Assembly: GCF_900103475.1 (NCBI RefSeq) | Contig: NZ_FNHG01000019.1 | Location: forward strand, 1 to 64,000 | DNA from: Maricaulis salignorans | Lineage (GTDB): Bacteria; Pseudomonadota; Alphaproteobacteria; Caulobacterales; Maricaulaceae | Direction of reading: 5' to 3' | DNA length: 64,000 bases | Part shown: positions 1 through 64,000 of the stretch, in pieces | Position numbering within the stretch: position 1 is the first letter of the stretch | Layout of the letters: each line of letters begins with the position of its first letter | Position numbers and translations under genes: made by a program | Notes under the pieces: generated by a model | Told to the model about the DNA's origin: nothing | The model's database searches: none | What the model saw: only the letters and a program-made list of their open reading frames with translations

Positions 1-1563
1 GGTCCGCAGTCGGCACTCTACGGCTTCAATGCCGTTGCCGGCGTGGTCAACATCATCACCCGCAACCCGAACCATGGTGATTACACCCAGCTGCGCGTCA
101 ATGCCGGCACGGATGAGTATCAGGGCGTTTCCATCGTTGCCGGCCGTCAGTTTGGCGACCGCTTCTCGGTTCGTGCCAGCTATGGCGCATCGGAAGCCAG
201 TGAATTCGCAGCCTTTGAGGGCAATGCGAGAGCAATTGCCAACGGCATCGCTTCGCCCATGTTCAGCCGCGAGACGGCCTCCCTGGAAGGTCGCTTCCGC
301 CTGACCGACTCGATCAACCTGACGGCTGAGGTCACCCGCGCTGATTCCACGACGAATGAGAACGGCTCGATCTATCTGCCCGCTTATTCACACTACGAAC
401 TCGCCTCCTATAAGGGCGATATCGAAGCGGACACAGCCTGGGGCCTGATTACGGCCAGCGCTTACCGCAATGAGACCGAAATCACCTATTCCTTCGGTCC
501 ACTGACCTCGACCCTGACCACGATGCGATTGCAGGACCTGTTCCGGATCGGCACCGATGACACCATCCGGCTGAGTGTCGAGTACCGCGATGCCCTGGCG
601 AATTCATTCCCGACGACGACGAATGGCGATTTCGGCTATGAGACGATTGCCTTCGCCGCGATGTGGAACCACAAGTTCAATAGCGCCGTCGATGCCACGC
701 TTGCCCTGCGCTATGACAATGTATCCTGGAGCCGTGATGGTGATCCTGATCCGGCCTTCTATGCTTTCTCCCAGGCTGATTACGATGTCACGATCGAAGA
801 GATCAGCTACAACGCCGCTCTGGTCTGGCATCCGGAATCCGGTGGCGCTGTCCGATTGACGGCCGCACGGGGCATCCAGGCTCCGTCCATGTTCGATATC
901 GGATTCACGCTGGGACTTGGCACAGCGGCCCTGTCAGGGAACCCCAATATCGCTCCGTCCATCGTTACGAATTACGAGCTCGCCTATGATCGTCAGCTGA
1001 CGCCGTCGACGACGCTTCGTACGGCGGTTTTCTATCAGGAAACGCAGGACGTGAAGGGCAGCTTCGGAAACTTCCCGGATATCTTCGCGCCAGTTCCAAC
1101 CTATATCTACACCAATCGCGGTGATACGGCGGTTTCCGGTGCCGAGATTGCGCTCGCCGGCCGTCCGGAAGGCGCCTGGTTGTGGGATGTGAACTACACC
1201 TACAAGCAGGTTGAAGATGATCTCACCACCTTCGCCCTGACCACTGCGCTGGATTTTGAGGCGTCCACACCGGCCCATATTCTCAATGGCCACCTGGGCT
1301 GGAGCGAAGGCCGCATCACCGTCGATGGCTATGCCAATTACACGTCGGCGATCGACATGCCGATGCAGGCGGTCTTCGGTAGCACTACACAGGTGCCGAT
1401 CGATTCTACGCTGTCACTGTCGCTGCGCGGTGCCTATGAAATCAACGATCATTTCGATCTTTCGGTGAATGCCCAGAATGTGAATTACGGCGATGGTGAA
1501 GTCACCAACTCCGTGTTCCAGACAGAATCCCGCGTCTGGGTCTCCATCAGCGCCGGCTTCTAG
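1..1563 (+). CDS. TonB-dependent receptor, 3' part (5' end outside window)
   Basis: Outer-membrane TonB-dependent receptor, 520 residues visible; the signal peptide, TonB box and most of the plug lie before base 1. The window opens inside the plug at GPQSALYGFNAVAGVVNIIT, the usual end-of-plug signature (GPQSxLYGxNAxxGVVNIIT). The remainder has the alternating aromatic/polar strands of the 22-strand barrel and ends in VSISAGF, a terminal aromatic suited to BAM recognition. Family knowledge: energised uptake of siderophores, cobalamin, oligosaccharides or similar. The substrate cannot be deduced, since no transporter or enzyme gene follows. A hairpin lies just after the stop and an unrelated chemotaxis receptor comes next. 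Confidence 0.9.
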   Translation, partial: GPQSALYGFNAVAGVVNIITRNPNHGDYTQLRVNAGTDEYQGVSIVAGRQFGDRFSVRASYGASEASEFAAFEGNARAIANGIASPMFSRETASLEGRFRLTDSINLTAEVTRADSTTNENGSIYLPAYSHYELASYKGDIEADTAWGLITASAYRNETEITYSFGPLTSTLTTMRLQDLFRIGTDDTIRLSVEYRDALANSFPTTTNGDFGYETIAFAAMWNHKFNSAVDATLALRYDNVSWSRDGDPDPAFYAFSQADYDVTIEEISYNAALVWHPESGGAVRLTAARGIQAPSMFDIGFTLGLGTAALSGNPNIAPSIVTNYELAYDRQLTPSTTLRTAVFYQETQDVKGSFGNFPDIFAPVPTYIYTNRGDTAVSGAEIALAGRPEGAWLWDVNYTYKQVEDDLTTFALTTALDFEASTPAHILNGHLGWSEGRITVDGYANYTSAIDMPMQAVFGSTTQVPIDSTLSLSLRGAYEINDHFDLSVNAQNVNYGDGEVTNSVFQTESRVWVSISAGF

Positions 1564-1574
1564 CAGAAGCGTAC

Positions 1575-1600
1575 CGCCCCGGTGCAGACGCACCGGGGCG
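1575..1600 (+). terminator. Hairpin after TonB receptor gene
   Basis: Perfect inverted repeat with 11-base arms (CGCCCCGGTGC / GCACCGGGGCG) and a 4-base loop, 11 bases after the stop codon. No T-run follows, so it is either a weak intrinsic terminator or an RNA 3' end stabiliser. Confidence 0.5.
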
Positions 1601-1679
1601 ATACGCGTCATGTTAACCATTCAGGTGGACTGTTAACGCCACCAACCAATTGTCGCCGACCGGTTCGCAGGAGGGCCCC

Positions 1680-3380
1680 ATGGCCAAGGGAACAAAATTG
1701 TTCAATCTCACCATCGCACGGTCGTTCGCCGTGGCGCCCATCGCTGCCATTCTGGCCCTTGCCGCTGTTGCCGGCCTGGGCACCTGGTCCCTCATGCAGG
1801 CGTCCGCCAGCCAGGGCCGCGTCATTGCGGGCATGGAGGTCGGTGTCGACCTGACCCGCATGCAGACGACGCTGGAAACCATCAATGCCGATGTCTTCCA
1901 GATCATTACATCACAGGCTGCCGGCCAGGGTGTCGATGTCATGGCCGCTTTCGAGCCCGTCGCCGTGAATATCAACAGCCTTTCTGCACAGGTCGAGACC
2001 TTGCGCCCCTTTGCCGATGAAGCCGGCCGCGGCGAGACAATCGATCGTTTGACCGAACAACTGGCCCTCTACCGCGACGCGCTGGATTTTGTCGGCCAGA
2101 TGCTGGAGCTCGATTTCGCCAGCTCGGTTGCTTTCCTGACGCCCTTTGATGAGGTGTTTACCGAGTTGAGCGGCGACCTGACTGAACTTGCCGATACGGC
2201 TGCCAGCCTGTCCCGCGCCGATGCTGAGGCGGCCGACGCTGCGGCCCGCACCGCCATCATGGTCTTTATCGGCCTGACCGCACTGGTCGCAGTTGGCCTG
2301 ATCTCCCTGTCCATCTTCTTCGGAACCCGGATTTCCAAATCCGTCCGTTCGATCGCCGATGCGACCGAGACGCTGGCCAATGGCGATTATTCGCTGGATA
2401 TCGTCGCGCTTGAGCGCACCGATGAGCTGGGCGCCGTGGTTGAAAGCCTGAAGCGCTTCCGCGAAAGCGGCATCAAGGCCGAGGAACTCGAACAGGAGCA
2501 ACGCAATGCGACCGAGCTCCAGGAGCGCCGGGCGACCCAGATCAATGATCTGGCCAAGGCGTTCGACACCGAAGTCATGACCCTGCTGGGCGAAGTGACC
2601 GAGGCGTGTTCCTCGATGTCGGCAATCTCGGAACAATTGTCGACCGCCGCGATCGAAGGGTCGACCAAGAGCGGTATGATGGCGACATCGGCTGCTGAAG
2701 CCTCGAGCAATGTGGAATCCGTTGCCGCCGCTTCCGAGGAATTGTCGGCGTCGATCCAGGAGGTCACCCAGCAGATCCAGAATTCTTCCAATATGGCGGC
2801 TCAGGCCGATGAGCGTTCCAAGGCTGTCCAGGCCGTGGTCGATAATCTCGGCTCCGCGGCGCAGCAGATTGGCAATGTTGTCCAGCTGATCAATGACATT
2901 TCCGAGCAGACCAATCTGCTGGCTCTGAACGCGACCATCGAAGCCGCCCGCGCTGGCGAAGCCGGCAAGGGCTTTGCCGTTGTCGCTTCGGAAGTGAAGT
3001 CACTGGCGGCCCAGACGGCCAAGGCCACCGGCGATATTCGCGGCCAGATTGAAGCCATCCAGGAGGCTGCAGCCTCCTCATCGGCCTCCATTGGCGATGT
3101 GACCAAAGCCGTTGCGGAAATCAGCCGTGCATCGGCCGCGATTGCTGCGGCCTCCGAAGAGCAAAGCGCCTCGACCCGCGAAATTTCCGGCTCGGTCGCT
3201 CATGCCGCGACCAGCGCGCGCAATGTGTCCGACAATGTCGACTCGGTGTCGCGTTCGGCAATGCAGACCGGTGAGGCTTCCCAGGAAGTGCTCAAATCGG
3301 TTCGTGCCGTGTCGGAACGTGCCGACCGGCTTAACAAGACGGTTGAGACCTTCCTCAATGAAGTGCGCAAGGCCGGCTGA
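1680..3380 (+). CDS. Methyl-accepting chemotaxis protein
   Basis: Membrane chemoreceptor of 566 residues feeding CheA/CheW. The ATG at 1680 is preceded by AGGAGGG, which decides this start over an upstream TTG. Visible domains: first membrane helix around residues 10-32, periplasmic sensor about 33-190 without a recognisable named fold, second helix about 193-217, HAMP about 218-272, then the cytoplasmic signalling domain with the hairpin-tip signature [19 protein letters not shown] near residues 407-425. The C terminus (FLNEVRKAG) lacks a CheR/CheB-tethering pentapeptide. It stands alone, with no che genes in the window; a terminator follows. The ligand is unknown. Confidence 0.95.
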
Positions 3381-3763
3381 TTACGCCGCCACGACGTCAA
3401 GCGAATTGCACGGCGCCCGGACTGTCATGGTCCGGGCGTTTTGCTGTGTGCGCTCGGGTGGCGGGGGCGACGGGGCGGATCGCCTGGGACCGAAGTGAAA
3501 CCCGGATCTGGCCAGTCGTGATTTGCCCGCCCGGTCAGACGCGGGGGGCGTCGACAGGGCTCTTGGCCTAAACGTTCCGGTTGCCACTTTATTAATGCAA
3601 CCACATCGGGTATAGGGGGAGGTCCCGCCCTTCGAACCAGGGCGGAGTGTTGTGTGCATCCATGGCGCAAATTGCGAGCGGGTGTGACCCTCGTTTTCGC
3701 GCCGCAACAATCAGCCCTGCTTGGCGGGCCGTTCTTTCTCAAACTGTGCTGGGGAGTAGCACA
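3381..3763. other. 383-base gap between MCP and hypothetical gene
   Basis: Apart from the terminator at 3414-3442 I see no gene or RNA. Open frames here lack codon bias and a ribosome site. The last ~150 bases must hold the promoter of the following gene, but no convincing -35/-10 pair or CtrA/sigma-54 site is visible. Confidence 0.6.
3414..3442 (+). terminator. Intrinsic terminator after MCP gene
   Basis: CGCCCGGAC / GTCCGGGCG stem with a 7-base loop, followed immediately by TTTT, 33 bases after the receptor stop codon. Classic rho-independent form. Confidence 0.8.
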
Positions 3764-4381
3764 ATGAAGATTTGCGAATTCGAGGTGCCAGCCCCCGGAG
3801 GCCGGCACAGCTACAGATTCAGCTATATTTGGCAGGATATGGGGTGGGTTAATGACGGCGTGATCTCCACGGAGATTGCTGTTGTCCGGATCAACGCAGA
3901 CGGACATGAAGATGCGTCCATAACCGCGACGGTCGCGGTTGATGTGGACAATAACCAGATCATTGTGACTTTGCCCGGCGGCACTGAGCTGGTCGTTGAT
4001 CTGCTCGATTACAATTTGGCCGATGTCGACCACCGGGCTGATGGGCTGATGCCCGGGGACGAGGGCGAGCTGGACGGGTATTGGAACACCATTGTCGAGG
4101 CCAGTAGTGCGAATGCCGAAGCGGTCGCGGCAGCCATCGATGCCATCCCTGTACCTGACCCGTTGATCGGCTGTGTCCTTCGCGCCGGCATTGCGACAGT
4201 TGTCGGGCAGGCCGTTGCCTGCAACGAACAGGTCGGTGGCGGCGGGGAATTGTACGCGCGTGTTCGTGCTGTGCTCGGTTGCCTCAGGGGCAATGGGCTG
4301 CGGATCCTGGGGCGAACGACGACCCGAACGCTACGCTGCATGGTGATGGGCGGGCTGCCGGCCTGTATCCCCTGGCCCTGA
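3764..4381 (+). CDS. Hypothetical protein
   Basis: Protein of 205 residues that I do not recognise. ATG at 3764 with GGGGAG nine bases upstream. Residues 1-90 look like a beta-rich domain (alternating strands such as ITATVAVDVDNNQIIVTLPG). The middle is acidic. Residues about 140-200 are hydrophobic and helical, with cysteines (GCVLRAGIATVVGQAVACNE) and then an Arg-rich stretch (RTTTRTLRCMVMGG). No signal peptide is evident. The last ~40 residues have a poorer coding pattern than the first part, so a frameshift near 4250 is possible. It lies 225 bases from the tRNA-Lys gene and has no functional neighbour. Confidence 0.5.
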   Translation: MKICEFEVPAPGGRHSYRFSYIWQDMGWVNDGVISTEIAVVRINADGHEDASITATVAVDVDNNQIIVTLPGGTELVVDLLDYNLADVDHRADGLMPGDEGELDGYWNTIVEASSANAEAVAAAIDAIPVPDPLIGCVLRAGIATVVGQAVACNEQVGGGGELYARVRAVLGCLRGNGLRILGRTTTRTLRCMVMGGLPACIPWP

Positions 4382-4605
4382 TATCGGTGACTGACGAGAC
4401 CCTGCGAGGGGCGTCGGAGGGGCAAATGTGCTGGCGAACGGTCTGCGGATCAACGGGGGCGCGCAAGCCAGGGCGATCGCCCGCGATGAGGTCGCTGCTC
4501 CGCCGGCTGTGCCACGGGTTCCGCCGCATTGATAGACCATGGTGGCGCGCGGGGCGGCGAGTGATCGCGGCCGCTTCGCCGCTCGTGATGTCGTTTTCAG
4601 AAGTA

Positions 4606-4681
<76 letters not shown>

Positions 4682-4900
4682 GCCGGGGTGGAGGCGGCGG
4701 AACATACGCGAGATTGTTCACAAAGCAAGGGCCTGATTTCAGCGTGCGCGGCCAGAGCGGGAGGCGGGTCTGGCAGCGGGGCGCCGGTCGGCCGCTCGCG
4801 CATGGCGGTGGCAAGTCCTCATTTACCCTGGGCCAGGAAAGTGTGTGCCTCGCCCGTGGTGTTAAGCGTGCTGTTAAGACAGGCGTGCGAGCTTGTCGCC

Positions 4901-5248
4901 ATGAAACCAGCCCGGCCCGATTCTTCCGTCAACGTGACGGCACCACTCTTTGATGCCGCGCATCTGGCGCGCTATACCGGCGGCGATGCGGAGCTGAAGG
5001 CGGAATTGCTGGCGCTGATGTGTGAGCAGGCGGAGCGCTGCATCGGTCTGATCAGTTCGGCACCCGATCATGAAAGCTGGACCTCGGCGCTGCATACGCT
5101 CAAGGGCGCGGCGCGCGGTGTCGGGGCGTTTGCCCTTGGCGAGGCCTGTGAAGCCGCCGAGGAGGCGCCACAAGCGCGCTGGCCGGAGGCGGCGCGATCT
5201 GTGGCGCAGGCCTTTGGCGAAACCCGGCGCTGTTTCGAGCGCAGCTGA
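4901..5248 (+). CDS. Orphan Hpt-domain phosphotransfer protein
   Basis: Histidine phosphotransfer protein of 115 residues. The helical Hpt domain fills the chain. The phosphorylatable His is H65 in ALHTLKGAARGVG, which fits the H-x-L-K-G-x-A signature. The ATG at 4901 is chosen because the domain begins soon after (APLFDAAHLARYTGGDAEL); upstream in-frame sequence overlaps a non-coding stretch next to tRNA-Lys. Such proteins carry phosphate between a receiver and a second receiver in multistep relays; no partner gene is adjacent. A TTAA-N8-TTAA pair lies at 4862-4877, one base longer than the CtrA consensus spacing, so cell-cycle control is only a suggestion. It is not ChpT, which is a much larger HisKA/HATPase-like protein. 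Confidence 0.8.
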   Translation: MKPARPDSSVNVTAPLFDAAHLARYTGGDAELKAELLALMCEQAERCIGLISSAPDHESWTSALHTLKGAARGVGAFALGEACEAAEEAPQARWPEAARSVAQAFGETRRCFERS

Positions 5249-5254
5249 TCGCGG

Positions 5255-5581
5255 CTAGCTGCCGCGCGTGCGATCCCAGACCTCGAATTCATAGGCAATC
5301 GACTGGCGAACCAGTTCGCGCCAGACCGGCTCGGCCAGTTCGGTGCTGAGCCCGACGCGCCGCGATTCGGCGAGAACCTTGCCGATCACATCCTCAATCC
5401 GCCAATCATCATGGACAACGGCGCGTGACGGTTTGATCCGGGCCGCGGCTTCCATATAACGCGCGCGCTCGGCGATCAGCGCCACCAGTTCACGGTCGAT
5501 CGCATCGACCCCTTCGCGCACCTGCGCCATGCTGGTGCAATCCTCCGGGCTGATGCGCGTGCTGGCGGTCTGTGTGCTCAT
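5255..5581 (-). CDS. Chorismate mutase (AroQ type)
   Basis: Small all-helical chorismate mutase of 108 residues converting chorismate to prephenate for Phe/Tyr synthesis. The length fits the monofunctional AroQ fold. Visible features are the first-helix motif REGVDAIDRELVALIAERARYM with the conserved Arg and Asp, and the second-half pattern VGLSTELAEPVWRELVRQSIAYE typical of alphaproteobacterial stand-alone enzymes. There is no signal peptide, so it is cytoplasmic, unlike the secreted AroQ-gamma type. It converges on the Hpt gene (stops 6 bases apart). Some AroQ-fold homologues are isochorismate-pyruvate lyases, which cannot be excluded without alignment. Confidence 0.85.
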   Translation of the reverse strand: MSTQTASTRISPEDCTSMAQVREGVDAIDRELVALIAERARYMEAAARIKPSRAVVHDDWRIEDVIGKVLAESRRVGLSTELAEPVWRELVRQSIAYEFEVWDRTRGS

Positions 5582-5734
5582 ATCGGGTCAACCTGTTGCA
5601 GTCCTGCGGCGTTTATAGGCGGCGCGGAGCCATCCCCCAAGGGGCGAGCTGTCACACCCGCATGGTCAAGCGCATTGCCGGTCGACCTGATCGCCAGCCG
5701 CGCTATGCTGGCGGCAAAATCTTGGAGACTCGCA

Positions 5735-6358
5735 ATGTCACAGCCGGTCAGAATTTATGGTGATCGCCGCAGCGGTAACTGTCTGAAGGTGAAATGGACC
5801 GCCGACTATCTCGCCATTCCCTATCAGTGGATTGAGGTTGATGTGGCCAGGGGCGAGACCCGCACCGATGATTTCCTCGCCATCAATCCGGCCGGGCAGG
5901 TGCCCTGTCTGGAGCGCGAGGATGGCCGCATCCTGGCCCAGTCGAACGCGATCATCTTCCATCTCGCCGGCGGCTCCCCGCTGATCCCGGCCGATAGTTT
6001 CGATACCGCCAAAATGCTCGAATGGATGTTCTGGGAGCAATATAGCCACGAGCCGGCGATCGCTGTGCGCCGTTACCAGAAAGCGTTCCAGAACCTGCCG
6101 GAGGACTCGATTGATCCGGCCCTGATGGCTAAGGGGCGCCGCGCGCTCGGCGTGATGGAGATGCGGCTCCTGTCGCGCGATTTCATTGTCGGTGAGACGA
6201 TGACGCTCGCCGATATCGCCCTCGTTGCCTATACGCGCCTGGCCGATGAGGGCGGGTTTGATCTCGATGAATTCCTCAATGTGCGCGGCTGGATTGCACG
6301 GATCGACCAGGAACTCGGGCTCGACCCCGATGATGGGCGCGTCAATCCGGGCGCCTAG
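5735..6358 (+). CDS. Glutathione S-transferase family protein
   Basis: Cytosolic GST of 207 residues. The thioredoxin-like N-terminal domain spans about 1-78, with a candidate catalytic Ser at RRSGNCLKVKW, the cis-proline loop NPAGQVPCLE and the glutathione-contacting QSNAI. The all-helical C-terminal domain follows, including the N-capping motif GETMTLADIALVAY. Start at ATG 5735 is supported by GGAGA seven bases upstream; an earlier ATG at 5675 is in frame but lacks a ribosome site. The next gene, a Nudix hydrolase, begins five bases after the stop, so the two are probably co-transcribed. Substrate unknown. Confidence 0.9.
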   Translation: MSQPVRIYGDRRSGNCLKVKWTADYLAIPYQWIEVDVARGETRTDDFLAINPAGQVPCLEREDGRILAQSNAIIFHLAGGSPLIPADSFDTAKMLEWMFWEQYSHEPAIAVRRYQKAFQNLPEDSIDPALMAKGRRALGVMEMRLLSRDFIVGETMTLADIALVAYTRLADEGGFDLDEFLNVRGWIARIDQELGLDPDDGRVNPGA

Positions 6359-6363
6359 GAAAC

Positions 6364-6849
6364 GTGGAGCTGAGCGAAACCATCGAAGCCATCCCGCAAT
6401 TCGGCGTCTGCGAGGCCGGAACACCCTATAGCGTGCGCCCCTGCGCCTTCGGCATCGCGGTCAATGACGGCGGCCATATCGCCCTGGTGCGGATTGCACG
6501 CGAGACCTATGTGAACTGGGACTTGCCCGGCGGCATGATTGACCCCGGAGAGAGCGAGGCCGAGGCGCTGGCGCGTGAATTTTGCGAGGAAACCGGCTGG
6601 ACGGTCACGCCCGGTGCCCTGGTGGCGCGGGCCGAACAATTCACCATCACCCGCACCGGCGAGCGCCGCCGCAATCAGTGTGGCTTTTTTCTGTGCGAGC
6701 TGGGCGCGATGAATGGCGGCAAGATCGAGGATGATCATGAACTGGTCTGGCTCGACCCGCATGAAGCACTGACGCGCCTGCGCCATCCGGCGGCGGCCTG
6801 GGCAGTGACGCAATGGCTGCGGATGGGGCGTGTGTGTGGCTCGCCCTAG
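6364..6849 (+). CDS. Nudix hydrolase
   Basis: Nudix pyrophosphohydrolase of 161 residues starting at GTG 6364, five bases after the GST stop. The complete Nudix box is present: GGMIDPGESEAEALAREFCE followed by ETGW (GX5EX7REUXEEXGU), which binds the metal and the diphosphate. The protein has only the core fold plus a short N-terminal strand region, so the substrate (ADP-sugar, dinucleotide, oxidised dNTP) cannot be predicted. Its last codons lie in copy 1 of a tandem repeat shared with the converging VWA gene, so the C terminus (CGSP) may be a product of that duplication. Confidence 0.9.
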   Translation: MELSETIEAIPQFGVCEAGTPYSVRPCAFGIAVNDGGHIALVRIARETYVNWDLPGGMIDPGESEAEALAREFCEETGWTVTPGALVARAEQFTITRTGERRRNQCGFFLCELGAMNGGKIEDDHELVWLDPHEALTRLRHPAAAWAVTQWLRMGRVCGSP

Positions 6850-6895
6850 CGGGCCAGTTCCTTGCCCCGGCTCGCCCTAGCGAGCTAATTCCTTG
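6838..6895. repeat. Tandem near-repeat at the convergent Nudix/VWA gene ends
   Basis: Two 27-base units starting at 6838 and 6869 (period 31) differ at only three positions. Each contains GGCTCGCCCTAG and TTCCTTG. Copy 1 carries the Nudix stop; copy 2 carries the stop and last codons (KELAR) of the VWA gene on the other strand. Copy 1 would also encode KELAR-stop on the minus strand. It looks like a local slip duplication of the VWA 3' end. Confidence 0.85.
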
Positions 6896-8052
6896 ATCGC
6901 CTCGTCGACGCCTTCCAGCGTCAGCGGGAACATGCGCTGGGCACCGATCAGATCTTGTACCAGCTTGGTCGAATGGGAGTATTCCCACCATTCCTCGGGT
7001 TGCGGATTGAGCCAGATCAGATTGGGCCAGGTTTCCACCAGGCGCTTGATCCAGACCGCACCGGCTTCGTCATTCCAGCCCTCGACCGAGCCGCCCGCAT
7101 GGGTGATCTCATAGGGTGCCATGGCGGCATCGCCGACGATGATGACTTTCCAGTCGTGCGGGTATTTGTGGATCAGATCGAGTGTCGGCACCGTTTCGGC
7201 GCGGCGGCGCAGATTGGAGCGCCAGACGCCTTCATAGGGGCAATTGTGGAAGTAGAAATATTCCAGGTTCTTGAAGGTCGAGCGTGAGGCCGAGAATAAT
7301 TCCTCGCACAGCTTCACGTAAGGATCCATCGAACCGCCGACATCGAACAACGCCAATACCTTGATCGCATTGCGTCGTTCGGGGCGCATCACGACATCAA
7401 GCCAGCCCTGGCGCGCGGTGGCGTTGATCGTATTGTCGAGGTCGAGTTCGTCCTGGGCGCCGTCGCGGGCAAATTTGCGCAGACGGCGCAGGGCGACTTT
7501 CAGATTGCGCGTGCCCAGTTCGCGATCACCATCGAGATCCTTGTAGCGGCGCTGCTCCCACACCTTGGCGGCACGGTTATGCTTGCCCGGACCGCCAATG
7601 CGCACGCCGGCCGGATTATAGCCGCCATGGCCAAAGGGCGATGTGCCACCGGTGCCAATCCATTTGGAGCCGCCTTCATGGCGTTTTTCCTGCTCCTCTA
7701 GCCGCTTCTTCAGTGTTTCCATCAACTCGTCGAAGGGCAGGGCCTCCATGGCCGCCATCTCTTCTTCGGTCAGGAGTTTCTGCATCATCGCCTTGAGCCA
7801 GTCGTCCGGGATCTCGTTTTCCCCGAACAGGTCGCCCAGCGTCTCGACGCCCTTGAAGACATGCGCGAACACCTGGTCGAACTTGTCGAAGGCTTTCTCG
7901 TCCTTCACCAGGGCGGCGCGGCTGACGGAATAGAAATGTCCGATATCCGGCTCGATCACGCCCTTGTCGAGCGCCTCAAGAAGCGTGAGATATTCCCGCG
8001 TCGTGACGGGGATTTTGGCGGCGCGCAGCTGGGTGAAGAAGTGATGGAGCAT
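6877..8052 (-). CDS. VWA-domain protein, CoxE-like
   Basis: Cytoplasmic protein of 391 residues related to the CoxE-like von Willebrand A family that partners MoxR ATPases. The N-terminal ~120 residues are helical and acidic, followed by a Gly-rich linker (SKWIGTGGTSPFGHGGYNP, about 129-147). The VWA fold begins near residue 225 with a MIDAS motif variant D237-VGG-S241 (classical DxSxS reads DxGxS here). The family is proposed to act with MoxR AAA+ proteins as metal-insertion or complex-maturation chaperones. A MoxR gene lies 6.8 kb away on the same strand (14853-15740), so the usual adjacent pair is split. It is preceded by the terminator of the TonB receptor gene. Confidence 0.85.
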   Translation of the reverse strand: MLHHFFTQLRAAKIPVTTREYLTLLEALDKGVIEPDIGHFYSVSRAALVKDEKAFDKFDQVFAHVFKGVETLGDLFGENEIPDDWLKAMMQKLLTEEEMAAMEALPFDELMETLKKRLEEQEKRHEGGSKWIGTGGTSPFGHGGYNPAGVRIGGPGKHNRAAKVWEQRRYKDLDGDRELGTRNLKVALRRLRKFARDGAQDELDLDNTINATARQGWLDVVMRPERRNAIKVLALFDVGGSMDPYVKLCEELFSASRSTFKNLEYFYFHNCPYEGVWRSNLRRRAETVPTLDLIHKYPHDWKVIIVGDAAMAPYEITHAGGSVEGWNDEAGAVWIKRLVETWPNLIWLNPQPEEWWEYSHSTKLVQDLIGAQRMFPLTLEGVDEAIKELAR

Positions 8053-8106
8053 GGCGCCAACCTAGCGAGCTTCGGGCCGCAGGAAAAGGCGGCCATGCGC
8101 CCCATG

Positions 8107-8136
8107 CAAAACGGCCCCGCGCGAGGGCGGGGCCGT
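8107..8136 (-). terminator. Intrinsic terminator of TonB receptor gene
   Basis: ACGGCCCCGC / GCGGGGCCGT inverted repeat with a 6-base loop. Read on the minus strand it is followed by a TTTT run (8107-8110). It sits 23 bases downstream of the receptor stop codon. Confidence 0.8.
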
Positions 8137-8158
8137 CCTGCCGCAGAACGGTCAGGCT

Positions 8159-10588
8159 CTAGAAGTCGTAGCCGATCTCCAGCCCCAATACCCGTGGTGT
8201 CGAGATGGTGACGAAGGGGGTGCCGAGCGTGTCAGCGGTGAGATTGCTGACGCCTTCCACATACTGGTTATCGAACAGATTGTTCGCGAAAGCACTGACG
8301 CTCAGACGGTCACCGGGGGCCGTCCAGCGCAGACGCAGATCGGTCCGGTTGCGGGCTTCACCGAGTTCGAAGGCCGCATAGCCGCCACACGTGCCCTGCA
8401 GCACGGATTGGCTGTTGCACCGGCTTTCGCCCCGATAGGCGTGATTGGCCTGCAAGGTGAGCTCGCCGCGTTCACGCCAGTTGATGACGTATTCGGCCCC
8501 GACGGCGAGGTTCCAATTGGGTTCACCGGTTGGCTCGCCGGCCAGATCAGCGCCATTGCTGTCGACCCGGCGCTTGTGGGTGGAGTCGAGCCATTGTGCA
8601 TTGCCGTAGAGGCGCAGCGCTTCGGTGGCATTCCAGTCGAGTTCGAAATCGACCCCGATGGCTTCATCATCGGAGGTCTGGACAAGATATTGCGGGATGC
8701 CGCCACCCGCGGGGACAACCAGCCGTACCGACTGCTTGCCTTCATACAGGTAGGAGAAGACCGACATGTTGAAGATCAGGTCGGGATTGATGAAGTCGGA
8801 TTTGAAGCCGAATTCCCAGCTGGTCACGGTCTCATTTTCGAAACGCGACCCCACCTCGACCGAGTTGAAACCGCCGGCCTTGTAGCCCTCACTGAAGGAA
8901 CCGTAGACCATGACATTGTCGGTCAGCTGATAGTCGACGACGACGCGCGGGCTGAGATTGCTCCAGCTGTCCTGCTGGATGCAGGCGACATTCTCCGCGA
9001 CGAAGACCCCATTGTCGCAGGCAACGCCCGCCAGCGGGGCGAGGTCAAACACGAAGTCGAACAGGAAGTCCGCCGGAGAGGCGCCCGCCAGGCCCAGAAT
9101 GCCGGCACCGTCGAGGGCGGCCAGCGTCTGGTCCAGACTATCGGCCTGACGCCCGCCATTGAGCCACTGGAAGCTCTTTTCGTCTTCGGTGTAGCGAAGG
9201 CCGACCGAGAGATTCATGCGGTCGGTCACAGACCAGATGGCGTCGGCATAAATGGCGCGGGCTGTGAACTCGCCGCGATTATTCATATTTTCCGACCAGC
9301 TGTGACCGAGCATGGTGTAGGGCAGACCGAAGGGGACGAGCAGGCCGTATTCCAGATCGGTAAAGGGAGTGCCCGCGCCCAGATTGCCGAGCACGGTGTT
9401 GACGGTATCGGTATAGGTGAAGGTCTCGGACGCCTGCACCGCAGTCTCGTCATAATAGCTCGCACCGATCAGCCAATCGACCGGACCGGACGTGCCGGCC
9501 AGGCGGAGCTCCTGGTAGAAAGCTTCATTGTCCTCGACATTGCTGGTGTCGAAATAGGTGTCGATCCGGTTGGTCCCGTCTTCGTCCTCGCGATTCATCG
9601 TGCTGAATTCGCGGAAAGACGTGAGCGAAGTCAGGGTCATCGCACCGATATCCTGGTGGATGGTCAGGGTCGTTTCGGCGAGGTCGCGCGACTCGCGATT
9701 GATCGCGACATCATTGCGAAGCGGCGCATTGAAGGGGTTCAGATAGGCATTGGGATCGGCCGGAGCTGCCGGTGTGCCCGGATAGGCGGGCAGCTCGACG
9801 ATCCCGATCGCCGGGCGGGCGTCTTGGCTGATATTGTCGCGGCTGTGACGCAGCAGGATCTCGGTGGTCGGCGTCGCGTTCCAGCGGATGGTCAACCGGT
9901 CGGCCGAGCCATTTTCGCGGCGGTAGTCCTCGCCGGTGACCGAATCTGTCAGCCAGCCATCGGCCTTGTTGCTGAGGAAGTTGGCGCGGATCGCCAGGGT
10001 GTCAGTGATCGGAATATTGATCATCCCTTCGGTGCGCACCCGGCTATGGCTGCCGATCCGCAGGGCGAGGCGCCCCTCGAGCTCATCGCTTGGCGCGCGT
10101 GTGATAATCGAGACAGCGCCGGCTGCGGAGTTGCGACCGAACAATGTGCCTTGCGGTCCTTTGAGCACTTCGATGCGCTCGACATCGTTGAAGGCCAGCA
10201 GCGAGGCGCCTGACCGGGCGGCGTAAATGCCATCGACATAGATGCCGACTGCGGGGTCAGTACCGACACCGAAATCGCTCGTGCTGATCCCGCGGATCGA
10301 GTAACGCGGCTGGGTCGGGCTGCCATTGGAGACATCAAGACCGGGCACGAAGGCATCGAGATCGCCCATATCATCGGCGGCAAGGGACTGGATGAAGCCG
10401 CTATCGAGAACCTGAAGCGAGATTGGTACGTCCTGGGCAGACTGGGCGCGCTGTTGCGCCGTGACGGTGATGACGTCCTGGGCCTGGTCCCCATCCTGGG
10501 CCAGGGCTGGCGCTGCCAGAATACAGGCGGCCGTCGATACGAGCATGCAGCGCAGGCCAGGCCGGCGTGTTGGATTGGTGGTTCTCAT
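8159..10588 (-). CDS. TonB-dependent receptor (complete)
   Basis: Outer-membrane active-uptake receptor of 809 residues. The ATG at 10588 has GGAGAG four bases upstream and is followed by a basic N terminus and a signal peptide ending ACILAAPALAQ. The TonB box is DVITVTAQQR. The plug includes IRGISTSDFGVGTDPAVGIY and VLKGPQGTLFGRNSAAGAVS. The long barrel ends in GLEIGYDF with a terminal Phe. The sequence style is that of the large hydrophobic-substrate or oligosaccharide receptor families abundant in Caulobacterales and Hyphomonadaceae. A TetR-family gene is divergent across 239 bases and is a plausible regulator. Substrate unknown. Confidence 0.93.
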   Translation of the reverse strand: MRTTNPTRRPGLRCMLVSTAACILAAPALAQDGDQAQDVITVTAQQRAQSAQDVPISLQVLDSGFIQSLAADDMGDLDAFVPGLDVSNGSPTQPRYSIRGISTSDFGVGTDPAVGIYVDGIYAARSGASLLAFNDVERIEVLKGPQGTLFGRNSAAGAVSIITRAPSDELEGRLALRIGSHSRVRTEGMINIPITDTLAIRANFLSNKADGWLTDSVTGEDYRRENGSADRLTIRWNATPTTEILLRHSRDNISQDARPAIGIVELPAYPGTPAAPADPNAYLNPFNAPLRNDVAINRESRDLAETTLTIHQDIGAMTLTSLTSFREFSTMNREDEDGTNRIDTYFDTSNVEDNEAFYQELRLAGTSGPVDWLIGASYYDETAVQASETFTYTDTVNTVLGNLGAGTPFTDLEYGLLVPFGLPYTMLGHSWSENMNNRGEFTARAIYADAIWSVTDRMNLSVGLRYTEDEKSFQWLNGGRQADSLDQTLAALDGAGILGLAGASPADFLFDFVFDLAPLAGVACDNGVFVAENVACIQQDSWSNLSPRVVVDYQLTDNVMVYGSFSEGYKAGGFNSVEVGSRFENETVTSWEFGFKSDFINPDLIFNMSVFSYLYEGKQSVRLVVPAGGGIPQYLVQTSDDEAIGVDFELDWNATEALRLYGNAQWLDSTHKRRVDSNGADLAGEPTGEPNWNLAVGAEYVINWRERGELTLQANHAYRGESRCNSQSVLQGTCGGYAAFELGEARNRTDLRLRWTAPGDRLSVSAFANNLFDNQYVEGVSNLTADTLGTPFVTISTPRVLGLEIGYDF

Positions 10589-10827
10589 GTTCTCTCCGCT
10601 GAGCCCTTGGCCCGTCTCCGGCGTGGATGCTCGCATATGCGCACGCCCCGCCGTTTCCCCTTGGATTCTTCAGTTGGTTTCCACTATAAACGAAACAGAA
10701 TTTTTTTCATGTATTCAAGCGGCCTGCGCGATTGATGGCATGATGGTGTCCGCGTGGCGTAAAATGGTCACACTTGTTTCATCATCCCGATGTGCGATTT
10801 TACCGCGAGATATCGAAGAGGCGTAGA

Positions 10828-11469
10828 TTGAACGAGCGTGCCCCCGCAGAAATGGTCGACCTCGAGCGCCGGGCGGCGCCGCAGCAAAAGCGCTCACAGG
10901 CCCGGATCGCGCAGATTGTCGCCGCAACCAAGCGCCTGCTTGAGCGCGGTGAGGTCGATTCCATCACGACCACCACCGTCGCTGCGGAGGCGAATGTGCC
11001 GGTCAGCTCGGTCTATCGCTATTTCCCGAACATCTACTCGATCCACCGCACCATTCTGGAAGAGTTCAAACTCGAGACCGACCGGATTGTCCTGACCGTG
11101 CTGGAGGACCCTGAGGCACAGGACTGGCAGCAAAGCCTGTCGGGTGTGATTTTCGGCTTGCGTGAACTCGTCGCCAGTAATCCATCCTATGGCGCAGTCT
11201 TCCACCTGACCCTGATGACGCATGAATTACGGGCCGTGCGAGAAGCCTGGAATCTACGCCTCGCCGATGTCCTCGCGACGCGCTGGCGCCAGGGGAAAGA
11301 CGGTTTCCATGGTGGCGACCCGGCGATTGTCGCCCGGATGACGGTCGAGATCTATTGTTCGGCCGAGATCCTGATCTTCGAAGTGCGCGATCGTCCGGAG
11401 GAGGCCGAGGCCTATTTCACCGAAGCTCTGATGGCGTTGCAGCGTTACCTGGCTGCGTATCTGAAATAG
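10828..11469 (+). CDS. TetR/AcrR family transcriptional regulator
   Basis: DNA-binding repressor-type protein of 213 residues. The N-terminal helix-turn-helix reads ARIAQIVAATKRLLERGEVD, then ITTTTVAAEANVPVSSVYRY, then FPNIYSIHRTILEE, the canonical TetR pattern. The C-terminal ~140 residues are a helical ligand/dimerisation domain. The start is uncertain: TTG 10828 has AGAGG about six bases upstream and is preferred; ATG 10852 is an alternative. It is divergent from the TonB receptor gene and probably controls it, though I found no clean operator palindrome in the shared 239-base region. Confidence 0.88.
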   Translation: MNERAPAEMVDLERRAAPQQKRSQARIAQIVAATKRLLERGEVDSITTTTVAAEANVPVSSVYRYFPNIYSIHRTILEEFKLETDRIVLTVLEDPEAQDWQQSLSGVIFGLRELVASNPSYGAVFHLTLMTHELRAVREAWNLRLADVLATRWRQGKDGFHGGDPAIVARMTVEIYCSAEILIFEVRDRPEEAEAYFTEALMALQRYLAAYLK

Positions 11470-12594
11470 TCAGCCGCAATCGCCCGGCAGGCTCTCGATC
11501 CAGTCACGGATCAGCGCCACGCCTTCGCTATGGATGGTCGAGCGGCCGAGTTCCGGCATCATCTGGTCCGGTAACACCGTGTCGAGGCGGAAGACCAGGA
11601 TGGACTGGTCGGGCTGGCCCGGAAAAATATCGAATAACCGGTCACCGGTTCCGCTGCCCGCCGCAACCGGCGGTTTGCAGAAGCCGGCGGCAGGGCCGTG
11701 TGGCACGCCCGGTTCCAGGTCCAGCCCCGAGGTATCCGCTGGCCCCACAGGGCTGTGGCAATGCGAGCAATTGGCGTCGAGATAGGCGCGTGCGCGGGCT
11801 TCCAGCGGCGCGGTCACATCTTCCCAGTCAGCATTGCGCGGTGCGATCGCGGCATCCGGTGCGCCGGTGAGGAAGCCCACTTCCGTGAGGTATTCCAGCT
11901 GGTTCCGGCTTCCTTCGGGATAGTCGAAATCGCGATTGAGATGGCGCGGTTTCGGCCCGATCGGCGCGATGGCGCGCACATTGGAATCCGGGATGTGGCA
12001 GCTGCCGCATTGATTGGTATCGGGCATGACATAGTTGAAGGCGGTCTCTTCGCCGTCCGCATTGACCATCTGCAATGGCACGATATCGCCATAGCGGTGC
12101 AGCAAGGCATCGCTTTGATTGGAATTCCAGCGATAGGGAATAGCCGCCCAGCCGGTTTCGCGGTGCACCAGGATCCGGGTCTCGATCAATTGCACGCGGG
12201 AGAGGTCGAGGCTGCCATCGGGATTGGTCAGACTGTGCCCGTCACCGGCCGCCACCATGCCGGGCGTGTCAGCCAGCGGATAATAGAAGGTCTTGGTGAT
12301 CACCGTGCCGACCGGGAAGTCGAGCGCAGCGCCTTCGCGATATGTCGCCTGGGTGCCCGGCGGCATCCAGATTGTGCGGAGTTTGAGGGCATAATCGGTA
12401 AAGAGGGGTGTGTTGAGATCATAGGGCACGACGCCTTCGCCGAGGCGTAATTCACCCGTGGCAATGCCCAGCTGCCCCCATTCGGAGAGCAGCCGGGGAT
12501 TGTCGGTGGCGTGATATTGCGGTGTCGAACCCTGCTCGGCGCAGGCCGCAAGCGTGATCGCAATCAGCAGCAGGGATCCGCGCAACACACCCAT
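11470..12594 (-). CDS. Diheme c-type cytochrome lipoprotein, SO2930/HNE_0200 family
   Basis: Lipoprotein of 374 residues with a short signal ending LAAC (lipobox), so it is exported and lipidated. It has two c-type heme sites, C196-GSCH and C276-SHCH, with a large family-specific domain before and around them. The ATG at 12594 is selected because AGGAG, overlapping the stop of the upstream gene, sits seven bases ahead; another ATG at 12600 is too close to that site. It is the second gene of a two-gene operon with the beta-helix lipoprotein. From memory, this family and the beta-helix family co-occur as a conserved gene pair of unknown function; a Hyphomonas member gave one family its name. 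An extracytoplasmic electron-transfer role is inference. Confidence 0.85.
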   Translation of the reverse strand: MGVLRGSLLLIAITLAACAEQGSTPQYHATDNPRLLSEWGQLGIATGELRLGEGVVPYDLNTPLFTDYALKLRTIWMPPGTQATYREGAALDFPVGTVITKTFYYPLADTPGMVAAGDGHSLTNPDGSLDLSRVQLIETRILVHRETGWAAIPYRWNSNQSDALLHRYGDIVPLQMVNADGEETAFNYVMPDTNQCGSCHIPDSNVRAIAPIGPKPRHLNRDFDYPEGSRNQLEYLTEVGFLTGAPDAAIAPRNADWEDVTAPLEARARAYLDANCSHCHSPVGPADTSGLDLEPGVPHGPAAGFCKPPVAAGSGTGDRLFDIFPGQPDQSILVFRLDTVLPDQMMPELGRSTIHSEGVALIRDWIESLPGDCG

Positions 12595-12604
12595 GACCAT
12601 GCTC

Positions 12605-13846
12605 CTAGTTGGCGAAGGCAAGTTCGACACCGCTCAGCGGCTCGAGGGCGCAGCTGAAGGCCTCGGTGTCGACGCGCGGAGAGGCATAACCATTCGGCCC
12701 GTCGGCATTGAGGACATCGACCGCATCGCTGTTGCAGATGCGAAGTTCAGCCGGCATCGCACCATCGACAAGTTTGGCCGCATCGACATAGCCGTCAAAC
12801 AGGATATCGGGCAGGGCGCCATTGAGTCCGAACATGGTGACTTTCAGGGCCGTCAGCTCGAGCCCGTCGGGCGAGGTTCCACCACCGGTATAGGTGTTGT
12901 CATGGATCCAGATCGCTTCGGGATAGGGATCGAAATCCGCCTGCACCGAATAGGAGGAATAACCGGTCGAGTGCAGGCTGGAAATGATGACATTGGCCGT
13001 GTTGTTGTCGGCGATCCGGTTGTTGAAGATCTCGACCTGGTCATTGGAATTGATGACGATGCCCGAACCGGCCGGAACGCTGGCGACCGGGGTGCCGGCA
13101 TGGCCGAAATTCTCGGTATTATTGGCAAAGACGTCATTGTCGTAGACGCGGGTGTGGTAGCCGGGCTGCGGCAGGTTGGGCATGTTGAAGACGAGGATGC
13201 CGCCGGTATTATTGGTCGCGATATTGCCATAGACGTCGGCACCGATGCAGTTCTCGATCTCGATCCCGGCGACATTGTATTCGGCGCGGCTGTTGCGCAC
13301 GATCACATTGCGCGACTGGCCGACATAGATGCCGGCATCCGATGCGCCGATTGCGACCGTATTCTCCACCAGGACATTGGTCGTCTGCACGGGATAAATG
13401 CCGTAGGCGCCATTCTCCGTCGCATAGCCATTGGTCCATTCGACACGGACGCCGCGAATGATGATATTCTCGCCACCATTGACTTTGAGGCCATCGCCGA
13501 TCGTGTCCTCGATGGCGAGGTCTTCCAGGGTGAAGTCGTTGGCGGTGACGATCAGGCCTTCGGCGCCGGCAATCTGGTTTTGAAAGCTGAGAATGGTCTG
13601 GTCCATGCCCGCGCCGCGAATCGTGACGCCATCAACATTGAGGCTGAGCGAGCGCGTGAAATTATAGATGCCGGCCGGAATCTCGATCACATCACCGGGT
13701 TGGGCATCGATCAGTTGTTCCAGCAGCACGCTCTGATAATCGCTGTCGGCGGCTGAAATATCGCGGGTCGTGTCGACCTGGTTGCCGCAGGCGCCCAGGC
13801 TCAGTGCCGCAGCGCCAATGATGATATTGCGTATCGTCGTCTTCAT
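12605..13846 (-). CDS. Parallel beta-helix repeat lipoprotein
   Basis: Exported lipoprotein of 413 residues. The ATG at 13846 follows AGGGGAGACC. The signal ends SLGAC, a lipobox. The body is a right-handed parallel beta-helix with Asn ladders and repeating short strands such as NIIIRGVRVEWTNGY, NVLVENTVAIGASDAGIYVG, NVIVRNSRAEYNVAGIEIEN. It resembles pectate-lyase/NosD-like folds, but no catalytic residue set can be assigned by eye. The downstream cytochrome gene starts 10 bases after the stop and its ribosome site overlaps that stop, indicating translational coupling. Pairing with the SO2930-type cytochrome is a known conserved arrangement of unknown role. Confidence 0.87.
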   Translation of the reverse strand: MKTTIRNIIIGAAALSLGACGNQVDTTRDISAADSDYQSVLLEQLIDAQPGDVIEIPAGIYNFTRSLSLNVDGVTIRGAGMDQTILSFQNQIAGAEGLIVTANDFTLEDLAIEDTIGDGLKVNGGENIIIRGVRVEWTNGYATENGAYGIYPVQTTNVLVENTVAIGASDAGIYVGQSRNVIVRNSRAEYNVAGIEIENCIGADVYGNIATNNTGGILVFNMPNLPQPGYHTRVYDNDVFANNTENFGHAGTPVASVPAGSGIVINSNDQVEIFNNRIADNNTANVIISSLHSTGYSSYSVQADFDPYPEAIWIHDNTYTGGGTSPDGLELTALKVTMFGLNGALPDILFDGYVDAAKLVDGAMPAELRICNSDAVDVLNADGPNGYASPRVDTEAFSCALEPLSGVELAFAN

Positions 13847-14033
13847 CCCGGTCTCCCCTTGATCCGTCAGCGCAACAGTAACGCACTGCGGACGATAAAT
13901 GTCATGGGGGCAAAAATTCCACATTCCGGACGCGGATACAATCAGAAACAGAAACACTTTCTATTTATTGGCAGCGAAGCGGCCGGGCCCCGCGCCGGAC
14001 CGGGCCTCGCATGCGGCGCGGCGCGGGGGCGGC

Positions 14034-14705
14034 TCAGTCTTCTGTGGGGCGCAGTCGGGTCAAGGCGTCGATATCCGCCTGCATCAGCGCGTCCGATGCC
14101 TGCGCAATGCGCTCCACCGGCCAGTCCCACCAGGCGAGCGCCTGCAATTGCGCCGCGACATCCTCGGGCAAACGCCGCTTGATCATTCGCGCCGGATTGC
14201 CGCCGACTATCGTGTAGGGCTCGACATCGCGGGTGATGACGGACTTGGCGGCGATGATGGCGCCATGGCCGATGGTCACGCCGGGCATGATGGTCGCGTC
14301 CCATCCGATCCAGACATCATGGCCGATAGTGATGCCGCCCTTGTTGGGCCAGGCACCGGGATCGGGTTCGCCCCAGCAGCCGAAGATTGGGAAGGGATAG
14401 GTCGAGAGCCGGTCGGCGAAATGATTGCCGCCATTGAGCACGAAACTGGCATCGGCGGCGATCGAGCAGAATTTCCCGATCACCAGCCGGTCATCGATGA
14501 AATCGAAGGCGTATTTCACCTGATCGGCGAAGCGCGCCGGATCCGTGAAGGAGTGGATATAGCTGAAATCCCCGGCCTCGATCTTCGGGTGACCGGCAAG
14601 CAGGGGTTTGAGATAGGCCATCGACGGCGCGGCCGGCATGGGGTGCAGCGTCATCGGGTCAAGGGCGGGGTGGGTAGACGCAGGGTGTTGGCTGGACTCA
14701 GGCAT
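14034..14705 (-). CDS. Hexapeptide-repeat O-acetyltransferase, Vat/CatB-like
   Basis: Left-handed beta-helix acetyltransferase of 223 residues. The body matches xenobiotic acetyltransferases of the Vat/CatB class: IGKFCSIAADASFVLNGGNH with the candidate catalytic His, the inserted loop FGCWGEPDPGAWPNKGGI, then IGHDVWIGWDATIMPGVTIG and GGNPARMIKRR at the end of the helix. The ATG at 14705 has GGAG seven bases upstream. The family acetylates streptogramin A, chloramphenicol or unknown hydroxyl compounds using acetyl-CoA. As a lone chromosomal gene it need not confer resistance. It lies between two divergent-function genes with no operon partner. Confidence 0.88.
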   Translation of the reverse strand: MPESSQHPASTHPALDPMTLHPMPAAPSMAYLKPLLAGHPKIEAGDFSYIHSFTDPARFADQVKYAFDFIDDRLVIGKFCSIAADASFVLNGGNHFADRLSTYPFPIFGCWGEPDPGAWPNKGGITIGHDVWIGWDATIMPGVTIGHGAIIAAKSVITRDVEPYTIVGGNPARMIKRRLPEDVAAQLQALAWWDWPVERIAQASDALMQADIDALTRLRPTED

Positions 14706-14852
14706 GAGCGGACTCCGGGCGTAGTTTCACAAGGTCTCGGGTGAAATGCGCCTCCGCCTTTGCGGGGCGCGGTCTAGCCGCGCTGGTCCATGTCACTCTC
14801 CATTGTCTGGTCGTGAATTATACCCCCGCCCAAGGTTCAGTGCCAGCCTTCC

Positions 14853-15740
14853 CTAAGCCGCGCCCGGTCCACCACCCGGCCCACGCCCCGGTCCACCGGC
14901 CGGCGCTCTGCGCGCCATGAAGGCCAGTTTCTCGAACAGCATCACATCCTGCTCATTCTTCAGCAGGGCACCATGCAGGGGCGGGATCAGCTTACGCGGG
15001 TCCTGCTCGCTGAGCACGGCCGGATCGATATCCTCGATCAGGAGGAGTTTCAGCCAGTCGAGCAATTCCGAGGTGGACGGCTTCTTCTTGACGCCGGGCA
15101 CCGAGCGGATCTCGTAGAACATCTTGAGCGCTTCGGCGAGCAGCCGGCTTTTGAGGCCCGGGAAATGGACGTCGACGATGGCGCGCATCATCTCTTCGTC
15201 GGGGAAGGCGATGAAGTGGAAGAAACAGCGGCGCAGGAAGGCGTCCGGCAGTTCTTTCTCATTATTCGAGGTGATGATAACGACGGGGCGCTCGACGGCC
15301 TTGATGGTCTCGCCGGTCTCATAGACATGGAATTCCATCCGGTCGAGCTCCTGCAGGAGATCATTGGGGAATTCGATATCGGCCTTGTCGATTTCATCGA
15401 TCAGCAGGACGGAGCGCTTCTCGGCCGTGAAGGCCTCCCACAGCTTGCCCTTGCGGATGTAGTTGGAGATGTCGTGGACGCGCTCATCGCCGAGCTGGCT
15501 GTCGCGCAGGCGCCCGACGGCATCATACTCATACAGACCCTGGCGTGCCTTGGTGGTCGATTTGATGTGCCATTCCAGCAGCGGCATGCCGAGAGACTGC
15601 GCCACCTGGCGCGCCAGTTCGGTCTTCCCTGTGCCCGGCTCGCCCTTGACGAGCAGCGGACGCTCCAGAGCAATCGCGGCGTTAACCGCGGCGCTCAATT
15701 CGCCGTCAGCGACGTAACTATCTGTACCTTGAAAACGCAT
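14853..15740 (-). CDS. MoxR-family AAA+ ATPase
   Basis: Cytoplasmic AAA+ ATPase of 295 residues. Walker A GEPGTGKTE is at about residues 37-45, Walker B LLIDEIDKAD about 112-121, sensor 1 VVIITSNNEKELPD and the arginine-finger region AFLRRCFFHFIAFP follow. The C terminus is a low-complexity Gly/Pro/Ala tail (PAGGPGRGPGGGPGAA), probably disordered. MoxR proteins act with VWA-domain partners in maturation of protein complexes. The likely partner, the CoxE-like gene at 6877-8052, lies on the same strand but separated by nine unrelated genes. Confidence 0.9.
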   Translation of the reverse strand: MRFQGTDSYVADGELSAAVNAAIALERPLLVKGEPGTGKTELARQVAQSLGMPLLEWHIKSTTKARQGLYEYDAVGRLRDSQLGDERVHDISNYIRKGKLWEAFTAEKRSVLLIDEIDKADIEFPNDLLQELDRMEFHVYETGETIKAVERPVVIITSNNEKELPDAFLRRCFFHFIAFPDEEMMRAIVDVHFPGLKSRLLAEALKMFYEIRSVPGVKKKPSTSELLDWLKLLLIEDIDPAVLSEQDPRKLIPPLHGALLKNEQDVMLFEKLAFMARRAPAGGPGRGPGGGPGAA

Positions 15741-15880
15741 GCCACCGACTTAGCGCGATTATGCAAGCGAGGGTAGGGGCGGGTTTCAGCTGACCTGCCT
15801 GGCCGGGCCGGGGCGGATTAAGAGTCTGTAAAGCGAATCCCTTCGCAATTGCACCAACAAGGATAAGAGGAGCGTGTCCC

Positions 15881-16594
15881 ATGGCAATCGAGCTTGCCCA
15901 GGCCAAGAATTTCTACAGCTTCGGCTGGAAGACCGGGAAGATTGCGGATTGCGATCCGAATTTCCCGACCACGCTTCATGCCTGGGATGGCGAACCGCTC
16001 GATCTGCATCAACCTGACACCGCATTCTTCGGCTTCGTGCAGGAAGGCGAGGCCGTCATCGAATGCGCCTCCGGACGGTTCACGCTGAAGCCCGGCATGT
16101 ATTTCTCCTTCAATGATCGTGGCCAGGTCTCTGGCGGACGCGGCATCGTCATCGCCCGCGATCGCGCGAGCGGCTTCTTCATGATTGGTGGCCCGGTCGA
16201 AGAGAAGGGGCGCCTGAAATATATCGATGGCTGCACCGACAGCCTGCTGATCCCGCCAGTGCGGATGGGCGATGCCTGTCTCAACCTGCTCTATTTCCCG
16301 CCAGGCATTGATCAGACACCCCATACACACCCGTCCGACCGTATCGGCGTGGTGTTCTCCGGTCGTGGCGAATGCGTGACGCCGGAAGGCATTATCCCGC
16401 TCGAGCCCGGCGTGATGTTCCGCATCCCGTTCGAGGGCAATCACAAATTCCGCACCTTCGACAGCGAAATGCGCGTGATCGCCTATCATCCGGACAGTGA
16501 TTTCGGCCCGCAGGACGAGGATCACCCGATGATCAACCGCACCATGGTTGACGGGGTCTCGGCCAACAAGATCGACAAGATCCGTACCGCCTGA
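15881..16594 (+). CDS. Bicupin-like protein
   Basis: Soluble protein of 237 residues with two cupin-like halves. The first has the loop FGFVQEGEAVIECASGRFTLKPGMYF; the second has the better metal-binding pattern FPPGIDQTPHTHPSDRIGVV (HTHP giving two His), with later GRGECVTPEGIIPLEPG and PFEGNHKFRT. Only the second half has a clear metal site, so the first may be structural. It converges on the NeuB-like gene with a 6-base gap. Cupins in sugar loci can be epimerases or isomerases, but no operon link proves that here. The ATG at 15881 has GAGGAGCG about nine bases upstream. Confidence 0.7.
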   Translation: MAIELAQAKNFYSFGWKTGKIADCDPNFPTTLHAWDGEPLDLHQPDTAFFGFVQEGEAVIECASGRFTLKPGMYFSFNDRGQVSGGRGIVIARDRASGFFMIGGPVEEKGRLKYIDGCTDSLLIPPVRMGDACLNLLYFPPGIDQTPHTHPSDRIGVVFSGRGECVTPEGIIPLEPGVMFRIPFEGNHKFRTFDSEMRVIAYHPDSDFGPQDEDHPMINRTMVDGVSANKIDKIRTA

Positions 16595-16600
16595 TTTTCG

Positions 16601-17506
16601 CTATTTGTATTGTGGACGCAGCCAGACGCCGTTTGCGGCATCGGTTGGCAGTCCCGTGTCCGGATCATAGACGCCGCGGCGCAGATTATTGCGGCGATTG
16701 ATCTCGCTGGCCGCCGGGCGCTTTTCACCATCACCGAGCGCCGTGGCGAGCGCGGCCAGGTCGCGGGCCAGATTGGCGAACTCATCCATTTCCATCGCGA
16801 ACGGGTGGTCCGGCCCGGTGCTGGTCCGGTCGAAAGTGACATGTTTCTCGATCACCGTGGCACCCAGCGCTGCCGCTGCGATCGGCGCGACATGGCCCGG
16901 CGAATGATCCGACAATCCCACCGGTAAGCCGAAGGCCGATTTCAGCGTCGTGATGGCGTTGAGATTGAGATCCTCCCAGCTGGGCGGATAGCTCGCCGTG
17001 CATTGCAGCACCGTCAGATCGGTACAGCCGGCGGCTTGCACCGTTTTGATCGCCGCCTCGACCTCTTCCAGGTAACTCGCCCCGGTTGACATGATGACGG
17101 CCTTGCCGGTGGTGGCGACCTTCTCGAGCAGAGGCGTGAAGGTCAGGTCACCCGAGGCGATCTTGTAGCGTTTGACGCCCAGTGCCTCGAGCTTGTCGAC
17201 AGCCTCCAGTTCAAACGGGGTCGACATGAATTCGATGCCGTTTTCGTCACAGCAGGCCTTGAGCTCGGGCAACCAGTGATCAGGCAGGCCCTGATTGGTG
17301 AAGGCAGCATAGCGTGGGTTGTCGATCCATTCTCCGCTCGCGGCATCCTTCGCCTTGCGGGCGATCAGGCCTTCGCGCGTCAGGGACTGGAATTTGGCGA
17401 TCTGCGCGCCAGCCTTCGCGCTGGCTTCGATATAGCGCTTGGCCTCGTCGAGGCTGCCGCCATGATTGGAGCCGATCTCGGCGATCAGTGTGATGGCAGG
17501 GCTCAT
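16601..17506 (-). CDS. NeuB-family nonulosonate synthase lacking the SAF domain
   Basis: Predicted PEP-dependent condensing enzyme of 301 residues, related to N-acetylneuraminate, legionaminate and pseudaminate synthases. The TIM-barrel motifs are present: IAEIGSNHGG, AKFQSLTREG, IEFMSTPFE, KIASGDLTF, MSTGASYLEE, LQCTASYPP, VGLSDHSPGH, VIEKHVTFDR and DHPFAMEMDEF. The family normally continues with a ~60-residue SAF (antifreeze-like) domain that covers the active site of the partner subunit. Here the chain stops after RRGVYDPDTGLP plus about 14 residues. PseI at 29843-30928 in this window does have that domain. It is the last gene of the minus-strand operon, overlapping the CMP-transferase gene by four bases. 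Confidence 0.85.
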   Translation of the reverse strand: MSPAITLIAEIGSNHGGSLDEAKRYIEASAKAGAQIAKFQSLTREGLIARKAKDAASGEWIDNPRYAAFTNQGLPDHWLPELKACCDENGIEFMSTPFELEAVDKLEALGVKRYKIASGDLTFTPLLEKVATTGKAVIMSTGASYLEEVEAAIKTVQAAGCTDLTVLQCTASYPPSWEDLNLNAITTLKSAFGLPVGLSDHSPGHVAPIAAAALGATVIEKHVTFDRTSTGPDHPFAMEMDEFANLARDLAALATALGDGEKRPAASEINRRNNLRRGVYDPDTGLPTDAANGVWLRPQYK

Positions 17507-18231
17507 GAGGCTGATCCTTGTTGCGCGGACCGGGCAGGCGCGATCTCGGCCAGCAGGGCGCAGATATGTCCGGTATCGACCGGCCAGCCGCGCGCCTCGA
17601 GGCTGGAGTGGATCATGCGGACAAAGTCCAGCTCGGCGGCGGTGTCGACCGACAGGTCGTACTCGGGGTGATGCAGCGCTTCCGGGAAGGCGAGGGTGAG
17701 GCAGCGATAGGCGTCCGGGTTTTCACGCACCTTGATCGTCACATGCTCGCGCTCGCGGTCCGTTGTGGCGCCGTCGCCATCAATCTGGCGCAGCACGCGC
17801 GTCTCGACGATTTCCGCGCGCAGGCCCTTGGGAAGATGACCGGCCTCGGGCCGGGTGTATTCGGCGCCGTGCGCCTGGTGTTCGGCGACGCAGCGCGCAA
17901 TCACGTCCGGGTCGCGAAACGGGCTGTCCGAGGTGATGCGAACCAGTGTGTCGGCGAGCGTCATATCGGCGGCGAGGACGAAACGGCTCAGCACATCGCG
18001 TTCGGAACCGCGGCAGACGCGGATGCCTTCGGCTTTGGCGAGGGCCGCGATGACATTGTCGCGCCGGGCCTGTGTCGTGGCGATTACGAGCTCGTCGACG
18101 CCTTCGATCCGGCGCAGGCGGCGGCATTGATAGGCCAGCAGCGACACGTCGTCATGCAGCGGCTCGAGAATCTTCCCGGGCAGTCGGCTGGAGCCCATGC
18201 GGGCCTGGATGACGGCGATTGTACGCTTCAT
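17503..18231 (-). CDS. SpsF/NeuA-like sugar nucleotidyltransferase
   Basis: Cytidylyltransferase-fold protein of 242 residues. The N-terminal nucleotide-binding signature is IAVIQARMGSSRLPGKILEP, followed by RGSERDVLSRF and the metal-site region VRITSDSPFRDPDVI. This SpsF-like branch is often annotated as spore-coat polysaccharide cytidylyltransferase and commonly replaces NeuA/PseF in nonulosonic acid loci. Predicted role: CMP activation of the sugar made by the adjacent NeuB-like enzyme. Four-base ATGA-type overlaps with both neighbours (17503-17506 and 18228-18231) show translational coupling. A paralogue (33954-34739) serves the pse cluster. Confidence 0.82.
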   Translation of the reverse strand: MKRTIAVIQARMGSSRLPGKILEPLHDDVSLLAYQCRRLRRIEGVDELVIATTQARRDNVIAALAKAEGIRVCRGSERDVLSRFVLAADMTLADTLVRITSDSPFRDPDVIARCVAEHQAHGAEYTRPEAGHLPKGLRAEIVETRVLRQIDGDGATTDREREHVTIKVRENPDAYRCLTLAFPEALHHPEYDLSVDTAAELDFVRMIHSSLEARGWPVDTGHICALLAEIAPARSAQQGSAS

Positions 18232-19277
18232 GTGATGCCCTTAACACCGAGTGGAACTTCCACGTCCTGCCAGGAGCGGACCATGCGCATTGGAGCATAG
18301 GGCGGAATGGTTGACGGGATATGGCCATCCAGATGCTCCGCTCCCGCGAGCATGCGCACCAGCAGGGCCGGGACATTCAGGCCGGCCAGCGTCATCAGAT
18401 AGCCAAAGCCCCACATGCGCGGATTGATCTCCAGCAGATAGGGCAAGGCGTCCGGCGAGGGGCGTTTCAGCTCGACGGCGGCCAGACCGTGCCAGGGGCC
18501 GGTGGCGCGCAGCACGGCGAGGCCGGCTTCTGTGAGGCGGGCATCGACGACGGTTTCGCCGGCAATGGCGGCGCCGCCGCTGGGGGGATTGGTTTGCAGC
18601 TTGCGATGCAGAGTGGAGATCACCAGCTCGCCGCGATTCCAGAGCGTGCCGATGGTGTAGATCGTCTCGGGACCGCCGGGGATGCGCTGTTGCACCAGGC
18701 TTGGGCCGTGCTCCGCGACGGTCTGCGGCCAGTCGCGTTTGAGTGTTGCCATATCGGCCGGATAGCTCACACCGCGTGCACCGCGCGAGCAGCGTGGTTT
18801 GAGCACGCAGGGGAAATCGCCATCCCAGCTGTCCAGATCTGCGGCCGTGTCTGGTTGCAAAGTGCGCGGCAGCGGCAAACCGGCCTCGGCGATGCGGGTG
18901 AGCAGCAGGCCCTTATCGATCCCGAAGCGCAAAACCTCCGGGTCAGGCACCGGTACGCGCAGGCCCTGACGCGCCCAATCGCGGGCGACCGGCGCGAGGG
19001 CGGCGGCTTCGGCTTCCGAACCGGGAATGATGATGTCGAGCTGGTGAGTTGCACAGATCTCGCGCACGGCGGCGCGATAGGCGTCGGCATTGCCGGCTGC
19101 GGGCAGGAGCCGGGCTTCCACGCCCGGTTCGAACAGGCCGGCCGCGAGGGGGTTGAGATCCGCAGCGACGATCTTCAGCGCGCTGTCGGCCAGTTTGAGC
19201 GAGCGGACCGTGCCCAGGCCAGGCGGGGCACCAACGCCTGTGACCAGAACGCCGCTGGAGAGCTCATGCAGCATCAT
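18228..19277 (-). CDS. ATP-grasp domain ligase
   Basis: ATP-grasp enzyme of 349 residues. The N-terminal Rossmann-like pre-ATP-grasp region (GVLVTGVGAPPGLGTVRSLK) is followed by the ATP-binding lid and core (FPCVLKPRCSRGARGVSYP) and the metal-binding end ELKRPSPDALPYLLEINPR. ATP-grasp enzymes form carboxylate-amine, carboxylate-thiol or similar bonds through an acyl phosphate. The position between a sulfotransferase and a CMP-transferase gene, with four-base overlaps on both sides, suggests it attaches an amine or amino acid to the sugar or a precursor. That is inference; the substrate is unknown. CarB-like ATP-grasp proteins recur in surface polysaccharide loci. Confidence 0.8.
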   Translation of the reverse strand: MMLHELSSGVLVTGVGAPPGLGTVRSLKLADSALKIVAADLNPLAAGLFEPGVEARLLPAAGNADAYRAAVREICATHQLDIIIPGSEAEAAALAPVARDWARQGLRVPVPDPEVLRFGIDKGLLLTRIAEAGLPLPRTLQPDTAADLDSWDGDFPCVLKPRCSRGARGVSYPADMATLKRDWPQTVAEHGPSLVQQRIPGGPETIYTIGTLWNRGELVISTLHRKLQTNPPSGGAAIAGETVVDARLTEAGLAVLRATGPWHGLAAVELKRPSPDALPYLLEINPRMWGFGYLMTLAGLNVPALLVRMLAGAEHLDGHIPSTIPPYAPMRMVRSWQDVEVPLGVKGIT

Positions 19278-20251
19278 GCCGGCCTCCAGGCGTCGAGCGA
19301 CCGGCCGAGCAGGCGTTCCAGTGCGTCAATTTCCGGTGCGAAGCGAGCCTCCAGCATGGCGCGGATATCCGCATCCATCGGCGGGACCTGCACCGGCGCT
19401 GCACCCGGTGGTGGGTAGACGCCATCGGCCGTCGAGGCTGACGATATACCGGTGACCGGCGCCACCAGTTCGGCATGCAGGGCTTCGAAACTCTCCGCCG
19501 TGCGGTGGTCGTAGTCGCCTGCGAGAACAGGAAGTTTGGCCGCTGGGATGCCGCCGGTATTATAGCGCTCCTGCAGCGAGACCGGTGCATCGGGATCAAG
19601 GTCGAGAAATTCGAATATGCGGCGCATCGTGCCGGGGGCGTCGCGGTCGAGCTCGTCCTGGAGCAGGACAAGACGATGATCGAACCGCTGCATCCAGGGC
19701 TGGAGCTTGCCGACATAGCGGCCGGTCTCGGTGTAGAGCCATTGGAAGCCCCAATTCGCCGCCTTGCGCCCGGCTTCGATTTCGAGGGTCTTGGCGAAGG
19801 AGAGAAATTCGGCATCGCGTCGGACATTCTGCAGATAATGCGACCAGGCACGATCAACCGGATTGCGCAATATGGCGATGATCCGGGTTGCCGGTCCGCA
19901 CAGTGACAGCGCCTGCGGTGCGGCGATATCGGCATAGGCGAGATAGTCCGGCGAGACATCGCCGGCGCGGCTCTCATTGCCGCGCTTGGCGAAAAGGGCC
20001 TGGTAGTCGGCCGCAGAGCCTGGTGCGTCGAAATGGTAGAAGGCGGGCCAATGGACCGCGCCCTTCCAGATGTCCGAGAAGAAGCGGCCTTCCTTGCGCG
20101 TGGGCGAAAGGAAAATATCCGGATGTTGTCGCAGGTAATGATAGAGCGAGGTGGTGCCGGATTTCGGCGCCCCGATGACCAGAAAGTCCGGCCATCCGGT
20201 GGGGGGCGGCGCCCCTGGGCCGGGGTGTTGATGTATTGGTGCGTTACCCAC
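19274..20251 (-). CDS. Sulfotransferase (PAPS-dependent, NDST-like)
   Basis: Cytosolic sulfotransferase of 325 residues. The 5'-phosphosulfate loop is FLVIGAPKSGTTSLYHYL near residue 24, and the 3'-phosphate site is RNPVDRAWSHYLQN. Both are canonical PAPS contacts. A Pro/Gly-rich N terminus precedes the fold. The stop overlaps the start of the ATP-grasp gene by four bases; the upstream PseG-like gene ends 69 bases away. Predicted role: O- or N-sulfation of a carbohydrate, most likely the product of this operon. No PAPS-synthesis genes are in the window. Confidence 0.85.
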   Translation of the reverse strand: MGNAPIHQHPGPGAPPPTGWPDFLVIGAPKSGTTSLYHYLRQHPDIFLSPTRKEGRFFSDIWKGAVHWPAFYHFDAPGSAADYQALFAKRGNESRAGDVSPDYLAYADIAAPQALSLCGPATRIIAILRNPVDRAWSHYLQNVRRDAEFLSFAKTLEIEAGRKAANWGFQWLYTETGRYVGKLQPWMQRFDHRLVLLQDELDRDAPGTMRRIFEFLDLDPDAPVSLQERYNTGGIPAAKLPVLAGDYDHRTAESFEALHAELVAPVTGISSASTADGVYPPPGAAPVQVPPMDADIRAMLEARFAPEIDALERLLGRSLDAWRPA

Positions 20252-20320
20252 CCTGGTCTCCCTCGGAGCGGCCGATTGGCTGCTTCTGTGTTGGCTTGGA
20301 CTGGAAATACTGCGCCTGAT

Positions 20321-21337
20321 TCAGGCCGCCGGACCAGCCGCCGTCCTTGAAATGGTTGAATTTAGCTGTGTCTGTGTCGCTGAAACGAGATGTGAAATGC
20401 GGCTTGCCACACGGTCGGCGCCGCGGCCATCGACCGCTGCCTCGCTGGCCCGGGCAAGGGCCTGGCGCCGGGCCGGTGCTTCCAGCAGACCGCGCAGGGC
20501 CTGCCGTAAATCTTCAGCAAAGCCGGTGGCTGTGGGATCCAGGCTGAGCCCGAGTCCAAGCGCCGCGAATTGCCGGGCCCGTTCGCGCTGGTTGGCTGCG
20601 ATCGGCAGGGCGATGGCCGCGAGACCGGTCGCTGCCGCCTCATGCAGAGTGGTTCCGGCGCCGAGAATGGCAATATCGGCCGCGCACAGCTCGGCCAGAA
20701 GACCAGCCTCGGGCAGGGCGGTCGTGCCTGGCGCTGCCCGTTTGATGTCGATCATGACACCTTCGAGTTCGGGCAGGTTATCCAGGGCCGCCAGCACAGC
20801 CTCCAGCACCGGTGTTTCGCTGCCCCCGAGCGAGATCAGCAGGCGTCGCGCCTGTGGCCAAATGGTGCGTGGCGGGCGGCTGGCATAGTCGGGGGCGAGG
20901 AGAATGTGCTCGCGGCCCTCGCAGACCTGCATCAGCGCACCCGTCTGGGTCGGTTCGAATCCCTGGCGGATGTAGAGATCGGCCTCGGCGTCACCGTGAT
21001 TGTTGCCGACCAGCGCCAGCCAGAATCCGGCGCGGCGCAGCTGGGCACACAGCGGGGCGTCCGTGATCTGCCAGTCAGCAATCAGGCCGTCGATACGCGC
21101 ATCGGTGAGGGCGGGAAGCAGGCTCCCGTCCGTGTCACCCCCGGCCGGGATGGGCCGGACTTCAATGCGACTGGCGAGGCTGGCGGGTATGGCATGTGGC
21201 GTCTGGCTGAACCAGATGAGCGCATGCCCCGCATCCAGCAGGGCCTGCGCCAGCGCAGCACACCGTATCACGTGACCGAAGCCGAGACGGCTATCGCCAT
21301 CGGCGCGGATCGCGAGACGGGCGTGCGTGCCGGTCAT
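20321..21337 (-). CDS. PseG-like UDP-sugar hydrolase / GT-B protein
   Basis: Protein of 338 residues resembling PseG, the hydrolase that removes UDP from the 2,4-diacetamido-trideoxy-altrose precursor. Visible motifs: LAIRADGDSRLGFGHVIRC near the N terminus with the conserved His, LLISLGGSETP, and the GT-B nucleotide-binding stretch LGAGTTLHEAAATGLAAIAL. The ATG at 21337 overlaps the stop of the FlmG-like gene by four bases; the longer upstream reading has no ribosome site. It is a paralogue of the clearer PseG at 31700-32758, with considerable divergence, suggesting a different substrate. It could instead be an inactive or transferase-type homologue. Confidence 0.78.
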   Translation of the reverse strand: MTGTHARLAIRADGDSRLGFGHVIRCAALAQALLDAGHALIWFSQTPHAIPASLASRIEVRPIPAGGDTDGSLLPALTDARIDGLIADWQITDAPLCAQLRRAGFWLALVGNNHGDAEADLYIRQGFEPTQTGALMQVCEGREHILLAPDYASRPPRTIWPQARRLLISLGGSETPVLEAVLAALDNLPELEGVMIDIKRAAPGTTALPEAGLLAELCAADIAILGAGTTLHEAAATGLAAIALPIAANQRERARQFAALGLGLSLDPTATGFAEDLRQALRGLLEAPARRQALARASEAAVDGRGADRVASRISHLVSATQTQLNSTISRTAAGPAA

Positions 21338-23118
21338 TTCCGGTCTTTGACGAATTGCTCCAGATCGGATGCGACCCGCGGCATGATATTGTTGAAGTCC
21401 CGGAAGCCAGTGCCGAAAAACGACCGGGTTTGGGGATACCATTGCATGTGATCGGTGCCGAGCAGCGGCCAGGCCGTCGACCGCGCGTGAATGAACCAGA
21501 CGCGGCCACCGGACGCAGCCGCCAGATTGCTGGTCGCATTCATCGGTCCGATCACCAGGTCACAGCTTGAGGCGAAGGCGGCGATATCATCGAGATCCAT
21601 TTTGAGGTCGATGCCCTGGGGCTGGTGGATGTCGACGCCAAACATGTCCTTGGCTTGCTGAAGTTCCCTGGCGATCTCGCCATATTGAAGGTTGATGAAA
21701 TTGACGCCGTCGACCGCGAAAATCGGCTTCCAGTCCTCGAACTCGGAGAAGAAGCGCGCTCGCCGGACGGTCATTTTCAATGACTTCCAGAGAATGCCGA
21801 CTTTCAACCCGTCGCCGATCTGGTCGAGATAGTCGCGCCACACCCCGACGCGCTCGGGATCGGGCGTGAGAAAGGCGGGGCGTTTGGGGAAGCTCTCAAG
21901 CGATGGCCGCAGGGCGATCAGGGGATCGCCCATCGGCGTCCAGTAATCGGCCCCGTCATCGAGATGATTGGCGGTGCGCACATCGCGTCCCTCAAGTTTG
22001 ACGGAGGTGTGGTTGCCGACCCTGGCTTGGGGCAGGGAACGCTGGACCAGTGGCACCAGTCTGTACTCGCAGGCAATTCTCAGCTCGCCTTCCGGGCCGA
22101 TCGCGTCGATCAATTCCTGCGCGGTATTCAGGAAGAGCACTTCATCGCCGAGGCCTTGTTCGCCGACCAGGACGACGATCTTGCCCTTGATGTCGGCGAG
22201 GTCATGGCTCTCCCAGCGCGGGCAGTTCATCGCGAAAATCGTCGCCTGCGCATTGTTCGGGTCAAGACGGCCCTGTTGAGCTTTCCAACCCTCCTCGACG
22301 CGCCCGCAGGCCAGCAGGAGCAGGGAGCGGCCATGTTCCATTGTCGCCCGATCGGCTGCGTCCTGAGGGTTTCTCAGGGCGAGTTCAAAATGTTCCACGG
22401 CTTCGAACGGCTTGCCCAGCAGCTCATACATATTCGCCATGTTGTTGTGAGCACGGGCGAAATTGGGATCCAGCCGCAGGGCTTCTCTGAAAAAAGTCGT
22501 GGCGCCGGCCGGGTCACCGGACTCGGCGAGGACGGTGCCGAGCGAGTTCCACAATTCGATATTTTCCGGGTGCTGGAAAATTGCAGTCCGCAGGATCTCG
22601 ATCGCATCCTCGATCCGGGCCTGGTCCCGCAAGACGCTGGCCAGATTGGTGACTCCGCTGAGATTGCCCGGATCGATCTGGACGCAGAGCCGGTAGAATT
22701 TCTCGGCGGCGTCAAGCATGTCCAGCTTCCACGCGACAATGCCCATATTGAGATAGACCTCGGCATCTTTCGGGTCGAGCTTCCAGGCGCGTTCATAGTA
22801 TTCGAGGGCTTTGGACAGGCGCCCGACGCGGAACAGGACCAGGCCGACCGCGTGGTTCGTCAGGGCAATGTCCGGAGCCATGTCGAGGGCCCGCAGGACG
22901 TATTTCGAGGCTTCCTGGTGATCGCCCGCGTCGGACAGCTTGATCCCGCGGGTGACGAGACTGGTGGCCTTGCGGTATTTGTCGCGCTGCGCTTTCGGCA
23001 CAACGCCCAGGCGAAGCTCCGTGCTGAGGCGGCCGCGCGATCCGCGCGCGCCGACCGCATCATTCTTTGCGGACTCGGCCTCGGCGGTAAACTCGTCAAT
23101 CAGGGCAGCGTCGGTCAT
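21334..23118 (-). CDS. flmG: TPR-glycosyltransferase, FlmG-like flagellin glycosyltransferase candidate
   Basis: Two-part protein of 594 residues. Residues about 45-280 are tetratricopeptide repeats (for example ALEYYERAWKLDPKDAEVY and EILRTAIFQHPENIELW). Residues about 310-590 are a GT-B-like transferase domain beginning VVLVGEQGLGDEVLFLNTAQ and ending with LVIGPMNATSNLAAASGG and MQWYPQTRSF. This architecture matches Caulobacter FlmG, in which TPRs bind flagellins and the C-terminal domain attaches pseudaminic acid. It is first in the minus-strand sugar operon and divergent from flbT-flaF and the flagellins, which supports the call. A role on another protein substrate remains possible. No signal peptide; cytoplasmic. 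Confidence 0.75.
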   Translation of the reverse strand: MTDAALIDEFTAEAESAKNDAVGARGSRGRLSTELRLGVVPKAQRDKYRKATSLVTRGIKLSDAGDHQEASKYVLRALDMAPDIALTNHAVGLVLFRVGRLSKALEYYERAWKLDPKDAEVYLNMGIVAWKLDMLDAAEKFYRLCVQIDPGNLSGVTNLASVLRDQARIEDAIEILRTAIFQHPENIELWNSLGTVLAESGDPAGATTFFREALRLDPNFARAHNNMANMYELLGKPFEAVEHFELALRNPQDAADRATMEHGRSLLLLACGRVEEGWKAQQGRLDPNNAQATIFAMNCPRWESHDLADIKGKIVVLVGEQGLGDEVLFLNTAQELIDAIGPEGELRIACEYRLVPLVQRSLPQARVGNHTSVKLEGRDVRTANHLDDGADYWTPMGDPLIALRPSLESFPKRPAFLTPDPERVGVWRDYLDQIGDGLKVGILWKSLKMTVRRARFFSEFEDWKPIFAVDGVNFINLQYGEIARELQQAKDMFGVDIHQPQGIDLKMDLDDIAAFASSCDLVIGPMNATSNLAAASGGRVWFIHARSTAWPLLGTDHMQWYPQTRSFFGTGFRDFNNIMPRVASDLEQFVKDRK

Positions 23119-23310
23119 TCAAAGCCTATCGGGTCTGGTGTGACTGGAATTTCAACCGCAGCTGGACGGGATTCGATTTAAAACTTGCTAACGCGGCCAA
23201 GGCCAGACTTGCTGTTGCCCGGATGTCAGCGAAACCTTTTCTTCACCCCGCTTTGCCAACGTGACGTCTGATAGGGTGCGAATCCGCGCTTCGATGACTG
23301 GAGAATTCTC

Positions 23311-23697
23311 ATGGCCCTGAAAATCTCGCTCAAACCCGGCGAGAAGTTCGTGCTGAACGGAGCCGTGGTGGAGAATGGCGACCGCCGTGCCACGCTTCTG
23401 TTGCAGAACCGGGCTTCGGTGCTTCGTGAGAAGGACATCATGCAGGCCGAGCAGGTCACAACGCCGGCCCGCCACATCTATTTTCCGATCATGATGATGT
23501 ATCTCTCGGATCAGGCAGATGATCTCCAGTACGAGCAATTTGTGCTCCGGATGAATGAATTCATGGGCGCCGTGACGGCGACCGAAATCCTGTCGAGCTG
23601 CGTTACCATCAGTCGCGATGTGATGGCCGGCGAATATTACAAGGCGCTGATGCGCTGCAAGAAATTGATCGAGTTTGAAGAGGAGCGCCTGAAGTAA
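23311..23697 (+). CDS. flbT: Flagellar biosynthesis repressor FlbT
   Basis: FlbT, 128 residues, the RNA-binding post-transcriptional regulator that in Caulobacter destabilises flagellin mRNA until basal body/hook assembly is complete. The characteristic opening [20 protein letters not shown] and the helical C terminus ending [10 protein letters not shown] are full length. GGAGAA lies seven bases before the ATG. The stop and the flaF start overlap by one base (TAATG), so the two are coupled. In alphaproteobacteria FlbT and FlaF act antagonistically on flagellin expression; the flagellin genes follow directly. Confidence 0.95.
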
Positions 23698-24071
23698 TGT
23701 CCTTTCAAGCCTATCAGAAAGCCTCAACCCGGGTGGAAGACCCGCGTTCGACGGAATACCGGTTGTTTGCCCAGGTGACGCGGGCCTTGATGCAGGCGTC
23801 GGAAACCGACCAGATCGAGATATCGAGCCGGATCGACGCGCTCGACTGGAATCGCAGACTCTGGTCCAATCTCGGTGCCGATTGTGCCAGTACCGAGAAC
23901 AAGCTCCCGGAGCAGCTCCGGGCCTCGATCATTTCGCTCTCGCTCTTTGTCTCGAAATACACCTCCCAGGTGATGCGCGGGACCGGCGAGTTTGAAGTCT
24001 TGATCGATCTGAACCGCACGATCATGCAGGGCCTTGCGCCACAGCCGACCGCGGCCAACAGCGCCGCTTGA
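23697..24071 (+). CDS. flaF: Flagellar biosynthesis regulator FlaF
   Basis: FlaF, 124 residues, a helical protein needed for flagellin synthesis and secretion and a partner of flagellin and FlbT in Caulobacter. Recognisable stretches are [26 protein letters not shown]-type segment [14 protein letters not shown], and [20 protein letters not shown]. The start overlaps the flbT stop by one base. A strong hairpin terminator follows, 50 bases downstream, separating this pair from the sigma-54-driven flagellin gene. Confidence 0.95.
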
Positions 24072-24121
24072 CCGGCCGAAAATGGCTGCTGGCATTCAGC
24101 CGCGGCTCCTGCTGAACACCT

Positions 24122-24155
24122 GAAGGCCGGACGCACGCTTGTGCGCCCGGCCTTC
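24122..24155 (+). terminator. Hairpin terminator of flbT-flaF
   Basis: GAAGGCCGG / CCGGCCTTC outer stem with an inner CGCAC-GCTT-GTGCG stem, 50 bases after the flaF stop. No long T-run follows, but the stem is very stable. Confidence 0.65.
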
Positions 24156-24240
24156 CGTCTTCCGGGCGTAGCTGACCGGGCGCCCCGACGCGCGCGGCAT
24201 GCACGCCGGTCTTCCGGTCAACGGTCGAAAGTCCGGCGCA

Positions 24241-24253
24241 GGCAGCTTCTGCC
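24241..24253 (+). promoter_or_regulatory. ftr-like FlbD enhancer site, flagellin 1
   Basis: GGCAGCTTCTGCC, fitting GGCA-N5-TGCC with a 5-base palindromic arm, about 100 bases upstream of the sigma-54 promoter at 24355. Matches the Caulobacter ftr core (CGGCA...TGCCG) bound by FlbD. Confidence 0.55.
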
Positions 24254-24354
24254 GGGTCGGCACAATTGGACTGCACAATCGGGCAAATGCCGGATCCGGC
24301 TTCCCGGTGTCTCCAAAAATTCCCATGAAAACAACTGCTTGCCCGCGCTCCGCG

Positions 24355-24369
24355 TGGCATGGGGATTGC
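24355..24369 (+). promoter_or_regulatory. Sigma-54 promoter, flagellin 1
   Basis: TGGCATG-N4-TTGC with the invariant GG (24356-24357) and GC (24368-24369) at the required 12-base offset. Expected transcription start is near 24381, giving a leader of about 58 bases. Confidence 0.85.
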
Positions 24370-24438
24370 GACTGTCTGGGCAGGACAAAAAGTCCAAGTC
24401 AAGAACGACTTCACCACTTCCAGAATGGAGGAACAATT

Positions 24439-25263
24439 ATGCTTTCAGTGAACACCAACGCCGGAGCCATGGTGGCTCTGCAGAACCTGACGAAAACCAA
24501 CGCTCAAATGACAGAGGTTCAACAGCGGATTAACACCGGCCTTGATGTGGCCGGCGCGAAGGATGATGGCGGCAAGTTCGCCATCGCCCAGCGCATGCGC
24601 GCCCAAGTGGGCGGCTATGCTGTTGTGAAGGATAGCCTCAACCGGTCCCAATCTGTCGTCGACGTCGCGCTTGCGGCGAGCGAGGGCATTTCGGATCTGC
24701 TCATTGAGATGAAGGCAAAGGCACTGGCGGCATCTGATGTTTCTCTCGACTCTGCGTCGCGAACGGCCCTGAACGAAGACTTCAAGGCCATGCGGGATCA
24801 GATTTCGAAGATGGTCAGTACCGCTGAATTCAATGGCACAAACTTGATCAACAATACCGTGACGTCCATCTCTGCCCTGGCAAATGATGACGGTAGCAGC
24901 ACGATCTCCATCGTGGATGAAAACCTCTCGCTCGGGGGCGGTATCGTGACCCTGGGCGCGACGGCTTCCTTCGCGTCGGCGGGTACTGCTGATACGCTTG
25001 CGGGAACGATCTCGACTTCGCTGAATAATCTGAATCTTGCGTTGGCGCGCCTCGGCACGGCATCGAAATCTTTGGAGATTCACGGAGACTTTGTGGTCAA
25101 GCTTTCCGACGCCCTCGAAGTGGGTATTGGAAACCTTGTCGACGCGGACCTGGCAAAAGAAAGCGCACGCCTGCAGTCGCTGCAAGTCAAGCAGCAGCTG
25201 GGGGTTCAGGCACTTTCGATTGCGAATACGGCGCCGCAGACCATCCTTTCCTTCTTCCAGTAG
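24439..25263 (+). CDS. Flagellin 1
   Basis: Flagellar filament subunit of 274 residues, short as in Caulobacter. The conserved D0/D1 N terminus is LSVNTNAGAMVALQNLTKTN plus INTGLDVAGAKDDGGKFAIA, and the C-terminal D0/D1 is NLVDADLAKESARLQSLQVK with QLGVQALSIANTAPQTILSF. The centre is a small Ser/Thr-rich block (NNTVTSISALANDDGSSTIS) that is almost identical in flagellin 2 and is the likely O-glycosylation region. The ATG at 24439 has GGAGG eight bases upstream. Driven by the sigma-54 promoter at 24355 and probably repressed post-transcriptionally by FlbT. Exported by the flagellar type III system. Confidence 0.95.
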   Translation: MLSVNTNAGAMVALQNLTKTNAQMTEVQQRINTGLDVAGAKDDGGKFAIAQRMRAQVGGYAVVKDSLNRSQSVVDVALAASEGISDLLIEMKAKALAASDVSLDSASRTALNEDFKAMRDQISKMVSTAEFNGTNLINNTVTSISALANDDGSSTISIVDENLSLGGGIVTLGATASFASAGTADTLAGTISTSLNNLNLALARLGTASKSLEIHGDFVVKLSDALEVGIGNLVDADLAKESARLQSLQVKQQLGVQALSIANTAPQTILSFFQ

Positions 25264-25273
25264 TTTCGTCGAT

Positions 25274-25305
25274 CGGGGCCGCCTTCGGGCGGTCCCGGTT
25301 TTTTT
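25274..25305 (+). terminator. Intrinsic terminator of flagellin 1
   Basis: GGGGCCGCC-TTCG-GGCGGTCCC hairpin with an extra-stable TTCG loop followed by a run of seven T, 11 bases after the stop. Confidence 0.92.
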
Positions 25306-25382
25306 GGTTCCGCACGCGGGGGCCCGTAGGCATGTCCGCAATCCGGCTTTAACCCTTTGTAAATCATAAATCTTTGCCGACG

Positions 25383-25395
25383 GGCAGTTTTTGCC
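25383..25395 (+). promoter_or_regulatory. ftr-like FlbD enhancer site, flagellin 2
   Basis: GGCAGTTTTTGCC (GGCA-N5-TGCC), flanked by CG and GG as in the ftr consensus, about 125 bases upstream of the sigma-54 promoter at 25521. Confidence 0.55.
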
Positions 25396-25520
25396 GGGCA
25401 TTTCGAGGTTTGAGGCGGCACTTTTTACCCAGCAAATGGTTACCGCGAACAGGTCGATTCAGCGAACATCACCAACGGCACCATCTCTCTCCCGATTAAC
25501 CTGTTTCAGCCAACCGTTTC

Positions 25521-25535
25521 TGGCCCGTAGTTTGC
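25521..25535 (+). promoter_or_regulatory. Sigma-54 promoter, flagellin 2
   Basis: TGGCCCG-N4-TTGC with GG and GC correctly spaced; expected start near 25547 and a leader of about 61 bases. Confidence 0.83.
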
Positions 25536-25607
25536 GAGGTTTTCCGTGGATCAGAAGGTCCATCGGGCAAAACGCCCGGCATAAACCAGAACGGAAAGGG
25601 CCAAGAA

Positions 25608-26432
25608 ATGGCTACCATTAATACGAATTCCGGCGCCATGGTTGCGCTGCAGCAGCTGAACATGACCAATCGCGACCTGGAACAGGTCCAGAGCCGGATC
25701 ACCACCGGTCTTGCGGTCAGCTCCGCGAAAGATGATGGCGGCAAGTTCGCTATTGCGCAGAAAATGCGTGCAGACGTTCAGGCTTATGAAGTTGTTGGCG
25801 GGTCGCTCGATCTGGCAGCATCGACGGTCGACGTGGCCCTGGCCGCCGGCGAAGCTGTTTCCGACATTCTCATCGAGATGAAGTCGAAGGCGCTCGCCGC
25901 TTCCGACACCAGCCTCGACTCGGCTTCGCGCTCCGCGCTGAACGAAGACTTCAAGGCACTTCGCGACCAGATCGGCAAGATCGTCTCGAACGCCTCGTTC
26001 AACGGTACGAACCTGATCAATAACACCGTGACGTCGATCTCGGCGCTCGCCAATGCTTCGGGCTCGTCCACGATCTCGATCGCTGACGAAAATCTCTCGC
26101 TCGGTGGCGGCGTTGTTACGCTGACCGCTACAGCATCGATGGATTCAGCTGGTACCGCCGCAACGCTCGCCGGCACCATCTCGACGTCTCTGAACAACCT
26201 CAATAGTTCCCTGGCTCGCCTGGGTACGGCTTCGAAATCTGTGGGTATCCACAAGGATTTCGTCGGCAAGCTGGCTGACTCCCTGACCCAGGGTATCGGC
26301 AATCTGGTCGATGCCGATCTGGCAAAAGAGAGCGCGCGTTTGCAGTCCCTGCAGGTCAAGCAACAGCTTGGCGTTCAGGCTCTGTCGATCGCCAACAGTG
26401 CTCCGAGCACGATCCTGGGCTACTTCCGTTAA
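25608..26432 (+). CDS. Flagellin 2
   Basis: Flagellin of 274 residues, the same length as flagellin 1 and a close paralogue. The N terminus ATINTNSGAMVALQQLNMTN and C terminus QLGVQALSIANSAPSTILGY are full D0/D1 segments. The central block (NNTVTSISALANASGSSTIS, then IADENLSLGGGVVTL) matches flagellin 1 at protein level, yet the codons differ at many synonymous sites, which indicates old duplication with strong protein-level constraint rather than recent gene conversion. It has its own sigma-54 promoter. A 28-base perfect palindrome follows the stop, and flaG lies 106 bases downstream. Confidence 0.95.
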   Translation: MATINTNSGAMVALQQLNMTNRDLEQVQSRITTGLAVSSAKDDGGKFAIAQKMRADVQAYEVVGGSLDLAASTVDVALAAGEAVSDILIEMKSKALAASDTSLDSASRSALNEDFKALRDQIGKIVSNASFNGTNLINNTVTSISALANASGSSTISIADENLSLGGGVVTLTATASMDSAGTAATLAGTISTSLNNLNSSLARLGTASKSVGIHKDFVGKLADSLTQGIGNLVDADLAKESARLQSLQVKQQLGVQALSIANSAPSTILGYFR

Positions 26433-26443
26433 TCCACGGAACC

Positions 26444-26471
26444 GGATGGCGGGCCAGCTGGCCCGCCATCC
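26444..26471 (+). terminator. Palindromic hairpin after flagellin 2
   Basis: Perfect 28-base palindrome with 12-base arms (GGATGGCGGGCC / GGCCCGCCATCC) and no T-run. Probably a partial terminator or 3' stabiliser allowing read-through to flaG. Confidence 0.65.
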
Positions 26472-26484
26472 ACCTTCCCGGGAT

Positions 26485-26530
26485 CGCTGACGGAGGATGT
26501 TTTGGAGGCGCTGACGCCTCTACGTCAGCG
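26485..26530 (+). promoter_or_regulatory. Nested inverted repeats in flaG leader
   Basis: Outer arms CGCTGACG (26485-26492) and CGTCAGCG (26523-26530) enclose a second hairpin GAGGCG-CTGA-CGCCTC (26505-26520). The structure ends eight bases before the flaG ATG, so it could gate ribosome access. Function is inference. Confidence 0.45.
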
Positions 26531-26538
26531 AAAAGAAA

Positions 26539-26907
26539 ATGGCTGATACCAATTATACTCGGCCGCCTCTGGTGGCTAATCCACTTCTGGATTCACGCGA
26601 TATGTCCGGCGACCGCCCACGGCCCGACCCGACCCGCGTCCCGCCTGTAGAAAAACAGCCTCCGGCCACACAAACCGCCGGGCGCCCCCCCGAAGAACTG
26701 GTCGCCGAGCTTGAGCGTCTGTCCCGGGAAATTCTGGGCAATTCCAGGCTCAGCATTCAGCGTGAAGCCACATCGGGCGACTTCGTCTATTTGATGATCG
26801 ACAAGGATACCGGCGAGACCATCCGTCGCTGGCCGCCTGAAACGCATCAGGATCTGGCGGAATATCTGCGCACCTTCAAAGCCGGCCTCGTCAACAAGAC
26901 GGCCTGA
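26539..26907 (+). CDS. flaG: FlaG-family flagellar protein
   Basis: Small protein of 122 residues. The first ~60 residues are Pro-rich and probably disordered (RPPLVANPLLDSRDM, RPRPDPTRVPPVEKQPP). The C-terminal half has the FlaG pattern: LSIQREATSGDFVYLMIDKD, then TGETIRRWPPETHQDLAEYL. FlaG proteins are encoded next to flagellin or fliD genes and influence filament length in some bacteria. The ribosome site is weak (AAAAGA), with a GGAGGA sequestered in the leader structure upstream. It probably depends on read-through from flagellin 2, as no separate sigma-54 site is visible. Confidence 0.82.
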   Translation: MADTNYTRPPLVANPLLDSRDMSGDRPRPDPTRVPPVEKQPPATQTAGRPPEELVAELERLSREILGNSRLSIQREATSGDFVYLMIDKDTGETIRRWPPETHQDLAEYLRTFKAGLVNKTA

Positions 26908-26946
26908 GCTGCTGGGCAAAACTGACCGGTCTGGCCGTCACGACTC

Positions 26947-26966
26947 GGCAAAATCCGACTTTTGCC
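26947..26966 (+). promoter_or_regulatory. Palindrome upstream of flagellin 3, FlbD-site candidate
   Basis: GGCAAAATCCGACTTTTGCC: 7-base arms GGCAAAA / TTTTGCC with a 6-base spacer. It differs from the GGCA-N5-TGCC sites by a wider spacing but sits in the expected place, about 70-90 bases upstream of the sigma-54 promoter. Confidence 0.45.
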
Positions 26967-27034
26967 ACTTATAGCCAACACCTAAAAGCGCTCTAACTAA
27001 TGGAAAAGATGCGTTTTTATTATCTTCCGGGAAT

Positions 27035-27049
27035 CGGCACGGCAATTGC
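27035..27049 (+). promoter_or_regulatory. Sigma-54 promoter, flagellin 3
   Basis: CGGCACG-N4-TTGC, one mismatch (C for the first T), with GG and GC correctly spaced. Expected start near 27061 and a leader of about 47 bases. Confidence 0.8.
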
Positions 27050-27107
27050 GCTCGTAATTTCAAGGCGTCACGAAAGTGTGGCGCGGTGATTTGCGGGAGA
27101 ATATCGC

Positions 27108-27938
27108 ATGACCTTGAGTGTCCACACCAATACCGCCGCGATGATTGCGCTGCAGAACCTCAATAAAACCAATGACCAGATGGATGGTGTTCAGAACCGG
27201 ATCAATACCGGCCTGAAGATCTCCGGGGCCAAGGACAATGCGGCCATCTATGCGGTCGCCCAGGGCATGCGCGCCGATCTTGGTGCGCTCAGTGCCGTCC
27301 AGACCGGGCTCAACCGGGCCACGACGATTGGTGATGTTGCGCTCGCGGCCGGTGAGACGATTTCGGACCTGCTGATCCAGATGCGCGAAAAGGCGATGGC
27401 GGCGATGGACCCGTCGATCGATTCCTATTCGCGCCAGGCCTATGATTCCGATTTCAAGGCGTTGCTCGACCAGGTCCGGGTGATCATCGAGAACGCTGAA
27501 TTCGATGGCGCCAATCTGCTCGACGGCTCGGTGACAACCGGTGTTGAATTCCTCGCCGACGCTGATGCGGCACGGACGGTCACGCTGAAGTCGCAGGATA
27601 TGAGCATTGGCGGCGCGATCGTGACGATCCCGGCGACCGCCAGCCTGAGTACCGTCACCCTCGCGACCGCTGTCATGGCCAACATTCAGGCCAGTCTCGA
27701 CAACGTCAATCAATCCCTGGCCGATCTTGGCTCGGACACCAAGAAGCTTGAGGCCCATTCCGGTTTCGTCAGCAAGCTGGCCGATGCCCTCACCAAGGGG
27801 GTTGGCAATCTTGTCGATGCCGATCTGGCGGTTGAAAGTGCGCAATTGCAGGCCTTGCAGGTCAAGCAACAACTGGGTGTCCAGGCGTTGTCGATTGCCA
27901 ACTCGCAGCCGCAGATCATTCTCAACCTCTTCCAGTAG
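27108..27938 (+). CDS. Flagellin 3 (divergent paralogue)
   Basis: Flagellin of 276 residues. D0/D1 ends are conserved (LSVHTNTAAMIALQNLNKTN; QLGVQALSIANSQPQIILNL), but the centre (TTGVEFLADADAARTVTLKS) lacks the Ser/Thr block shared by flagellins 1 and 2, and the N-terminal half carries MREKAMAAMDPSIDSYSRQA instead of the K-A-L-A-A-S-D pattern. It may be a minor or position-specific filament protein and possibly a different glycosylation substrate. It has its own promoter and terminator. Multiple non-identical flagellins are normal in Caulobacter-type bacteria. Confidence 0.94.
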   Translation: MTLSVHTNTAAMIALQNLNKTNDQMDGVQNRINTGLKISGAKDNAAIYAVAQGMRADLGALSAVQTGLNRATTIGDVALAAGETISDLLIQMREKAMAAMDPSIDSYSRQAYDSDFKALLDQVRVIIENAEFDGANLLDGSVTTGVEFLADADAARTVTLKSQDMSIGGAIVTIPATASLSTVTLATAVMANIQASLDNVNQSLADLGSDTKKLEAHSGFVSKLADALTKGVGNLVDADLAVESAQLQALQVKQQLGVQALSIANSQPQIILNLFQ

Positions 27939-27978
27939 ACCTGTAAGCCTGCCCCACCACGGCCTGTCTTGCTGCGGA

Positions 27979-28010
27979 ACGGCACCCCACGGGGTGCCGT
28001 TTTCGTTTTC
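27979..28010 (+). terminator. Intrinsic terminator of flagellin 3
   Basis: ACGGCACCCC / GGGGTGCCGT near-continuous palindrome followed by TTTTCGTTTTC, 40 bases after the stop codon. Confidence 0.88.
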
Positions 28011-28050
28011 GCGACTCGCGTCATGATGCAGCGCGTTTTGAGGACACATC

Positions 28051-29217
28051 ATGCCCAGACCCTTTCTGCCCTATGGCCGACAATCCATTGATGACAGCGA
28101 TATTGAGGCGGTCGCGCGGGTCTTGCGTTCCGACTGGCTGACCACCGGGCCTGCGGTCGATGCCTTTGAGGCAGACTTCGCCGCCTGTACCGGGGCGCAA
28201 TATGCCATCGCCTGTTCCAATGGCACGACCGCGCTCCACCTGGCGCTTGCAGGCCTGGATGTCGGGCCCGGTGATGTCTGTATCGTGCCGGCCATCACCT
28301 TCATGGCGACAGCGAATGCGGCAATCTATTGCGGTGCCGATATCGTGTTCGCTGATGTTGACGCCACTACCGGGCTGATGACCCCGGACACGTTGCGGCA
28401 GGCCATTGCGCGTGTCTCCGGCGCGAGATTGCGCGCCATCCTGCCGGTGCATCTGGCGGGGCAGTGCGAGGATATGGCGGCGATGCGCGAGATCGCCGAC
28501 GCGGTCGGTGCCAGACTGGTTGAGGATGCCTGTCATGCGCTCGGCACGCGCTGGCAGGACCGGCCGGTCGGGGCGTGCGAGCAGTCCGATGCGGCGTGTT
28601 TTTCTTTCCATCCGGTCAAGACGATCGCGGCCGGCGAGGGCGGTATGGTGACGACCAGTGACGCGGCCCTCGCGGCCCGGCTGCGGCGCTTGCGCAGTCA
28701 TGGCATTGAGCGCGATCCGGCGCGGATGGAACAGGGCCAGGATGAGCCCTGGTGGCATGAGATGCAGGAGCTGGGCTGGAATTATCGCCTGTGCGACGTC
28801 CAGGCGGCGCTGGCGCGTTCGCAATTGCATCGGCTCGATGCCTTCGCCGCCAAACGCAAAGCGCTTGCAGCGGCTTATGACGCGTTGCTGGCGGGACATC
28901 CGCTGGTGAAGGCGCTGGTGCGGACACCCGATTGTGACCCCTGTCTGCATCTTTACCCGGTGCGGATCGACTTTGCCGGGGCTGGAACGGACCGCGCCAC
29001 GATTATGCGGGCCCTGCAGGAACGCGGGATAGGCTCGCAGGTTCACTATATCCCGGTGCCGTCACAGCCCTGGTATCGCAGGCGTTATGGCGATCAGACC
29101 CCGCCAGGCGCGGCTGGATATTATGCCCAGACTCTGAGCCTGCCACTATTCACGGACATGGCGCCGGACGATCCGGCGCGGGTGGTGGCGGCGCTGGACG
29201 CGGTGCTGGGCGGCTAG
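28051..29217 (+). CDS. pseC: PseC: UDP-4-keto-6-deoxy-HexNAc aminotransferase
   Basis: PLP-dependent DegT/DnrJ/EryC1-type aminotransferase of 388 residues, second step of CMP-pseudaminic acid synthesis. It makes UDP-4-amino-4,6-dideoxy-N-acetyl-altrosamine. Typical PseC features: LPYGRQSIDDSDIEAVARVL, RSDWLTTGPAVDAFE, ACSNGTTALHLAL, and the Schiff-base lysine in CFSFHPVKTIAAGEGG. Its first-step partner pseB is in the opposing operon. GAGGA lies six bases before the ATG. The stop converges on the methylase gene so tightly that the two stop codons share a CTAG. Confidence 0.93.
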   Translation: MPRPFLPYGRQSIDDSDIEAVARVLRSDWLTTGPAVDAFEADFAACTGAQYAIACSNGTTALHLALAGLDVGPGDVCIVPAITFMATANAAIYCGADIVFADVDATTGLMTPDTLRQAIARVSGARLRAILPVHLAGQCEDMAAMREIADAVGARLVEDACHALGTRWQDRPVGACEQSDAACFSFHPVKTIAAGEGGMVTTSDAALAARLRRLRSHGIERDPARMEQGQDEPWWHEMQELGWNYRLCDVQAALARSQLHRLDAFAAKRKALAAAYDALLAGHPLVKALVRTPDCDPCLHLYPVRIDFAGAGTDRATIMRALQERGIGSQVHYIPVPSQPWYRRRYGDQTPPGAAGYYAQTLSLPLFTDMAPDDPARVVAALDAVLGG

Positions 29218-29846
29218 CGGTTCTTCTTGCGGAACAAGACCCAGGTGAGGTCATCAATCCCGGTGGAGCGCTGCCAGAGAAATCCGTCATCCACGATTTC
29301 CAGATCGTCGAAGCGGTCGAGGAAGAAACCGCCGAAATCGCGCTTGAACAACAGGTCGTTACGACCGCGATACGGGATGGATTCGGGCTTGGTCGAGAAA
29401 TATTCGGCGACCAGAATCCAGCGATTTGAAACCCGGTGCATCTCGTCGGCGACGGTGCCGAGATCGTCGGGATGGACGTGAATCAACACGCCCGATGTGA
29501 ACACCATATCGATTTCGGCCGCGCCAAAGGGCAGTTTCTGCCCTGTCGCGTTATGTAGCCGTTCGTCTGCCACAACCCTGTCGTCAAGCACGCGCTGCCT
29601 TGCCTTGGCATTGGGCTCCACCGCGTACAGTGTCGCGGGCGAGAGCCGGTCGATGGCGCGCAGGTTGAGACCGATATTGCAACCGACCTCCAGAATGCTC
29701 TCCGGCTCGGCGCCATGGGTGCTTTTGAGCAACTGCGCCCACATCCGGGTCCGCATCCGCAGAGCGTCGGTCAGGGTCTCATTGCGATCGATATATTTGT
29801 CGCCGAATTCGCCGCGCCAGGCGTCGAGCTGGGTTGTGTCGGTCAT
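29214..29846 (-). CDS. Pseudaminic acid biosynthesis-associated methylase
   Basis: SAM-dependent methyltransferase of 210 residues. Motif I is SILEVGCNIGLNLRAI, then the acidic end of strand 2 in LYAVEPN and the post-motif IDMVFTSGVLIHVHPDDLG. The overall sequence fits the methylase family repeatedly found inside pseudaminic loci. It overlaps pseI by four bases (29843-29846), so it is the last gene of the pseB-to-methylase operon. It may methylate the NulO or its N-acyl group; the site is unknown. Confidence 0.85.
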   Translation of the reverse strand: MTDTTQLDAWRGEFGDKYIDRNETLTDALRMRTRMWAQLLKSTHGAEPESILEVGCNIGLNLRAIDRLSPATLYAVEPNAKARQRVLDDRVVADERLHNATGQKLPFGAAEIDMVFTSGVLIHVHPDDLGTVADEMHRVSNRWILVAEYFSTKPESIPYRGRNDLLFKRDFGGFFLDRFDDLEIVDDGFLWQRSTGIDDLTWVLFRKKNR

Positions 29847-30928
29847 GCTGTCTCTCCAGGGGCGCGCCAGTCGATCATATCCATCGCCAGCGGATCGCCG
29901 CGTTTCAGGGCGCGTGTGGCGCGCCGGTCGATGATTTCATCCCAGTGCTTCGGGGCCAGGCCCAGGCCGGGCCGGATCGAGCGGATATTTTCCGCCGTGA
30001 AGGCCTCGCCGGGGGCGATGTCGCGCACGACATAGAGCGAGCGGCGGAAATTCATCGAACCGCGCTCACAGCCGGCCAGTTCGTAACGCACCGAGCCCAG
30101 GGCGGCGAAGGCGTTATGGCAATCCTCGACCAGGCGTTTGAGTTCATCCGGCTCCAGCGAGAAGGAGCCGTCCGGGCCGCCATCGGCGCGCGAGAGGGTG
30201 AAGTGCTTCTCGATCACGCGGGCCCCGAGCGCGACAGCGGCGACGGCGCAGGCGGTGCCCGGCGTGTGATCGCTCAGCCCGGCGACGGCGTGAAAGGCCT
30301 CGGCCAGGTGCGGCACGGTGCGCAGATCGGACTGGTCGATCGGTGCCGGGTAGGCGGAGAGGCAATGCAGGACGGCCAGGCCGCCAACGCCGTTTTCGCG
30401 GGCGGTGCGGACGGCGTCGTGGATCTCGGCCAGATTGGCCATGCCGGTCGACATGATCATCGGCTTGCCGGTGCGCGCGACGCGGGCAATCAGCGGCAAA
30501 TCAGTGATCTCGAAAGAGGCGATCTTGTAGGCGGGCGCATCGAGCGATTCCAGCAGATCGACGGCGGTGTGGTCGAAGGGGGTCGAGAAGAGTGGCACGC
30601 CGAGTTCGCGGGCGCGGGCGAACAGCTCGCCATGCCATTCAAACGGCGTGTGGGCCTCGCTATAGAGTTCATGTAGTGAGCGCCCGTGCCACAGACCGCC
30701 TTCGATCACAAAGCCGGGGCCGTCATGATCAATGGTGATGGTATCGGCGGTATAGGTCTGGATCTTGATCGCATCGGCACCGCAGGCCGCGGCCGCCTCG
30801 ATCGACGCGATGGCGCGGTCGATGCGGCCGAGATGATTGGCCGAAATCTCGGCGATCACCAGCGGCGGGTGATCGGGGCCAACCGGGCGACCGGCGAAAT
30901 CGAATGTGGTGTCAGCGGCGGCGGGCAT
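29843..30928 (-). CDS. pseI: PseI: pseudaminate synthase
   Basis: NeuB-family enzyme of 361 residues condensing 2,4-diacylamino-trideoxy-altrose with PEP. Full length: the barrel includes VIAEISANHLGRIDRAIASI, IKIQTYTADTITI, FSTPFDHTAVDLLE, HCLSAYPAP, AGLSDHTPG and HFTLSRADGGPDGSFSLE. The C-terminal SAF domain follows from about residue 295 (RRSLYVVRDIAPGEAFTAEN). ADGGPDGSFSLEPDE is the PseI-type signature, as opposed to the NeuB/LegI type. GGGGA precedes the ATG. It is followed by the methylase with overlap and preceded by a formyltransferase gene at 99 bases. Confidence 0.93.
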   Translation of the reverse strand: MPAAADTTFDFAGRPVGPDHPPLVIAEISANHLGRIDRAIASIEAAAACGADAIKIQTYTADTITIDHDGPGFVIEGGLWHGRSLHELYSEAHTPFEWHGELFARARELGVPLFSTPFDHTAVDLLESLDAPAYKIASFEITDLPLIARVARTGKPMIMSTGMANLAEIHDAVRTARENGVGGLAVLHCLSAYPAPIDQSDLRTVPHLAEAFHAVAGLSDHTPGTACAVAAVALGARVIEKHFTLSRADGGPDGSFSLEPDELKRLVEDCHNAFAALGSVRYELAGCERGSMNFRRSLYVVRDIAPGEAFTAENIRSIRPGLGLAPKHWDEIIDRRATRALKRGDPLAMDMIDWRAPGETA

Positions 30929-31027
30929 GATGGTCCCCAGGCAGAGCAGTGTCGGGGCGAAAACATGTTGCGTGGCGCATGGCGCGAATCACCCTTGAAG
31001 ACAGGCTTCGAGCCTCGGTCAGGAGGG

Positions 31028-31657
31028 TTAATTTGTCGTTCGACCCCGGCCGTCGGCGCCGCCCGCCTCGCCGGGACTGGATGCGCCGGAAAGCAGGCGC
31101 ATGGCGATGCGCGCGGGGGTGTCCCAGCCCTGCGGCAGCCTGGCGAACAGCTCTGTCTTGTCGGCGGCGCGGTGCATGGGCAGGCAGGTCGTCTGGACCT
31201 GGGGCGGCAATTGGCCGCTGGCAATCGCGTCCCAATGGCGTGCGAAAACATCCTCGATTTCCTGGCGCAGCCGCAGATAGCTGGATTTCAGGGTTTCAAG
31301 GTCCGGATCGAGTTTGACCTCGCGCTGCACCAGGATCGGGCCGGTATCCATCTCGCCATCAATGAGGTGCAGCGTCACGCCCTTGGGGGTGTTGTCGACC
31401 CAGGACCAGAAATTGGGATCGGCACCGCGATTATAGGGCAGGAGCGAAATGTGCAGGTTCACAATCCGGCCCGCATACAGGTCGAGCACCGGTGCGGTAA
31501 TCAGGCGCCGATAGCCATAACTGACGACCCAGTCCGGGCGGATGGCGGCAAAATCGGCCTCGTTCAGAAGGTCGGAACGCACGGTAACACGATCCCCTCG
31601 CGCCGTGATCGGAGCGATCAGGGAGTCGGGATAGGGGGAAAGAATCAGGACGTGCAT
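31028..31657 (-). CDS. Formyltransferase-like protein of the pse cluster
   Basis: Protein of 209 residues with the folate-dependent formyltransferase fold. The catalytic-loop region is IVNLHISLLPYNRGADPNFW, including the HxSLLPxxxG signature with the active-site His. DTPKG-like NTPKGVTLHLIDGEMDTGPI supplies the conserved Asp of the same family. The last ~15 residues are a disordered Gly/Arg tail. Placed between pseG and pseI, it is the only acyl-transferase candidate in the cluster, since no PseH acetyltransferase gene is visible. Inference: it N-formylates the 4-amino group (C7 of the final sugar) from 10-formyl-THF. Confidence 0.82.
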   Translation of the reverse strand: MHVLILSPYPDSLIAPITARGDRVTVRSDLLNEADFAAIRPDWVVSYGYRRLITAPVLDLYAGRIVNLHISLLPYNRGADPNFWSWVDNTPKGVTLHLIDGEMDTGPILVQREVKLDPDLETLKSSYLRLRQEIEDVFARHWDAIASGQLPPQVQTTCLPMHRAADKTELFARLPQGWDTPARIAMRLLSGASSPGEAGGADGRGRTTN

Positions 31658-31699
31658 GCAGCGGACTGTGGTGGTCCGAGTTTAACCAAGTCTTGTCGG

Positions 31700-32758
31700 T
31701 CACGCATTCGCGGGGGTCGGGGGCCGGGCGATGCGCGCCAGCAGGGCAGTAGCGATCCGCTCGGCGCCGCGCCCGTCGCACAGCCGGGCGGCGCTGGCCG
31801 ACATTTGCGCCAATTGCGGCGGCGAAACATGGCGCAGCAGGGCGGGCAACGCGTCTGCCAATGCCTGGGGCGTCTCGATCATCAGGGCCGCACCGGCTGC
31901 GGCCATGGCCCGGGCCGCCGGCCGCTGGTTTTCGGCCAGCACAATGACCAGGCTCGGCACGCCGAGAACGCAGCGCTCCAGGGCGCTGCCGCCGCCGGCG
32001 CCGATGGCCAGGTCGGCGGCCATGACACACTCGGCCATGCGGTCGACATCAACCAGGATATGGAACTTCGGGTCGTTTTCCGCCGCCTGCAGCAAGCCGG
32101 GCAGGCTCGGCGCAAGCGGGCCGAGAATGACGTCGATCGTGATGTCCGGCAGGCTCTTGCGGGCCAGGGCGACAATTTGCGCGCTGATGCCGCCGACATC
32201 GGTCATCCCCATTGAGACCAGCAGGCGCGACAGACCCGGACTGGCCAGCCGCCGGGCCAGCGAGGCGGACCGCAAGCGGGCAAAATCGGGCCGCAAAGGC
32301 GTCATGTCCGGCCCGAGCAGGAGGGTCGCGCCGGGCGGCACCCGGTCGGCATAATCGGCCGGTTGGCGGTCAAAGCCCTGATCGCCCAGCAGGTCGCAAT
32401 CATGGACCCGGTCGGGCAGGTCCTCCAGCACGGCGATGACCGGTGCGATCTGCCGCATCCGGCTCTCATCGGCACGGGTGGAGGTGTAGAGGTCGACGAG
32501 GATGGCATCGGCCTGGCCACCCCAGGCCGGCGGGAGGTCGAAATCGGCGGCCGAGCGCGCTGTCATCACCGCAAAACCGGATCGCGACAGGGCCGGGACG
32601 AGATCGCTGGAACCGGGGGCGCAGGCAAAGGCGATACTGGCGCCGCGGGCCTTGAGCGAGGCGGCCAGCGCCAGGCATCGCATGATATGGCCGCCGCCCA
32701 GCTCAGGCCCGGCATCGGCCCGGACCAGAATGCGTGCAGGCAGGGCCGCAGCCGACAT
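31700..32758 (-). CDS. pseG: PseG: UDP-trideoxy-altrose hydrolase
   Basis: GT-B-type hydrolase of 352 residues releasing UDP before the PseI step. Signature LVRADAGPELGGGHIMRC has the catalytic-type His; LLVSMGMTDVGG and AIGAGGGSALERCVLGVPSL form the nucleotide-binding half. The start overlaps the pseB stop by a single base at 32758 (TGATG), so the two are coupled. A paralogue lies at 20321-21337 in the other sugar operon. Confidence 0.9.
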   Translation of the reverse strand: MSAAALPARILVRADAGPELGGGHIMRCLALAASLKARGASIAFACAPGSSDLVPALSRSGFAVMTARSAADFDLPPAWGGQADAILVDLYTSTRADESRMRQIAPVIAVLEDLPDRVHDCDLLGDQGFDRQPADYADRVPPGATLLLGPDMTPLRPDFARLRSASLARRLASPGLSRLLVSMGMTDVGGISAQIVALARKSLPDITIDVILGPLAPSLPGLLQAAENDPKFHILVDVDRMAECVMAADLAIGAGGGSALERCVLGVPSLVIVLAENQRPAARAMAAAGAALMIETPQALADALPALLRHVSPPQLAQMSASAARLCDGRGAERIATALLARIARPPTPANA

Positions 32759-33831
32759 CAGGCGGCGTTCGCTTCGCCTATGAGTTCGCGCAGCGATGGG
32801 CCGTCGAGTTGTTCGGCATTATTGTCGGAGGAGTAGGACCAGTCATCGGGGACCCGGTTGGCACCCTGGCCGAGATAGCGCGCCATCAGTTCGCCGGCAT
32901 AGGCCGGCAGGATGGCAAAACGGTCGCTGAGTTCGACGGTCGAGCGGGCATCGTCGGACGGCACCATGATTTCGTGCAGTTTTTCGCCGGGACGGATGCC
33001 AATCACCTTGTGTGGCAGCTTTGGCGCGATGGTGTGGGCGAGGTCGACCATGCTCATCGACGGAATTTTCGGAACGAAGATCTCGCCGCCGCGGGCCATG
33101 GCCAGGGTGGAGAGGACGAAATTCACGCCCTGCTCGATCGTGATCCAGAAGCGGGTCATGCGCGGGTCGGTGATGGGGAGGTGGTCGGTGCCCTCATCAA
33201 TCAGCTTGCGGAAGAAGGGGATGACCGATCCGCGCGAACCCACGACGTTGCCATAGCGCACGACCGAGAAAATCGGGCCGTCAGCACCGCCCATATGCTG
33301 GCCGGCGGTAAAAATCTTGTCGGCAGCCAGTTTGGAGGCGCCGTACAGATTGATCGGGTTGGCGGCCTTGTCGGTCGACAGGGCGCAAACATGTTTCACG
33401 CCACATTTGATGGTCGCGCGGACAACATTCTCGGCGCCCATGACATTGGTCTTGATGCATTCGAACGGATTGTATTCGGCAATCGGGACATGTTTCAGCG
33501 CCGCCGCATGGATGACGATATCGACCCCGCGCATGGCCTGTTCCAGGCGCGATTCATCGCGGACATCGCCAATGAAATAGCGCAGGAAGGGATAGTCGCT
33601 CGGTGAGAATTGCTGAGCCATTTCATATTGCTTCAGCTCATCGCGCGAAAAGATGATCAGTTTGCGCGGCTTGTAGTCGCGGCAAATGGTTTCCACGAAA
33701 CGCTTGCCGAACGAGCCGGTCCCGCCAGTGATCAGCACGGATTTGCCGTCCAGATCGATACGGGGTTCCCGGAAAGTGCGGCTCATCACCATCTGTTCCA
33801 GCGCATCTTCTTCGATCGGTGTCTTGGCCAT
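32758..33831 (-). CDS. pseB: PseB: UDP-GlcNAc 4,6-dehydratase (inverting)
   Basis: Short-chain dehydrogenase/reductase of 357 residues that starts pseudaminic acid synthesis with C5 inversion. Features: NADP-binding LITGGTGSFGKRFVE, HAAALKHVPIAEYNPFECIK, catalytic-region ALSTDKAANP and NLYGASKLAADK, and RYGNVVGSRGSVIPFF. The FlaA1/PseB subfamily is clear from GTGSFGK and LKHVP. The first ~20 residues extend beyond the usual start. It heads the minus-strand operon pseB-pseG-formyltransferase-pseI-methylase. A degenerate CtrA box lies upstream at 33878-33894. Confidence 0.95.
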   Translation of the reverse strand: MAKTPIEEDALEQMVMSRTFREPRIDLDGKSVLITGGTGSFGKRFVETICRDYKPRKLIIFSRDELKQYEMAQQFSPSDYPFLRYFIGDVRDESRLEQAMRGVDIVIHAAALKHVPIAEYNPFECIKTNVMGAENVVRATIKCGVKHVCALSTDKAANPINLYGASKLAADKIFTAGQHMGGADGPIFSVVRYGNVVGSRGSVIPFFRKLIDEGTDHLPITDPRMTRFWITIEQGVNFVLSTLAMARGGEIFVPKIPSMSMVDLAHTIAPKLPHKVIGIRPGEKLHEIMVPSDDARSTVELSDRFAILPAYAGELMARYLGQGANRVPDDWSYSSDNNAEQLDGPSLRELIGEANAA

Positions 33832-33877
33832 ATTGGGTCTCGTGATTCGCCTGTCGGACTCGACGCTGGCGTGCAGC

Positions 33878-33894
33878 GGTTAACGAGGCGTTAG
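33878..33894 (-). promoter_or_regulatory. CtrA-like box upstream of pseB
   Basis: On the minus strand CTAA-CGCCTCG-TTAACC: TTAA-N7-TTAACC with one mismatch, about 47 bases before the pseB ATG. It could also act on the divergent CMP-transferase gene. Confidence 0.4.
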
Positions 33895-33953
33895 GAGAGT
33901 GCCGCTGACACTGATACTACACTGTTTCATCAGGCTACTCTTCAAGGCTGGTC

Positions 33954-34739
33954 ATGACCCTCGCCATCATCGTTCAAGCGCGTCTCGGCTCGTCCCGGTT
34001 GCCGGGAAAAATTCTCAACCCGCTCGGTTCGAAGACCGCGCTGGCGCGAGTGCTCGACCGCTGCGCCCGCATAGCCGGAGCCGATCATGTCATTGCTGCG
34101 GTCCCCGATACCGAGGCCGATAATGCGGTCGCGGATGCGGCCCGCGCGGCAGGCTATGCCGTCAGCCGCGGGTCGGAGAGCGACGTGTTGTCGCGCTATG
34201 CCAAAGCGGCACGCGATTGCGGCGCCGAATATATTATGCGGGTCACCAGCGATTGCCCCTTCATCGATCCGCAGATCTGCGAACGCGTGATCGGCCTGTT
34301 GCATGACACCCATGCTGACTATGCCAGCAATACGATGCCGGCCCTGTTTCCGCACGGGCTCGATTGTGAAGTCTTCCCGGCCGTGTTGCTGTATCGCGCC
34401 GACCGTCTGGCGAGCGAAGCGGGCGATCGTGAACATGTCACACCGTGGCTGCGCCAGAACCCGCACCTCCACCACGCCTGCCTCACCGGGCCCGGCCAGG
34501 GGCTGGAGCGCTTGCGCTGGACGCTCGATTACGCCGAGGATCTGGAATTCTTCCAGGCCGTCTATGAGGAACTCGGCGAGGCCGCCGCGACCGCGTCAGC
34601 GGCTCAGCTGGCAGCCTTGTGTCTGCGCCGTCCCGACCTTGTTGCGATCAATGCCGGCCGGCTCGATACGGGCCGCCTGGACAATCCGCAGCTGGCCGAA
34701 ATCACCAGCGCGCCCTTCGCCCTGCGCGAGGCCGCCTGA
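33954..34739 (+). CDS. SpsF/PseF-like CMP-nonulosonate synthetase
   Basis: Nucleotidyltransferase of 261 residues of the SpsF type: LAIIVQARLGSSRLPGKILN, SRGSESDVLSRYAKAARDCG and MRVTSDCPFIDPQICE, matching the paralogue at 17503-18231. Positioned divergently from pseB it most likely gives CMP activation of pseudaminic acid, the PseF role; a classical PseF gene is not seen. The last ~60 residues (RLDTGRLDNPQLAE) are extra relative to the core. The next gene begins 83 bases on. Confidence 0.83.
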   Translation: MTLAIIVQARLGSSRLPGKILNPLGSKTALARVLDRCARIAGADHVIAAVPDTEADNAVADAARAAGYAVSRGSESDVLSRYAKAARDCGAEYIMRVTSDCPFIDPQICERVIGLLHDTHADYASNTMPALFPHGLDCEVFPAVLLYRADRLASEAGDREHVTPWLRQNPHLHHACLTGPGQGLERLRWTLDYAEDLEFFQAVYEELGEAAATASAAQLAALCLRRPDLVAINAGRLDTGRLDNPQLAEITSAPFALREAA

Positions 34740-34822
34740 GACCGGCTTTTGATCCTTGCTGGCAAGACTTTATTCGCACTCTGAGCCTAGTCTCGTAGCC
34801 TGGATCAGAAGGGTTTTGCATC

Positions 34823-37558
34823 GTGGCCGTTTACGGGTTGGATTTATCGGTACTGAATGGCTGGTACCAGTCCAGGCTCAGTGCGTCGCAAGCGTCCAAT
34901 CTCGCGCCCCAGACCCGTACCGCCAATGAACAGGCTGCGGCCGGTGTGACGCCGCCCTGGGATGTTTCCAGCGAATCCGCCTCGATCGAGGAATTGCGCC
35001 GTGGCGTATTGGCCAGCGGCGAGTTCTTCGACTCCAAGAAAAGCGCATTCTCCGATCTCAAGGCCCCGGATGATTACAAGGCGCTGTTTGACCTCTATGT
35101 CGGGCTGAAGACCCTGTCCTCACTGGCCGAGAAGGCGATGGACAAGACGGTCTCGGAAACCGATCGCAAATTCATCAATACCCGTTTCGCCGAAGGTCTG
35201 GCCCAGCTGGACAGTTTCTACGATTCGATGAAGCTGGACGGCCTCACCCTGCTCAAGGGCAAACAACTCTCCAGCGCTGACAGCACGGTGGCGATCAGCC
35301 GCGGCGAGTCGGTCTATGTCACCGGCAAGGTGCATAGCGGTGACTTTGATGCCGAGGTGGCGAGCCTGACGGGCGATGTGCAATTCACCGTTTCGGTGAA
35401 GAAGAACGGCCTCACGCAGGACATCGCCATCAATCTGGCCGATATGGGCGCCACGACGCGCTCGCTCGACAATGTCTCGGCGCATATCAATACCGCACTT
35501 GAGGGTGCCGGCGTGATGACCCGTTTTTCCCGCGTCAAACTGGGCACGCCGGACGAGAACAATATCATTCCCGGCAGCGATTACGGCTTCAAGGTCTCGG
35601 GTATTTCCACCGAAGTGGTCAGTTTCAGTGCCGCTTCGGGCAGCCCGGCCATCTATCTCGCCGGCACGTCCGGCCTCAATGACAACGCCGCTGGCCAGGT
35701 CATCAAGCTGACCGATCTCGGCGCCGCCGCCCCGACGACCGCCTTTTCGACCCGGCTCGAGGCCGCACCGGACACGAGCGAAGTTGCCATTGTGGGCAGC
35801 GAGGACGACGAAACCCGCACCAAGGAAGAGGTCAATCCACTCGAGATCAAATCGAGCGCCACCGCGACGGATGGCAGTGTGTTTGTCGTCGGCACGACCT
35901 CGGCCGCGCTGGGCGGTGCCGATATCAAGGGTGAGCACGATATGGTGCTCGCCAAGTATGATTCCACCGGCAAGATGGTGTGGAGCCGCGTGCTCGGTGC
36001 TGCCGCCGAAGCCGGCGCGACCAGTGTGGCCGTTGATGACAGCGGCAATGTCGTTGTCGCCGGCATTGTCGAGGGCGGGCTGGGCAGCACGACCGATATC
36101 GGCGGCAAGGACAGCTTCGTCGCCAAATACAATGCCAATGGTGTCGAGCAATGGCTGTCGCGTTTTGGCGGCAGTGGTGATGACCAGCCCAATGCGGTGA
36201 CGATTGCCGGCGATGGCACGATCTATGTCGCCGGCAAGGCCGCGAGCGCCTTTGGCGGCGCCAATCATCTGGGCGGTGCCAGTGATGGCTATCTGCGCGC
36301 GATCAATTCCAGCGGCACGACGCTCTCGACCACACGCATTGGCGGCGTTGGCGATGAATCGGTGTCAGCCCTGACCATGGCATCGGACGGCAATCTGATT
36401 GTCGCCAGCCAGGAAGACGGCGTCGGCGTGATCCGCAAATTCGACACCGCCGATCTGGCGGCCGGCCCGCTCTGGACCCAATCGCTGGGCGATATGGGCG
36501 CGGGCCGTATTGGCGATATCGCGGTCGATGGCAGCAATATCTATATCGCCGGTTCCGCGGGCGGCAGCTTCGCCCCGAGCGCCCCGATCACAGCCCATTC
36601 CGGCGGCGACCGCGATGCCGTTCTGATCAAGCTGACCGATGGCGCGGCCGCCACGGTGGATTACACAACCTTCCTTGGCTCCGACAAGGATGAAACGGCC
36701 AATGCCATCACCCTGGATGGCTCCAAGGTCTATCTCGCCGGCAAGACCACGGGCGCGCTGCCCGGACAGTCACTGATCGGTGATCGCGACGCCTTTGCGG
36801 CCAGTTTCAACGCTGCCGACGGCGCTTTCGACTGGGCCGTCCAGCTCAGCGGCCGTAGCGGTATCAGCGAGGCGACCGGTGTTTCCGTTGTCGCCGGTGG
36901 CGATTCTGTGCTCGACGCGATGGGCCTGCCAGCCGGGACGCTGACCTATTCCGACAGCCGTGTCGTTACCGACCGCACCGCCGCGCGCGACGGCGATCAT
37001 TTCTATCTTTCCGTCAATGGCGGCAGCCGCAAGAAGATCACGATCGACGCCGATGACACGATGCGATCGCTCACCTTCAAGATCAATGGCGCCCTGATCC
37101 TCGACGGAACAGCCGATGTCCGGCGCGCCACCAATGGCGATGCCCTGCGCATCTCGCCGAAGGAAGGCTCGACCATCGAGCTCTTCGCCGGCGGTGACGG
37201 GCGCGACCTGCTCAAGGCGCTGGGCATGGCGCCCGGCGCGATCGTCAAGAAAGTCTCGGCGCTCGACAAGGATGGTTCGGCCGATGCGCCGCCACTTTTC
37301 GCGATGGACCTGCCGACGCTGCTGGAACTGTCGGACAAGGATACGTCCAAGACCGCTTTCGACGCGATCAGCCACGCCATGACGATTGTCCAGCGGTCCT
37401 ATCGCGAGTTGACGACGCCGGCGGCGCTGAAGAATCTGCTCAATGAGGGCCCGGGCAAACGTGGCGGTACCGTGCCGGCCTATCTGAGCCGGCAATTGGC
37501 CAATTACTCCGCCGGGCTGGAACGCCTGGGCGGCTCGTCGAGCGGCGGGCTATACTAG
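34823..37558 (+). CDS. FlaEY-like flagellar beta-propeller protein
   Basis: Large protein of 911 residues starting at GTG 34823 with AGAAGGG upstream. The N-terminal ~140 residues are helical (AVYGLDLSVLNGWYQSRLSA; ETDRKFINTRFAEGLAQLDS), and the last ~100 are helical again (FDAISHAMTIVQRSYRELTT). Between residues about 320 and 690 are SBBP-type propeller repeats such as DMVLAKYDSTGKMVWSRVLG and DSFVAKYNANGVEQWLSRFG, each beginning near a D-G-x-V-x-V-x-G turn. There is no Sec signal, so if exported it would use the flagellar system. Caulobacter flaEY encodes a comparably large flagellar protein near flbT and the flagellins; the match is from memory, not alignment. Confidence 0.6.
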   Translation: MAVYGLDLSVLNGWYQSRLSASQASNLAPQTRTANEQAAAGVTPPWDVSSESASIEELRRGVLASGEFFDSKKSAFSDLKAPDDYKALFDLYVGLKTLSSLAEKAMDKTVSETDRKFINTRFAEGLAQLDSFYDSMKLDGLTLLKGKQLSSADSTVAISRGESVYVTGKVHSGDFDAEVASLTGDVQFTVSVKKNGLTQDIAINLADMGATTRSLDNVSAHINTALEGAGVMTRFSRVKLGTPDENNIIPGSDYGFKVSGISTEVVSFSAASGSPAIYLAGTSGLNDNAAGQVIKLTDLGAAAPTTAFSTRLEAAPDTSEVAIVGSEDDETRTKEEVNPLEIKSSATATDGSVFVVGTTSAALGGADIKGEHDMVLAKYDSTGKMVWSRVLGAAAEAGATSVAVDDSGNVVVAGIVEGGLGSTTDIGGKDSFVAKYNANGVEQWLSRFGGSGDDQPNAVTIAGDGTIYVAGKAASAFGGANHLGGASDGYLRAINSSGTTLSTTRIGGVGDESVSALTMASDGNLIVASQEDGVGVIRKFDTADLAAGPLWTQSLGDMGAGRIGDIAVDGSNIYIAGSAGGSFAPSAPITAHSGGDRDAVLIKLTDGAAATVDYTTFLGSDKDETANAITLDGSKVYLAGKTTGALPGQSLIGDRDAFAASFNAADGAFDWAVQLSGRSGISEATGVSVVAGGDSVLDAMGLPAGTLTYSDSRVVTDRTAARDGDHFYLSVNGGSRKKITIDADDTMRSLTFKINGALILDGTADVRRATNGDALRISPKEGSTIELFAGGDGRDLLKALGMAPGAIVKKVSALDKDGSADAPPLFAMDLPTLLELSDKDTSKTAFDAISHAMTIVQRSYRELTTPAALKNLLNEGPGKRGGTVPAYLSRQLANYSAGLERLGGSSSGGLY

Positions 37559-37610
37559 GCCGGACCGGTCTTCGCACTGTGGCATCCCCGACAGGCAGCG
37601 CTGTGAGCGC

Positions 37611-38060
37611 CTAGGCCGTCTGATTCAGGGCGATGGAGAGGCCGCGCGTCTGTTGCGGCCGCTGGGCGGCACCCGGGCCATAGCCATGGCCGGTGCTGCG
37701 CTGGCGTTCGGCTTCCTCGGCAATGGCGCGGACAACGCCCTCGGTGATCACCTTCATCGCTGTCACGGCGCGTGAATTCTCGGCCAGGGCAGCATGGAAA
37801 CTCACCGTCGCCTCGCGCAATGTGTTCTTGAGCGGTGCCGGTGCGCCGGCAAAGCGTGTCGGTTCGCTGCGGGCCCGGGCGACCTCGCTGCGATAGATAT
37901 TGGCCAGCTTGCTTTTCTCATCCTGCAGCGCAACCGCATCCTGTGGCCGGCGGCGCTGAAACATCTGGGTCTCACTACGGATGAGTTCGGTCAGGCGGGC
38001 GGTCAGGCGCAGGAGCGCCTCGGCGCGCTCGGCCCCGTTTCTCGCTGCAAGTTCGGTCAT
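37611..38060 (-). CDS. FlgN/FlbY-like flagellar protein
   Basis: Helical protein of 149 residues, third gene of the flgI-flgJ operon, with its start overlapping the FlgJ-like stop by four bases. The pattern (RAEALLRLTARLTELIRSET, then RPQDAVALQDEKSKLANIYR) resembles FlgN-type export chaperones for hook-associated proteins. Caulobacter has a gene called flbY in this operonic position. The C-terminal ~30 residues are Gln/Gly-rich and disordered. It converges on the FlaEY-like gene. Confidence 0.65.
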   Translation of the reverse strand: MTELAARNGAERAEALLRLTARLTELIRSETQMFQRRRPQDAVALQDEKSKLANIYRSEVARARSEPTRFAGAPAPLKNTLREATVSFHAALAENSRAVTAMKVITEGVVRAIAEEAERQRSTGHGYGPGAAQRPQQTRGLSIALNQTA

Positions 38061-38401
38061 TGGCTCTCTCCACCCTGGCTGTCAGCGGCTTCCTGGTAGC
38101 GCAGGATCTCCGAGGTGAGGCGATCGGACAGGCCCAGTCCGCCAGCCTGCGACATGACCTTGGCGTATTCCTCATTGAGCATGCCGCGAAAGGCATTCTC
38201 GCCGGGCCCGCCGCCGAAGGGATTATCCTCGCCGACCTGGGCAAACATGGCTTCCATCATCTGCGCCAGGAAGACGGATTCGAAATCCTCGGCCGCAGCG
38301 CGGGCCGCATCGGCCGTCGTGCCGCTGGTCTGGGCGGTGACATTGCCCGAACGCGAGGCGCCGAGTGCCTGGTTGAGCTGAAAGTCGAGCAGGCTTTCCA
38401 T
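38057..38401 (-). CDS. Rod-binding protein, FlgJ N-terminal domain only
   Basis: Protein of 114 residues matching the rod-capping half of FlgJ (rod-binding/CheL family), without the muramidase domain found in enterobacterial FlgJ, as usual in alphaproteobacteria. Core motif: AAEDFESVFLAQMMEAMFAQ followed by the Gly-rich GGGPGENAFRGMLNEEYAKV. It overlaps flgI by one base and the FlbY-like gene by four. Confidence 0.87.
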   Translation of the reverse strand: MESLLDFQLNQALGASRSGNVTAQTSGTTADAARAAAEDFESVFLAQMMEAMFAQVGEDNPFGGGPGENAFRGMLNEEYAKVMSQAGGLGLSDRLTSEILRYQEAADSQGGESQ

Positions 38402-39516
38402 TACAGAACCTCGATTTCTGCCTGCAGCGCACCGGCTGCCTTGATGGATTGCAGGATGGTGATCATGTCGCGGGGCGTGACGCCAAGGGCATTGAGCCCG
38501 TCAACGAGTTCGCTGAGCGAGACGCCGCCATTGAGAACGCCGAGCTGGGTATCATCCTCGGTGACCGAGATATCGGTACGGGGCAGGACAACCGTCTCGC
38601 CGCCGGAGAAGGGGGCGGGCTGGCTGGCCACCGGGCTTTCGCGGACCGTGATGGTCAGATTGCCCTGGGCGATCGCCACCGTGGAGACACGGACATTCTC
38701 GCCCATCACGATGGTGCCCGTGTTTTCGTCGATGATGATGCGGGCCGGCTGGTCAGCCTGGACGCGCAATTGCTCGATCTCGGAGAGGAGGTCGATCATG
38801 TCGCCATTATAGGAGGCGAGGCGGGTCAGCTCGACGGTGGCCGGATTGGTCGCACGCGCGGCGCTGGCGCCCATGAAGGCATTGATGACATCGGCCATGC
38901 GGCGCGCGGTGGTGAAATCGGGATTGCGCAGCGAAAGCCGCAGGGAGGTGCGATTGGCAATCTCCTGCCAGGGATCCATCCCGGTGCCGTCAAACGGGTT
39001 TTCCACCAGGGCGCCATTGGCGATGCGGCCGCTGGTCGGAACACCGCGTGTGACCGAGGCACCGTCGCCGCCGGCGGCAAAACCGCCAATGGTCAGGGTT
39101 CCCTGGCTGACGGCCCAGGCGCGGCCATGGCTGTCAAACAGGGGCGTACCGATCAAGGTCCCGCCCTGCAGGCTGCCGGCATCGCCGATCGCCGAGACGG
39201 TGACGTCAATGCGTGAACCCTGTGAGGAGAAGGCGGGGAGTGTGGCGGTGACCATCACAGCGGCAATATTGCGCGTGTTCAGATTGGCGTCGCGGGTATT
39301 GACGTTGAAATGCTCGAGCATCGCGTTGAGCGATTGATTGGTGAAGCTGGAATTGCGCAGCGAGTCGCCCGTGCCATCGAGACCCACAACCAGGCCATAG
39401 CCCACCAGGTGATTATCGCGGACATCCTCGACATCGACCATGTCCTTGATTCGCGACGAGGCGAGGGCCGGGGCCGACAGGAGCAGGGCGGTCAGGACAG
39501 TAATGAGCAGACGCAT
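38401..39516 (-). CDS. flgI: Flagellar P-ring protein FlgI
   Basis: Periplasmic P-ring subunit of 371 residues. The ATG at 39516 has CGGAGA nine bases upstream and is followed by a Sec signal (LLITVLTALLLSAPALASS). Hallmarks: RIKDMVDVEDVRDNHLVGYG, LVVGLDGTGDSLRNSSFTNQ, NIAAVMVTATLPAFSSQGSR, and near the end LSELVDGLNALGVTPRDMIT. First gene of an operon with the FlgJ-like and FlbY-like genes, driven by a sigma-54 promoter at 39551-39565 with an ftr-like palindrome beyond it. Divergent from fliX, as in Caulobacter. Confidence 0.96.
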   Translation of the reverse strand: MRLLITVLTALLLSAPALASSRIKDMVDVEDVRDNHLVGYGLVVGLDGTGDSLRNSSFTNQSLNAMLEHFNVNTRDANLNTRNIAAVMVTATLPAFSSQGSRIDVTVSAIGDAGSLQGGTLIGTPLFDSHGRAWAVSQGTLTIGGFAAGGDGASVTRGVPTSGRIANGALVENPFDGTGMDPWQEIANRTSLRLSLRNPDFTTARRMADVINAFMGASAARATNPATVELTRLASYNGDMIDLLSEIEQLRVQADQPARIIIDENTGTIVMGENVRVSTVAIAQGNLTITVRESPVASQPAPFSGGETVVLPRTDISVTEDDTQLGVLNGGVSLSELVDGLNALGVTPRDMITILQSIKAAGALQAEIEVL

Positions 39517-39550
39517 TTTGCGGTCTCCGGAAAGATTCTCCCCAAGCATT

Positions 39551-39565
39551 GCGAATGGCGTGCCA
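39551..39565 (-). promoter_or_regulatory. Sigma-54 promoter of flgI operon
   Basis: On the minus strand TGGCACG-N4-TCGC with GG and GC 12 bases apart. The only deviation is TCGC for TTGC. Confidence 0.82.
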
Positions 39566-39670
39566 GAGCCGGTTTGAAGGGATATAAAATTATGCTATTT
39601 AAATCAGGTGTTTGCCTCCGGTCATTTTGCGCGGCCAGCCGGTAAAACTCGCCGGTGGCGGCAATCGCCG

Positions 39671-39683
39671 GGCAAGATCTGCC
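39671..39683. promoter_or_regulatory. ftr-like FlbD site between flgI and fliX
   Basis: GGCAAGATCTGCC, perfect GGCA-N5-TGCC flanked by CCG and GGG, about 105 bases upstream of the flgI sigma-54 promoter and 17 bases from the fliX CtrA box. It could activate flgI and repress fliX. Confidence 0.65.
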
Positions 39684-39699
39684 GGGCGGGGCGGCGGGA

Positions 39700-39715
39700 T
39701 TAAGCCTCTGTTAAC
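39700..39715 (+). promoter_or_regulatory. CtrA box of fliX
   Basis: TTAAGCCTCTGTTAAC, an exact TTAA-N7-TTAAC CtrA recognition sequence, 49 bases before the fliX start, where CtrA would overlap the -35 region. Confidence 0.82.
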
Positions 39716-39763
39716 GGCGGCGGCGCATCCCTGAAGGTCATCGAACAGGAAGCGATTCTCGTT

Positions 39764-40174
39764 ATGAAAGTCACAGGTCCCCGCTCAGCGAGCTCAGTTT
39801 CTACCGGCAAGCGCGCCTCCGGCTCGTCTGCAGGCGGCGACAGATTTACGCTTGAACAGGCCACGCAATCCTCTGCGGCGATGGCGAGCGCACCGATGAC
39901 CGGCGTCAGCTCGGTGGATGCCATTCTGGCACTGCAATCGGTTGGCGACTTCAATGAAGCGCGCAAACAGGCGACCGGACGGGCGATGGAATTGCTCGAC
40001 GTGCTCGATGAGCTCAAACTGGCCTTGCTGGAGGGCGGGCTGCCGAAAGCGAAGTTGGTCGCGTTGATGAGTCTGCTGCAGACGCGGCGCGATGATACCA
40101 ATGATGCCGGGCTGGAAGCCGCCCTGGATGAAGTCGAGATCCGGGCAGCCGTCGAGCTCGCGAAATTCGGCTGA
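39764..40174 (+). CDS. fliX: Flagellar assembly regulator FliX
   Basis: FliX, 136 residues, the trans-acting regulator that in Caulobacter couples basal-body assembly to FlbD and sigma-54 transcription. Recognisable segments: MKVTGPRSASSVSTGKRASG, SSVDAILALQSVGDFNEARK, ALLEGGLPKAKLVALMSLLQ and the end LDEVEIRAAVELAKFG. The length is the family standard. The exact CtrA box upstream makes it a class II gene. It is divergent from flgI. Confidence 0.95.
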   Translation: MKVTGPRSASSVSTGKRASGSSAGGDRFTLEQATQSSAAMASAPMTGVSSVDAILALQSVGDFNEARKQATGRAMELLDVLDELKLALLEGGLPKAKLVALMSLLQTRRDDTNDAGLEAALDEVEIRAAVELAKFG

Positions 40175-40349
40175 TCCGGCAGCCGTCTACCGGTTCGCAT
40201 GCTCCCCATTTCCCAATCTGGTCAGATTTTTGCTAGGTGAGCCCGGTCGGCGAGCAGCGTCACCGCGTTGACTCGGCGTTCACCGTGCATATGCTCCGCC
40301 CGCTTTCTGGGGGGAGAGCCTGTAGGCGACAGTTGTTGAGTAGAAGGCG

Positions 40350-40778
40350 ATGATGGAATCTGAACCGATCGAACTCCCCGCGGGCTACCGGCCCAGCGAA
40401 GACGAGCCATTCATGAGTGAGCGGCAAAAGGAGTATTTCCGTCTCAAACTGATCGCCTGGAAGGAAGATATCCTGCGGGAGAGCAAATCAACGCTGTCCA
40501 ATTTGCAGGCTGATCAGGGGGCATTGCCGGATATTGCCGACCGTGCCTCGACCGAAACGGATCGCTCCCTTGAACTTCGCGCCCGCGACCGCCAGCGCAA
40601 GCTGATCTCCAAGATCGACAGTGCCCTGCGCCGGATCGAGGAAGACGCCTACGGATATTGCGAAGCCACCGGCGAGCCGATCAGCCTGGCCCGGCTTGAT
40701 GCCCGCCCGGTCGCCACGCTCTCGCTCGAGGCGCAGGAGCGTCACGAGCGCAAGGAACGCGTCCACCGCGACGACTAG
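40350..40778 (+). CDS. dksA: DksA/TraR-type RNA polymerase-binding regulator
   Basis: DksA-family protein of 142 residues. The coiled-coil part spans about 25-95 with SERQKEYFRLKLIAWKEDIL and the tip acidic region ALPDIADRASTETDRSLELR. The zinc-finger region YGYCEATGEPISLARLDARP retains only one cysteine of four, as in the alphaproteobacterial forms. Family role: with ppGpp it alters initiation at stringent and some flagellar promoters. Two tandem ATGs (40350, 40353) leave the start ambiguous by one codon. Own promoter region of 175 bases; no operon partner. Confidence 0.92.
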   Translation: MMESEPIELPAGYRPSEDEPFMSERQKEYFRLKLIAWKEDILRESKSTLSNLQADQGALPDIADRASTETDRSLELRARDRQRKLISKIDSALRRIEEDAYGYCEATGEPISLARLDARPVATLSLEAQERHERKERVHRDD

Positions 40779-40804
40779 CTCCGGCCGAATACGCCGATAA
40801 CCCC

Positions 40805-40841
40805 AAAAAAAACGGGCCGCCGCGATTGCTCGTGACGGCCC
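40805..40841 (-). terminator. Terminator of flgF-G-A-H operon
   Basis: Hairpin GGGCCG-C-CGCGA-TTGC-TCGTG-A-CGGCCC with one internal mismatch. Read on the minus strand it is followed by eight T (40805-40812). It lies about 95 bases after the flgH stop. Confidence 0.75.
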
Positions 40842-40935
40842 AGAGAAGCCCGATGGTGGCGGGATGTCTGCCCGGCCCGCCTGCCGCGATCTCTGTTCGC
40901 GCGAGGCCGGCCGGCTGTCGGGTTGCTGATGCCGC

Positions 40936-41676
40936 CTAGAAAGGCATCAGGATATTGTAGAGTTCCTGGCCATAGCTGGGACGCTGGACTTCGGAGAGAT
41001 GTCCACGCCCACCGTAGGAAATTCTGGCCTCGGCGATCTGGGTATGGCTGATCGTGTTGTCGGAACCGATGTCCTGGGGCCGGGCGATGCCGCTGATCAG
41101 GAGTTCGCGCACCTCGTTATTGACCCGCACTTCCTGGCGGCCTGCGAGCACCAGATTGCCGTTCGGCAGCACCTGGGTGACGATGGCGGCGACTGTCAGC
41201 GAAATCGACTCGCCGCGGTTGACCGTGCCGGTCCCCGAGGTTGATGAGGCCGAGCCGAGGCTGGTCAGCGAGCTTGGATCGATCGAGTCATTGAAGAATT
41301 GCGTCAGGTCGATCCCGAAGAATTGCGTCAGATCGGAATCTTCTGCCGCCGTGCGCGAACGGCTGGTCGTGTTGTTCAGCTGGGCGCTGTCGGAAATATC
41401 GATATTGACCGTCAGGATATCGCCAATGCGTGCCGCGCGCGGATCGCCAAAGAAGGTTGGCGAATTGGCGTTCCAGAGCGAATTGGTCTGGGTGGCCGGC
41501 AGCCGCCGCGGCATCACAGGCATCGGGATTTGCGAGGGCCCGGTGCCGGCCAGCACGGCCGGGTTTTCGATGGGCCGCATCGGCGGGGTCTGGCCGACTT
41601 GCGACAGGCGGGTGGTGGCACCACAGGCCTGGAGGGCGAGCGCGGCGATGATGATGACGGTTATCTTGCGGATCAT
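40936..41676 (-). CDS. flgH: Flagellar L-ring lipoprotein FlgH
   Basis: Outer-membrane L-ring subunit of 246 residues. The signal ends ALALQAC, a lipobox, so Cys17 would be lipidated. Core motifs: SLWNANSPTFFGDPRAARIG, DILTVNIDISDSAQLNNTTS, LVLAGRQEVRVNNEVRELLI, and GIARPQDIGSDNTISHTQIA. The last gene of flgF-flgG-flgA-flgH, 15 bases after flgA. Confidence 0.96.
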   Translation of the reverse strand: MIRKITVIIIAALALQACGATTRLSQVGQTPPMRPIENPAVLAGTGPSQIPMPVMPRRLPATQTNSLWNANSPTFFGDPRAARIGDILTVNIDISDSAQLNNTTSRSRTAAEDSDLTQFFGIDLTQFFNDSIDPSSLTSLGSASSTSGTGTVNRGESISLTVAAIVTQVLPNGNLVLAGRQEVRVNNEVRELLISGIARPQDIGSDNTISHTQIAEARISYGGRGHLSEVQRPSYGQELYNILMPF

Positions 41677-41691
41677 GATGGTCTCCAGGGC

Positions 41692-42621
41692 CTAGAAGCT
41701 GGCGGCAGGGCTGGCGAAGACGCGGGCGCGGCCGGGGCCGTCTACCATGGCTTCAACAGTGCGGTTGGATTGCAGATTGACGAAGCGGATCAGCTCGCCA
41801 TCGGCGGCATTCTCCATGGCGCGGGCGCGCACGCTCAGCTGGATGCCGCGGGCTTCGAACATCAGGGTGACCAGATCGCCGCGATTGACCAGAATGGCCT
41901 CCTGCACGTCATAGCCACGCAGGGGTTCGCCGGCCCGCAGGGCGCGGCGGGCCTGGTGACCGATGATGGCCCCCGGGTCGAGTACCGAATCCGGACGGAC
42001 GCGGTCGCTGCGCAGCGACACCCAGCGAATATCATCATCGCCGATCACCTCGCCGGCCGCGACAGGCTGGACGAGGACAGGGATGTCGATGGTCTGATAG
42101 GCCCGGCCGGTCACCCGGACTGTTGCGGCGCCGTCGAACGGCGCGATATCGGCGCTGAGCATGCCGGTGCGTGGATCATAATTGAGGGCACTGATCTGCG
42201 GCCCGCCAATTGTACCGACCGGCGCGTGCAGGGCGAGATTGGTATTGGCGAGCTGGACTTCATGCTGGCCGCCTTCGCGGGCAAATAATTCACCCTCAAT
42301 CATGCCGGTCAGCTCACGGGCGTCGACGACACGGCTGGCGCGGGTCACGGTCAGGCGCAGCAGTCCGGATGCATTGGCCCAGTCAAGCTCGTGATCGGCC
42401 GCGATCTGGCGCACATAATTGATGTCGAGCGCCAGGCGCGCACCGGGAGCTGGCGATCGGGCCAGAACGGTGGCGGCCTGTGGTCCGCCGACTTCGAACA
42501 GGTCGCCAAGGGTGATTTGTGGCCCCTCGACGACCAGCGTTTCGCGCAGGAAGACGGGCTCTGATGCGAGGGCCGGTGCCGTGGTGAGGCAGGCGAGGGC
42601 AAGCAAGCTGGCGCGGATCAT
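41692..42621 (-). CDS. flgA: P-ring assembly chaperone FlgA
   Basis: Periplasmic chaperone for P-ring assembly, 309 residues, with a signal peptide (ASLLALACLTTAPALAS). The C-terminal SAF-type domain includes IPVLVQPVAAGEVIGDDDIR and RALRAGEPLRGYDVQ; the extreme end is QSNRTVEAMVDGPGRARVFA. Longer than enterobacterial FlgA (~220) because of an N-terminal domain typical of alphaproteobacterial forms. Twelve bases after flgG. Confidence 0.93.
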   Translation of the reverse strand: MIRASLLALACLTTAPALASEPVFLRETLVVEGPQITLGDLFEVGGPQAATVLARSPAPGARLALDINYVRQIAADHELDWANASGLLRLTVTRASRVVDARELTGMIEGELFAREGGQHEVQLANTNLALHAPVGTIGGPQISALNYDPRTGMLSADIAPFDGAATVRVTGRAYQTIDIPVLVQPVAAGEVIGDDDIRWVSLRSDRVRPDSVLDPGAIIGHQARRALRAGEPLRGYDVQEAILVNRGDLVTLMFEARGIQLSVRARAMENAADGELIRFVNLQSNRTVEAMVDGPGRARVFASPAASF

Positions 42622-42633
42622 CTAACGGTCCTC

Positions 42634-43419
42634 CTAGCGAAGGTTCGAGGTGGCGGACATCATTTCGTCGGACGCGGTAATGACGCGGGCATTCATTTCA
42701 TAGGCGCGCTGGGCCTGGATCAGCGAGGTGATTTCGGTCACCGCATTGACGTTGGAGGCCTCAACGAAGCCCTGCATGACATAGCCATAACCCGGTGAGC
42801 TCGGGGTGCCGGTTGCGGCCGCGCCGGAGGCGGCGGATTCGAGGAAGAGGTTGTTACCAATGGCTTCCAGGCCGGCATCATTATTGAAGGTCGAAAGCTC
42901 GAGCTGGCCGACGGTCTGCGGGTCGGTCTGGCCATCGATCAGGGCCTGGACCTGGCCCTGCTCATTGATGGCCACGCTGCGGGCGCCCTGGGGGATGACG
43001 ATGCCCGGCGCGACGGTATAGCCGTCGGCGGTGACGATCTCGCCTTCCGGGCTGACGGCGAAGCTGCCGGCGCGGGTGTAGGCGTCATTGCCATTGGGCA
43101 TCTGGATCCGGAAATAGCCATCACCATTGATCGCCAGGTCGAAGGGGTTGCCGGTATTGGCCAGCGAGCCCTGTTCGGTGATGCGATAGATCGAGGCGGT
43201 CTGGACGCCGAGCCCGACCTGGATACCGGTCGGCACGATGGTGCCGGCGTCCGAGGAGCTGACCCCCATCTGCTGGACATTTTGGTAGAGCAGGTCCTGG
43301 AATTCAGCGCGCTGCCGCTTGAACCCGGTCGTGTTCATATTGGCCAGATTGTTCGAGATGACCTCGACATTGAGCTGTTGGGCTTGCATGCCCGTGGCGG
43401 CAGTCATGAGAGAGCGCAT
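42634..43419 (-). CDS. flgG: Distal rod protein FlgG
   Basis: Distal rod subunit of 261 residues. N-terminal MRSLMTAATGMQAQQLNVEV and NNLANMNTTGFKRQRAEFQD, central NPFDLAINGDGYFRIQMPNG, C-terminal QGFVEASNVNAVTEITSLIQ and QRAYEMNARVITASDEMMSA are all diagnostic. Second gene of the operon, 17 bases after flgF. Confidence 0.97.
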   Translation of the reverse strand: MRSLMTAATGMQAQQLNVEVISNNLANMNTTGFKRQRAEFQDLLYQNVQQMGVSSSDAGTIVPTGIQVGLGVQTASIYRITEQGSLANTGNPFDLAINGDGYFRIQMPNGNDAYTRAGSFAVSPEGEIVTADGYTVAPGIVIPQGARSVAINEQGQVQALIDGQTDPQTVGQLELSTFNNDAGLEAIGNNLFLESAASGAAATGTPSSPGYGYVMQGFVEASNVNAVTEITSLIQAQRAYEMNARVITASDEMMSATSNLR

Positions 43420-43436
43420 ATCGGTCCTCTTTCCCT

Positions 43437-44186
43437 TTAAACCTTGCCGAGGCGCTCAATGGCGCGACGGTTGATGTCTTCGGCTTGTTCGACAAATTTC
43501 GACACAGACTGATAGCTGCGCATGATGGTCATCATGTCGGTCATCTCGACGATGGGCTGGACGTTGGACGCCTCGACAAAGCCCTGGCGCATGACCGGCG
43601 ACAACATGGATTGCGGGTCATTGCGGCCGTCGGGATTGTCGGTCTGGACGTAGCGGCCATTGCCCTGTTTGGAGAGGGCCGAGAGATCGGTGATTTCGAA
43701 CACGCCGACCGTTCCGACCGGCACGCCATCCTGGGTGATGGTGCCGTCCTGGGAGATGCTGGTCGATTGCGCCGACGGGTTGAGCATGATCGGACCGCGC
43801 GTCGCCGCATCGAGCACCGGCGCCCCGTCATGGGCTGTCAGCTGGCCGGCATTGTCGAGATGGAAGCGGCCATCGCGGGTGAATTGCTCGGCACCATTGA
43901 CGCTAACAGCGAAGAAGCCATCGCCCTCAATCGCGACGTCGAGATTGCGGCCGGTTCTTTCCAGCGTACCCTGGCGGAAATCGCGGCCCATGCCCCAGAC
44001 ATCGGCGAATTGAAGGTCGGTCGGGCCGTCAGCCTGCGAGGCGGTCGGGGCGGCATTATTCTCGATCAGGAGTGATTCGACCTTGAAGCCCGCCGTATTG
44101 GCGTTGGCGATGTTATTCGCCACCACATCCATCGCCTGGCGCAGGGCCATTTGGCGCGACAGGCCGATCATCAGAGTATTATCCAT
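43437..44186 (-). CDS. flgF: Proximal rod protein FlgF
   Basis: Proximal rod subunit of 249 residues. MDNTLMIGLSRQMALRQAMD at the start and NNIANANTAGFKVESLLIEN are typical; the end shows FVEASNVQPIVEMTDMMTIM. The start at 44186 is preferred over 44192 because GGAA then has the right spacing and the family begins MDN. First gene of flgF-G-A-H, under a sigma-54 promoter at 44248-44262 with an ftr-like site at 44350. Confidence 0.94.
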   Translation of the reverse strand: MDNTLMIGLSRQMALRQAMDVVANNIANANTAGFKVESLLIENNAAPTASQADGPTDLQFADVWGMGRDFRQGTLERTGRNLDVAIEGDGFFAVSVNGAEQFTRDGRFHLDNAGQLTAHDGAPVLDAATRGPIMLNPSAQSTSISQDGTITQDGVPVGTVGVFEITDLSALSKQGNGRYVQTDNPDGRNDPQSMLSPVMRQGFVEASNVQPIVEMTDMMTIMRSYQSVSKFVEQAEDINRRAIERLGKV

Positions 44187-44247
44187 GGGCATATTCCATT
44201 CTGGATGCCGGTGTTCGCCACCGTCTGCGGCGTTGCCACAAACCATT

Positions 44248-44262
44248 GCATCCGGCGTGCCA
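44248..44262 (-). promoter_or_regulatory. Sigma-54 promoter of flgF operon
   Basis: On the minus strand TGGCACG-N4-ATGC, GG and GC correctly spaced. Expected start near 44236, 50 bases before flgF. Confidence 0.83.
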
Positions 44263-44349
44263 AGGTTAATATCGCGCAAAATCAATCGGTTGGTCTTGTA
44301 GCGGGGTTGGGGAGGCCCTGCGGCAGGGGCAATCCTGTCCGGGCAACTG

Positions 44350-44362
44350 GGCAGGAATTGCC
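44350..44362. promoter_or_regulatory. ftr-like FlbD site between flgF and fliL
   Basis: GGCAGGAATTGCC, perfect GGCA-N5-TGCC followed by GG, about 90 bases upstream of the flgF sigma-54 promoter and 80 bases upstream of fliL. Same arrangement as at flgI/fliX. Confidence 0.6.
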
Positions 44363-44388
44363 GGTTCCGGCGGGAAGGCTACGGAGTG

Positions 44389-44424
44389 TTAACCGCGCTG
44401 GCCGTTAATCATGCAAAGCGATTC
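44389..44424 (+). promoter_or_regulatory. fliL upstream region with TTAA half-sites and GCGATTC
   Basis: TTAACC (44389) and TTAATC (44405) are 12 bases apart rather than the 7 of a CtrA box, so only half-sites. GCGATTC (44418-44424) contains a GANTC (CcrM-type) site, as also seen before fliX, flgB and fliQ. Confidence 0.3.
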
Positions 44425-44441
44425 CCTTGCAGGAGACCGGC

Positions 44442-45050
44442 ATGGCCGACGATCCGGAAGAAAACGAAGACGAAGACGGCGGCGAGGCCAAGGCCAAGCC
44501 GAAAATGGGCGTGCTCAAGCTCGGCCTGTTTATTGGCCTGCCGGCGATTATCCTGCTGCTTGCCGGTGTGGCCGGTTTCATGATGTTTGCCGGCGGAGGT
44601 GATGAGCCCGTTCTCGAGGCTGTACTCGACGAGCATGGCGACCCTGTGCTCGACGATCATGGCCAGCCGGTGATGGCGGCTGCCGGGGGGCATGCTGAAG
44701 CGGAAGAGGAGCATGAGGCGCAGGCCTATTACTTCCCGCTGCGCGATGCCGATGGTGCCGAGGACCCGATCATTACCAATATCCGTTCGGTCGATGGCCG
44801 CCCGGTTACGGTGATGCTGAAGATCACCCTGGAATCCTCCAATCCGGATTTTGGCCAGGTCATCGATGCTCATATCGATCCGATCATGGACCAGTTCATC
44901 ATGTTCCTGCGCGAGCTGCGCGAGGACGATCTCTACGGTTCGGCCGGAATGCACCGTGTGCGTCTGGAATTATTGCGGCGGGTGAATCTGGCTATTGAAC
45001 CGGAATACGCCGACGCCGTGCTGATTCAAGAATTCATGATTGTCGATTAG
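44442..45050 (+). CDS. fliL: Flagellar basal body protein FliL
   Basis: Stator/rotor-associated inner-membrane protein of 202 residues. Acidic cytoplasmic N terminus (DPEENEDEDGGEAKAKPKM), a single membrane helix about residues 25-47, a His/Glu-rich linker (HAEAEEEHEAQAYYF), then the periplasmic domain (RPVTVMLKITLESSNPDFGQ; QFIMFLRELREDDLYGSAGM). The ATG at 44442 has CAGGAG seven bases ahead. First gene of fliL-fliM-DUF6468-motE. Confidence 0.93.
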   Translation: MADDPEENEDEDGGEAKAKPKMGVLKLGLFIGLPAIILLLAGVAGFMMFAGGGDEPVLEAVLDEHGDPVLDDHGQPVMAAAGGHAEAEEEHEAQAYYFPLRDADGAEDPIITNIRSVDGRPVTVMLKITLESSNPDFGQVIDAHIDPIMDQFIMFLRELREDDLYGSAGMHRVRLELLRRVNLAIEPEYADAVLIQEFMIVD

Positions 45051-45061
45051 GACCCAACTGC

Positions 45062-46192
45062 ATGTCTGACGATATGGACCAAGATGCGCTCGCTGCCGAA
45101 TGGGAAGCCATGGCCGAGGACGGCGATGATCTCGACCTCGCCTCCGAATGGGAAGCCATGGTCGGCGGCGATGATGATTCGTCCGACATGGCCCAGTCCG
45201 GCGGTGCCCAGGAGCGTATCCTCAATCAGGACGAGATCGACAGCCTGCTGGGCTTTTCCCTCTCCGATGATGATGCGGCCGACAAGTCGGGCATTCGCGC
45301 CATCATCAATTCGGCACTCGTCTCCTATGAGCGTTTGCCGATGCTCGAAATCGTGTTCGACCGGCTAGTCCGGTTGATGACGACGAGCCTGCGCAATTTT
45401 ACCTCGGACAATGTCGAGGTCAGCCTCGACAATATTTCCTCGATCCGGTTCGGCGATTATCTCAACTCGATCCCGCTGCCGGCCATCCTGGCGGTGTTCC
45501 GCGCCAAGCAGCTCGATAATTACGGCCTGCTGACCGTCGATTCCAACCTGATCTACTCCATTGTTGACGTGCTGCTCGGTGGCCGTCGCGGGACCTCTGC
45601 CATGCGCATTGAGGGCCGGCCCTACACCACGATCGAGCGCATGCTGGTCCAGCGCATGATCGAGGTCGTGCTCGGCGATGCCAAACAGGCTTTCCAGCCA
45701 TTGACCGAGGTTGATTTCGATCTCGAGCGTGTCGAGACCAATCCGCGCTTTGCCGCCATCGCGCGCCCGGCCAATGCCGCCATCCTGGTCAAGCTGCGCA
45801 TCGATATGGAAGACCGCGGCGGCCGCATCGAGCTCTTGCTGCCCTATGCGACGCTCGAGCCGATCCGGAAAATGCTGCTGCAGCAATTCATGGGTGAGAA
45901 ATTCGGTCGCGACAATATCTGGGAAGGCCATCTGGCCACCGAATTGTGGTCGACCAAGATGGAAGTTCACGCCGTGCTCGACGAGCAGCGCGTGACGCTG
46001 GGCCGGGTGATGGATCTCAAGGTGGGCGACACGCTCTTCCTGGATGCCTCGCCGACCAGTGAAGTGGAATTGCGTTGTGGCAATGTGCCATTGACGCGCG
46101 GCCGGATGGGCCGACTCGGACACAGTGTTGCCCTGCGCCTGAGCGGTCCGCTCTCGCCGGTAGCCAAGAAAACAATGATGAGGTTCGCATGA
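45062..46192 (+). CDS. fliM: Flagellar motor switch protein FliM
   Basis: C-ring switch protein of 376 residues. The CheY-binding motif is ILNQDEIDSLLGF at about 58-70, the central domain contains LEIVFDRLVRLMTTSLRNFT and LRIDMEDRGGRIELLLPYAT, and the C-terminal SpoA domain has LKVGDTLFLDASPTSEVELR and GRMGRLGHSVALRLSGP. The N terminus is unusual: two acidic copies around EWEAM (residues about 11-40) precede the CheY motif. The stop overlaps the next gene by four bases. Confidence 0.96.
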   Translation: MSDDMDQDALAAEWEAMAEDGDDLDLASEWEAMVGGDDDSSDMAQSGGAQERILNQDEIDSLLGFSLSDDDAADKSGIRAIINSALVSYERLPMLEIVFDRLVRLMTTSLRNFTSDNVEVSLDNISSIRFGDYLNSIPLPAILAVFRAKQLDNYGLLTVDSNLIYSIVDVLLGGRRGTSAMRIEGRPYTTIERMLVQRMIEVVLGDAKQAFQPLTEVDFDLERVETNPRFAAIARPANAAILVKLRIDMEDRGGRIELLLPYATLEPIRKMLLQQFMGEKFGRDNIWEGHLATELWSTKMEVHAVLDEQRVTLGRVMDLKVGDTLFLDASPTSEVELRCGNVPLTRGRMGRLGHSVALRLSGPLSPVAKKTMMRFA

Positions 46193-46578
46193 CACTCGCA
46201 GGTCTGATTTTCGAGGCGCTGGTCGCCGGTCTCTTGCTGGTCGCTGTCGTCATGTGCTGGCGCGTCGATCGCCGGCTCAACGCGCTCAAGCGTGGCCAGG
46301 ATGGCGTGCGCAGTGCGGTGATCGCGCTCAACGAAGCCACCGACCGCGCCCGTGCCAGCCTGGCGGCGCTCGAACGCGCCACCACGGAGTCCGGTGAAGT
46401 ACTCGAAGCCCGGGTGCGCGAGGCGCGCGGCCTGTCCGAGGAATTGCGCCTGATGACCGGCCAGGCCGATCGGACCGCCGACACGATCTCCCGCCGGGCA
46501 CCGCGCCGCCGCGCTTCGGAGATTTTCCCCGAAGGCGCCGGCTCCTCGGTGATCAATGGCCTGAAGGATGTGAGATAG
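46189..46578 (+). CDS. DUF6468-type membrane-anchored coiled-coil protein
   Basis: Small protein of 129 residues: one N-terminal membrane helix (TLAGLIFEALVAGLLLVAVV), then a helical, coiled-coil-prone body (RRLNALKRGQDGVRSAVIAL), and a basic stretch RRAPRRRASEIF. It corresponds to the short DUF6468-type gene that follows fliM in Caulobacterales and relatives. Function unknown; location suggests a role in motor or C-ring assembly. Overlaps fliM by four bases, and motE-like starts three bases after its stop. Confidence 0.75.
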   Translation: MTLAGLIFEALVAGLLLVAVVMCWRVDRRLNALKRGQDGVRSAVIALNEATDRARASLAALERATTESGEVLEARVREARGLSEELRLMTGQADRTADTISRRAPRRRASEIFPEGAGSSVINGLKDVR

Positions 46579-46581
46579 ACC

Positions 46582-47313
46582 ATGATGCGTGAACCCATGC
46601 GCCTGCTTGCTGTCCTCGCCATCCTGATGGGCGGCCTTTTCGCCCTCAAGACGATCTCGGTCGCCAATGGCGCCGCCGACTGGTGGCAGGCCCATGCTGC
46701 AGGCGTGGAGCAGGACACGGCCGCCGCAGCGACGGCTGACACGGATGACGAGCCGGCTCCGGCCGCTGCGGCGCCGATCAGCCTGGGTGACGCCGAAGCG
46801 CCGGAGCCGGTGGCTGCGGCCGCGACACCGTCTGCCGAATTCGCCAGCCGCATTGCCAGTGGCGTGCGCACGGCCGATGAGGAACGGGTGATCTATCGCC
46901 TGCGCGAACGCTCCATCGAGCTGGACCGCCGTGAAAGCGAGCTGGAGACACGCGAAGCCCTGATGCTGGCGATGGAACACCGCGTCGACACCAAGATTGG
47001 TGAACTGACGCAATTGCGCACCCAGATTGAAGGCCTGGCCGGCAATCTGACCGAGCGCGAATCGGAAGACATGAATGTCATCGTGTCCTGGTATGCCGCG
47101 ATGGATGCCGGCGATGCGGCGACCCGGATTTCGAGCCTTGATCTGGACACCCAGTTGCAGATCGCCTCGCGGATGTCGCAGCGCACCTTTGGCGGCATTC
47201 TCGCCGAGATGACGCCGCTGGCCGCTGCCAGCCTGACCGAGCGCATGGCCGCGCGCAGCAATCTTCCCGATACCGTGGCCGAGCTGGAGGCGCGGATTGC
47301 CGAAGGCGGCTAG
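46582..47313 (+). CDS. MotE-like flagellar motility chaperone
   Basis: Protein of 243 residues with an N-terminal membrane segment (MRLLAVLAILMGGLFALKTI), an Ala/Pro/Asp-rich linker (about 40-95), a coiled coil (DEERVIYRLRERSIELDRRE) and a C-terminal MgtE-N-like domain (VSWYAAMDAGDAATRISSLD; MSQRTFGGILAEMTPLAAAS). Matches MotE, the rhizobial periplasmic chaperone that stabilises MotC. Its end overlaps by 17 bases the TTG start of the TPR gene, so that gene is in the same transcript. Confidence 0.8.
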   Translation: MMREPMRLLAVLAILMGGLFALKTISVANGAADWWQAHAAGVEQDTAAAATADTDDEPAPAAAAPISLGDAEAPEPVAAAATPSAEFASRIASGVRTADEERVIYRLRERSIELDRRESELETREALMLAMEHRVDTKIGELTQLRTQIEGLAGNLTERESEDMNVIVSWYAAMDAGDAATRISSLDLDTQLQIASRMSQRTFGGILAEMTPLAAASLTERMAARSNLPDTVAELEARIAEGG

Positions 47314-50300
47314 ACATATCGGCTTTCTGTCCGGCCTGGCGCTCACCTGTTGTCTGAGCCCGGCCGTGCTGGCTCAAAGTGCCGCCGATGTCCGCGTCGA
47401 GCGCGAGGGCGCAACTGCGCGCATTATTCTCGATTATGAGGACAGTATTGGTGATGCCCGCCCGACCGCGACGGCCGGGCTGGAATACTCCGTTCTGCTG
47501 ATCCGCCTGAGCGAGGCCATGCGCGCCGACATTTCCGGCCTGGCCGACGAGATCGGTGATCTGGCAGCGCGTGCCCGGCTGGATGCGGACGGTGCCACCT
47601 TGCGGATCGCCTTGACGCGCCCGGTCGAAACACGCGTATCGGCCAGTTATGACCAGGTCGCGATCGATCTCGCCCCGCCCGGCACGCCGGCGCTTGCGCC
47701 ACTGGTCTCGCCGCGCGAGCAGGCCGAGCGCGAGGCCGCCGCACGTGCCGCCGAACTCGCCGCCAGCACGCCCGCCGGCCCGCCACCGCTTGATCCGGTT
47801 CCGGTCCGCTACCGGATTGGCCAGACCACGGAATACACCCGGCTTGAACTGATCTGGCCGCACGAAGTCCCCTTTACCCTGAGCCAGACGGGCGACACGG
47901 CCGAACTGCGCTTCAGCGAACCGGCTGATATTTCGCTCGGGCGGTTGACCGGTTCGCCGCCGGATTTCCTGCGCGCCGCGAGCCAGGAACGCATCGGCAA
48001 TGACTGGATATTGCGCCTGGATCTCGATCCCGGCGTCCAGGCCCGGGCCTGGGCTGACGGCGCGCGGGTCAATATTGATTTGCCTGACCCGGCCGCTGCC
48101 GGTGCCGAAGCCCTGCTGGCACAACTGGCCGGCCTGCGGGCGCCAGACGAACTCGCTGAACCTGCCGTGGAACCGGCCCCCGAGCCCGCTGCGGTGCCCG
48201 TCGTCCTGAGCCGCGATGATCCCACGCCCATTGCTGCGGATGTGCAGCCGGACGGGCCGGCACAAATCGCGCCTGCAGCGGACGTAATCGCGCCGGAGGC
48301 GGGGCTCGATCCCGTGCCCGAGAGCGGCATTATACCGGTCCTTCTGGCCGAGACGAATGGTGATTTGCGGGCCGAATTCCCCTGGGCGGCGCCCGTGGGC
48401 GCAGCGATTTTCCGGCGCGGTGAGGCGATCTGGATTGTCTTCGACGCCGCCGCAGCCTTGCAGTTCGGCGAATTTCCCGGCGGACCGGACCGTCACATCC
48501 GTGATTATGAGGTCATGCAGGGCGCCGACTACACGGCCGTGCGGCTGGTGACATCCGGTGTGACGCAAGCGGAGGCCCGGATCGATGGCGGCCGCTGGAT
48601 CATTGTCTTCAGCGACCGGATCGACGCGCCGCCGCGCCCGATCCAGATCCGCCGTGATGCCCGTCTCAACCGGCCGGGCCGTATTCTGATCGGGCTTGAT
48701 GGCGCTCATGCCATTCGCTGGGTCCCGGACCCGGTCGTGGGCGACCAGATCGCCGTGGTGACCGCCACCGGTCCGGTACAGGGACTGATATCCCGTCGCG
48801 ATTTCGTCGGCGGTGCACTACTGCGCTCGGCCCATGGCGGCGCTGTGGAAGTCGTCGCCGAAGATCTCCAACTGGCCCTGATCGGCTCCGGTGCCGCGAT
48901 TGGCCGCCCCGGCGGGCTCGACCTGACCCCGGCTGCCAGCCTGACCGGCGAAGGCGATGCCAATGCCGCGGCGCTGGCCTCGCCGGCGATGATGGATTTC
49001 GCCAGCTGGCACGGGGAAGGGCCTTTCCTTCCGGCCTGGAATGCGCGTTTGCGGCAATCCGCTCTGGAAGACAGTTCGGAGAGCCGTCTTGCGCTGGCGC
49101 GCTTCCTCCTGTCCCGCGACATGGCCCTGGAAGCGCTCGGCATGCTCGATTTCGCCATCGATCGCGAACCGCAACTCGCGACCGATTCCCATGTCCGCAC
49201 CCTGCAGGCCGTCGCCGCCTACGAGATGAACCGGCTCGATGATGCGACCCGCTTCCTGGCTGATCCGTCCTTGCTCGTCGATCCCGCGGCTGATCTGTGG
49301 CGCGGCATGATTGCTGTCGGTCATGAGCGTTGGCCGGAGGGGCGCCGGCGTCTGCTGGCTGGCCAGGCTGTGGCTGGCGCCTATTCGCCTGAATGGCAGG
49401 CGCGTTTCGCTGTGGCCCAGGCACGCGCATCGCTGGAACTTGGCGACCTCGCTGCGGCGCAGGATTTCCTCTATCGCGTCGACGAAGGCGAGCCCGATGA
49501 CCGGACCCGGCTGGACGCTGCCTATATCGCCGCCCGGATCGAGGCCGAATCCGGCAATCTGGACGAAGCGATCCGCCGGTTCGAACGCCTCGCGGAATCC
49601 GGCGTCCCACCGCTGGAGGCGCACGCGCTTTACGAATTGTACCGGCTGCAGGTCGCCGATGGACGCATGAGCCGCGAAGACGCGATCGACGCGCTGGAAA
49701 ACCTGCGTTTCCGCTGGCGCGGCGACACAATTGAACTCGACACCGTGCGCCTGCTCGGCGAGCTCTATGTCCAGTCGGGCAGTTTTGCCCGCGGGCTCCA
49801 GACCATGAGCACGGCGCAATCACGCTTCCCCGACACCGAGGCCGGGCGCCGCATGGGCGGCGACATGGCGGCGATTTTCCGCCGGCTTTTCCTCGAAGGC
49901 GAAGCTGACCGGATGGATCCGGTCGAAGCTGTTGCGATCTTCTACCAATACCAGCATCTGGCGCCGATCGGTTCCGATGGTGACCGCATGATCCGCCGCC
50001 TGGCCGACCGCCTGATCGCCTTTGATCTGCTCGGCCCGGCGTCGGAATTGCTGCAACACCAGGTCGGCTGTCATCGCATCAGTACGGGGGCTGATTGCAC
50101 CTATCGCCTGCGTGAACCGACGGCGCGGGCCCGCGTCGCCACCGATCTGGCCGTGGTCTATCTGATGGATCATCGCTATGAGGACGCCCTCAACACAATC
50201 CGTGGCTCGCGTGTCGCCGGTCTGCCTGAAGCCCTGGTTGATGAACGTTATTTGCTGGAGGCCCGGGCCTTGTCCGAGCTGGGGCGTCATGAACAGGCGC

Positions 50301-50713
50301 TGGAGCTGATCCAGGACGATCAGTCACCGGCTGCGGCCCGCCTGCGCGCCGATGTGACCTGGGCCCAGCGTGACTGGCCCAATACCGGCCGCCGGCTGGA
50401 AGCCCTGCTGGGCAATCGCTATCTCGATGCCGCGCCGCTGACGCCATCGGAGCAATCCGATCTGGTGCGGGCCGCAATCGCCTATTCCCTGTCGGGCGAT
50501 CGCGCAGCGGCCGGGCGGCTCGGCCGCCGTTATGGCGAGGCGATGGCAATCACCGAGGGGGCCGCGGCCTTCGAGGTCCTGACCGATGATGACACGCCGC
50601 CGGGCAATGTCCGCTTCTCGGACCTGGCGGCCCGCATCGCGCGCATCGACACGCTTGATGCCTTCATGGAACCCTTCCGGGCGCGCTTCAATAATGGCGG
50701 TGGACCGGCCTAG
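47297..50713 (+). CDS. Large exported TPR protein linked to fliL-fliM-motE
   Basis: Protein of 1138 residues that I cannot name. It starts at TTG 47297 with GGAGG seven bases upstream, inside the motE-like gene. A Sec-type signal is visible (GFLSGLALTCCLSPAVLAQ). Residues about 30-130 and again about 175-270 are beta-rich domains reminiscent of AMIN-type modules (LEYSVLLIRLSEAMRADISG; RLELIWPHEVPFTLSQTGDT). A long Pro/Ala/Asp linker and a third beta domain follow. From about residue 590 to 1100 it is helical with degenerate TPR-like repeats (EDSSESRLALARFLLSRDMA; ARIEAESGNLDEAIRRFERL). Predicted periplasmic. Operon position after motE suggests a motor- or envelope-associated function. Confidence 0.75.
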   Translation: MPKAARHIGFLSGLALTCCLSPAVLAQSAADVRVEREGATARIILDYEDSIGDARPTATAGLEYSVLLIRLSEAMRADISGLADEIGDLAARARLDADGATLRIALTRPVETRVSASYDQVAIDLAPPGTPALAPLVSPREQAEREAAARAAELAASTPAGPPPLDPVPVRYRIGQTTEYTRLELIWPHEVPFTLSQTGDTAELRFSEPADISLGRLTGSPPDFLRAASQERIGNDWILRLDLDPGVQARAWADGARVNIDLPDPAAAGAEALLAQLAGLRAPDELAEPAVEPAPEPAAVPVVLSRDDPTPIAADVQPDGPAQIAPAADVIAPEAGLDPVPESGIIPVLLAETNGDLRAEFPWAAPVGAAIFRRGEAIWIVFDAAAALQFGEFPGGPDRHIRDYEVMQGADYTAVRLVTSGVTQAEARIDGGRWIIVFSDRIDAPPRPIQIRRDARLNRPGRILIGLDGAHAIRWVPDPVVGDQIAVVTATGPVQGLISRRDFVGGALLRSAHGGAVEVVAEDLQLALIGSGAAIGRPGGLDLTPAASLTGEGDANAAALASPAMMDFASWHGEGPFLPAWNARLRQSALEDSSESRLALARFLLSRDMALEALGMLDFAIDREPQLATDSHVRTLQAVAAYEMNRLDDATRFLADPSLLVDPAADLWRGMIAVGHERWPEGRRRLLAGQAVAGAYSPEWQARFAVAQARASLELGDLAAAQDFLYRVDEGEPDDRTRLDAAYIAARIEAESGNLDEAIRRFERLAESGVPPLEAHALYELYRLQVADGRMSREDAIDALENLRFRWRGDTIELDTVRLLGELYVQSGSFARGLQTMSTAQSRFPDTEAGRRMGGDMAAIFRRLFLEGEADRMDPVEAVAIFYQYQHLAPIGSDGDRMIRRLADRLIAFDLLGPASELLQHQVGCHRISTGADCTYRLREPTARARVATDLAVVYLMDHRYEDALNTIRGSRVAGLPEALVDERYLLEARALSELGRHEQALELIQDDQSPAAARLRADVTWAQRDWPNTGRRLEALLGNRYLDAAPLTPSEQSDLVRAAIAYSLSGDRAAAGRLGRRYGEAMAITEGAAAFEVLTDDDTPPGNVRFSDLAARIARIDTLDAFMEPFRARFNNGGGPA

Positions 50714-50938
50714 GGCGGGTTGAGCCTCAAGCGTTTGTCTGAACTCTTCCGATCGCGCCATCGTTTGGCACTTGAGCCGGCCGCATTGAGCTGAGTCGTG
50801 GCCATGCAGCGGGGTGGTCAAGCGGAGCCGGGATGGGCGCGCGGCTCGCTGCGGGTGTCTCTCAGCGGAAAGTTGCGGGCGCGAGGTCCGCGCCGGAAGC
50901 GCCTCTGTCGACAGACCGCCCCTGGTTTCAGGGGCTCG

Positions 50939-51688
50939 CTAACTGAGCGTGCCGAAACTCTGCACCAGCGCTCCGGTCACCAATCGCCAGCCATCCACCA
51001 GCACGAAGAAGATCAGCTTGAACGGGAGTGAGATCACCACCGGCGGCAGCATCATCATGCCCATCGACATCAGGATGGAGGCAACGACCAGGTCGATCAC
51101 CAGGAAGGGGATGAAGAGCAGGAAGCCAATCTCGAAGGCGCGTCGCAATTCGGAAATCATGAAGGCCGGCGCGACGACAAAGAAAGAGGCGTCGGCGGGG
51201 GTTTCGGGCACTTCGCCCTGGGACATGCCGATGAAGAGGCCGAGATCATCCTCACGGGTATGCATCAGCATGAAGGCCTTGAGCGGGTCGGTGCTGAGGT
51301 CAAACGCCTCGGTCAACTCGATCTCATTGTTGAGCAGGGGCTCGATGCCCTCATTATAGGACTGGGTGAAAACCGGGGCCATGATGAAGGCGGTCAGGAA
51401 CATCGCCAGGCTGACCAGCACCGCATTGGGCGGGCTTTGCTGGAGGCCGAGGCCCGTACGCAGGAGCGACAGCACGACGGTGATGCGTACGAAACTTGTC
51501 GTCATCACCACGATGGAGGGCGCCAGAGACAGCACCGTCATCAGGGCGATCAGCTGTAGCACGCGCTCGGTCAGCCCGCCTTCAGTACCGGTATCGATCG
51601 TGATCGACTGGGCCTGGGCCCCGCCGCCCAGCAGCAGGACCGCGCCGAGCGCAAACAGGCCGAGATAGAGCCAGAAACCCTTTTTCAT
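50939..51688 (-). CDS. fliP: Flagellar export gate protein FliP
   Basis: Core type III export-gate subunit of 249 residues with a cleavable signal (GLFALGAVLLLGGGAQAQ), as usual for FliP. Conserved segments: SLAPSIVVMTTSFVRITVVL, SLLRTGLGLQQSPPNAVLVS, and the C-terminal FLLFIPFLVIDLVVASILMS with GMMMLPPVVISLPFKLIFFV. Starts four bases inside fliO. It converges on the TPR gene across a 225-base gap in which I see only a small CCCCTG/CAGGGG hairpin. Confidence 0.97.
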   Translation of the reverse strand: MKKGFWLYLGLFALGAVLLLGGGAQAQSITIDTGTEGGLTERVLQLIALMTVLSLAPSIVVMTTSFVRITVVLSLLRTGLGLQQSPPNAVLVSLAMFLTAFIMAPVFTQSYNEGIEPLLNNEIELTEAFDLSTDPLKAFMLMHTREDDLGLFIGMSQGEVPETPADASFFVVAPAFMISELRRAFEIGFLLFIPFLVIDLVVASILMSMGMMMLPPVVISLPFKLIFFVLVDGWRLVTGALVQSFGTLS

Positions 51689-52008
51689 GTTTCGGTTTCC
51701 CTGTTCGCCAACGGGCTTTGCGCCGGCACATCATGGCTGGCCAGAATGGTTTCGCGCTCGGCACCGAGCAGAAGGATATGTTCGCGATTGTCGCAGCGCA
51801 CGATGACAATGCGGCGGCGTGGATCGACGCTCATGGTTTCGCTGATCGACAGGCGGCGCGTCGTTGCGGTGAGGGCCCGCAGACCGGTCACGCCCTGGAG
51901 GATCCAGCCGCGCTGCACCGCATAGGCGAAGAAGCCCATCGCGCCGAGCAGGCCGAGCAGGACCATCAGGGCGAGCAGGTAATGGCTCCAATTGACGAGG
52001 TCATTCAT
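51685..52008 (-). CDS. fliO: Flagellar export accessory protein FliO
   Basis: Small membrane protein of 107 residues: one N-terminal helix (HYLLALMVLLGLLGAMGFFA) and a cytoplasmic domain with the FliO pattern RRLSISETMSVDPRRRIVIV and EHILLLGAERETIL. It assists FliP assembly. Overlaps fliP by four bases and is divergent from flgB across a region holding an exact CtrA box. Confidence 0.88.
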   Translation of the reverse strand: MNDLVNWSHYLLALMVLLGLLGAMGFFAYAVQRGWILQGVTGLRALTATTRRLSISETMSVDPRRRIVIVRCDNREHILLLGAERETILASHDVPAQSPLANRETET

Positions 52009-52053
52009 GGCAGGGCCGCATTTTGCTTCATCTCGCCTTGTGGGCCGATGCGG

Positions 52054-52069
52054 TTAAGCCAGCGTTAAC
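52054..52069. promoter_or_regulatory. CtrA box between fliO and flgB
   Basis: TTAAGCCAGCGTTAAC, exact TTAA-N7-TTAAC, 44 bases before flgB and 46 before fliO. Oriented like the fliX box, it most likely drives flgB-flgC-fliE and may also serve fliO-fliP. Confidence 0.8.
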
Positions 52070-52112
52070 CGTGCGGGCGCAGCCTGAACCCTAATCAGAA
52101 GGCGATTCGCTC

Positions 52113-52520
52113 ATGCGACCCGAAGACGTGCCCGTACTGGGGCTTTTGACCCAATCGATGAATTTCCACAATCAGCGCCAGCGCGTGATTGCGGAGAATG
52201 TCGCCAATGCGAACACGCCCGGCTATGTCGCCCAGGATCTTGATGAAGGCGAATTCCAGCGCAGTCTGCGTGAACAGATGCAGGCACGCTCTGCGGCCCG
52301 TTCGACGCAGGGCACCTTGCCGGCACTGACATCGCCGACGCGCCAGTGGCAGACCCAGGATGCGCCGGACTCCGAGACCACCGTCAACGGCAATACGGTC
52401 GTGCTCGAGGAGCAGATGATGCGGGCCAATGAAAACCGCATGGAATACGAGAGCGCCTTGAGCCTCTACCAGAAAAGCCTTGGCATGATCCGTACCGCGA
52501 TCCGCCAGGCTGGCCGCTAG
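52113..52520 (+). CDS. flgB: Proximal rod protein FlgB
   Basis: Rod subunit of 135 residues. LTQSMNFHNQRQRVIAENVA with NANTPGYVAQDLDEGEFQ at the N terminus and LEEQMMRANENRMEYESALS at the C terminus are characteristic. AGAAGG lies ten bases before the ATG, with a GCGATTC between them. First gene of flgB-flgC-fliE. Confidence 0.96.
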   Translation: MRPEDVPVLGLLTQSMNFHNQRQRVIAENVANANTPGYVAQDLDEGEFQRSLREQMQARSAARSTQGTLPALTSPTRQWQTQDAPDSETTVNGNTVVLEEQMMRANENRMEYESALSLYQKSLGMIRTAIRQAGR

Positions 52521-52535
52521 TCGGGAGAGTAAGTT

Positions 52536-52949
52536 ATGGGAAATGCTTCAGATGCGATGCAGGTCTCGGCCTCCGGCATGCGGGCCCAGGCGGCCCGGAT
52601 GCGGATTATTTCCGAGAATATCGCCAATGCCGATTCGACGGCACGCGAAGCGGGCGGCGATCCTTACCAGCGCCAGATCCCGATCTTCGACACCGAGCTC
52701 GACCGGGCTTCCGGCGTCAATCGCGTCCGCATGACCGATGTCGCCCGGGACGAATCCGAGTTCACGCTGGAATATGATCCCGGCCATCCGGCCGCTGACG
52801 AGAGTGGCTATGTACGCACCTCCAATGTCAGCATGCTGGTGGAAATGATGGATATGCGCGAAGCCTTGCGCAGCTATGAAGCCAATCTCAACATGATTGA
52901 AAACAGCCGGCGCATGCAGGAGCGTGCGCTTGACCTCCTGCGCCGCTAG
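52536..52949 (+). CDS. flgC: Proximal rod protein FlgC
   Basis: Rod subunit of 137 residues: SDAMQVSASGMRAQAARMRI, SENIANADSTAREAGGDPYQ, and C-terminal TSNVSMLVEMMDMREALRSY followed by EANLNMIENSRRMQERALDL. GGGAG upstream; 15 bases after flgB. Confidence 0.97.
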   Translation: MGNASDAMQVSASGMRAQAARMRIISENIANADSTAREAGGDPYQRQIPIFDTELDRASGVNRVRMTDVARDESEFTLEYDPGHPAADESGYVRTSNVSMLVEMMDMREALRSYEANLNMIENSRRMQERALDLLRR

Positions 52950-52993
52950 CCGGTCGCATCACTGACTCAGAACGAGTTTGAAGGATAAATTCA

Positions 52994-53308
52994 ATGGCAG
53001 GTGATCTCACCGGGGTACAGGCCTATCAGGCCGCTATCCGTTCCGCCCAGAATGCTGTCGGCAATGGCGGCGAGAAAGTCGATGCCGGCGGATTTGGTTT
53101 CGGTGACATGGTCGCCGAGGCGATCAGCCAAACCTCCAATTCGCTGGGCCATGCCGAGCAGATGACCGCCGCGTCGGCCACTGGCGATGCCGAGCTGATC
53201 GATGTCGCGACCGCGGTGTCGGCCGCCGAGATCTCGCTGGAAACCATGGTCGCGGTTCGCGATGAAGTGGTTCGCGCCTATCAGGAAATCCTGCGCATGC
53301 CGATCTAG
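52994..53308 (+). CDS. fliE: MS-ring/rod junction protein FliE
   Basis: FliE, 104 residues. It shows FGDMVAEAISQTSNSLGHAE and the conserved C terminus DVATAVSAAEISLETMVAVR followed by DEVVRAYQEILRMPI, nearly invariant in the family. Last gene of the operon; a bidirectional terminator follows. Confidence 0.95.
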   Translation: MAGDLTGVQAYQAAIRSAQNAVGNGGEKVDAGGFGFGDMVAEAISQTSNSLGHAEQMTAASATGDAELIDVATAVSAAEISLETMVAVRDEVVRAYQEILRMPI

Positions 53309-53340
53309 CATCAGCCCCGAACGACCGCAGTAATCCGACA

Positions 53341-53380
53341 AAAAAAGGCCGCCCGATCATCCGATCCGGCGGCCTTTTTC
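53341..53380. terminator. Bidirectional terminator between fliE and DUF885 gene 1
   Basis: AAAAAAGGCCGCC / GGCGGCCTTTTTC inverted repeat with a 14-base loop: A-run on one side and T-run on the other, serving both converging genes. Confidence 0.9.
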
Positions 53381-53398
53381 TGGTCTGCTATGCCAGCC

Positions 53399-55279
53399 CT
53401 AGTGCGGCGTGGCAGCGATATAGTCCTGGACGCGCTCTTCCAGGATCGCCAATGGCATGGCGCCCTGGGTCAGGACGACATCGTGGAAGTCACGGATGTC
53501 ATAGGCCTCGCCCAGCTCGGCTTCAGCGATACCGCGCAGGCGCAGGATCTCGAGCATGCCGATCTTGTAGGCATTGGCCTGACCCGGATAGACGACATAA
53601 CGGTCAATCGCATTCTCGACATCGCCCTGTGGGTTAGGCGTGTTGGTGGCGAGATAGTCGACCGCCTCCTGGCGGCTCCACTGGTGGTGATGGATGCCGG
53701 TATCGACCACAAGCCGGCAGGCGCGCCACAATTCCATCGCCAGGCGGCCGAAGTCGGAATAGGGGTCGGAATAGAAGCCGAATTCGCGCGGCAGCAATTC
53801 GCTGTAGAGGCCCCAGCCTTCGGTATAGGCCGTGTAGCCGCCAAAGCGGCGGAAGGATGGAACCCCCTCCAGTTCCTGCATGATGGCCAGCTGCATGTGG
53901 TGACCCGGAATGCCCTCATGATAGGCGAGCGCTTCCATCTGATAGGTCGGCATGTCGGCCATATCGCGCAGGTTGGCGTAATAATAGGCCGGCCGTGATC
54001 CGTCTGGCGCCGGACGGTTGTAGAAGGCCTTGCCCGCCGAGGCCTCGCGGAAGGCTTCGACCCGGCGCACTTCCAGCTCGGCGCGCGGGAAGGTGTTGAA
54101 CATTTGCGGCAGTGCTTCGCGCATCGTGTCGATCAGCGCCGTGGCGTCGGCGAGATAGGCGGTGCGGCCGGCCTCGTCATTGGAATACTGGAATTGCGGA
54201 TCGGTGCGCATGTATTCGAAGAAGTCCTGCAGGGATCCCTCAAAGCCGACCTGCTCCATGATGCCACGCATTTCGTCATGGATACGGGCGACTTCCGACA
54301 GGCCAAGCTGGTGGATCTCCTCGGCGGAGATATCCATCGTCGTATAGCCATTGAGCAGGTAATTATAATACTCGCCGCCATCGGGATGCTTCCAGATGCC
54401 ATCATCGCTGCTGGCGGTCTCGGCCTGTTCCTCGAACAGGGCGATGATCCGGCCATAGGCTGGTGCCACGACGTCGCGCAGGGCCGCTGAGGCGTCGGCC
54501 AGCAGCTGATCCGCTTCGTCCTGTGGCAGGCCCAGGGCTGCGACCTTGCCGCGGAAGTCGGCCATGATCGGGCTGTCATCGCCATCGTCGAACGGGGCGC
54601 CAGTGATGATGTTCTGCGCCGTGCGGATCATCGGTGGATAGGTCCAGTCCGGCGTCGAGACGCCGAGCTCGAAGGAGCGGCGCGCATTGGCGATATTCTG
54701 GTCGAGATAGGGGCCCAGATTGCGCAGGCGGCCGATATAGGCCTCCGCGTCGCTGACATCGTCGATACGGTGATTATTGATCAGGAAGGTCGGCGAATTC
54801 ATGTGCGGACCGGAGCGCGGCGTGAAGGTATAGCCGTGATCGACCCAGCGCTGGCCGTCGGCGGCCCGCTGGGCATTATATTCAAACAGGCGCCAGGAAA
54901 GTTGCGCGCTTTCATCGAGGGAATCGAAGTCGAAATTTGCCAGCATGTAGGCAAGGTCGGCCTGGCCGAGTTCGAAGTCCTCGCGCTCATATTCCGGCGA
55001 GGCGTCATTCCACTGATCGTAATTGGTCTTCATGCCGAGGAAGGTCTGGGTCATCGGCGAGCGGGCGACATTGCGCTGGAACACCTCTTCAAACCAGGCA
55101 TTGAGGCGCACGGTCTCCGCGGACAGGACGGGCTGTTCGCTGCCGGTATCGGCCGGCGCGGACGCCGTATCTGCGGCTGGCGCGGTGCTGGCCGCAGGGG
55201 GTGTGCTGGCCGGGTCGGAGCAGGCGGCGAGCAGGGCTGCGCTTGCGGCGCTGACCAGGAAACGTTTCAGATTCGTCAT
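53399..55279 (-). CDS. DUF885 lipoprotein metallopeptidase, paralogue 1
   Basis: Exported lipoprotein of 626 residues (signal ending ALLAAC) of the DUF885 family. Putative zinc motif H454-EGIPGHH-M-Q, with a second acidic motif in YTEGWGLYSELL. Start at ATG 55279 with GGGAG upstream. The signal is followed by a low-complexity Ala/Pro/Thr linker. The family is related to thermolysin-fold peptidases, but substrates are mostly unknown. Only 11 bases separate it from the stop of paralogue 2, so the two form a transcript. Confidence 0.87.
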   Translation of the reverse strand: MTNLKRFLVSAASAALLAACSDPASTPPAASTAPAADTASAPADTGSEQPVLSAETVRLNAWFEEVFQRNVARSPMTQTFLGMKTNYDQWNDASPEYEREDFELGQADLAYMLANFDFDSLDESAQLSWRLFEYNAQRAADGQRWVDHGYTFTPRSGPHMNSPTFLINNHRIDDVSDAEAYIGRLRNLGPYLDQNIANARRSFELGVSTPDWTYPPMIRTAQNIITGAPFDDGDDSPIMADFRGKVAALGLPQDEADQLLADASAALRDVVAPAYGRIIALFEEQAETASSDDGIWKHPDGGEYYNYLLNGYTTMDISAEEIHQLGLSEVARIHDEMRGIMEQVGFEGSLQDFFEYMRTDPQFQYSNDEAGRTAYLADATALIDTMREALPQMFNTFPRAELEVRRVEAFREASAGKAFYNRPAPDGSRPAYYYANLRDMADMPTYQMEALAYHEGIPGHHMQLAIMQELEGVPSFRRFGGYTAYTEGWGLYSELLPREFGFYSDPYSDFGRLAMELWRACRLVVDTGIHHHQWSRQEAVDYLATNTPNPQGDVENAIDRYVVYPGQANAYKIGMLEILRLRGIAEAELGEAYDIRDFHDVVLTQGAMPLAILEERVQDYIAATPH

Positions 55280-55290
55280 TTCATTCTCCC

Positions 55291-57168
55291 TCAAGGCGCC
55301 GTTTCAGCGCGCTTGGACTCAACATAATCATTCACAAGCTCGGTCAGGACCGGCAGCGGCAAGGAGCCATTCGTCAGCACCACATCGTGGAATTCGCCGT
55401 AATCGAAGGCATCGCCCAACTGGGCTTGCGCGAAGTCACGCAGAGCCCGAATGCGTATCTGGCCGATCTTATAGGCGGTCGCCTGGCCGGGCCAGACGAT
55501 GTAGCGCTCGACCTCGCGCGTGATCTCTTCCTCGGTAAAGGAGGTATTGGTGCGCAGATAATCGATCGCATCCTGGCGCGACCAGCGCATCGAATGGATG
55601 CCGGTATCGACGACCAGCCGTCCGGCACGCCACAGCTCGTAGGCGAGACGGCCGAAATCCTGATAGGGGTCGGTGAACATCCCCATATCCTTGCCCAGGC
55701 TCTCGGCGTAGAGCGCCCAGCCCTCACCAAAGGCCGGCAGGTAGAGCAGGCGCTGGAACATGGGGGTGTCGTCGGCTTCCAGCGCTAGGGTGAGCTGGAA
55801 GTGATGGCCCGGAATACCCTCATGATAGGCGAGGGTCTCCATCTGATAGATCGGCAGATTCCGCATATTCAGCGTATTGGCGTAGAAGGCGCCGGGACGC
55901 GTGCCATCCATTGTGCCGGTATTGTAGAAGGCGCTCGGTGACCCGGCGGCCCGGTAGGGCTCGACCTCGCGGACTACCATTTCGCCGCGTGGCACGGTGT
56001 CGAAATAATCCGGAAGCACACCGCGCACGCGGTCGAAAATCGCATTGACCCGCGTCATGTATTCGGCCCGGCCCTCATCGGTGCTGGGCAGGTAGAATTG
56101 CGGGTCGGAGCGCATGAATTCGAAGAATTCAGCCAGCGTGCCCTCAAAGCCCACCTGCTCCATGATGGCGGCCATCTCGCCATGAATTCGGTCCATCTCG
56201 TCGAGCCCGGTCTGGTGAACTTCCTCGGGCGAGAGGTCGTGCATGGTGGTGAAATTGGCCAGCTGGGCCTGGTAATAGGCTTCGCCGCGCGGCAATTTCC
56301 AGGCCCCGTCGCGATCATCCGTCATCTCGCGATGACGCTCGAACATGGCGAGCAGATCGGTATAGGCCGGGCCGACCTGTTCGATCAGCGCTGTGGTGGC
56401 GCGGGCGATCAGATCAGCCTTGGCGTCGTCATCAATCTCGAGCGCCTCGACCTTGGCTGTGAAATCCGCCAGCAGGGGCGAGACCGTGCCGCTGTCATCG
56501 AAAGGGGCACCGGCGACGAGCTGGGCGGTGTTGTCGATCAGATAGGCAAAGGCGAAGCGTGGCGGCAGCACGCCGGCCGCGGCGCGTGTTTCGGCCTGTT
56601 CGATCAACTCGCCCAGGATCGGCCCCATGCCGTCGAGACGTCGGATATAGGCTTCCGCCTGTTCGGTATTGGCGACGCGATGCTGGCTGATGAGTGTGGT
56701 TGGCAGGCCGGTATGCGGGCCAAACATCTGGGTGAAGATATAGCGCTGGTCGCGGAATTCGTAGTTACGGATCCCGGTTTGCTGGAGGTATTCGAACACG
56801 CGGTAGGAGACCCGCGCCTTGGCGTCGAGGGCATCAATATCGAAATTATTGCGCAATTGGTCGAGGCGCTCGATCCGGCGCGCATTGGCCGCCGCAGCAT
56901 CGGCTTCATCGACTGCATCCCAGCGGCCATAGGCGTCGAGGTCGTCGATACGACCCAGCGCCGTCTGGCCTTCCGGCGAGCGCGCGAGATCCTGTTCAAA
57001 CAGCTCGGCAAACCAGGCATTGAGCCGGGCTGTTTCGGCCTGTTCGCTGGCCATCTCCTGCACGGTGGCGGTGTTTTCGGCAGGGCTGGCCGATTGCTGT
57101 TGCGGCGAACAGGCCGCCATCAAGGCCAGCAGCGACACCGCCATGGGTGTCTGGATCATACGACGCAT
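55291..57168 (-). CDS. DUF885 lipoprotein metallopeptidase, paralogue 2
   Basis: Lipoprotein of 625 residues with a signal ending LMAAC and the catalytic-type motif H449-EGIPGHH-F-Q plus EGWALYAESLG. Same architecture as paralogues 1 and 3: LNAWFAELFEQDLARSPEGQ near the start, LPTTLISQHRVANTEQAEAY, and a C-terminal DYGEFHDVVLTNGSLPLPVL. Predicted periplasmic or outer-membrane-anchored peptidase. Downstream paralogue 1 follows after 11 bases; upstream a hairpin separates it from paralogue 3. Confidence 0.88.
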   Translation of the reverse strand: MRRMIQTPMAVSLLALMAACSPQQQSASPAENTATVQEMASEQAETARLNAWFAELFEQDLARSPEGQTALGRIDDLDAYGRWDAVDEADAAAANARRIERLDQLRNNFDIDALDAKARVSYRVFEYLQQTGIRNYEFRDQRYIFTQMFGPHTGLPTTLISQHRVANTEQAEAYIRRLDGMGPILGELIEQAETRAAAGVLPPRFAFAYLIDNTAQLVAGAPFDDSGTVSPLLADFTAKVEALEIDDDAKADLIARATTALIEQVGPAYTDLLAMFERHREMTDDRDGAWKLPRGEAYYQAQLANFTTMHDLSPEEVHQTGLDEMDRIHGEMAAIMEQVGFEGTLAEFFEFMRSDPQFYLPSTDEGRAEYMTRVNAIFDRVRGVLPDYFDTVPRGEMVVREVEPYRAAGSPSAFYNTGTMDGTRPGAFYANTLNMRNLPIYQMETLAYHEGIPGHHFQLTLALEADDTPMFQRLLYLPAFGEGWALYAESLGKDMGMFTDPYQDFGRLAYELWRAGRLVVDTGIHSMRWSRQDAIDYLRTNTSFTEEEITREVERYIVWPGQATAYKIGQIRIRALRDFAQAQLGDAFDYGEFHDVVLTNGSLPLPVLTELVNDYVESKRAETAP

Positions 57169-57293
57169 CTTGTTTCCCCGATGTCTGCCGCCGGCAATCC
57201 TGCGTGGCTTGCGCCCGCGTCCGGCTCGATCAATATCCGGGCGGCACCGTCAGCGGATATGCCGGTCCGGTCAAGACCTGCATACGGCAGACG

Positions 57294-57324
57294 GCCGGAG
57301 GGGGCGACGGCCGCCTCCTCCGGC
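57294..57324 (-). terminator. Hairpin between DUF885 paralogues 3 and 2
   Basis: GCCGGAGGGGGCG / CGCCTCCTCCGGC, 13-base arms with one G-T pair and a 5-base loop, starting 10 bases after the stop of paralogue 3. No T-run. Confidence 0.5.
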
Positions 57325-57333
57325 GAGCCTGTG

Positions 57334-59214
57334 TCAGTCGGCGCTGCGCGCGGCGAGCGTGTCGGCGATATAGGCGTCGACCAGTTCCTCGAGCAGGGTC
57401 AGCGGCACCGAGCCATGGGTCAGGACCACATCGTGGAACTCGCCCCAGTCGAAATCATCGCCGAGCTGATCCATCGCCCGCTGGCGCAGTTCCAGAATGG
57501 TGAGCATGCCGATCTTGTAGGACACGGCCTGGCCGGGCCAGACGATGTAGCGGCGGATCTCGCTCTGGATATCGGTGTCGGCCATCGGCGTGTTTTCGGT
57601 CATGTAGTCGACGGCCTGCTGCTCGGTCCAGTGCAGATCGTGAATGCCGGTATCGACGACCAGACGCGCCGCCCGGAAGACTTCATAGGAGAGACGACCG
57701 AAATCCATATAGGGGTCGGTAAAGAAGCCCATGTCCTTGCCGAGATTTTCGGCATAGAGCGCCCAGCCCTCGCCATAGGCGGAATACCAGGTCAGGCGCT
57801 GGAACATCGGCGCGCCTTCGAGCTCCTGGGCCAGCGAGCTCTGGAAATGGTGGCCCGGCGCGCCCTCATGATAGGCGAGCGTTTCCATCTGATAGGTCGG
57901 GCTTTCGGCCATGTTGGCGAGGTTGATGTAATAGGCACCGGGGCGGGTGCCATCGAGCGAGCCGGGTTCGTAGAAGGCACCGGTCGCGGTGGTGATGCGG
58001 TATTCCTCGACGGCGCGCACTTCCAGGTCAGCCGCCGGCAATTGCCCGAAATAGTCGGGCGCCGCGTCCATGACGCGATCAATGATCGCGGTGGCGTCGG
58101 CGAGATAGGCGGCGCGGCCCTCATCGGTATCGGCATAGTAGAATTGCGGATCGGTGCGCAGGAAGGCGAAGAATTCCTGCAGCGTGCCTTCAAAGCCGAC
58201 CTGTTCCATGATGGCGCGCATTTCGCCATGGATGCGGGCAACCTCGTCCAGGCCGGTCTGGTGGATATCGGCCGCGCTGAGGTCGGTGCGGGTGGTGTAA
58301 TTGGTCAGCTGGCTGCGATAATATTCTCCGCCGTCGGGCAGGGCCCAGGCGCCGTCATTGCGGCCGTCGGCCAATTCGGCATGACGCTCCATCACCTCGA
58401 TCAGGTGCTGGTAGGCCGGTGCGACACCATCGGTCAGGGCCGTGATGGCCCGATCGATCAGACCGGTTTTCGCGGCATCATCGATTTCGAGCGCTTCGAC
58501 CTTGGCGCGGAAATCGGCCAGGATCGGCGAATCCACGCCAGTCTCGTCGAAGGGCGCCCCCGTGATGAAACGCTGTGCCGCTCCGATCACGATCGGATAG
58601 GCAAAGGCTGGCGCGACAATCCCGGCCTGGGCCTGCTCGTCGGCCTGCATGGTGTGGATTTCGAGCGTGTCGCCAAGGCTCGACAACCGGCTGAGATAAG
58701 CCTCGGCCTGATCGAGGTTTTCCACCTTGTGATAGCCGATCAGCAGGGTTGGCATGCCGGTGTGCGGGCCGAAGAACTGGGTGAAGGTATAATTATGGTC
58801 GCGGAACTCGCCCTGCTGGGCGTCGTTGGCGGCGATGAATTCGGCGAAGCGCCAGCTGACCTGGGCGTCTTCGGTCAGCGCGTCATACTCGAAATTTTCC
58901 TGCATATAGCGCAAGCGATCGGCGGCGCGCTGGAGCCCGGCGCGGAAGGCGGCCTCGGAGGGGTCATCCCATTGGCCATAGGCTTCCAGATCGTCGAGCA
59001 TGCCCAGATAGGTCTTGCCTTCGGGCGAGAAGGCGAGCTCGGCCGCGAACTGCTCGTCGAACCAGGCATTGAGACGCTCGGTCTCTGTCTGAACCGCAGC
59101 GGTCTCGGCGACGGAAGCGGCCGTTGGTGCGGCGGGAGCTTCGCTGGTTTGTGGCGAGCACGCGGCGAGTAGAACCAGTGCGCTGGTGCTGGTTAGAAAT
59201 GACCGAAATGACAT
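57334..59214 (-). CDS. DUF885 lipoprotein metallopeptidase, paralogue 3
   Basis: Lipoprotein of 626 residues (signal ending LVLLAAC). Motifs H449-EGAPGHH-F-Q and YGEGWALYAENLG; also MPTLLIGYHKVENLDQAEAY and DWGEFHDVVLTHGSVPLTLL at the same positions as in paralogue 2. It is nearest to fliQ, from which it is divergent across 112 bases. Its own promoter must lie there; the transcript is likely ended by the hairpin at 57294-57324. Confidence 0.88.
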   Translation of the reverse strand: MSFRSFLTSTSALVLLAACSPQTSEAPAAPTAASVAETAAVQTETERLNAWFDEQFAAELAFSPEGKTYLGMLDDLEAYGQWDDPSEAAFRAGLQRAADRLRYMQENFEYDALTEDAQVSWRFAEFIAANDAQQGEFRDHNYTFTQFFGPHTGMPTLLIGYHKVENLDQAEAYLSRLSSLGDTLEIHTMQADEQAQAGIVAPAFAYPIVIGAAQRFITGAPFDETGVDSPILADFRAKVEALEIDDAAKTGLIDRAITALTDGVAPAYQHLIEVMERHAELADGRNDGAWALPDGGEYYRSQLTNYTTRTDLSAADIHQTGLDEVARIHGEMRAIMEQVGFEGTLQEFFAFLRTDPQFYYADTDEGRAAYLADATAIIDRVMDAAPDYFGQLPAADLEVRAVEEYRITTATGAFYEPGSLDGTRPGAYYINLANMAESPTYQMETLAYHEGAPGHHFQSSLAQELEGAPMFQRLTWYSAYGEGWALYAENLGKDMGFFTDPYMDFGRLSYEVFRAARLVVDTGIHDLHWTEQQAVDYMTENTPMADTDIQSEIRRYIVWPGQAVSYKIGMLTILELRQRAMDQLGDDFDWGEFHDVVLTHGSVPLTLLEELVDAYIADTLAARSAD

Positions 59215-59283
59215 GGCTGCTGATCCCCGGAAAGGTTAAGAATTGACTCTTTCTTAACGTGCCGGGGCCAAGCGTAAAGATAA

Positions 59284-59302
59284 TTAACCGTAACAACGAT
59301 TC
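59284..59302 (+). promoter_or_regulatory. fliQ upstream region with TTAACC and ACGATTC
   Basis: TTAACC at 59284 is a CtrA half-site only; no TTAA is found seven bases before it. ACGATTC (59296-59302) repeats the GANTC-containing element seen before fliX, flgB and fliL. Promoter status is tentative. Confidence 0.3.
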
Positions 59303-59326
59303 TCTTGACCGGCTGAGGCCTGACAC

Positions 59327-59590
59327 GTGACCGGACCTGAAGTCCTCGACTTTGCACGCGATGCTATCTGGCTGACTCTCGCCATGGCAGGTCCGATCAT
59401 GTTGACCGGGCTGACCGTCGGTATCGTGATCGCGCTCTTCCAGGCCCTGACCCAGATTCAGGAAATGACACTGGTCTTCGTGCCCAAGATCATCGCCATT
59501 TTCGTCTCGATGCTGATCTTCATGCCCCTGATGGGCGCGCTGTTGTCCGCCTTCATGGCCGGGGTCATCGAGCGGATCGTCAATCCATGA
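59327..59590 (+). CDS. fliQ: Flagellar export gate protein FliQ
   Basis: Gate subunit of 87 residues with two membrane helices (IMLTGLTVGIVIALFQALTQ; FVSMLIFMPLMGALLSAFMA) and the conserved IQEMTLVFVPKI between them. GTG start at 59327 with GAGG eight bases upstream. Overlaps fliR by four bases. Confidence 0.95.
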   Translation: MTGPEVLDFARDAIWLTLAMAGPIMLTGLTVGIVIALFQALTQIQEMTLVFVPKIIAIFVSMLIFMPLMGALLSAFMAGVIERIVNP

Positions 59591-60339
59591 TTCCTGATCT
59601 GCCAGGCCTGGTCTTCGCCGCCGGACTGGTGTTCGCGCGTGTCGGATCAATTCTGATGTTGATGCCCGGCTTTGCCGAACCGAGCATCCCGGTGCGGATC
59701 CGGCTTTCCTTTGCCTTGCTGGTCGCGCTGATTCTCGGCCCGATCATCTCGCCCATCCTGCCCCCGATGCCAGCGGAACCTCTGCCGATTGCCGGCCTGG
59801 TGATCGGTGAAATGCTGATCGGGCTGATGATTGGCGGCATTGCCCGCATGCTGATGGCGATGGCGGCGATTGCCGGCCAGGTAATCGGTATGCAGAGCGG
59901 GCTCGCCTTCGCCCAGACCTTCGATCCCTCCCAGGGGCAGCAGGGCGCGATTTTCGCCACCTTGCTCAACCTGACCTTCCTGATCCTGATGTTCGCGACC
60001 AATCTGCACCATCTGCTGCTCCTGACGACGAGTAATTCCTATCTCGTCTTCCCGCCGGGCGAATTGCCACCCATGGCCGATGCCGCTGCCTGGGCGCTGC
60101 AGGCCTTCACCGATGCCTTCCGGCTCGGCATCCAGATTGCGGCGCCGATGATCGTGTTCGGACTGGTTTTCTACCTGGCACTGGGCGTGCTCTCGCGCCT
60201 GATGCCGCAGGCCCAGATCTTCTTCATCGCCATGCCGTCCAACATCATGGTCGGCCTGTTCATCCTCACGATTTCGCTTGGCGCCATGAGCGCCGTCTGG
60301 CTCGACCGCATGCGCCAGTTCGCGATTGATCTGAACTGA
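59587..60339 (+). CDS. fliR: Flagellar export gate protein FliR
   Basis: Gate subunit of 250 residues with about six membrane helices: VFARVGSILMLMPGFAEPSI, LPIAGLVIGEMLIGLMIGGI and MVGLFILTISLGAMSAVWLD. SLLVF-like PVRIRLSFALLVALIL is typical. flhB follows after 10 bases. Confidence 0.95.
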   Translation: MIPDLPGLVFAAGLVFARVGSILMLMPGFAEPSIPVRIRLSFALLVALILGPIISPILPPMPAEPLPIAGLVIGEMLIGLMIGGIARMLMAMAAIAGQVIGMQSGLAFAQTFDPSQGQQGAIFATLLNLTFLILMFATNLHHLLLLTTSNSYLVFPPGELPPMADAAAWALQAFTDAFRLGIQIAAPMIVFGLVFYLALGVLSRLMPQAQIFFIAMPSNIMVGLFILTISLGAMSAVWLDRMRQFAIDLN

Positions 60340-60349
60340 GGGGGGCGAG

Positions 60350-61438
60350 ATGGCCGAAGGCGAAGACGAAAGTCAGAAAACCGAGGAACCGACCCAGAAA
60401 AAGCTCGATGATGCACGCGAGAAGGGCGATGTCGCCAAATCGCAGGAGATCCCCGGCTGGTTCATTCTGGCGGCCGGCCTGGCCCTGCTCAGCTTCATCT
60501 TCCCGTCGATGGCCCGCAATCTCGCCGGCGCGCTGGTCGTGTATCTCGAACAGCCTGACGCCTTCGCGGTGGAGCCACATGCCGTGCTCTCAATGATGCG
60601 TCAGACGGCCTGGCATGTCGCGGTGATTGTCGGTGTGCCGATCCTGGTGCTGGCCGGGGCCGGTTTCGCCGGACACTATCTGCAGCAAGGCATGATCTTC
60701 ACGACCGAGAAGATGCAACCCAAGCTGTCCAAGATCAATCCGGTCGAGGGTTTCAAACGCGTATTCGGGCCGCAGGGTGTCGCCAACTTCCTCAAGGGGA
60801 TTGGCAAGATGGCCCTGGTCGGGCTGGCGGTGTTTGTCGTGCTGTTCCCGAAGCGCGATCTGCTGGCCGGCATGCCCGCACTCGACGTCTCGGACATCCT
60901 GGTTCTGGTGCGTCAGATCTCGATTGAATTGATGCTCGCCTGTCTCGTGGTCTATGCGATGATCGCTGCGGCCGATTTTGCCTTCCAGAAACAGAGTTTC
61001 ATGAAGCGCAATCGCATGTCGAAACAGGAAATCAAGGACGAGCACAAGAATTCCGAGGGCGACCCCCACGTCAAGGCGAAGCTGCGCCAATTGCGTCATG
61101 AGCGCTCACAGCGCCGGATGATGGCGCGGGTGCCGGAGGCGACCGTCATCATCACCAATCCGACCCATTACGCGGTGGCGCTCCTGTATGAGCAGGGCAA
61201 GACCTCGGCACCGATCTGCCTCGCGCTGGGGGTGGATGAGGTTGCGCTGCGGATTCGCGAAATGGCGAAGGAGCATGACATCCCGATCGTCGAGGATCCG
61301 CCGCTGGCGCGGGCCCTGTTCGCGACCGCCGAGCTGGACCAGGAAATTCCCGTCGACCACTTCAAGGCCGTGGCCAAGATTATCGGCTATGTGCTGTCGC
61401 TTTCACGCGGTCGCGCACAATACGCTCCGAGCGAGTAG
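60350..61438 (+). CDS. flhB: Flagellar export switch protein FlhB
   Basis: Export-apparatus substrate-specificity switch of 362 residues. The hydrophilic N terminus EDESQKTEEPTQKKLDDARE is the family start, then four membrane helices, then the cytoplasmic domain with the autocleavage motif N270-PTH in VIITNPTHYAVALLY. GGGGG upstream of the ATG. cckA begins 39 bases after the stop, as in Caulobacter-like flhB-cckA neighbourhoods, though a small gene normally between them is absent here. Confidence 0.95.
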   Translation: MAEGEDESQKTEEPTQKKLDDAREKGDVAKSQEIPGWFILAAGLALLSFIFPSMARNLAGALVVYLEQPDAFAVEPHAVLSMMRQTAWHVAVIVGVPILVLAGAGFAGHYLQQGMIFTTEKMQPKLSKINPVEGFKRVFGPQGVANFLKGIGKMALVGLAVFVVLFPKRDLLAGMPALDVSDILVLVRQISIELMLACLVVYAMIAAADFAFQKQSFMKRNRMSKQEIKDEHKNSEGDPHVKAKLRQLRHERSQRRMMARVPEATVIITNPTHYAVALLYEQGKTSAPICLALGVDEVALRIREMAKEHDIPIVEDPPLARALFATAELDQEIPVDHFKAVAKIIGYVLSLSRGRAQYAPSE

Positions 61439-61477
61439 TCTGTACCCGACGTTTTTTGATTCGTGCTGGAGCCTCCC

Positions 61478-64000
61478 ATGGCTGAACTGCCCGCCCATGA
61501 TCCCGCCGCCCAGCAAGCCGCTGAGCGCAAGTCCTTCTGGTCGAAGCCCTTTGGCCGCGTCGCCTTCTGGGTCTGCGTCTTCATCGTCGTGCTGGCCGCC
61601 CTGGCGGCCCTGTTCGCCGCAGGTCAGGATGGCTGGCAGGGTTTCGTCCTGCTCTCGGGCCTGGCCGCGATCGGTTTCCTGGTGCTCTACGCCATCGCCG
61701 CCGGTGAAACCGCCGGGCGCAGCATGCGCAAACGCATCAATCAGAACCAGGCGCCCAGCCCGGCCATGCTGGCCGGCCAGGCGATGGAATCCTTTCCCGA
61801 TCCGGTCCTGATGACCGATCAACGCGGTGCAGCACGCTGGGCCAATGCGGCCTATCGCGAGCTGGCCAAGGCGACGACCGGTTTCGGCCAAAGCTTCGGC
61901 ATACCCGGGATTGACCGTATCTGGGCTGGCGCCGGTGGCGGTGATGGCGCGGTCTACCGGCTGGCCCGCGCCGCGGCGCGCGGCGAGGGCGCCTGCGAAA
62001 TGCTGCCGCCGCTCGACCTCGCCGATGGCGCGATCGGCCAGTTTCACCTCGAAGCCCTGCCGCAGCCCGACCAGATGATCCTGTGGCGGCTGACACCGAT
62101 CGGCGACCGCTCCATGGGCCAGGCCTCCTCCATGGCGGACTGGTCGCAGCACGCTCCGGTCGGCCTGTTCTCGCTGCGCGCCAGCGGCGAGATCGCGATG
62201 GGCAATGCGACCTTGCGCGAATGGCTCGGCCTGATTGATGGCCAGGGATTTCCCATGCTCGGCGATGTGCTGACCGGCGATGGCGCCAAATCGGTGCTGC
62301 AGACGCGGGGCGGCGAGGGCGTGACCCGTGTCGATTGCCGTCTGCGGGCCCGCGACGGCATTGAAAGCCCGGTCGTGGTGGCGATTGAATGGGCGCCCGG
62401 CGAACCGTCGATCGGCCGTGGCGTGCTCTATGGCATGTCCCCGACCGGCTCGCCGCCGGGTGTGGCCCAGTCGATGGGCGAGGCACGACCCGCCGGCCGC
62501 ACGCTCGATGACATGTTTGCCAGTGCGCCCTTCGGTGTTGTGCGCCTCGACGGCGCCGACCCGGAAAGCGCGATGATCGAGGACGTCAATCCGGCCCTGG
62601 TCCAGCTTTCGGGCGGCAAGGCGATCCCCGGGGTCAAGTTCCGCGAGATTTTCAACTGGGAAGACGGCCGTTCGGCGACTGATGCCTTTGCGGTCGCGAT
62701 GGCGGGCGGCAAGGAGCCGGCCGAGGCGCGGCTGGCGAGCGAGGCGGCGACCTATGTCCACCTCGCTTTTGCGCCGGCCCGAGGCGGCAAGCGCGTCGCC
62801 TACATTATTGATGTGACGGCGTGGAAGGAGCTCGAGCGGCAATTCTCCCAGGCCAACAAGATGCAGGCGGTTGGCCAGCTGGCCGGCGGTGTGGCGCACG
62901 ACTTCAACAATCTGCTCACCGCCGTGCGGCTCAATTGCGATGAATTGCTCAATCGTCACCCGGTCGGTGATCCCGATTATGGCGAGCTGCAATCGATCAA
63001 CCAGACCGTGGTTCGCGCCGCCGGCCTGGTGCGCAAACTGCTCGCCTTCTCGCGCAAGCAGACCTTCCGCATGGAAGCGATGGATATTGGCGATCTCCTG
63101 TCGGACGTCTCGGTCCTGTTGCGCCAGATCGTCGAAGAGACGGTACGGCTCGACATCATCCATGGCCGCGATGTGCCCCTGATCAAGGTCGATAAGGGCC
63201 AGCTGGAAACCGCCATTATCAATCTGGCTGCCAATGCCCGTGACGCCATGCGTGACCAGGGCGGTGGCTCGCTGGTGATCCGCACCTCGGTGCTCTCTGA
63301 TGAGGAAGTCCGCAAGGCCGGCGGCCCCAATCCGCGGCCGGGTCCCTGGGTGTCGATCGCCGTCAGCGATGAAGGCCATGGCATGGACGCCGAAACGCTG
63401 GAGAAGATCTTCGAGCCTTTCTTCACCACCAAGGAGGCGGGCAAGGGCACCGGTCTTGGCCTGGCGACCGTCTACGGCATCGTCAAGCAGTCGGGCGGTT
63501 TCCTGTTCGCCAATTCGGAAGTCGGCAAGGGCACGACTTTCACGATCTATCTGCCCGGACATGTGCCGAGCGAAGCGGAGACCGCCGAATTCAAACAGGC
63601 CGAAGAGGCGCGCACCGTCGAACCGGCGCCGTCCGACCTCTCCGGCCATGGCCGTATCCTGCTGGTCGAGGACGAGGATGCGGTGCGCAATATCGCCGCC
63701 AAGACCCTGGTCAAGCGCGGCTATGAGGTGGTCGAGGCCTGCGATGGCGAGGAGGCCTATGAGATCCTTGAGGATGATGAGGAAGGCTTTGACCTCCTTC
63801 TGTCCGATGTCGTGATGCCCGGGCTGGATGGCCCCGGCCTGCTGCAAAAGGCGCGGCATATGCTGACCGATACCCGCGTGGTCTTCATCTCCGGCTATGC
63901 CGCCGAGGAATTCTCCAAGACGCTGTCGGAAGAACAGGAAGTCTCCTTCCTGCCCAAACCCTTTACGCTGATCCAGCTGGCCGAGAAGGTGAAGCAGGAG
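61478..64000 (+). CDS. cckA: CckA hybrid sensor histidine kinase, 5' part
   Basis: Cell-cycle hybrid kinase, 841 residues visible; the 3' end is cut by the window. Two membrane helices lie at about 27-48 and 54-75, with PAS-like sensory segments up to about 450. The H-box H474 sits in [17 protein letters not shown], the ATPase motifs include [16 protein letters not shown] and [18 protein letters not shown], and the receiver domain starts near 727 ([11 protein letters not shown]) with phospho-acceptor D777 in [12 protein letters not shown] and KPFTL. CckA drives the ChpT-CtrA relay, and CtrA-type boxes are present before fliX and flgB in this window. The His-Asp spacing (303) is nearly that of Caulobacter CckA (H322, D623), so the extra ~150 residues are N-terminal. 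Confidence 0.94.

Follow-up and report, generated by a model that had tools for sequence, protein, structure and literature searches.

A six-gene operon of Maricaulis salignorans as a probable exchangeable finishing cassette for a flagellin nonulosonate

Flagellin glycosylation with pseudaminic acid is known from Caulobacter, where it depends on flmA, flmB, flmH, flmD, flmC, neuB and the 596-residue protein FlmG (PMC7591256; this and the other reports are cited from excerpts). The dispensability of flmH described there suggests that the acylation step can be redundant. The same report poses the question as to whether FlmG accepts other nonulosonates. The closest precedent for the locus analyzed here appears to be the sfmABCDE operon of Shewanella oneidensis, a comparison made by description and not by sequence. 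According to the excerpted report, the flagellin nonulosonate of this organism bears a large extra moiety, as we propose for Maricaulis, and deletion of the ATP-grasp gene leaves the filament in place but makes the flagellin lighter (PMC3765264). The type B flagellin modification of C. difficile, again compared by description, also has an ATP-grasp gene in common with Maricaulis. A mutant in this gene (CDR20291_0245) lost the outer portion of the flagellin glycan, which the authors predict to be the sulfonated peptidylamido moiety (PMC5207246). The excerpts name no nonulosonate as part of this glycan, and the other genes differ from those of Maricaulis.

We analyzed a 64,000-nucleotide stretch of DNA from the marine bacterium M. 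salignorans (contig NZ_FNHG01000019.1, positions 1 to 64,000; the window). Positions 16601-23118 contain six minus-strand open reading frames in the order flmG–pseG2–ST–ATP-grasp–spsF2–neuBs. These genes and their neighbors are the following.

15881..16594, plus strand: cupin protein, 237 aa, convergent with neuBs (Cupin_2, 2.1e-10)
16601..17506, minus strand: NeuBs, NeuB-family synthase with a shortened SAF domain, 301 aa (PF03102, 1.4e-82)
17503..18231, minus strand: SpsF2, SpsF-like CMP-sugar synthetase (CTP_transf_3, PF02348, 7.8e-22)
18228..19277, minus strand: ATP-grasp ligase of the PRK12767 kind, proposed N-acylation (amide-forming) enzyme
19274..20251, minus strand: PAPS-type sulfotransferase (ST) with a GTG start (Sulfotransfer_3, PF13469, 9.3e-14; Sulfotransfer_1, PF00685, 6.2e-12)
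20321..21337, minus strand: PseG2, divergent PseG-like UDP-sugar hydrolase (TIGR03590, 66.1 bits)
21334..23118, minus strand: FlmG-like protein with TPR repeats, 594 aa, head of the operon and presumed flagellin O-glycosyltransferase
23311..27938, plus strand: flbT, flaF and three flagellin genes, divergent from the operon, encoding the proposed FlmG substrates

Four junctions are four-base overlaps (21334-21337, 19274-19277, 18228-18231 and 17503-17506), and only the junction between PseG2 and ST has a gap, of 69 bases (20252-20320). These coordinates bear out the arrangement given in a preliminary description of this DNA, which had also placed a FlmG-like glycosyltransferase at the head of the operon. 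N-terminal TPR repeats, length and the place beside flbT-flaF-flagellins fit a FlmG-like protein. The C-terminal half of the protein matched no Pfam family at E ≤ 0.01. The names FlbT, FlaF, flagellin, MoxR, WbqC, NeuC, NeuD and SBBP were assigned by eye. Across four genome pairs, the six genes and the cupin gene show dN/dS ratios of 0.055-0.32. The linked cupin, the cut-short SAF domain and the exchange slot discussed below go unmentioned in the preliminary description.

Equivalents of PseB and PseC are indeed missing from the operon, as had been stated, and both are encoded elsewhere in the window, with scores above the NCBIfam equivalog cut-offs, next to an ordinary set of finishing genes.

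28051..29217, plus strand: PseC aminotransferase, shared trunk (TIGR03588, 483.1 bits, cut-off 423.5)
29214..32758, minus strand: ordinary finishing set of methyltransferase, PseI, formyltransferase and PseG
32758..33831, minus strand: PseB dehydratase, shared trunk (TIGR03589, 497.5 bits, cut-off 407.75)
33954..34739, plus strand: SpsF-like CMP-transferase of the ordinary set; homologues adjoin PseB in L054, L239, L247 and L248

PseI and PseG of the ordinary set score 492.3 bits (cut-off 340.25) and 216 bits (cut-off 153.55), respectively, and its SpsF-like gene gave no PseF match at E ≤ 0.01. Operon genes 2, 5 and 6 have paralogues at 31700-32758, 33954-34739 and 29843-30928, respectively, which confirms the earlier claim of three such enzymes and places them 6.7-11.6 kb from the near edge of the operon. 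The only steps duplicated in the window are those after PseC.

On balance, we favor the interpretation of the operon as a finishing cassette, exchangeable with others, that completes the nonulosonate of Maricaulis flagellin, with the ATP-grasp enzyme in place of the PseH step. The product is probably an unusual acylated sialic-acid-like sugar for the flagellum, perhaps carrying a sulfate. We infer the reactions of all cassette enzymes, the acyl group, the position of the sulfate and the flagellin target as follows. PseB and PseC, encoded 5-10 kb from the operon, would supply UDP-4-amino-4,6-dideoxy-L-AltNAc. Instead of acetylation by PseH, the ATP-grasp enzyme would couple the 4-amine through an amide bond to a carboxylic acid, an amino acid or a comparable acid being the most likely. 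The divergent PseG2 would then remove UDP from the acylated sugar, NeuBs would condense the sugar with PEP, SpsF2 would form the CMP-donor, and FlmG would transfer the sugar to flagellin. The sulfotransferase could place a sulfate on the sugar or its acyl arm, and the cupin may aid in making or modifying this arm. The trunk and the proposed order of chemical steps are those of the canonical pathway (PseB, C, H, G, I and F), but the cassette counterparts of PseG, PseI and PseF fall below the NCBIfam equivalog cut-offs, and the acylation gene belongs to another fold. In common with Caulobacter, as far as the excerpts describe that system, Maricaulis has a TPR-headed transferase of about 595 residues, the PseB/PseC trunk, a cytoplasmic nonulosonate donor and a flagellin neighborhood. 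In contrast to Caulobacter, the finishing enzymes of the cassette are the divergent PseG2, a SAF-shortened NeuB and SpsF2; Maricaulis adds the ATP-grasp, sulfotransferase and cupin genes, and the cassette has no FlmH-type acetyltransferase.

The individual enzymes agree with such roles to different degrees. PseG2 remains well below equivalog grade (66.1 bits against a cut-off of 153.55) and is the least conserved cassette gene, with 29-44% identity to the window copy in 12 loci, and the GHxxRC stretch is retained in 13 of 13 rows. A PDB search returned weak matches only, mostly to UGT-type glycosyltransferases. PseG2 could also be a GT-B glycosyltransferase. The sulfotransferase matches 3rnl and heparan sulfotransferases in profile searches. 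Its invariant residues in 13 rows include K30, G32, T33, T34, S35, R129 and S137, of which we take K30/T33/T34/S35 to be the 5'-phosphosulfate loop and R129/S137 the 3'-phosphate motif of PAPS sulfotransferases. The ATP-grasp protein reaches 126 bits with a PRK12767-type model (cut-off 218) and has K160, E283, N285 and R287 invariant in 13 rows. Its profile matches are 2pn1 and the L-amino acid ligases 3vot/30vh. The amide suggested in the preliminary description is plausible as a product of this enzyme. SpsF2 is nearest to the cytidylyltransferase 6oew among solved chains and conserves Q9, A10, R11, G13, S14, R16, L17, P18 and K20 throughout 13 rows; with the PseF model it scores 15.8 bits (cut-off 205.7). 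The PDB search of the cupin gave weak cupin matches.

NeuBs conserves the TIM-barrel residues E10, K38, D200-H201, E220-K221-H222 and D233 in a 10-row alignment with SAF-bearing NeuB and PseI proteins, in which R297 and P298 are invariant as well. A Pfam profile search with the NeuBs of the window gave no match to the SAF family (PF08666). Its SAF portion ends four residues past R297, the counterpart of N. meningitidis Arg314; R319 of PseI aligns with residue 314 of 1xuu. The same truncation is found in 13 of 13 rows, which stop 4-11 residues past the counterpart of R297 and retain the arginine itself. The shortened SAF perhaps makes it easier for NeuBs to accommodate a bulky acyl group and, if our interpretation is true, a mere stub of this domain would suffice for a functional NeuB. 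In a tree that took six of the NeuBs (L163 and the NeuB of G003 left out), these proteins form a lineage of their own, with neither PseI nor NeuB. A comparison with plasmids gave 83 matching records, with identities of 37.5-42.2% in 8 rows. The best solved chains found by phmmer are a PseI and a NeuB (146 and 144 bits), and the NeuB model scores higher than the PseI model (288 versus 245.1 bits), both below cut-off (340.25 for PseI). Since NeuBs stands outside both clades and scores higher with the NeuB model, the sugar may have a configuration other than L-altro.

The same evidence would fit a cassette that makes a legionaminate-like or new nonulosonate from a UDP-sugar of other origin than PseB and PseC. 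We regard this as unlikely: the six genes include no dehydratase, aminotransferase or hydrolysing 2-epimerase (no LegB/LegC and no NeuC-type enzyme), PseC is encoded next to the flagellin genes in 10 of the 12 cassette loci and a few kb further along in G029 (L242), and PseB occurs in all 14 cassette genomes. Furthermore, of the seven PF02719 matches in the M. salignorans genome only two are strong, PseB with 341 bits and a 693-aa frame with 326 bits; the next scores 48.

A similarly unlikely alternative follows from Shewanella, in which a flagellin operon encodes an ATP-grasp protein together with a NeuB-domain protein of 290 aa. The nonulosonate there has a mass of 274 Da and carries an arm of 236 Da, and the organism is reported to lack clear orthologues of PseH/G/I/F (PMC3765264, excerpts). 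By analogy, NeuBs would make a deoxy-keto acid arm, which the ATP-grasp enzyme would ligate to a nonulosonate supplied by a different set of enzymes. By description, both systems indeed have PseB and PseC encoded elsewhere, a short NeuB and an ATP-grasp gene in a flagellin-modification operon. However, as far as the excerpts describe it, the sfm operon contains a TPP enzyme, a reductase and a SAM methyltransferase, all absent from the Maricaulis operon, and lacks SpsF, PseG-like, sulfotransferase, cupin and FlmG genes, all present in the Maricaulis locus; Maf genes lie outside sfm. The PseG-like and CMP-transferase genes of the cassette are what a core pathway needs, and 10 of the 14 cassette genomes yielded no further NeuB that could make the core.

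This last count comes from a PseI query, for which NeuBs is the only match in these 10 genomes at the single threshold of E ≤ 1e-30, applied to mostly draft genomes. NeuBs is the sole NeuB found in M. maris DSM 4734, M. parjimensis DSM 16078 and M. alexandrii LZ-16-1, and one of the NeuBs-only genomes, G092, is a single contig of 100% completeness. Ordinary PseI is missing from 11 of the 14. It occurs, with 53-82% identity, in five of six cassette-less genomes searched (four Maricaulis and G014); the remaining one, G003, has a NeuB of 33% identity. PseB was found in all 20 genomes searched and has 73-79% identity in the 13 cassette-bearing relatives. The operon had been described as a second one, but the NeuBs-only genomes speak against a duplicate of the pse genes as the general case. 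The suggestion that it branches from pse intermediates has become more likely than the use of another precursor, with NeuBs alone in 10 and PseB in all of the 14 genomes. For the same reason, the best interpretation of PseB/PseC, the cassette and FlmG is a single alternative route that branches at N-acylation. No PseH was detected in the cassette or in the loci of cassette-only genomes with the PseH of L038 as query. These cassette-only relatives provide a natural test of how far flagellar sugars can vary among bacteria. Any genome that makes a Pse-like sugar would be expected to keep PseB in any case.

The preliminary description had suggested a genome-neighborhood search for the six-gene order, and each of the 13 additional genomes read has this order: 12 of 12 fetched loci with a close ATP-grasp match, and L182. 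In L038, other pse genes are inserted between flmG and pseG2. Cassette genomes were defined by an ATP-grasp match with 57% identity or more or by a NeuBs profile match, the latter found in 13 of 17 genus members listed and in one of the remaining 381 genomes sampled from the order. Another 17 genomes contain only weak ATP-grasp matches (25-34%). All 13 cassette genomes of a sample of 119 family genomes (without G417, G422 and G425) have the cupin gene, compared to only one of the 106 others. Because related genomes are not independent, the Fisher value of 1.8e-16 overstates this evidence. In G084, the cupin gene is located on a different contig, at its end. APS kinase, found in 104 of 119 family genomes and not in cassette genome G046, is too common to discriminate, so PAPS supply lends no support.

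To our knowledge, neither sulfotransferase nor ATP-grasp genes are standard in nonulosonate pathways, and the two could be passengers that serve another glycan, with the nonulosonate route limited to pseG2, spsF2, neuBs and flmG. The distant ATP-grasp relatives in haloarchaea (24-35% identity) and on rhizobial plasmids (about 29%) would agree with this idea. The haloarchaeal ATP-grasp loci gave no NeuBs, SpsF2, ST or PseG2 match at E ≤ 1e-4, which rejects a shared cassette, and inspection of the S. meliloti stretch L154 by eye revealed no other cassette genes. Yet every one of the 14 cassette loci read to the end, window included, has both genes in the same order, and the two are about as conserved as NeuBs and SpsF2, which makes passengers quite improbable. 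If the cassette acts as we propose, ATP-grasp amidation and sulfation would join flagellar nonulosonate chemistry. We do not count the gammaproteobacterial locus L124 as a clear second case; its ATP-grasp match is partial and lies upstream of a PseI-like gene of the ordinary kind. No entry among the open-licence papers listed names this cassette.

LPS and capsules commonly contain nonulosonates, and the role in flagellin modification is read from genes, so the product might decorate LPS, capsule or another envelope protein instead. This is very unlikely, as each of the 14 cassette loci has the FlmG-like gene next to flagellin genes and the six genes include no flippase, polymerase or envelope glycosyltransferase. 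All 12 cassette loci compared share the flbT-flaF-flagellin arrangement; L038 ends before Fla2/Fla3 are reached.

Computation reveals gene content, conservation, NeuBs-only genomes and PseB retention, and also exchange of the finishing set. The interval between flmG and moxR contains the cassette, pse finishing genes or both. The acylation gene in or around it varies: pseH (above the equivalog cut-off in L038, with homologues in L054, L181, L239 and L241), a formyltransferase (window and G111) or an LpxD-like enzyme (G417), to which the cassette adds ATP-grasp. The FlmG tree broadly tracks the flagellar genes and not the cassette type, which is scattered on both trees; G029 with the cassette and G014 without it are sisters in both (100/100). 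With sister FlmG proteins beside different finishing cassettes, Maricaulis resembles a natural experiment on FlmG acceptance. More tentatively, and with less confidence than in the cassette as such, we suggest that most Maricaulis may decorate their flagellin with a pseudaminic acid relative that bears a sulfate and an amino acid. The PseB/PseC trunk would make it together with an ATP-grasp amide ligase, a PAPS sulfotransferase, a cupin and a NeuB with a SAF stub, and the flmG-moxR slot would swap entire cassettes of acetyl, hydroxyacyl or ATP-grasp type while the flagellin transferase stays the same.

A NeuC-like gene, named by eye, adjoins the second NeuB of G056 elsewhere in that genome. 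Finally, the flmG-moxR interval of G111 contains an SpsF2 remnant in which 32 of 91 invariant residues are changed; a leave-one-out control on intact rows gave no more than 14 of 105.

The six minus-strand genes at 16601–23118, assigned to families by Pfam and NCBIfam searches, are linked by 4-base overlaps at four junctions and separated by 69 bases at the fifth, as the preliminary description had reported. Their order (flmG, pseG2, sulfotransferase, ATP-grasp, spsF2, and neuBs, which encodes a NeuB-family synthase) is kept in 12 of 12 loci from relatives (L033–L044) and in a thirteenth (L182), with one exception within the order: in L038, pseF, pseG, pseH, and pseI are inserted between flmG and pseG2. 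The cassette is divergent from flbT-flaF-flagellin genes (named by eye) in all 13 loci. The original interpretation is partly supported: the assignment to a nonulosonate pathway stood and the idea of a usual duplicate did not. Our sharpened reading is that the operon is probably a genus-typical, exchangeable finishing cassette for a flagellar nonulosonate and not usually a second operon.

A close homologue of the ATP-grasp protein occurs in 13 of 119 family genomes (57–73% identity in the 12 other than the window genome), namely in 12 of the 14 listed genus members and one other genome; 17 further family genomes gave weak matches. Similarly, among 398 genomes sampled from the order, a NeuBs profile (E ≤ 1e-100) detected 14, comprising 13 of 17 listed genus members and one other. 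Close matches among named relatives came from Maricaulis records, one "Alphaproteobacteria bacterium" record, and Oceanicaulis sp. HLUCCA04 (L055–L067). In a class-level sample, the ATP-grasp profile (1e-40) found only the genome of origin among 385. In a phylum-level sample, NeuBs (1e-70) matched 12 of 398 genomes, the 11 besides its own scoring 239–267 bits versus 568. The frames of ten of these 11 relatives, those besides L163, could be read; they are 336–404 aa long and could hold a SAF domain. One ATP-grasp relative of 28.5% identity on S. meliloti pSymB (L154, 5575–10987) lies just downstream of genes that resemble, by eye, the sulfate activation genes cysD, cysN-C, and cysQ.

The term "second" operon proved to be usually inappropriate. 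When 20 chosen genomes, 14 with and 6 without the cassette, were searched with PseI, the cassette's own NeuB was the lone match in 10 of the 14, M. maris DSM 4734 among them. An ordinary PseI (76–100%) is additional to the cassette in the window genome, G026, and G084, and cassette genome G056 has an extra NeuB (37%) elsewhere, adjoining genes that look by eye like neuC and neuD. Among the cassette-less genomes, four Maricaulis and G014 contain an ordinary PseI (53–82%) and G003 a NeuB at 33%. PseB is present in all 20 genomes (73–79% in the 13 cassette relatives, 71–82% in the others; the G417 match of 78% covers 219 aa at the end of a contig). For five of the cassette genomes that lack a second NeuB, stretches reaching through PseB (L242, L244–L247) gave no match to an ordinary PseG, PseH, PseI, or formyltransferase at E ≤ 1e-5; one of these stretches (L247, from G046) contains one extra SpsF-like gene. 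PseB and PseC therefore most likely feed the cassette in such strains. Two observations count against reading the operon as a pse branch: NeuBs fits the NeuB model better than the PseI model, and flmH of Caulobacter is dispensable according to PMC7591256. A further point against is that cassette genome G046 yielded no APS kinase.

The nearest experimental precedent is the sfm operon of Shewanella. Its description (PMC3765264) lists a NeuB-domain protein of 290 aa together with an ATP-grasp protein and PseB/PseC, and reports flagellin with a 274-Da nonulosonate bearing a 236–264-Da moiety. Judging from its length, SfmA probably has no SAF domain. As described there, sfm is without a sulfotransferase, whereas the Maricaulis cassette has one.

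The interval between flmG and a gene named moxR by eye holds the cassette in 14 loci, pseF-pseH-pseI in G116 and G422, and, in G014, four genes that run opposite to flmG: one PseF-like (by eye), pseG, pseH, and pseI. In G417 (L240, 9984–15588) the slot contains an unknown gene, KASIII, pseF, a PseG-like gene, an LpxD-like acyltransferase gene, and pseI, a set that suggests a hydroxyacyl-type nonulosonate. In G111 only an SpsF2 remnant stands alone between flmG and moxR (L053, 7041–7820). Its frame is open, yet 32 of 91 invariant residues are changed and it reads as decayed; the finishing genes of this strain, including a formyltransferase, sit between pseC and pseB, like those of the window. 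Above all, what differs between finishing sets is the acylation gene. By analogy, position and family would make the ATP-grasp protein the acylation enzyme of the cassette; its profile matches are L-amino acid ligases and a CPSase-like protein.

Over 19 rows, the cassette-less label requires four changes on the flagellar-gene tree, where shuffled labels average 4.5 and need no more than four in 195 of 500 trials, and four on the FlmG tree (205 of 500 trials). The label is therefore scattered. FlmG agrees in the main with the flagellar genes, although a few rows (L182, L038) are placed differently. Recent recombination of the slot is suggested by G046 and G106, because their synonymous-site difference is 0.01–0.11 from flmG to the cupin gene and 0.07 in flbT but 0.32 in moxR.

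This cupin gene, convergent with the operon, and the truncated SAF domain of NeuBs are two points absent from the preliminary description.

15881–16594, plus strand, cupin gene; its end and that of neuBs are six bases apart

Among the 119 family genomes, the cupin is found in 13 of 13 with the cassette versus 1 of 106 others. The sole exception, G003, has a homologue (72–73%) at the head of a same-strand run (L180, 3450–10749) with genes for an AMP-ligase, a weakly glycosyltransferase-like protein, a sulfotransferase, a WbqC-like protein, a hexapeptide protein, and an aminotransferase (WbqC and aminotransferase by eye). In both contexts a cupin occurs with a sulfotransferase and a ligase of the carboxylate-activating kind, so the acyl arm may be what the cupin acts on.

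NeuBs (301 aa) gives no SAF match; PseI of the same window does (3.8e-13). In the tree NeuBs forms its own lineage (100/100) beside the PseI and NeuB/Leg rows. The NeuB of L165, whose neighbours are by eye a PseG-like protein and an aminotransferase, has its branch below the PseI clade. NeuBs ends four residues past R297, and the other 12 rows end 6–11 residues past its counterpart. R297 aligns with PseI R319, which in turn aligns with residue 314 of 1xuu, the position at which 4ipj and 4ipi differ from 1xuu. Caulobacter NeuB activity requires the SAF arginine R322, as stated in PMC7591256, and this residue probably corresponds to R297. We may speculate that the shortened SAF domain leaves room for a bulky N-acyl group.

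In the window's ordinary pse set (29214–31657), a formyltransferase gene stands at the position that pseH takes in L038 and L181. A methyltransferase gene overlaps pseI; a formylated, methylated Pse is a possible product. Downstream of the pse genes (34823–37558) is encoded a protein of 911 aa whose repeats look SBBP-like by eye, and homologues occur close to PseB in the loci long enough to include that region (L035, L054, L239, L241, L242, L244–L248).
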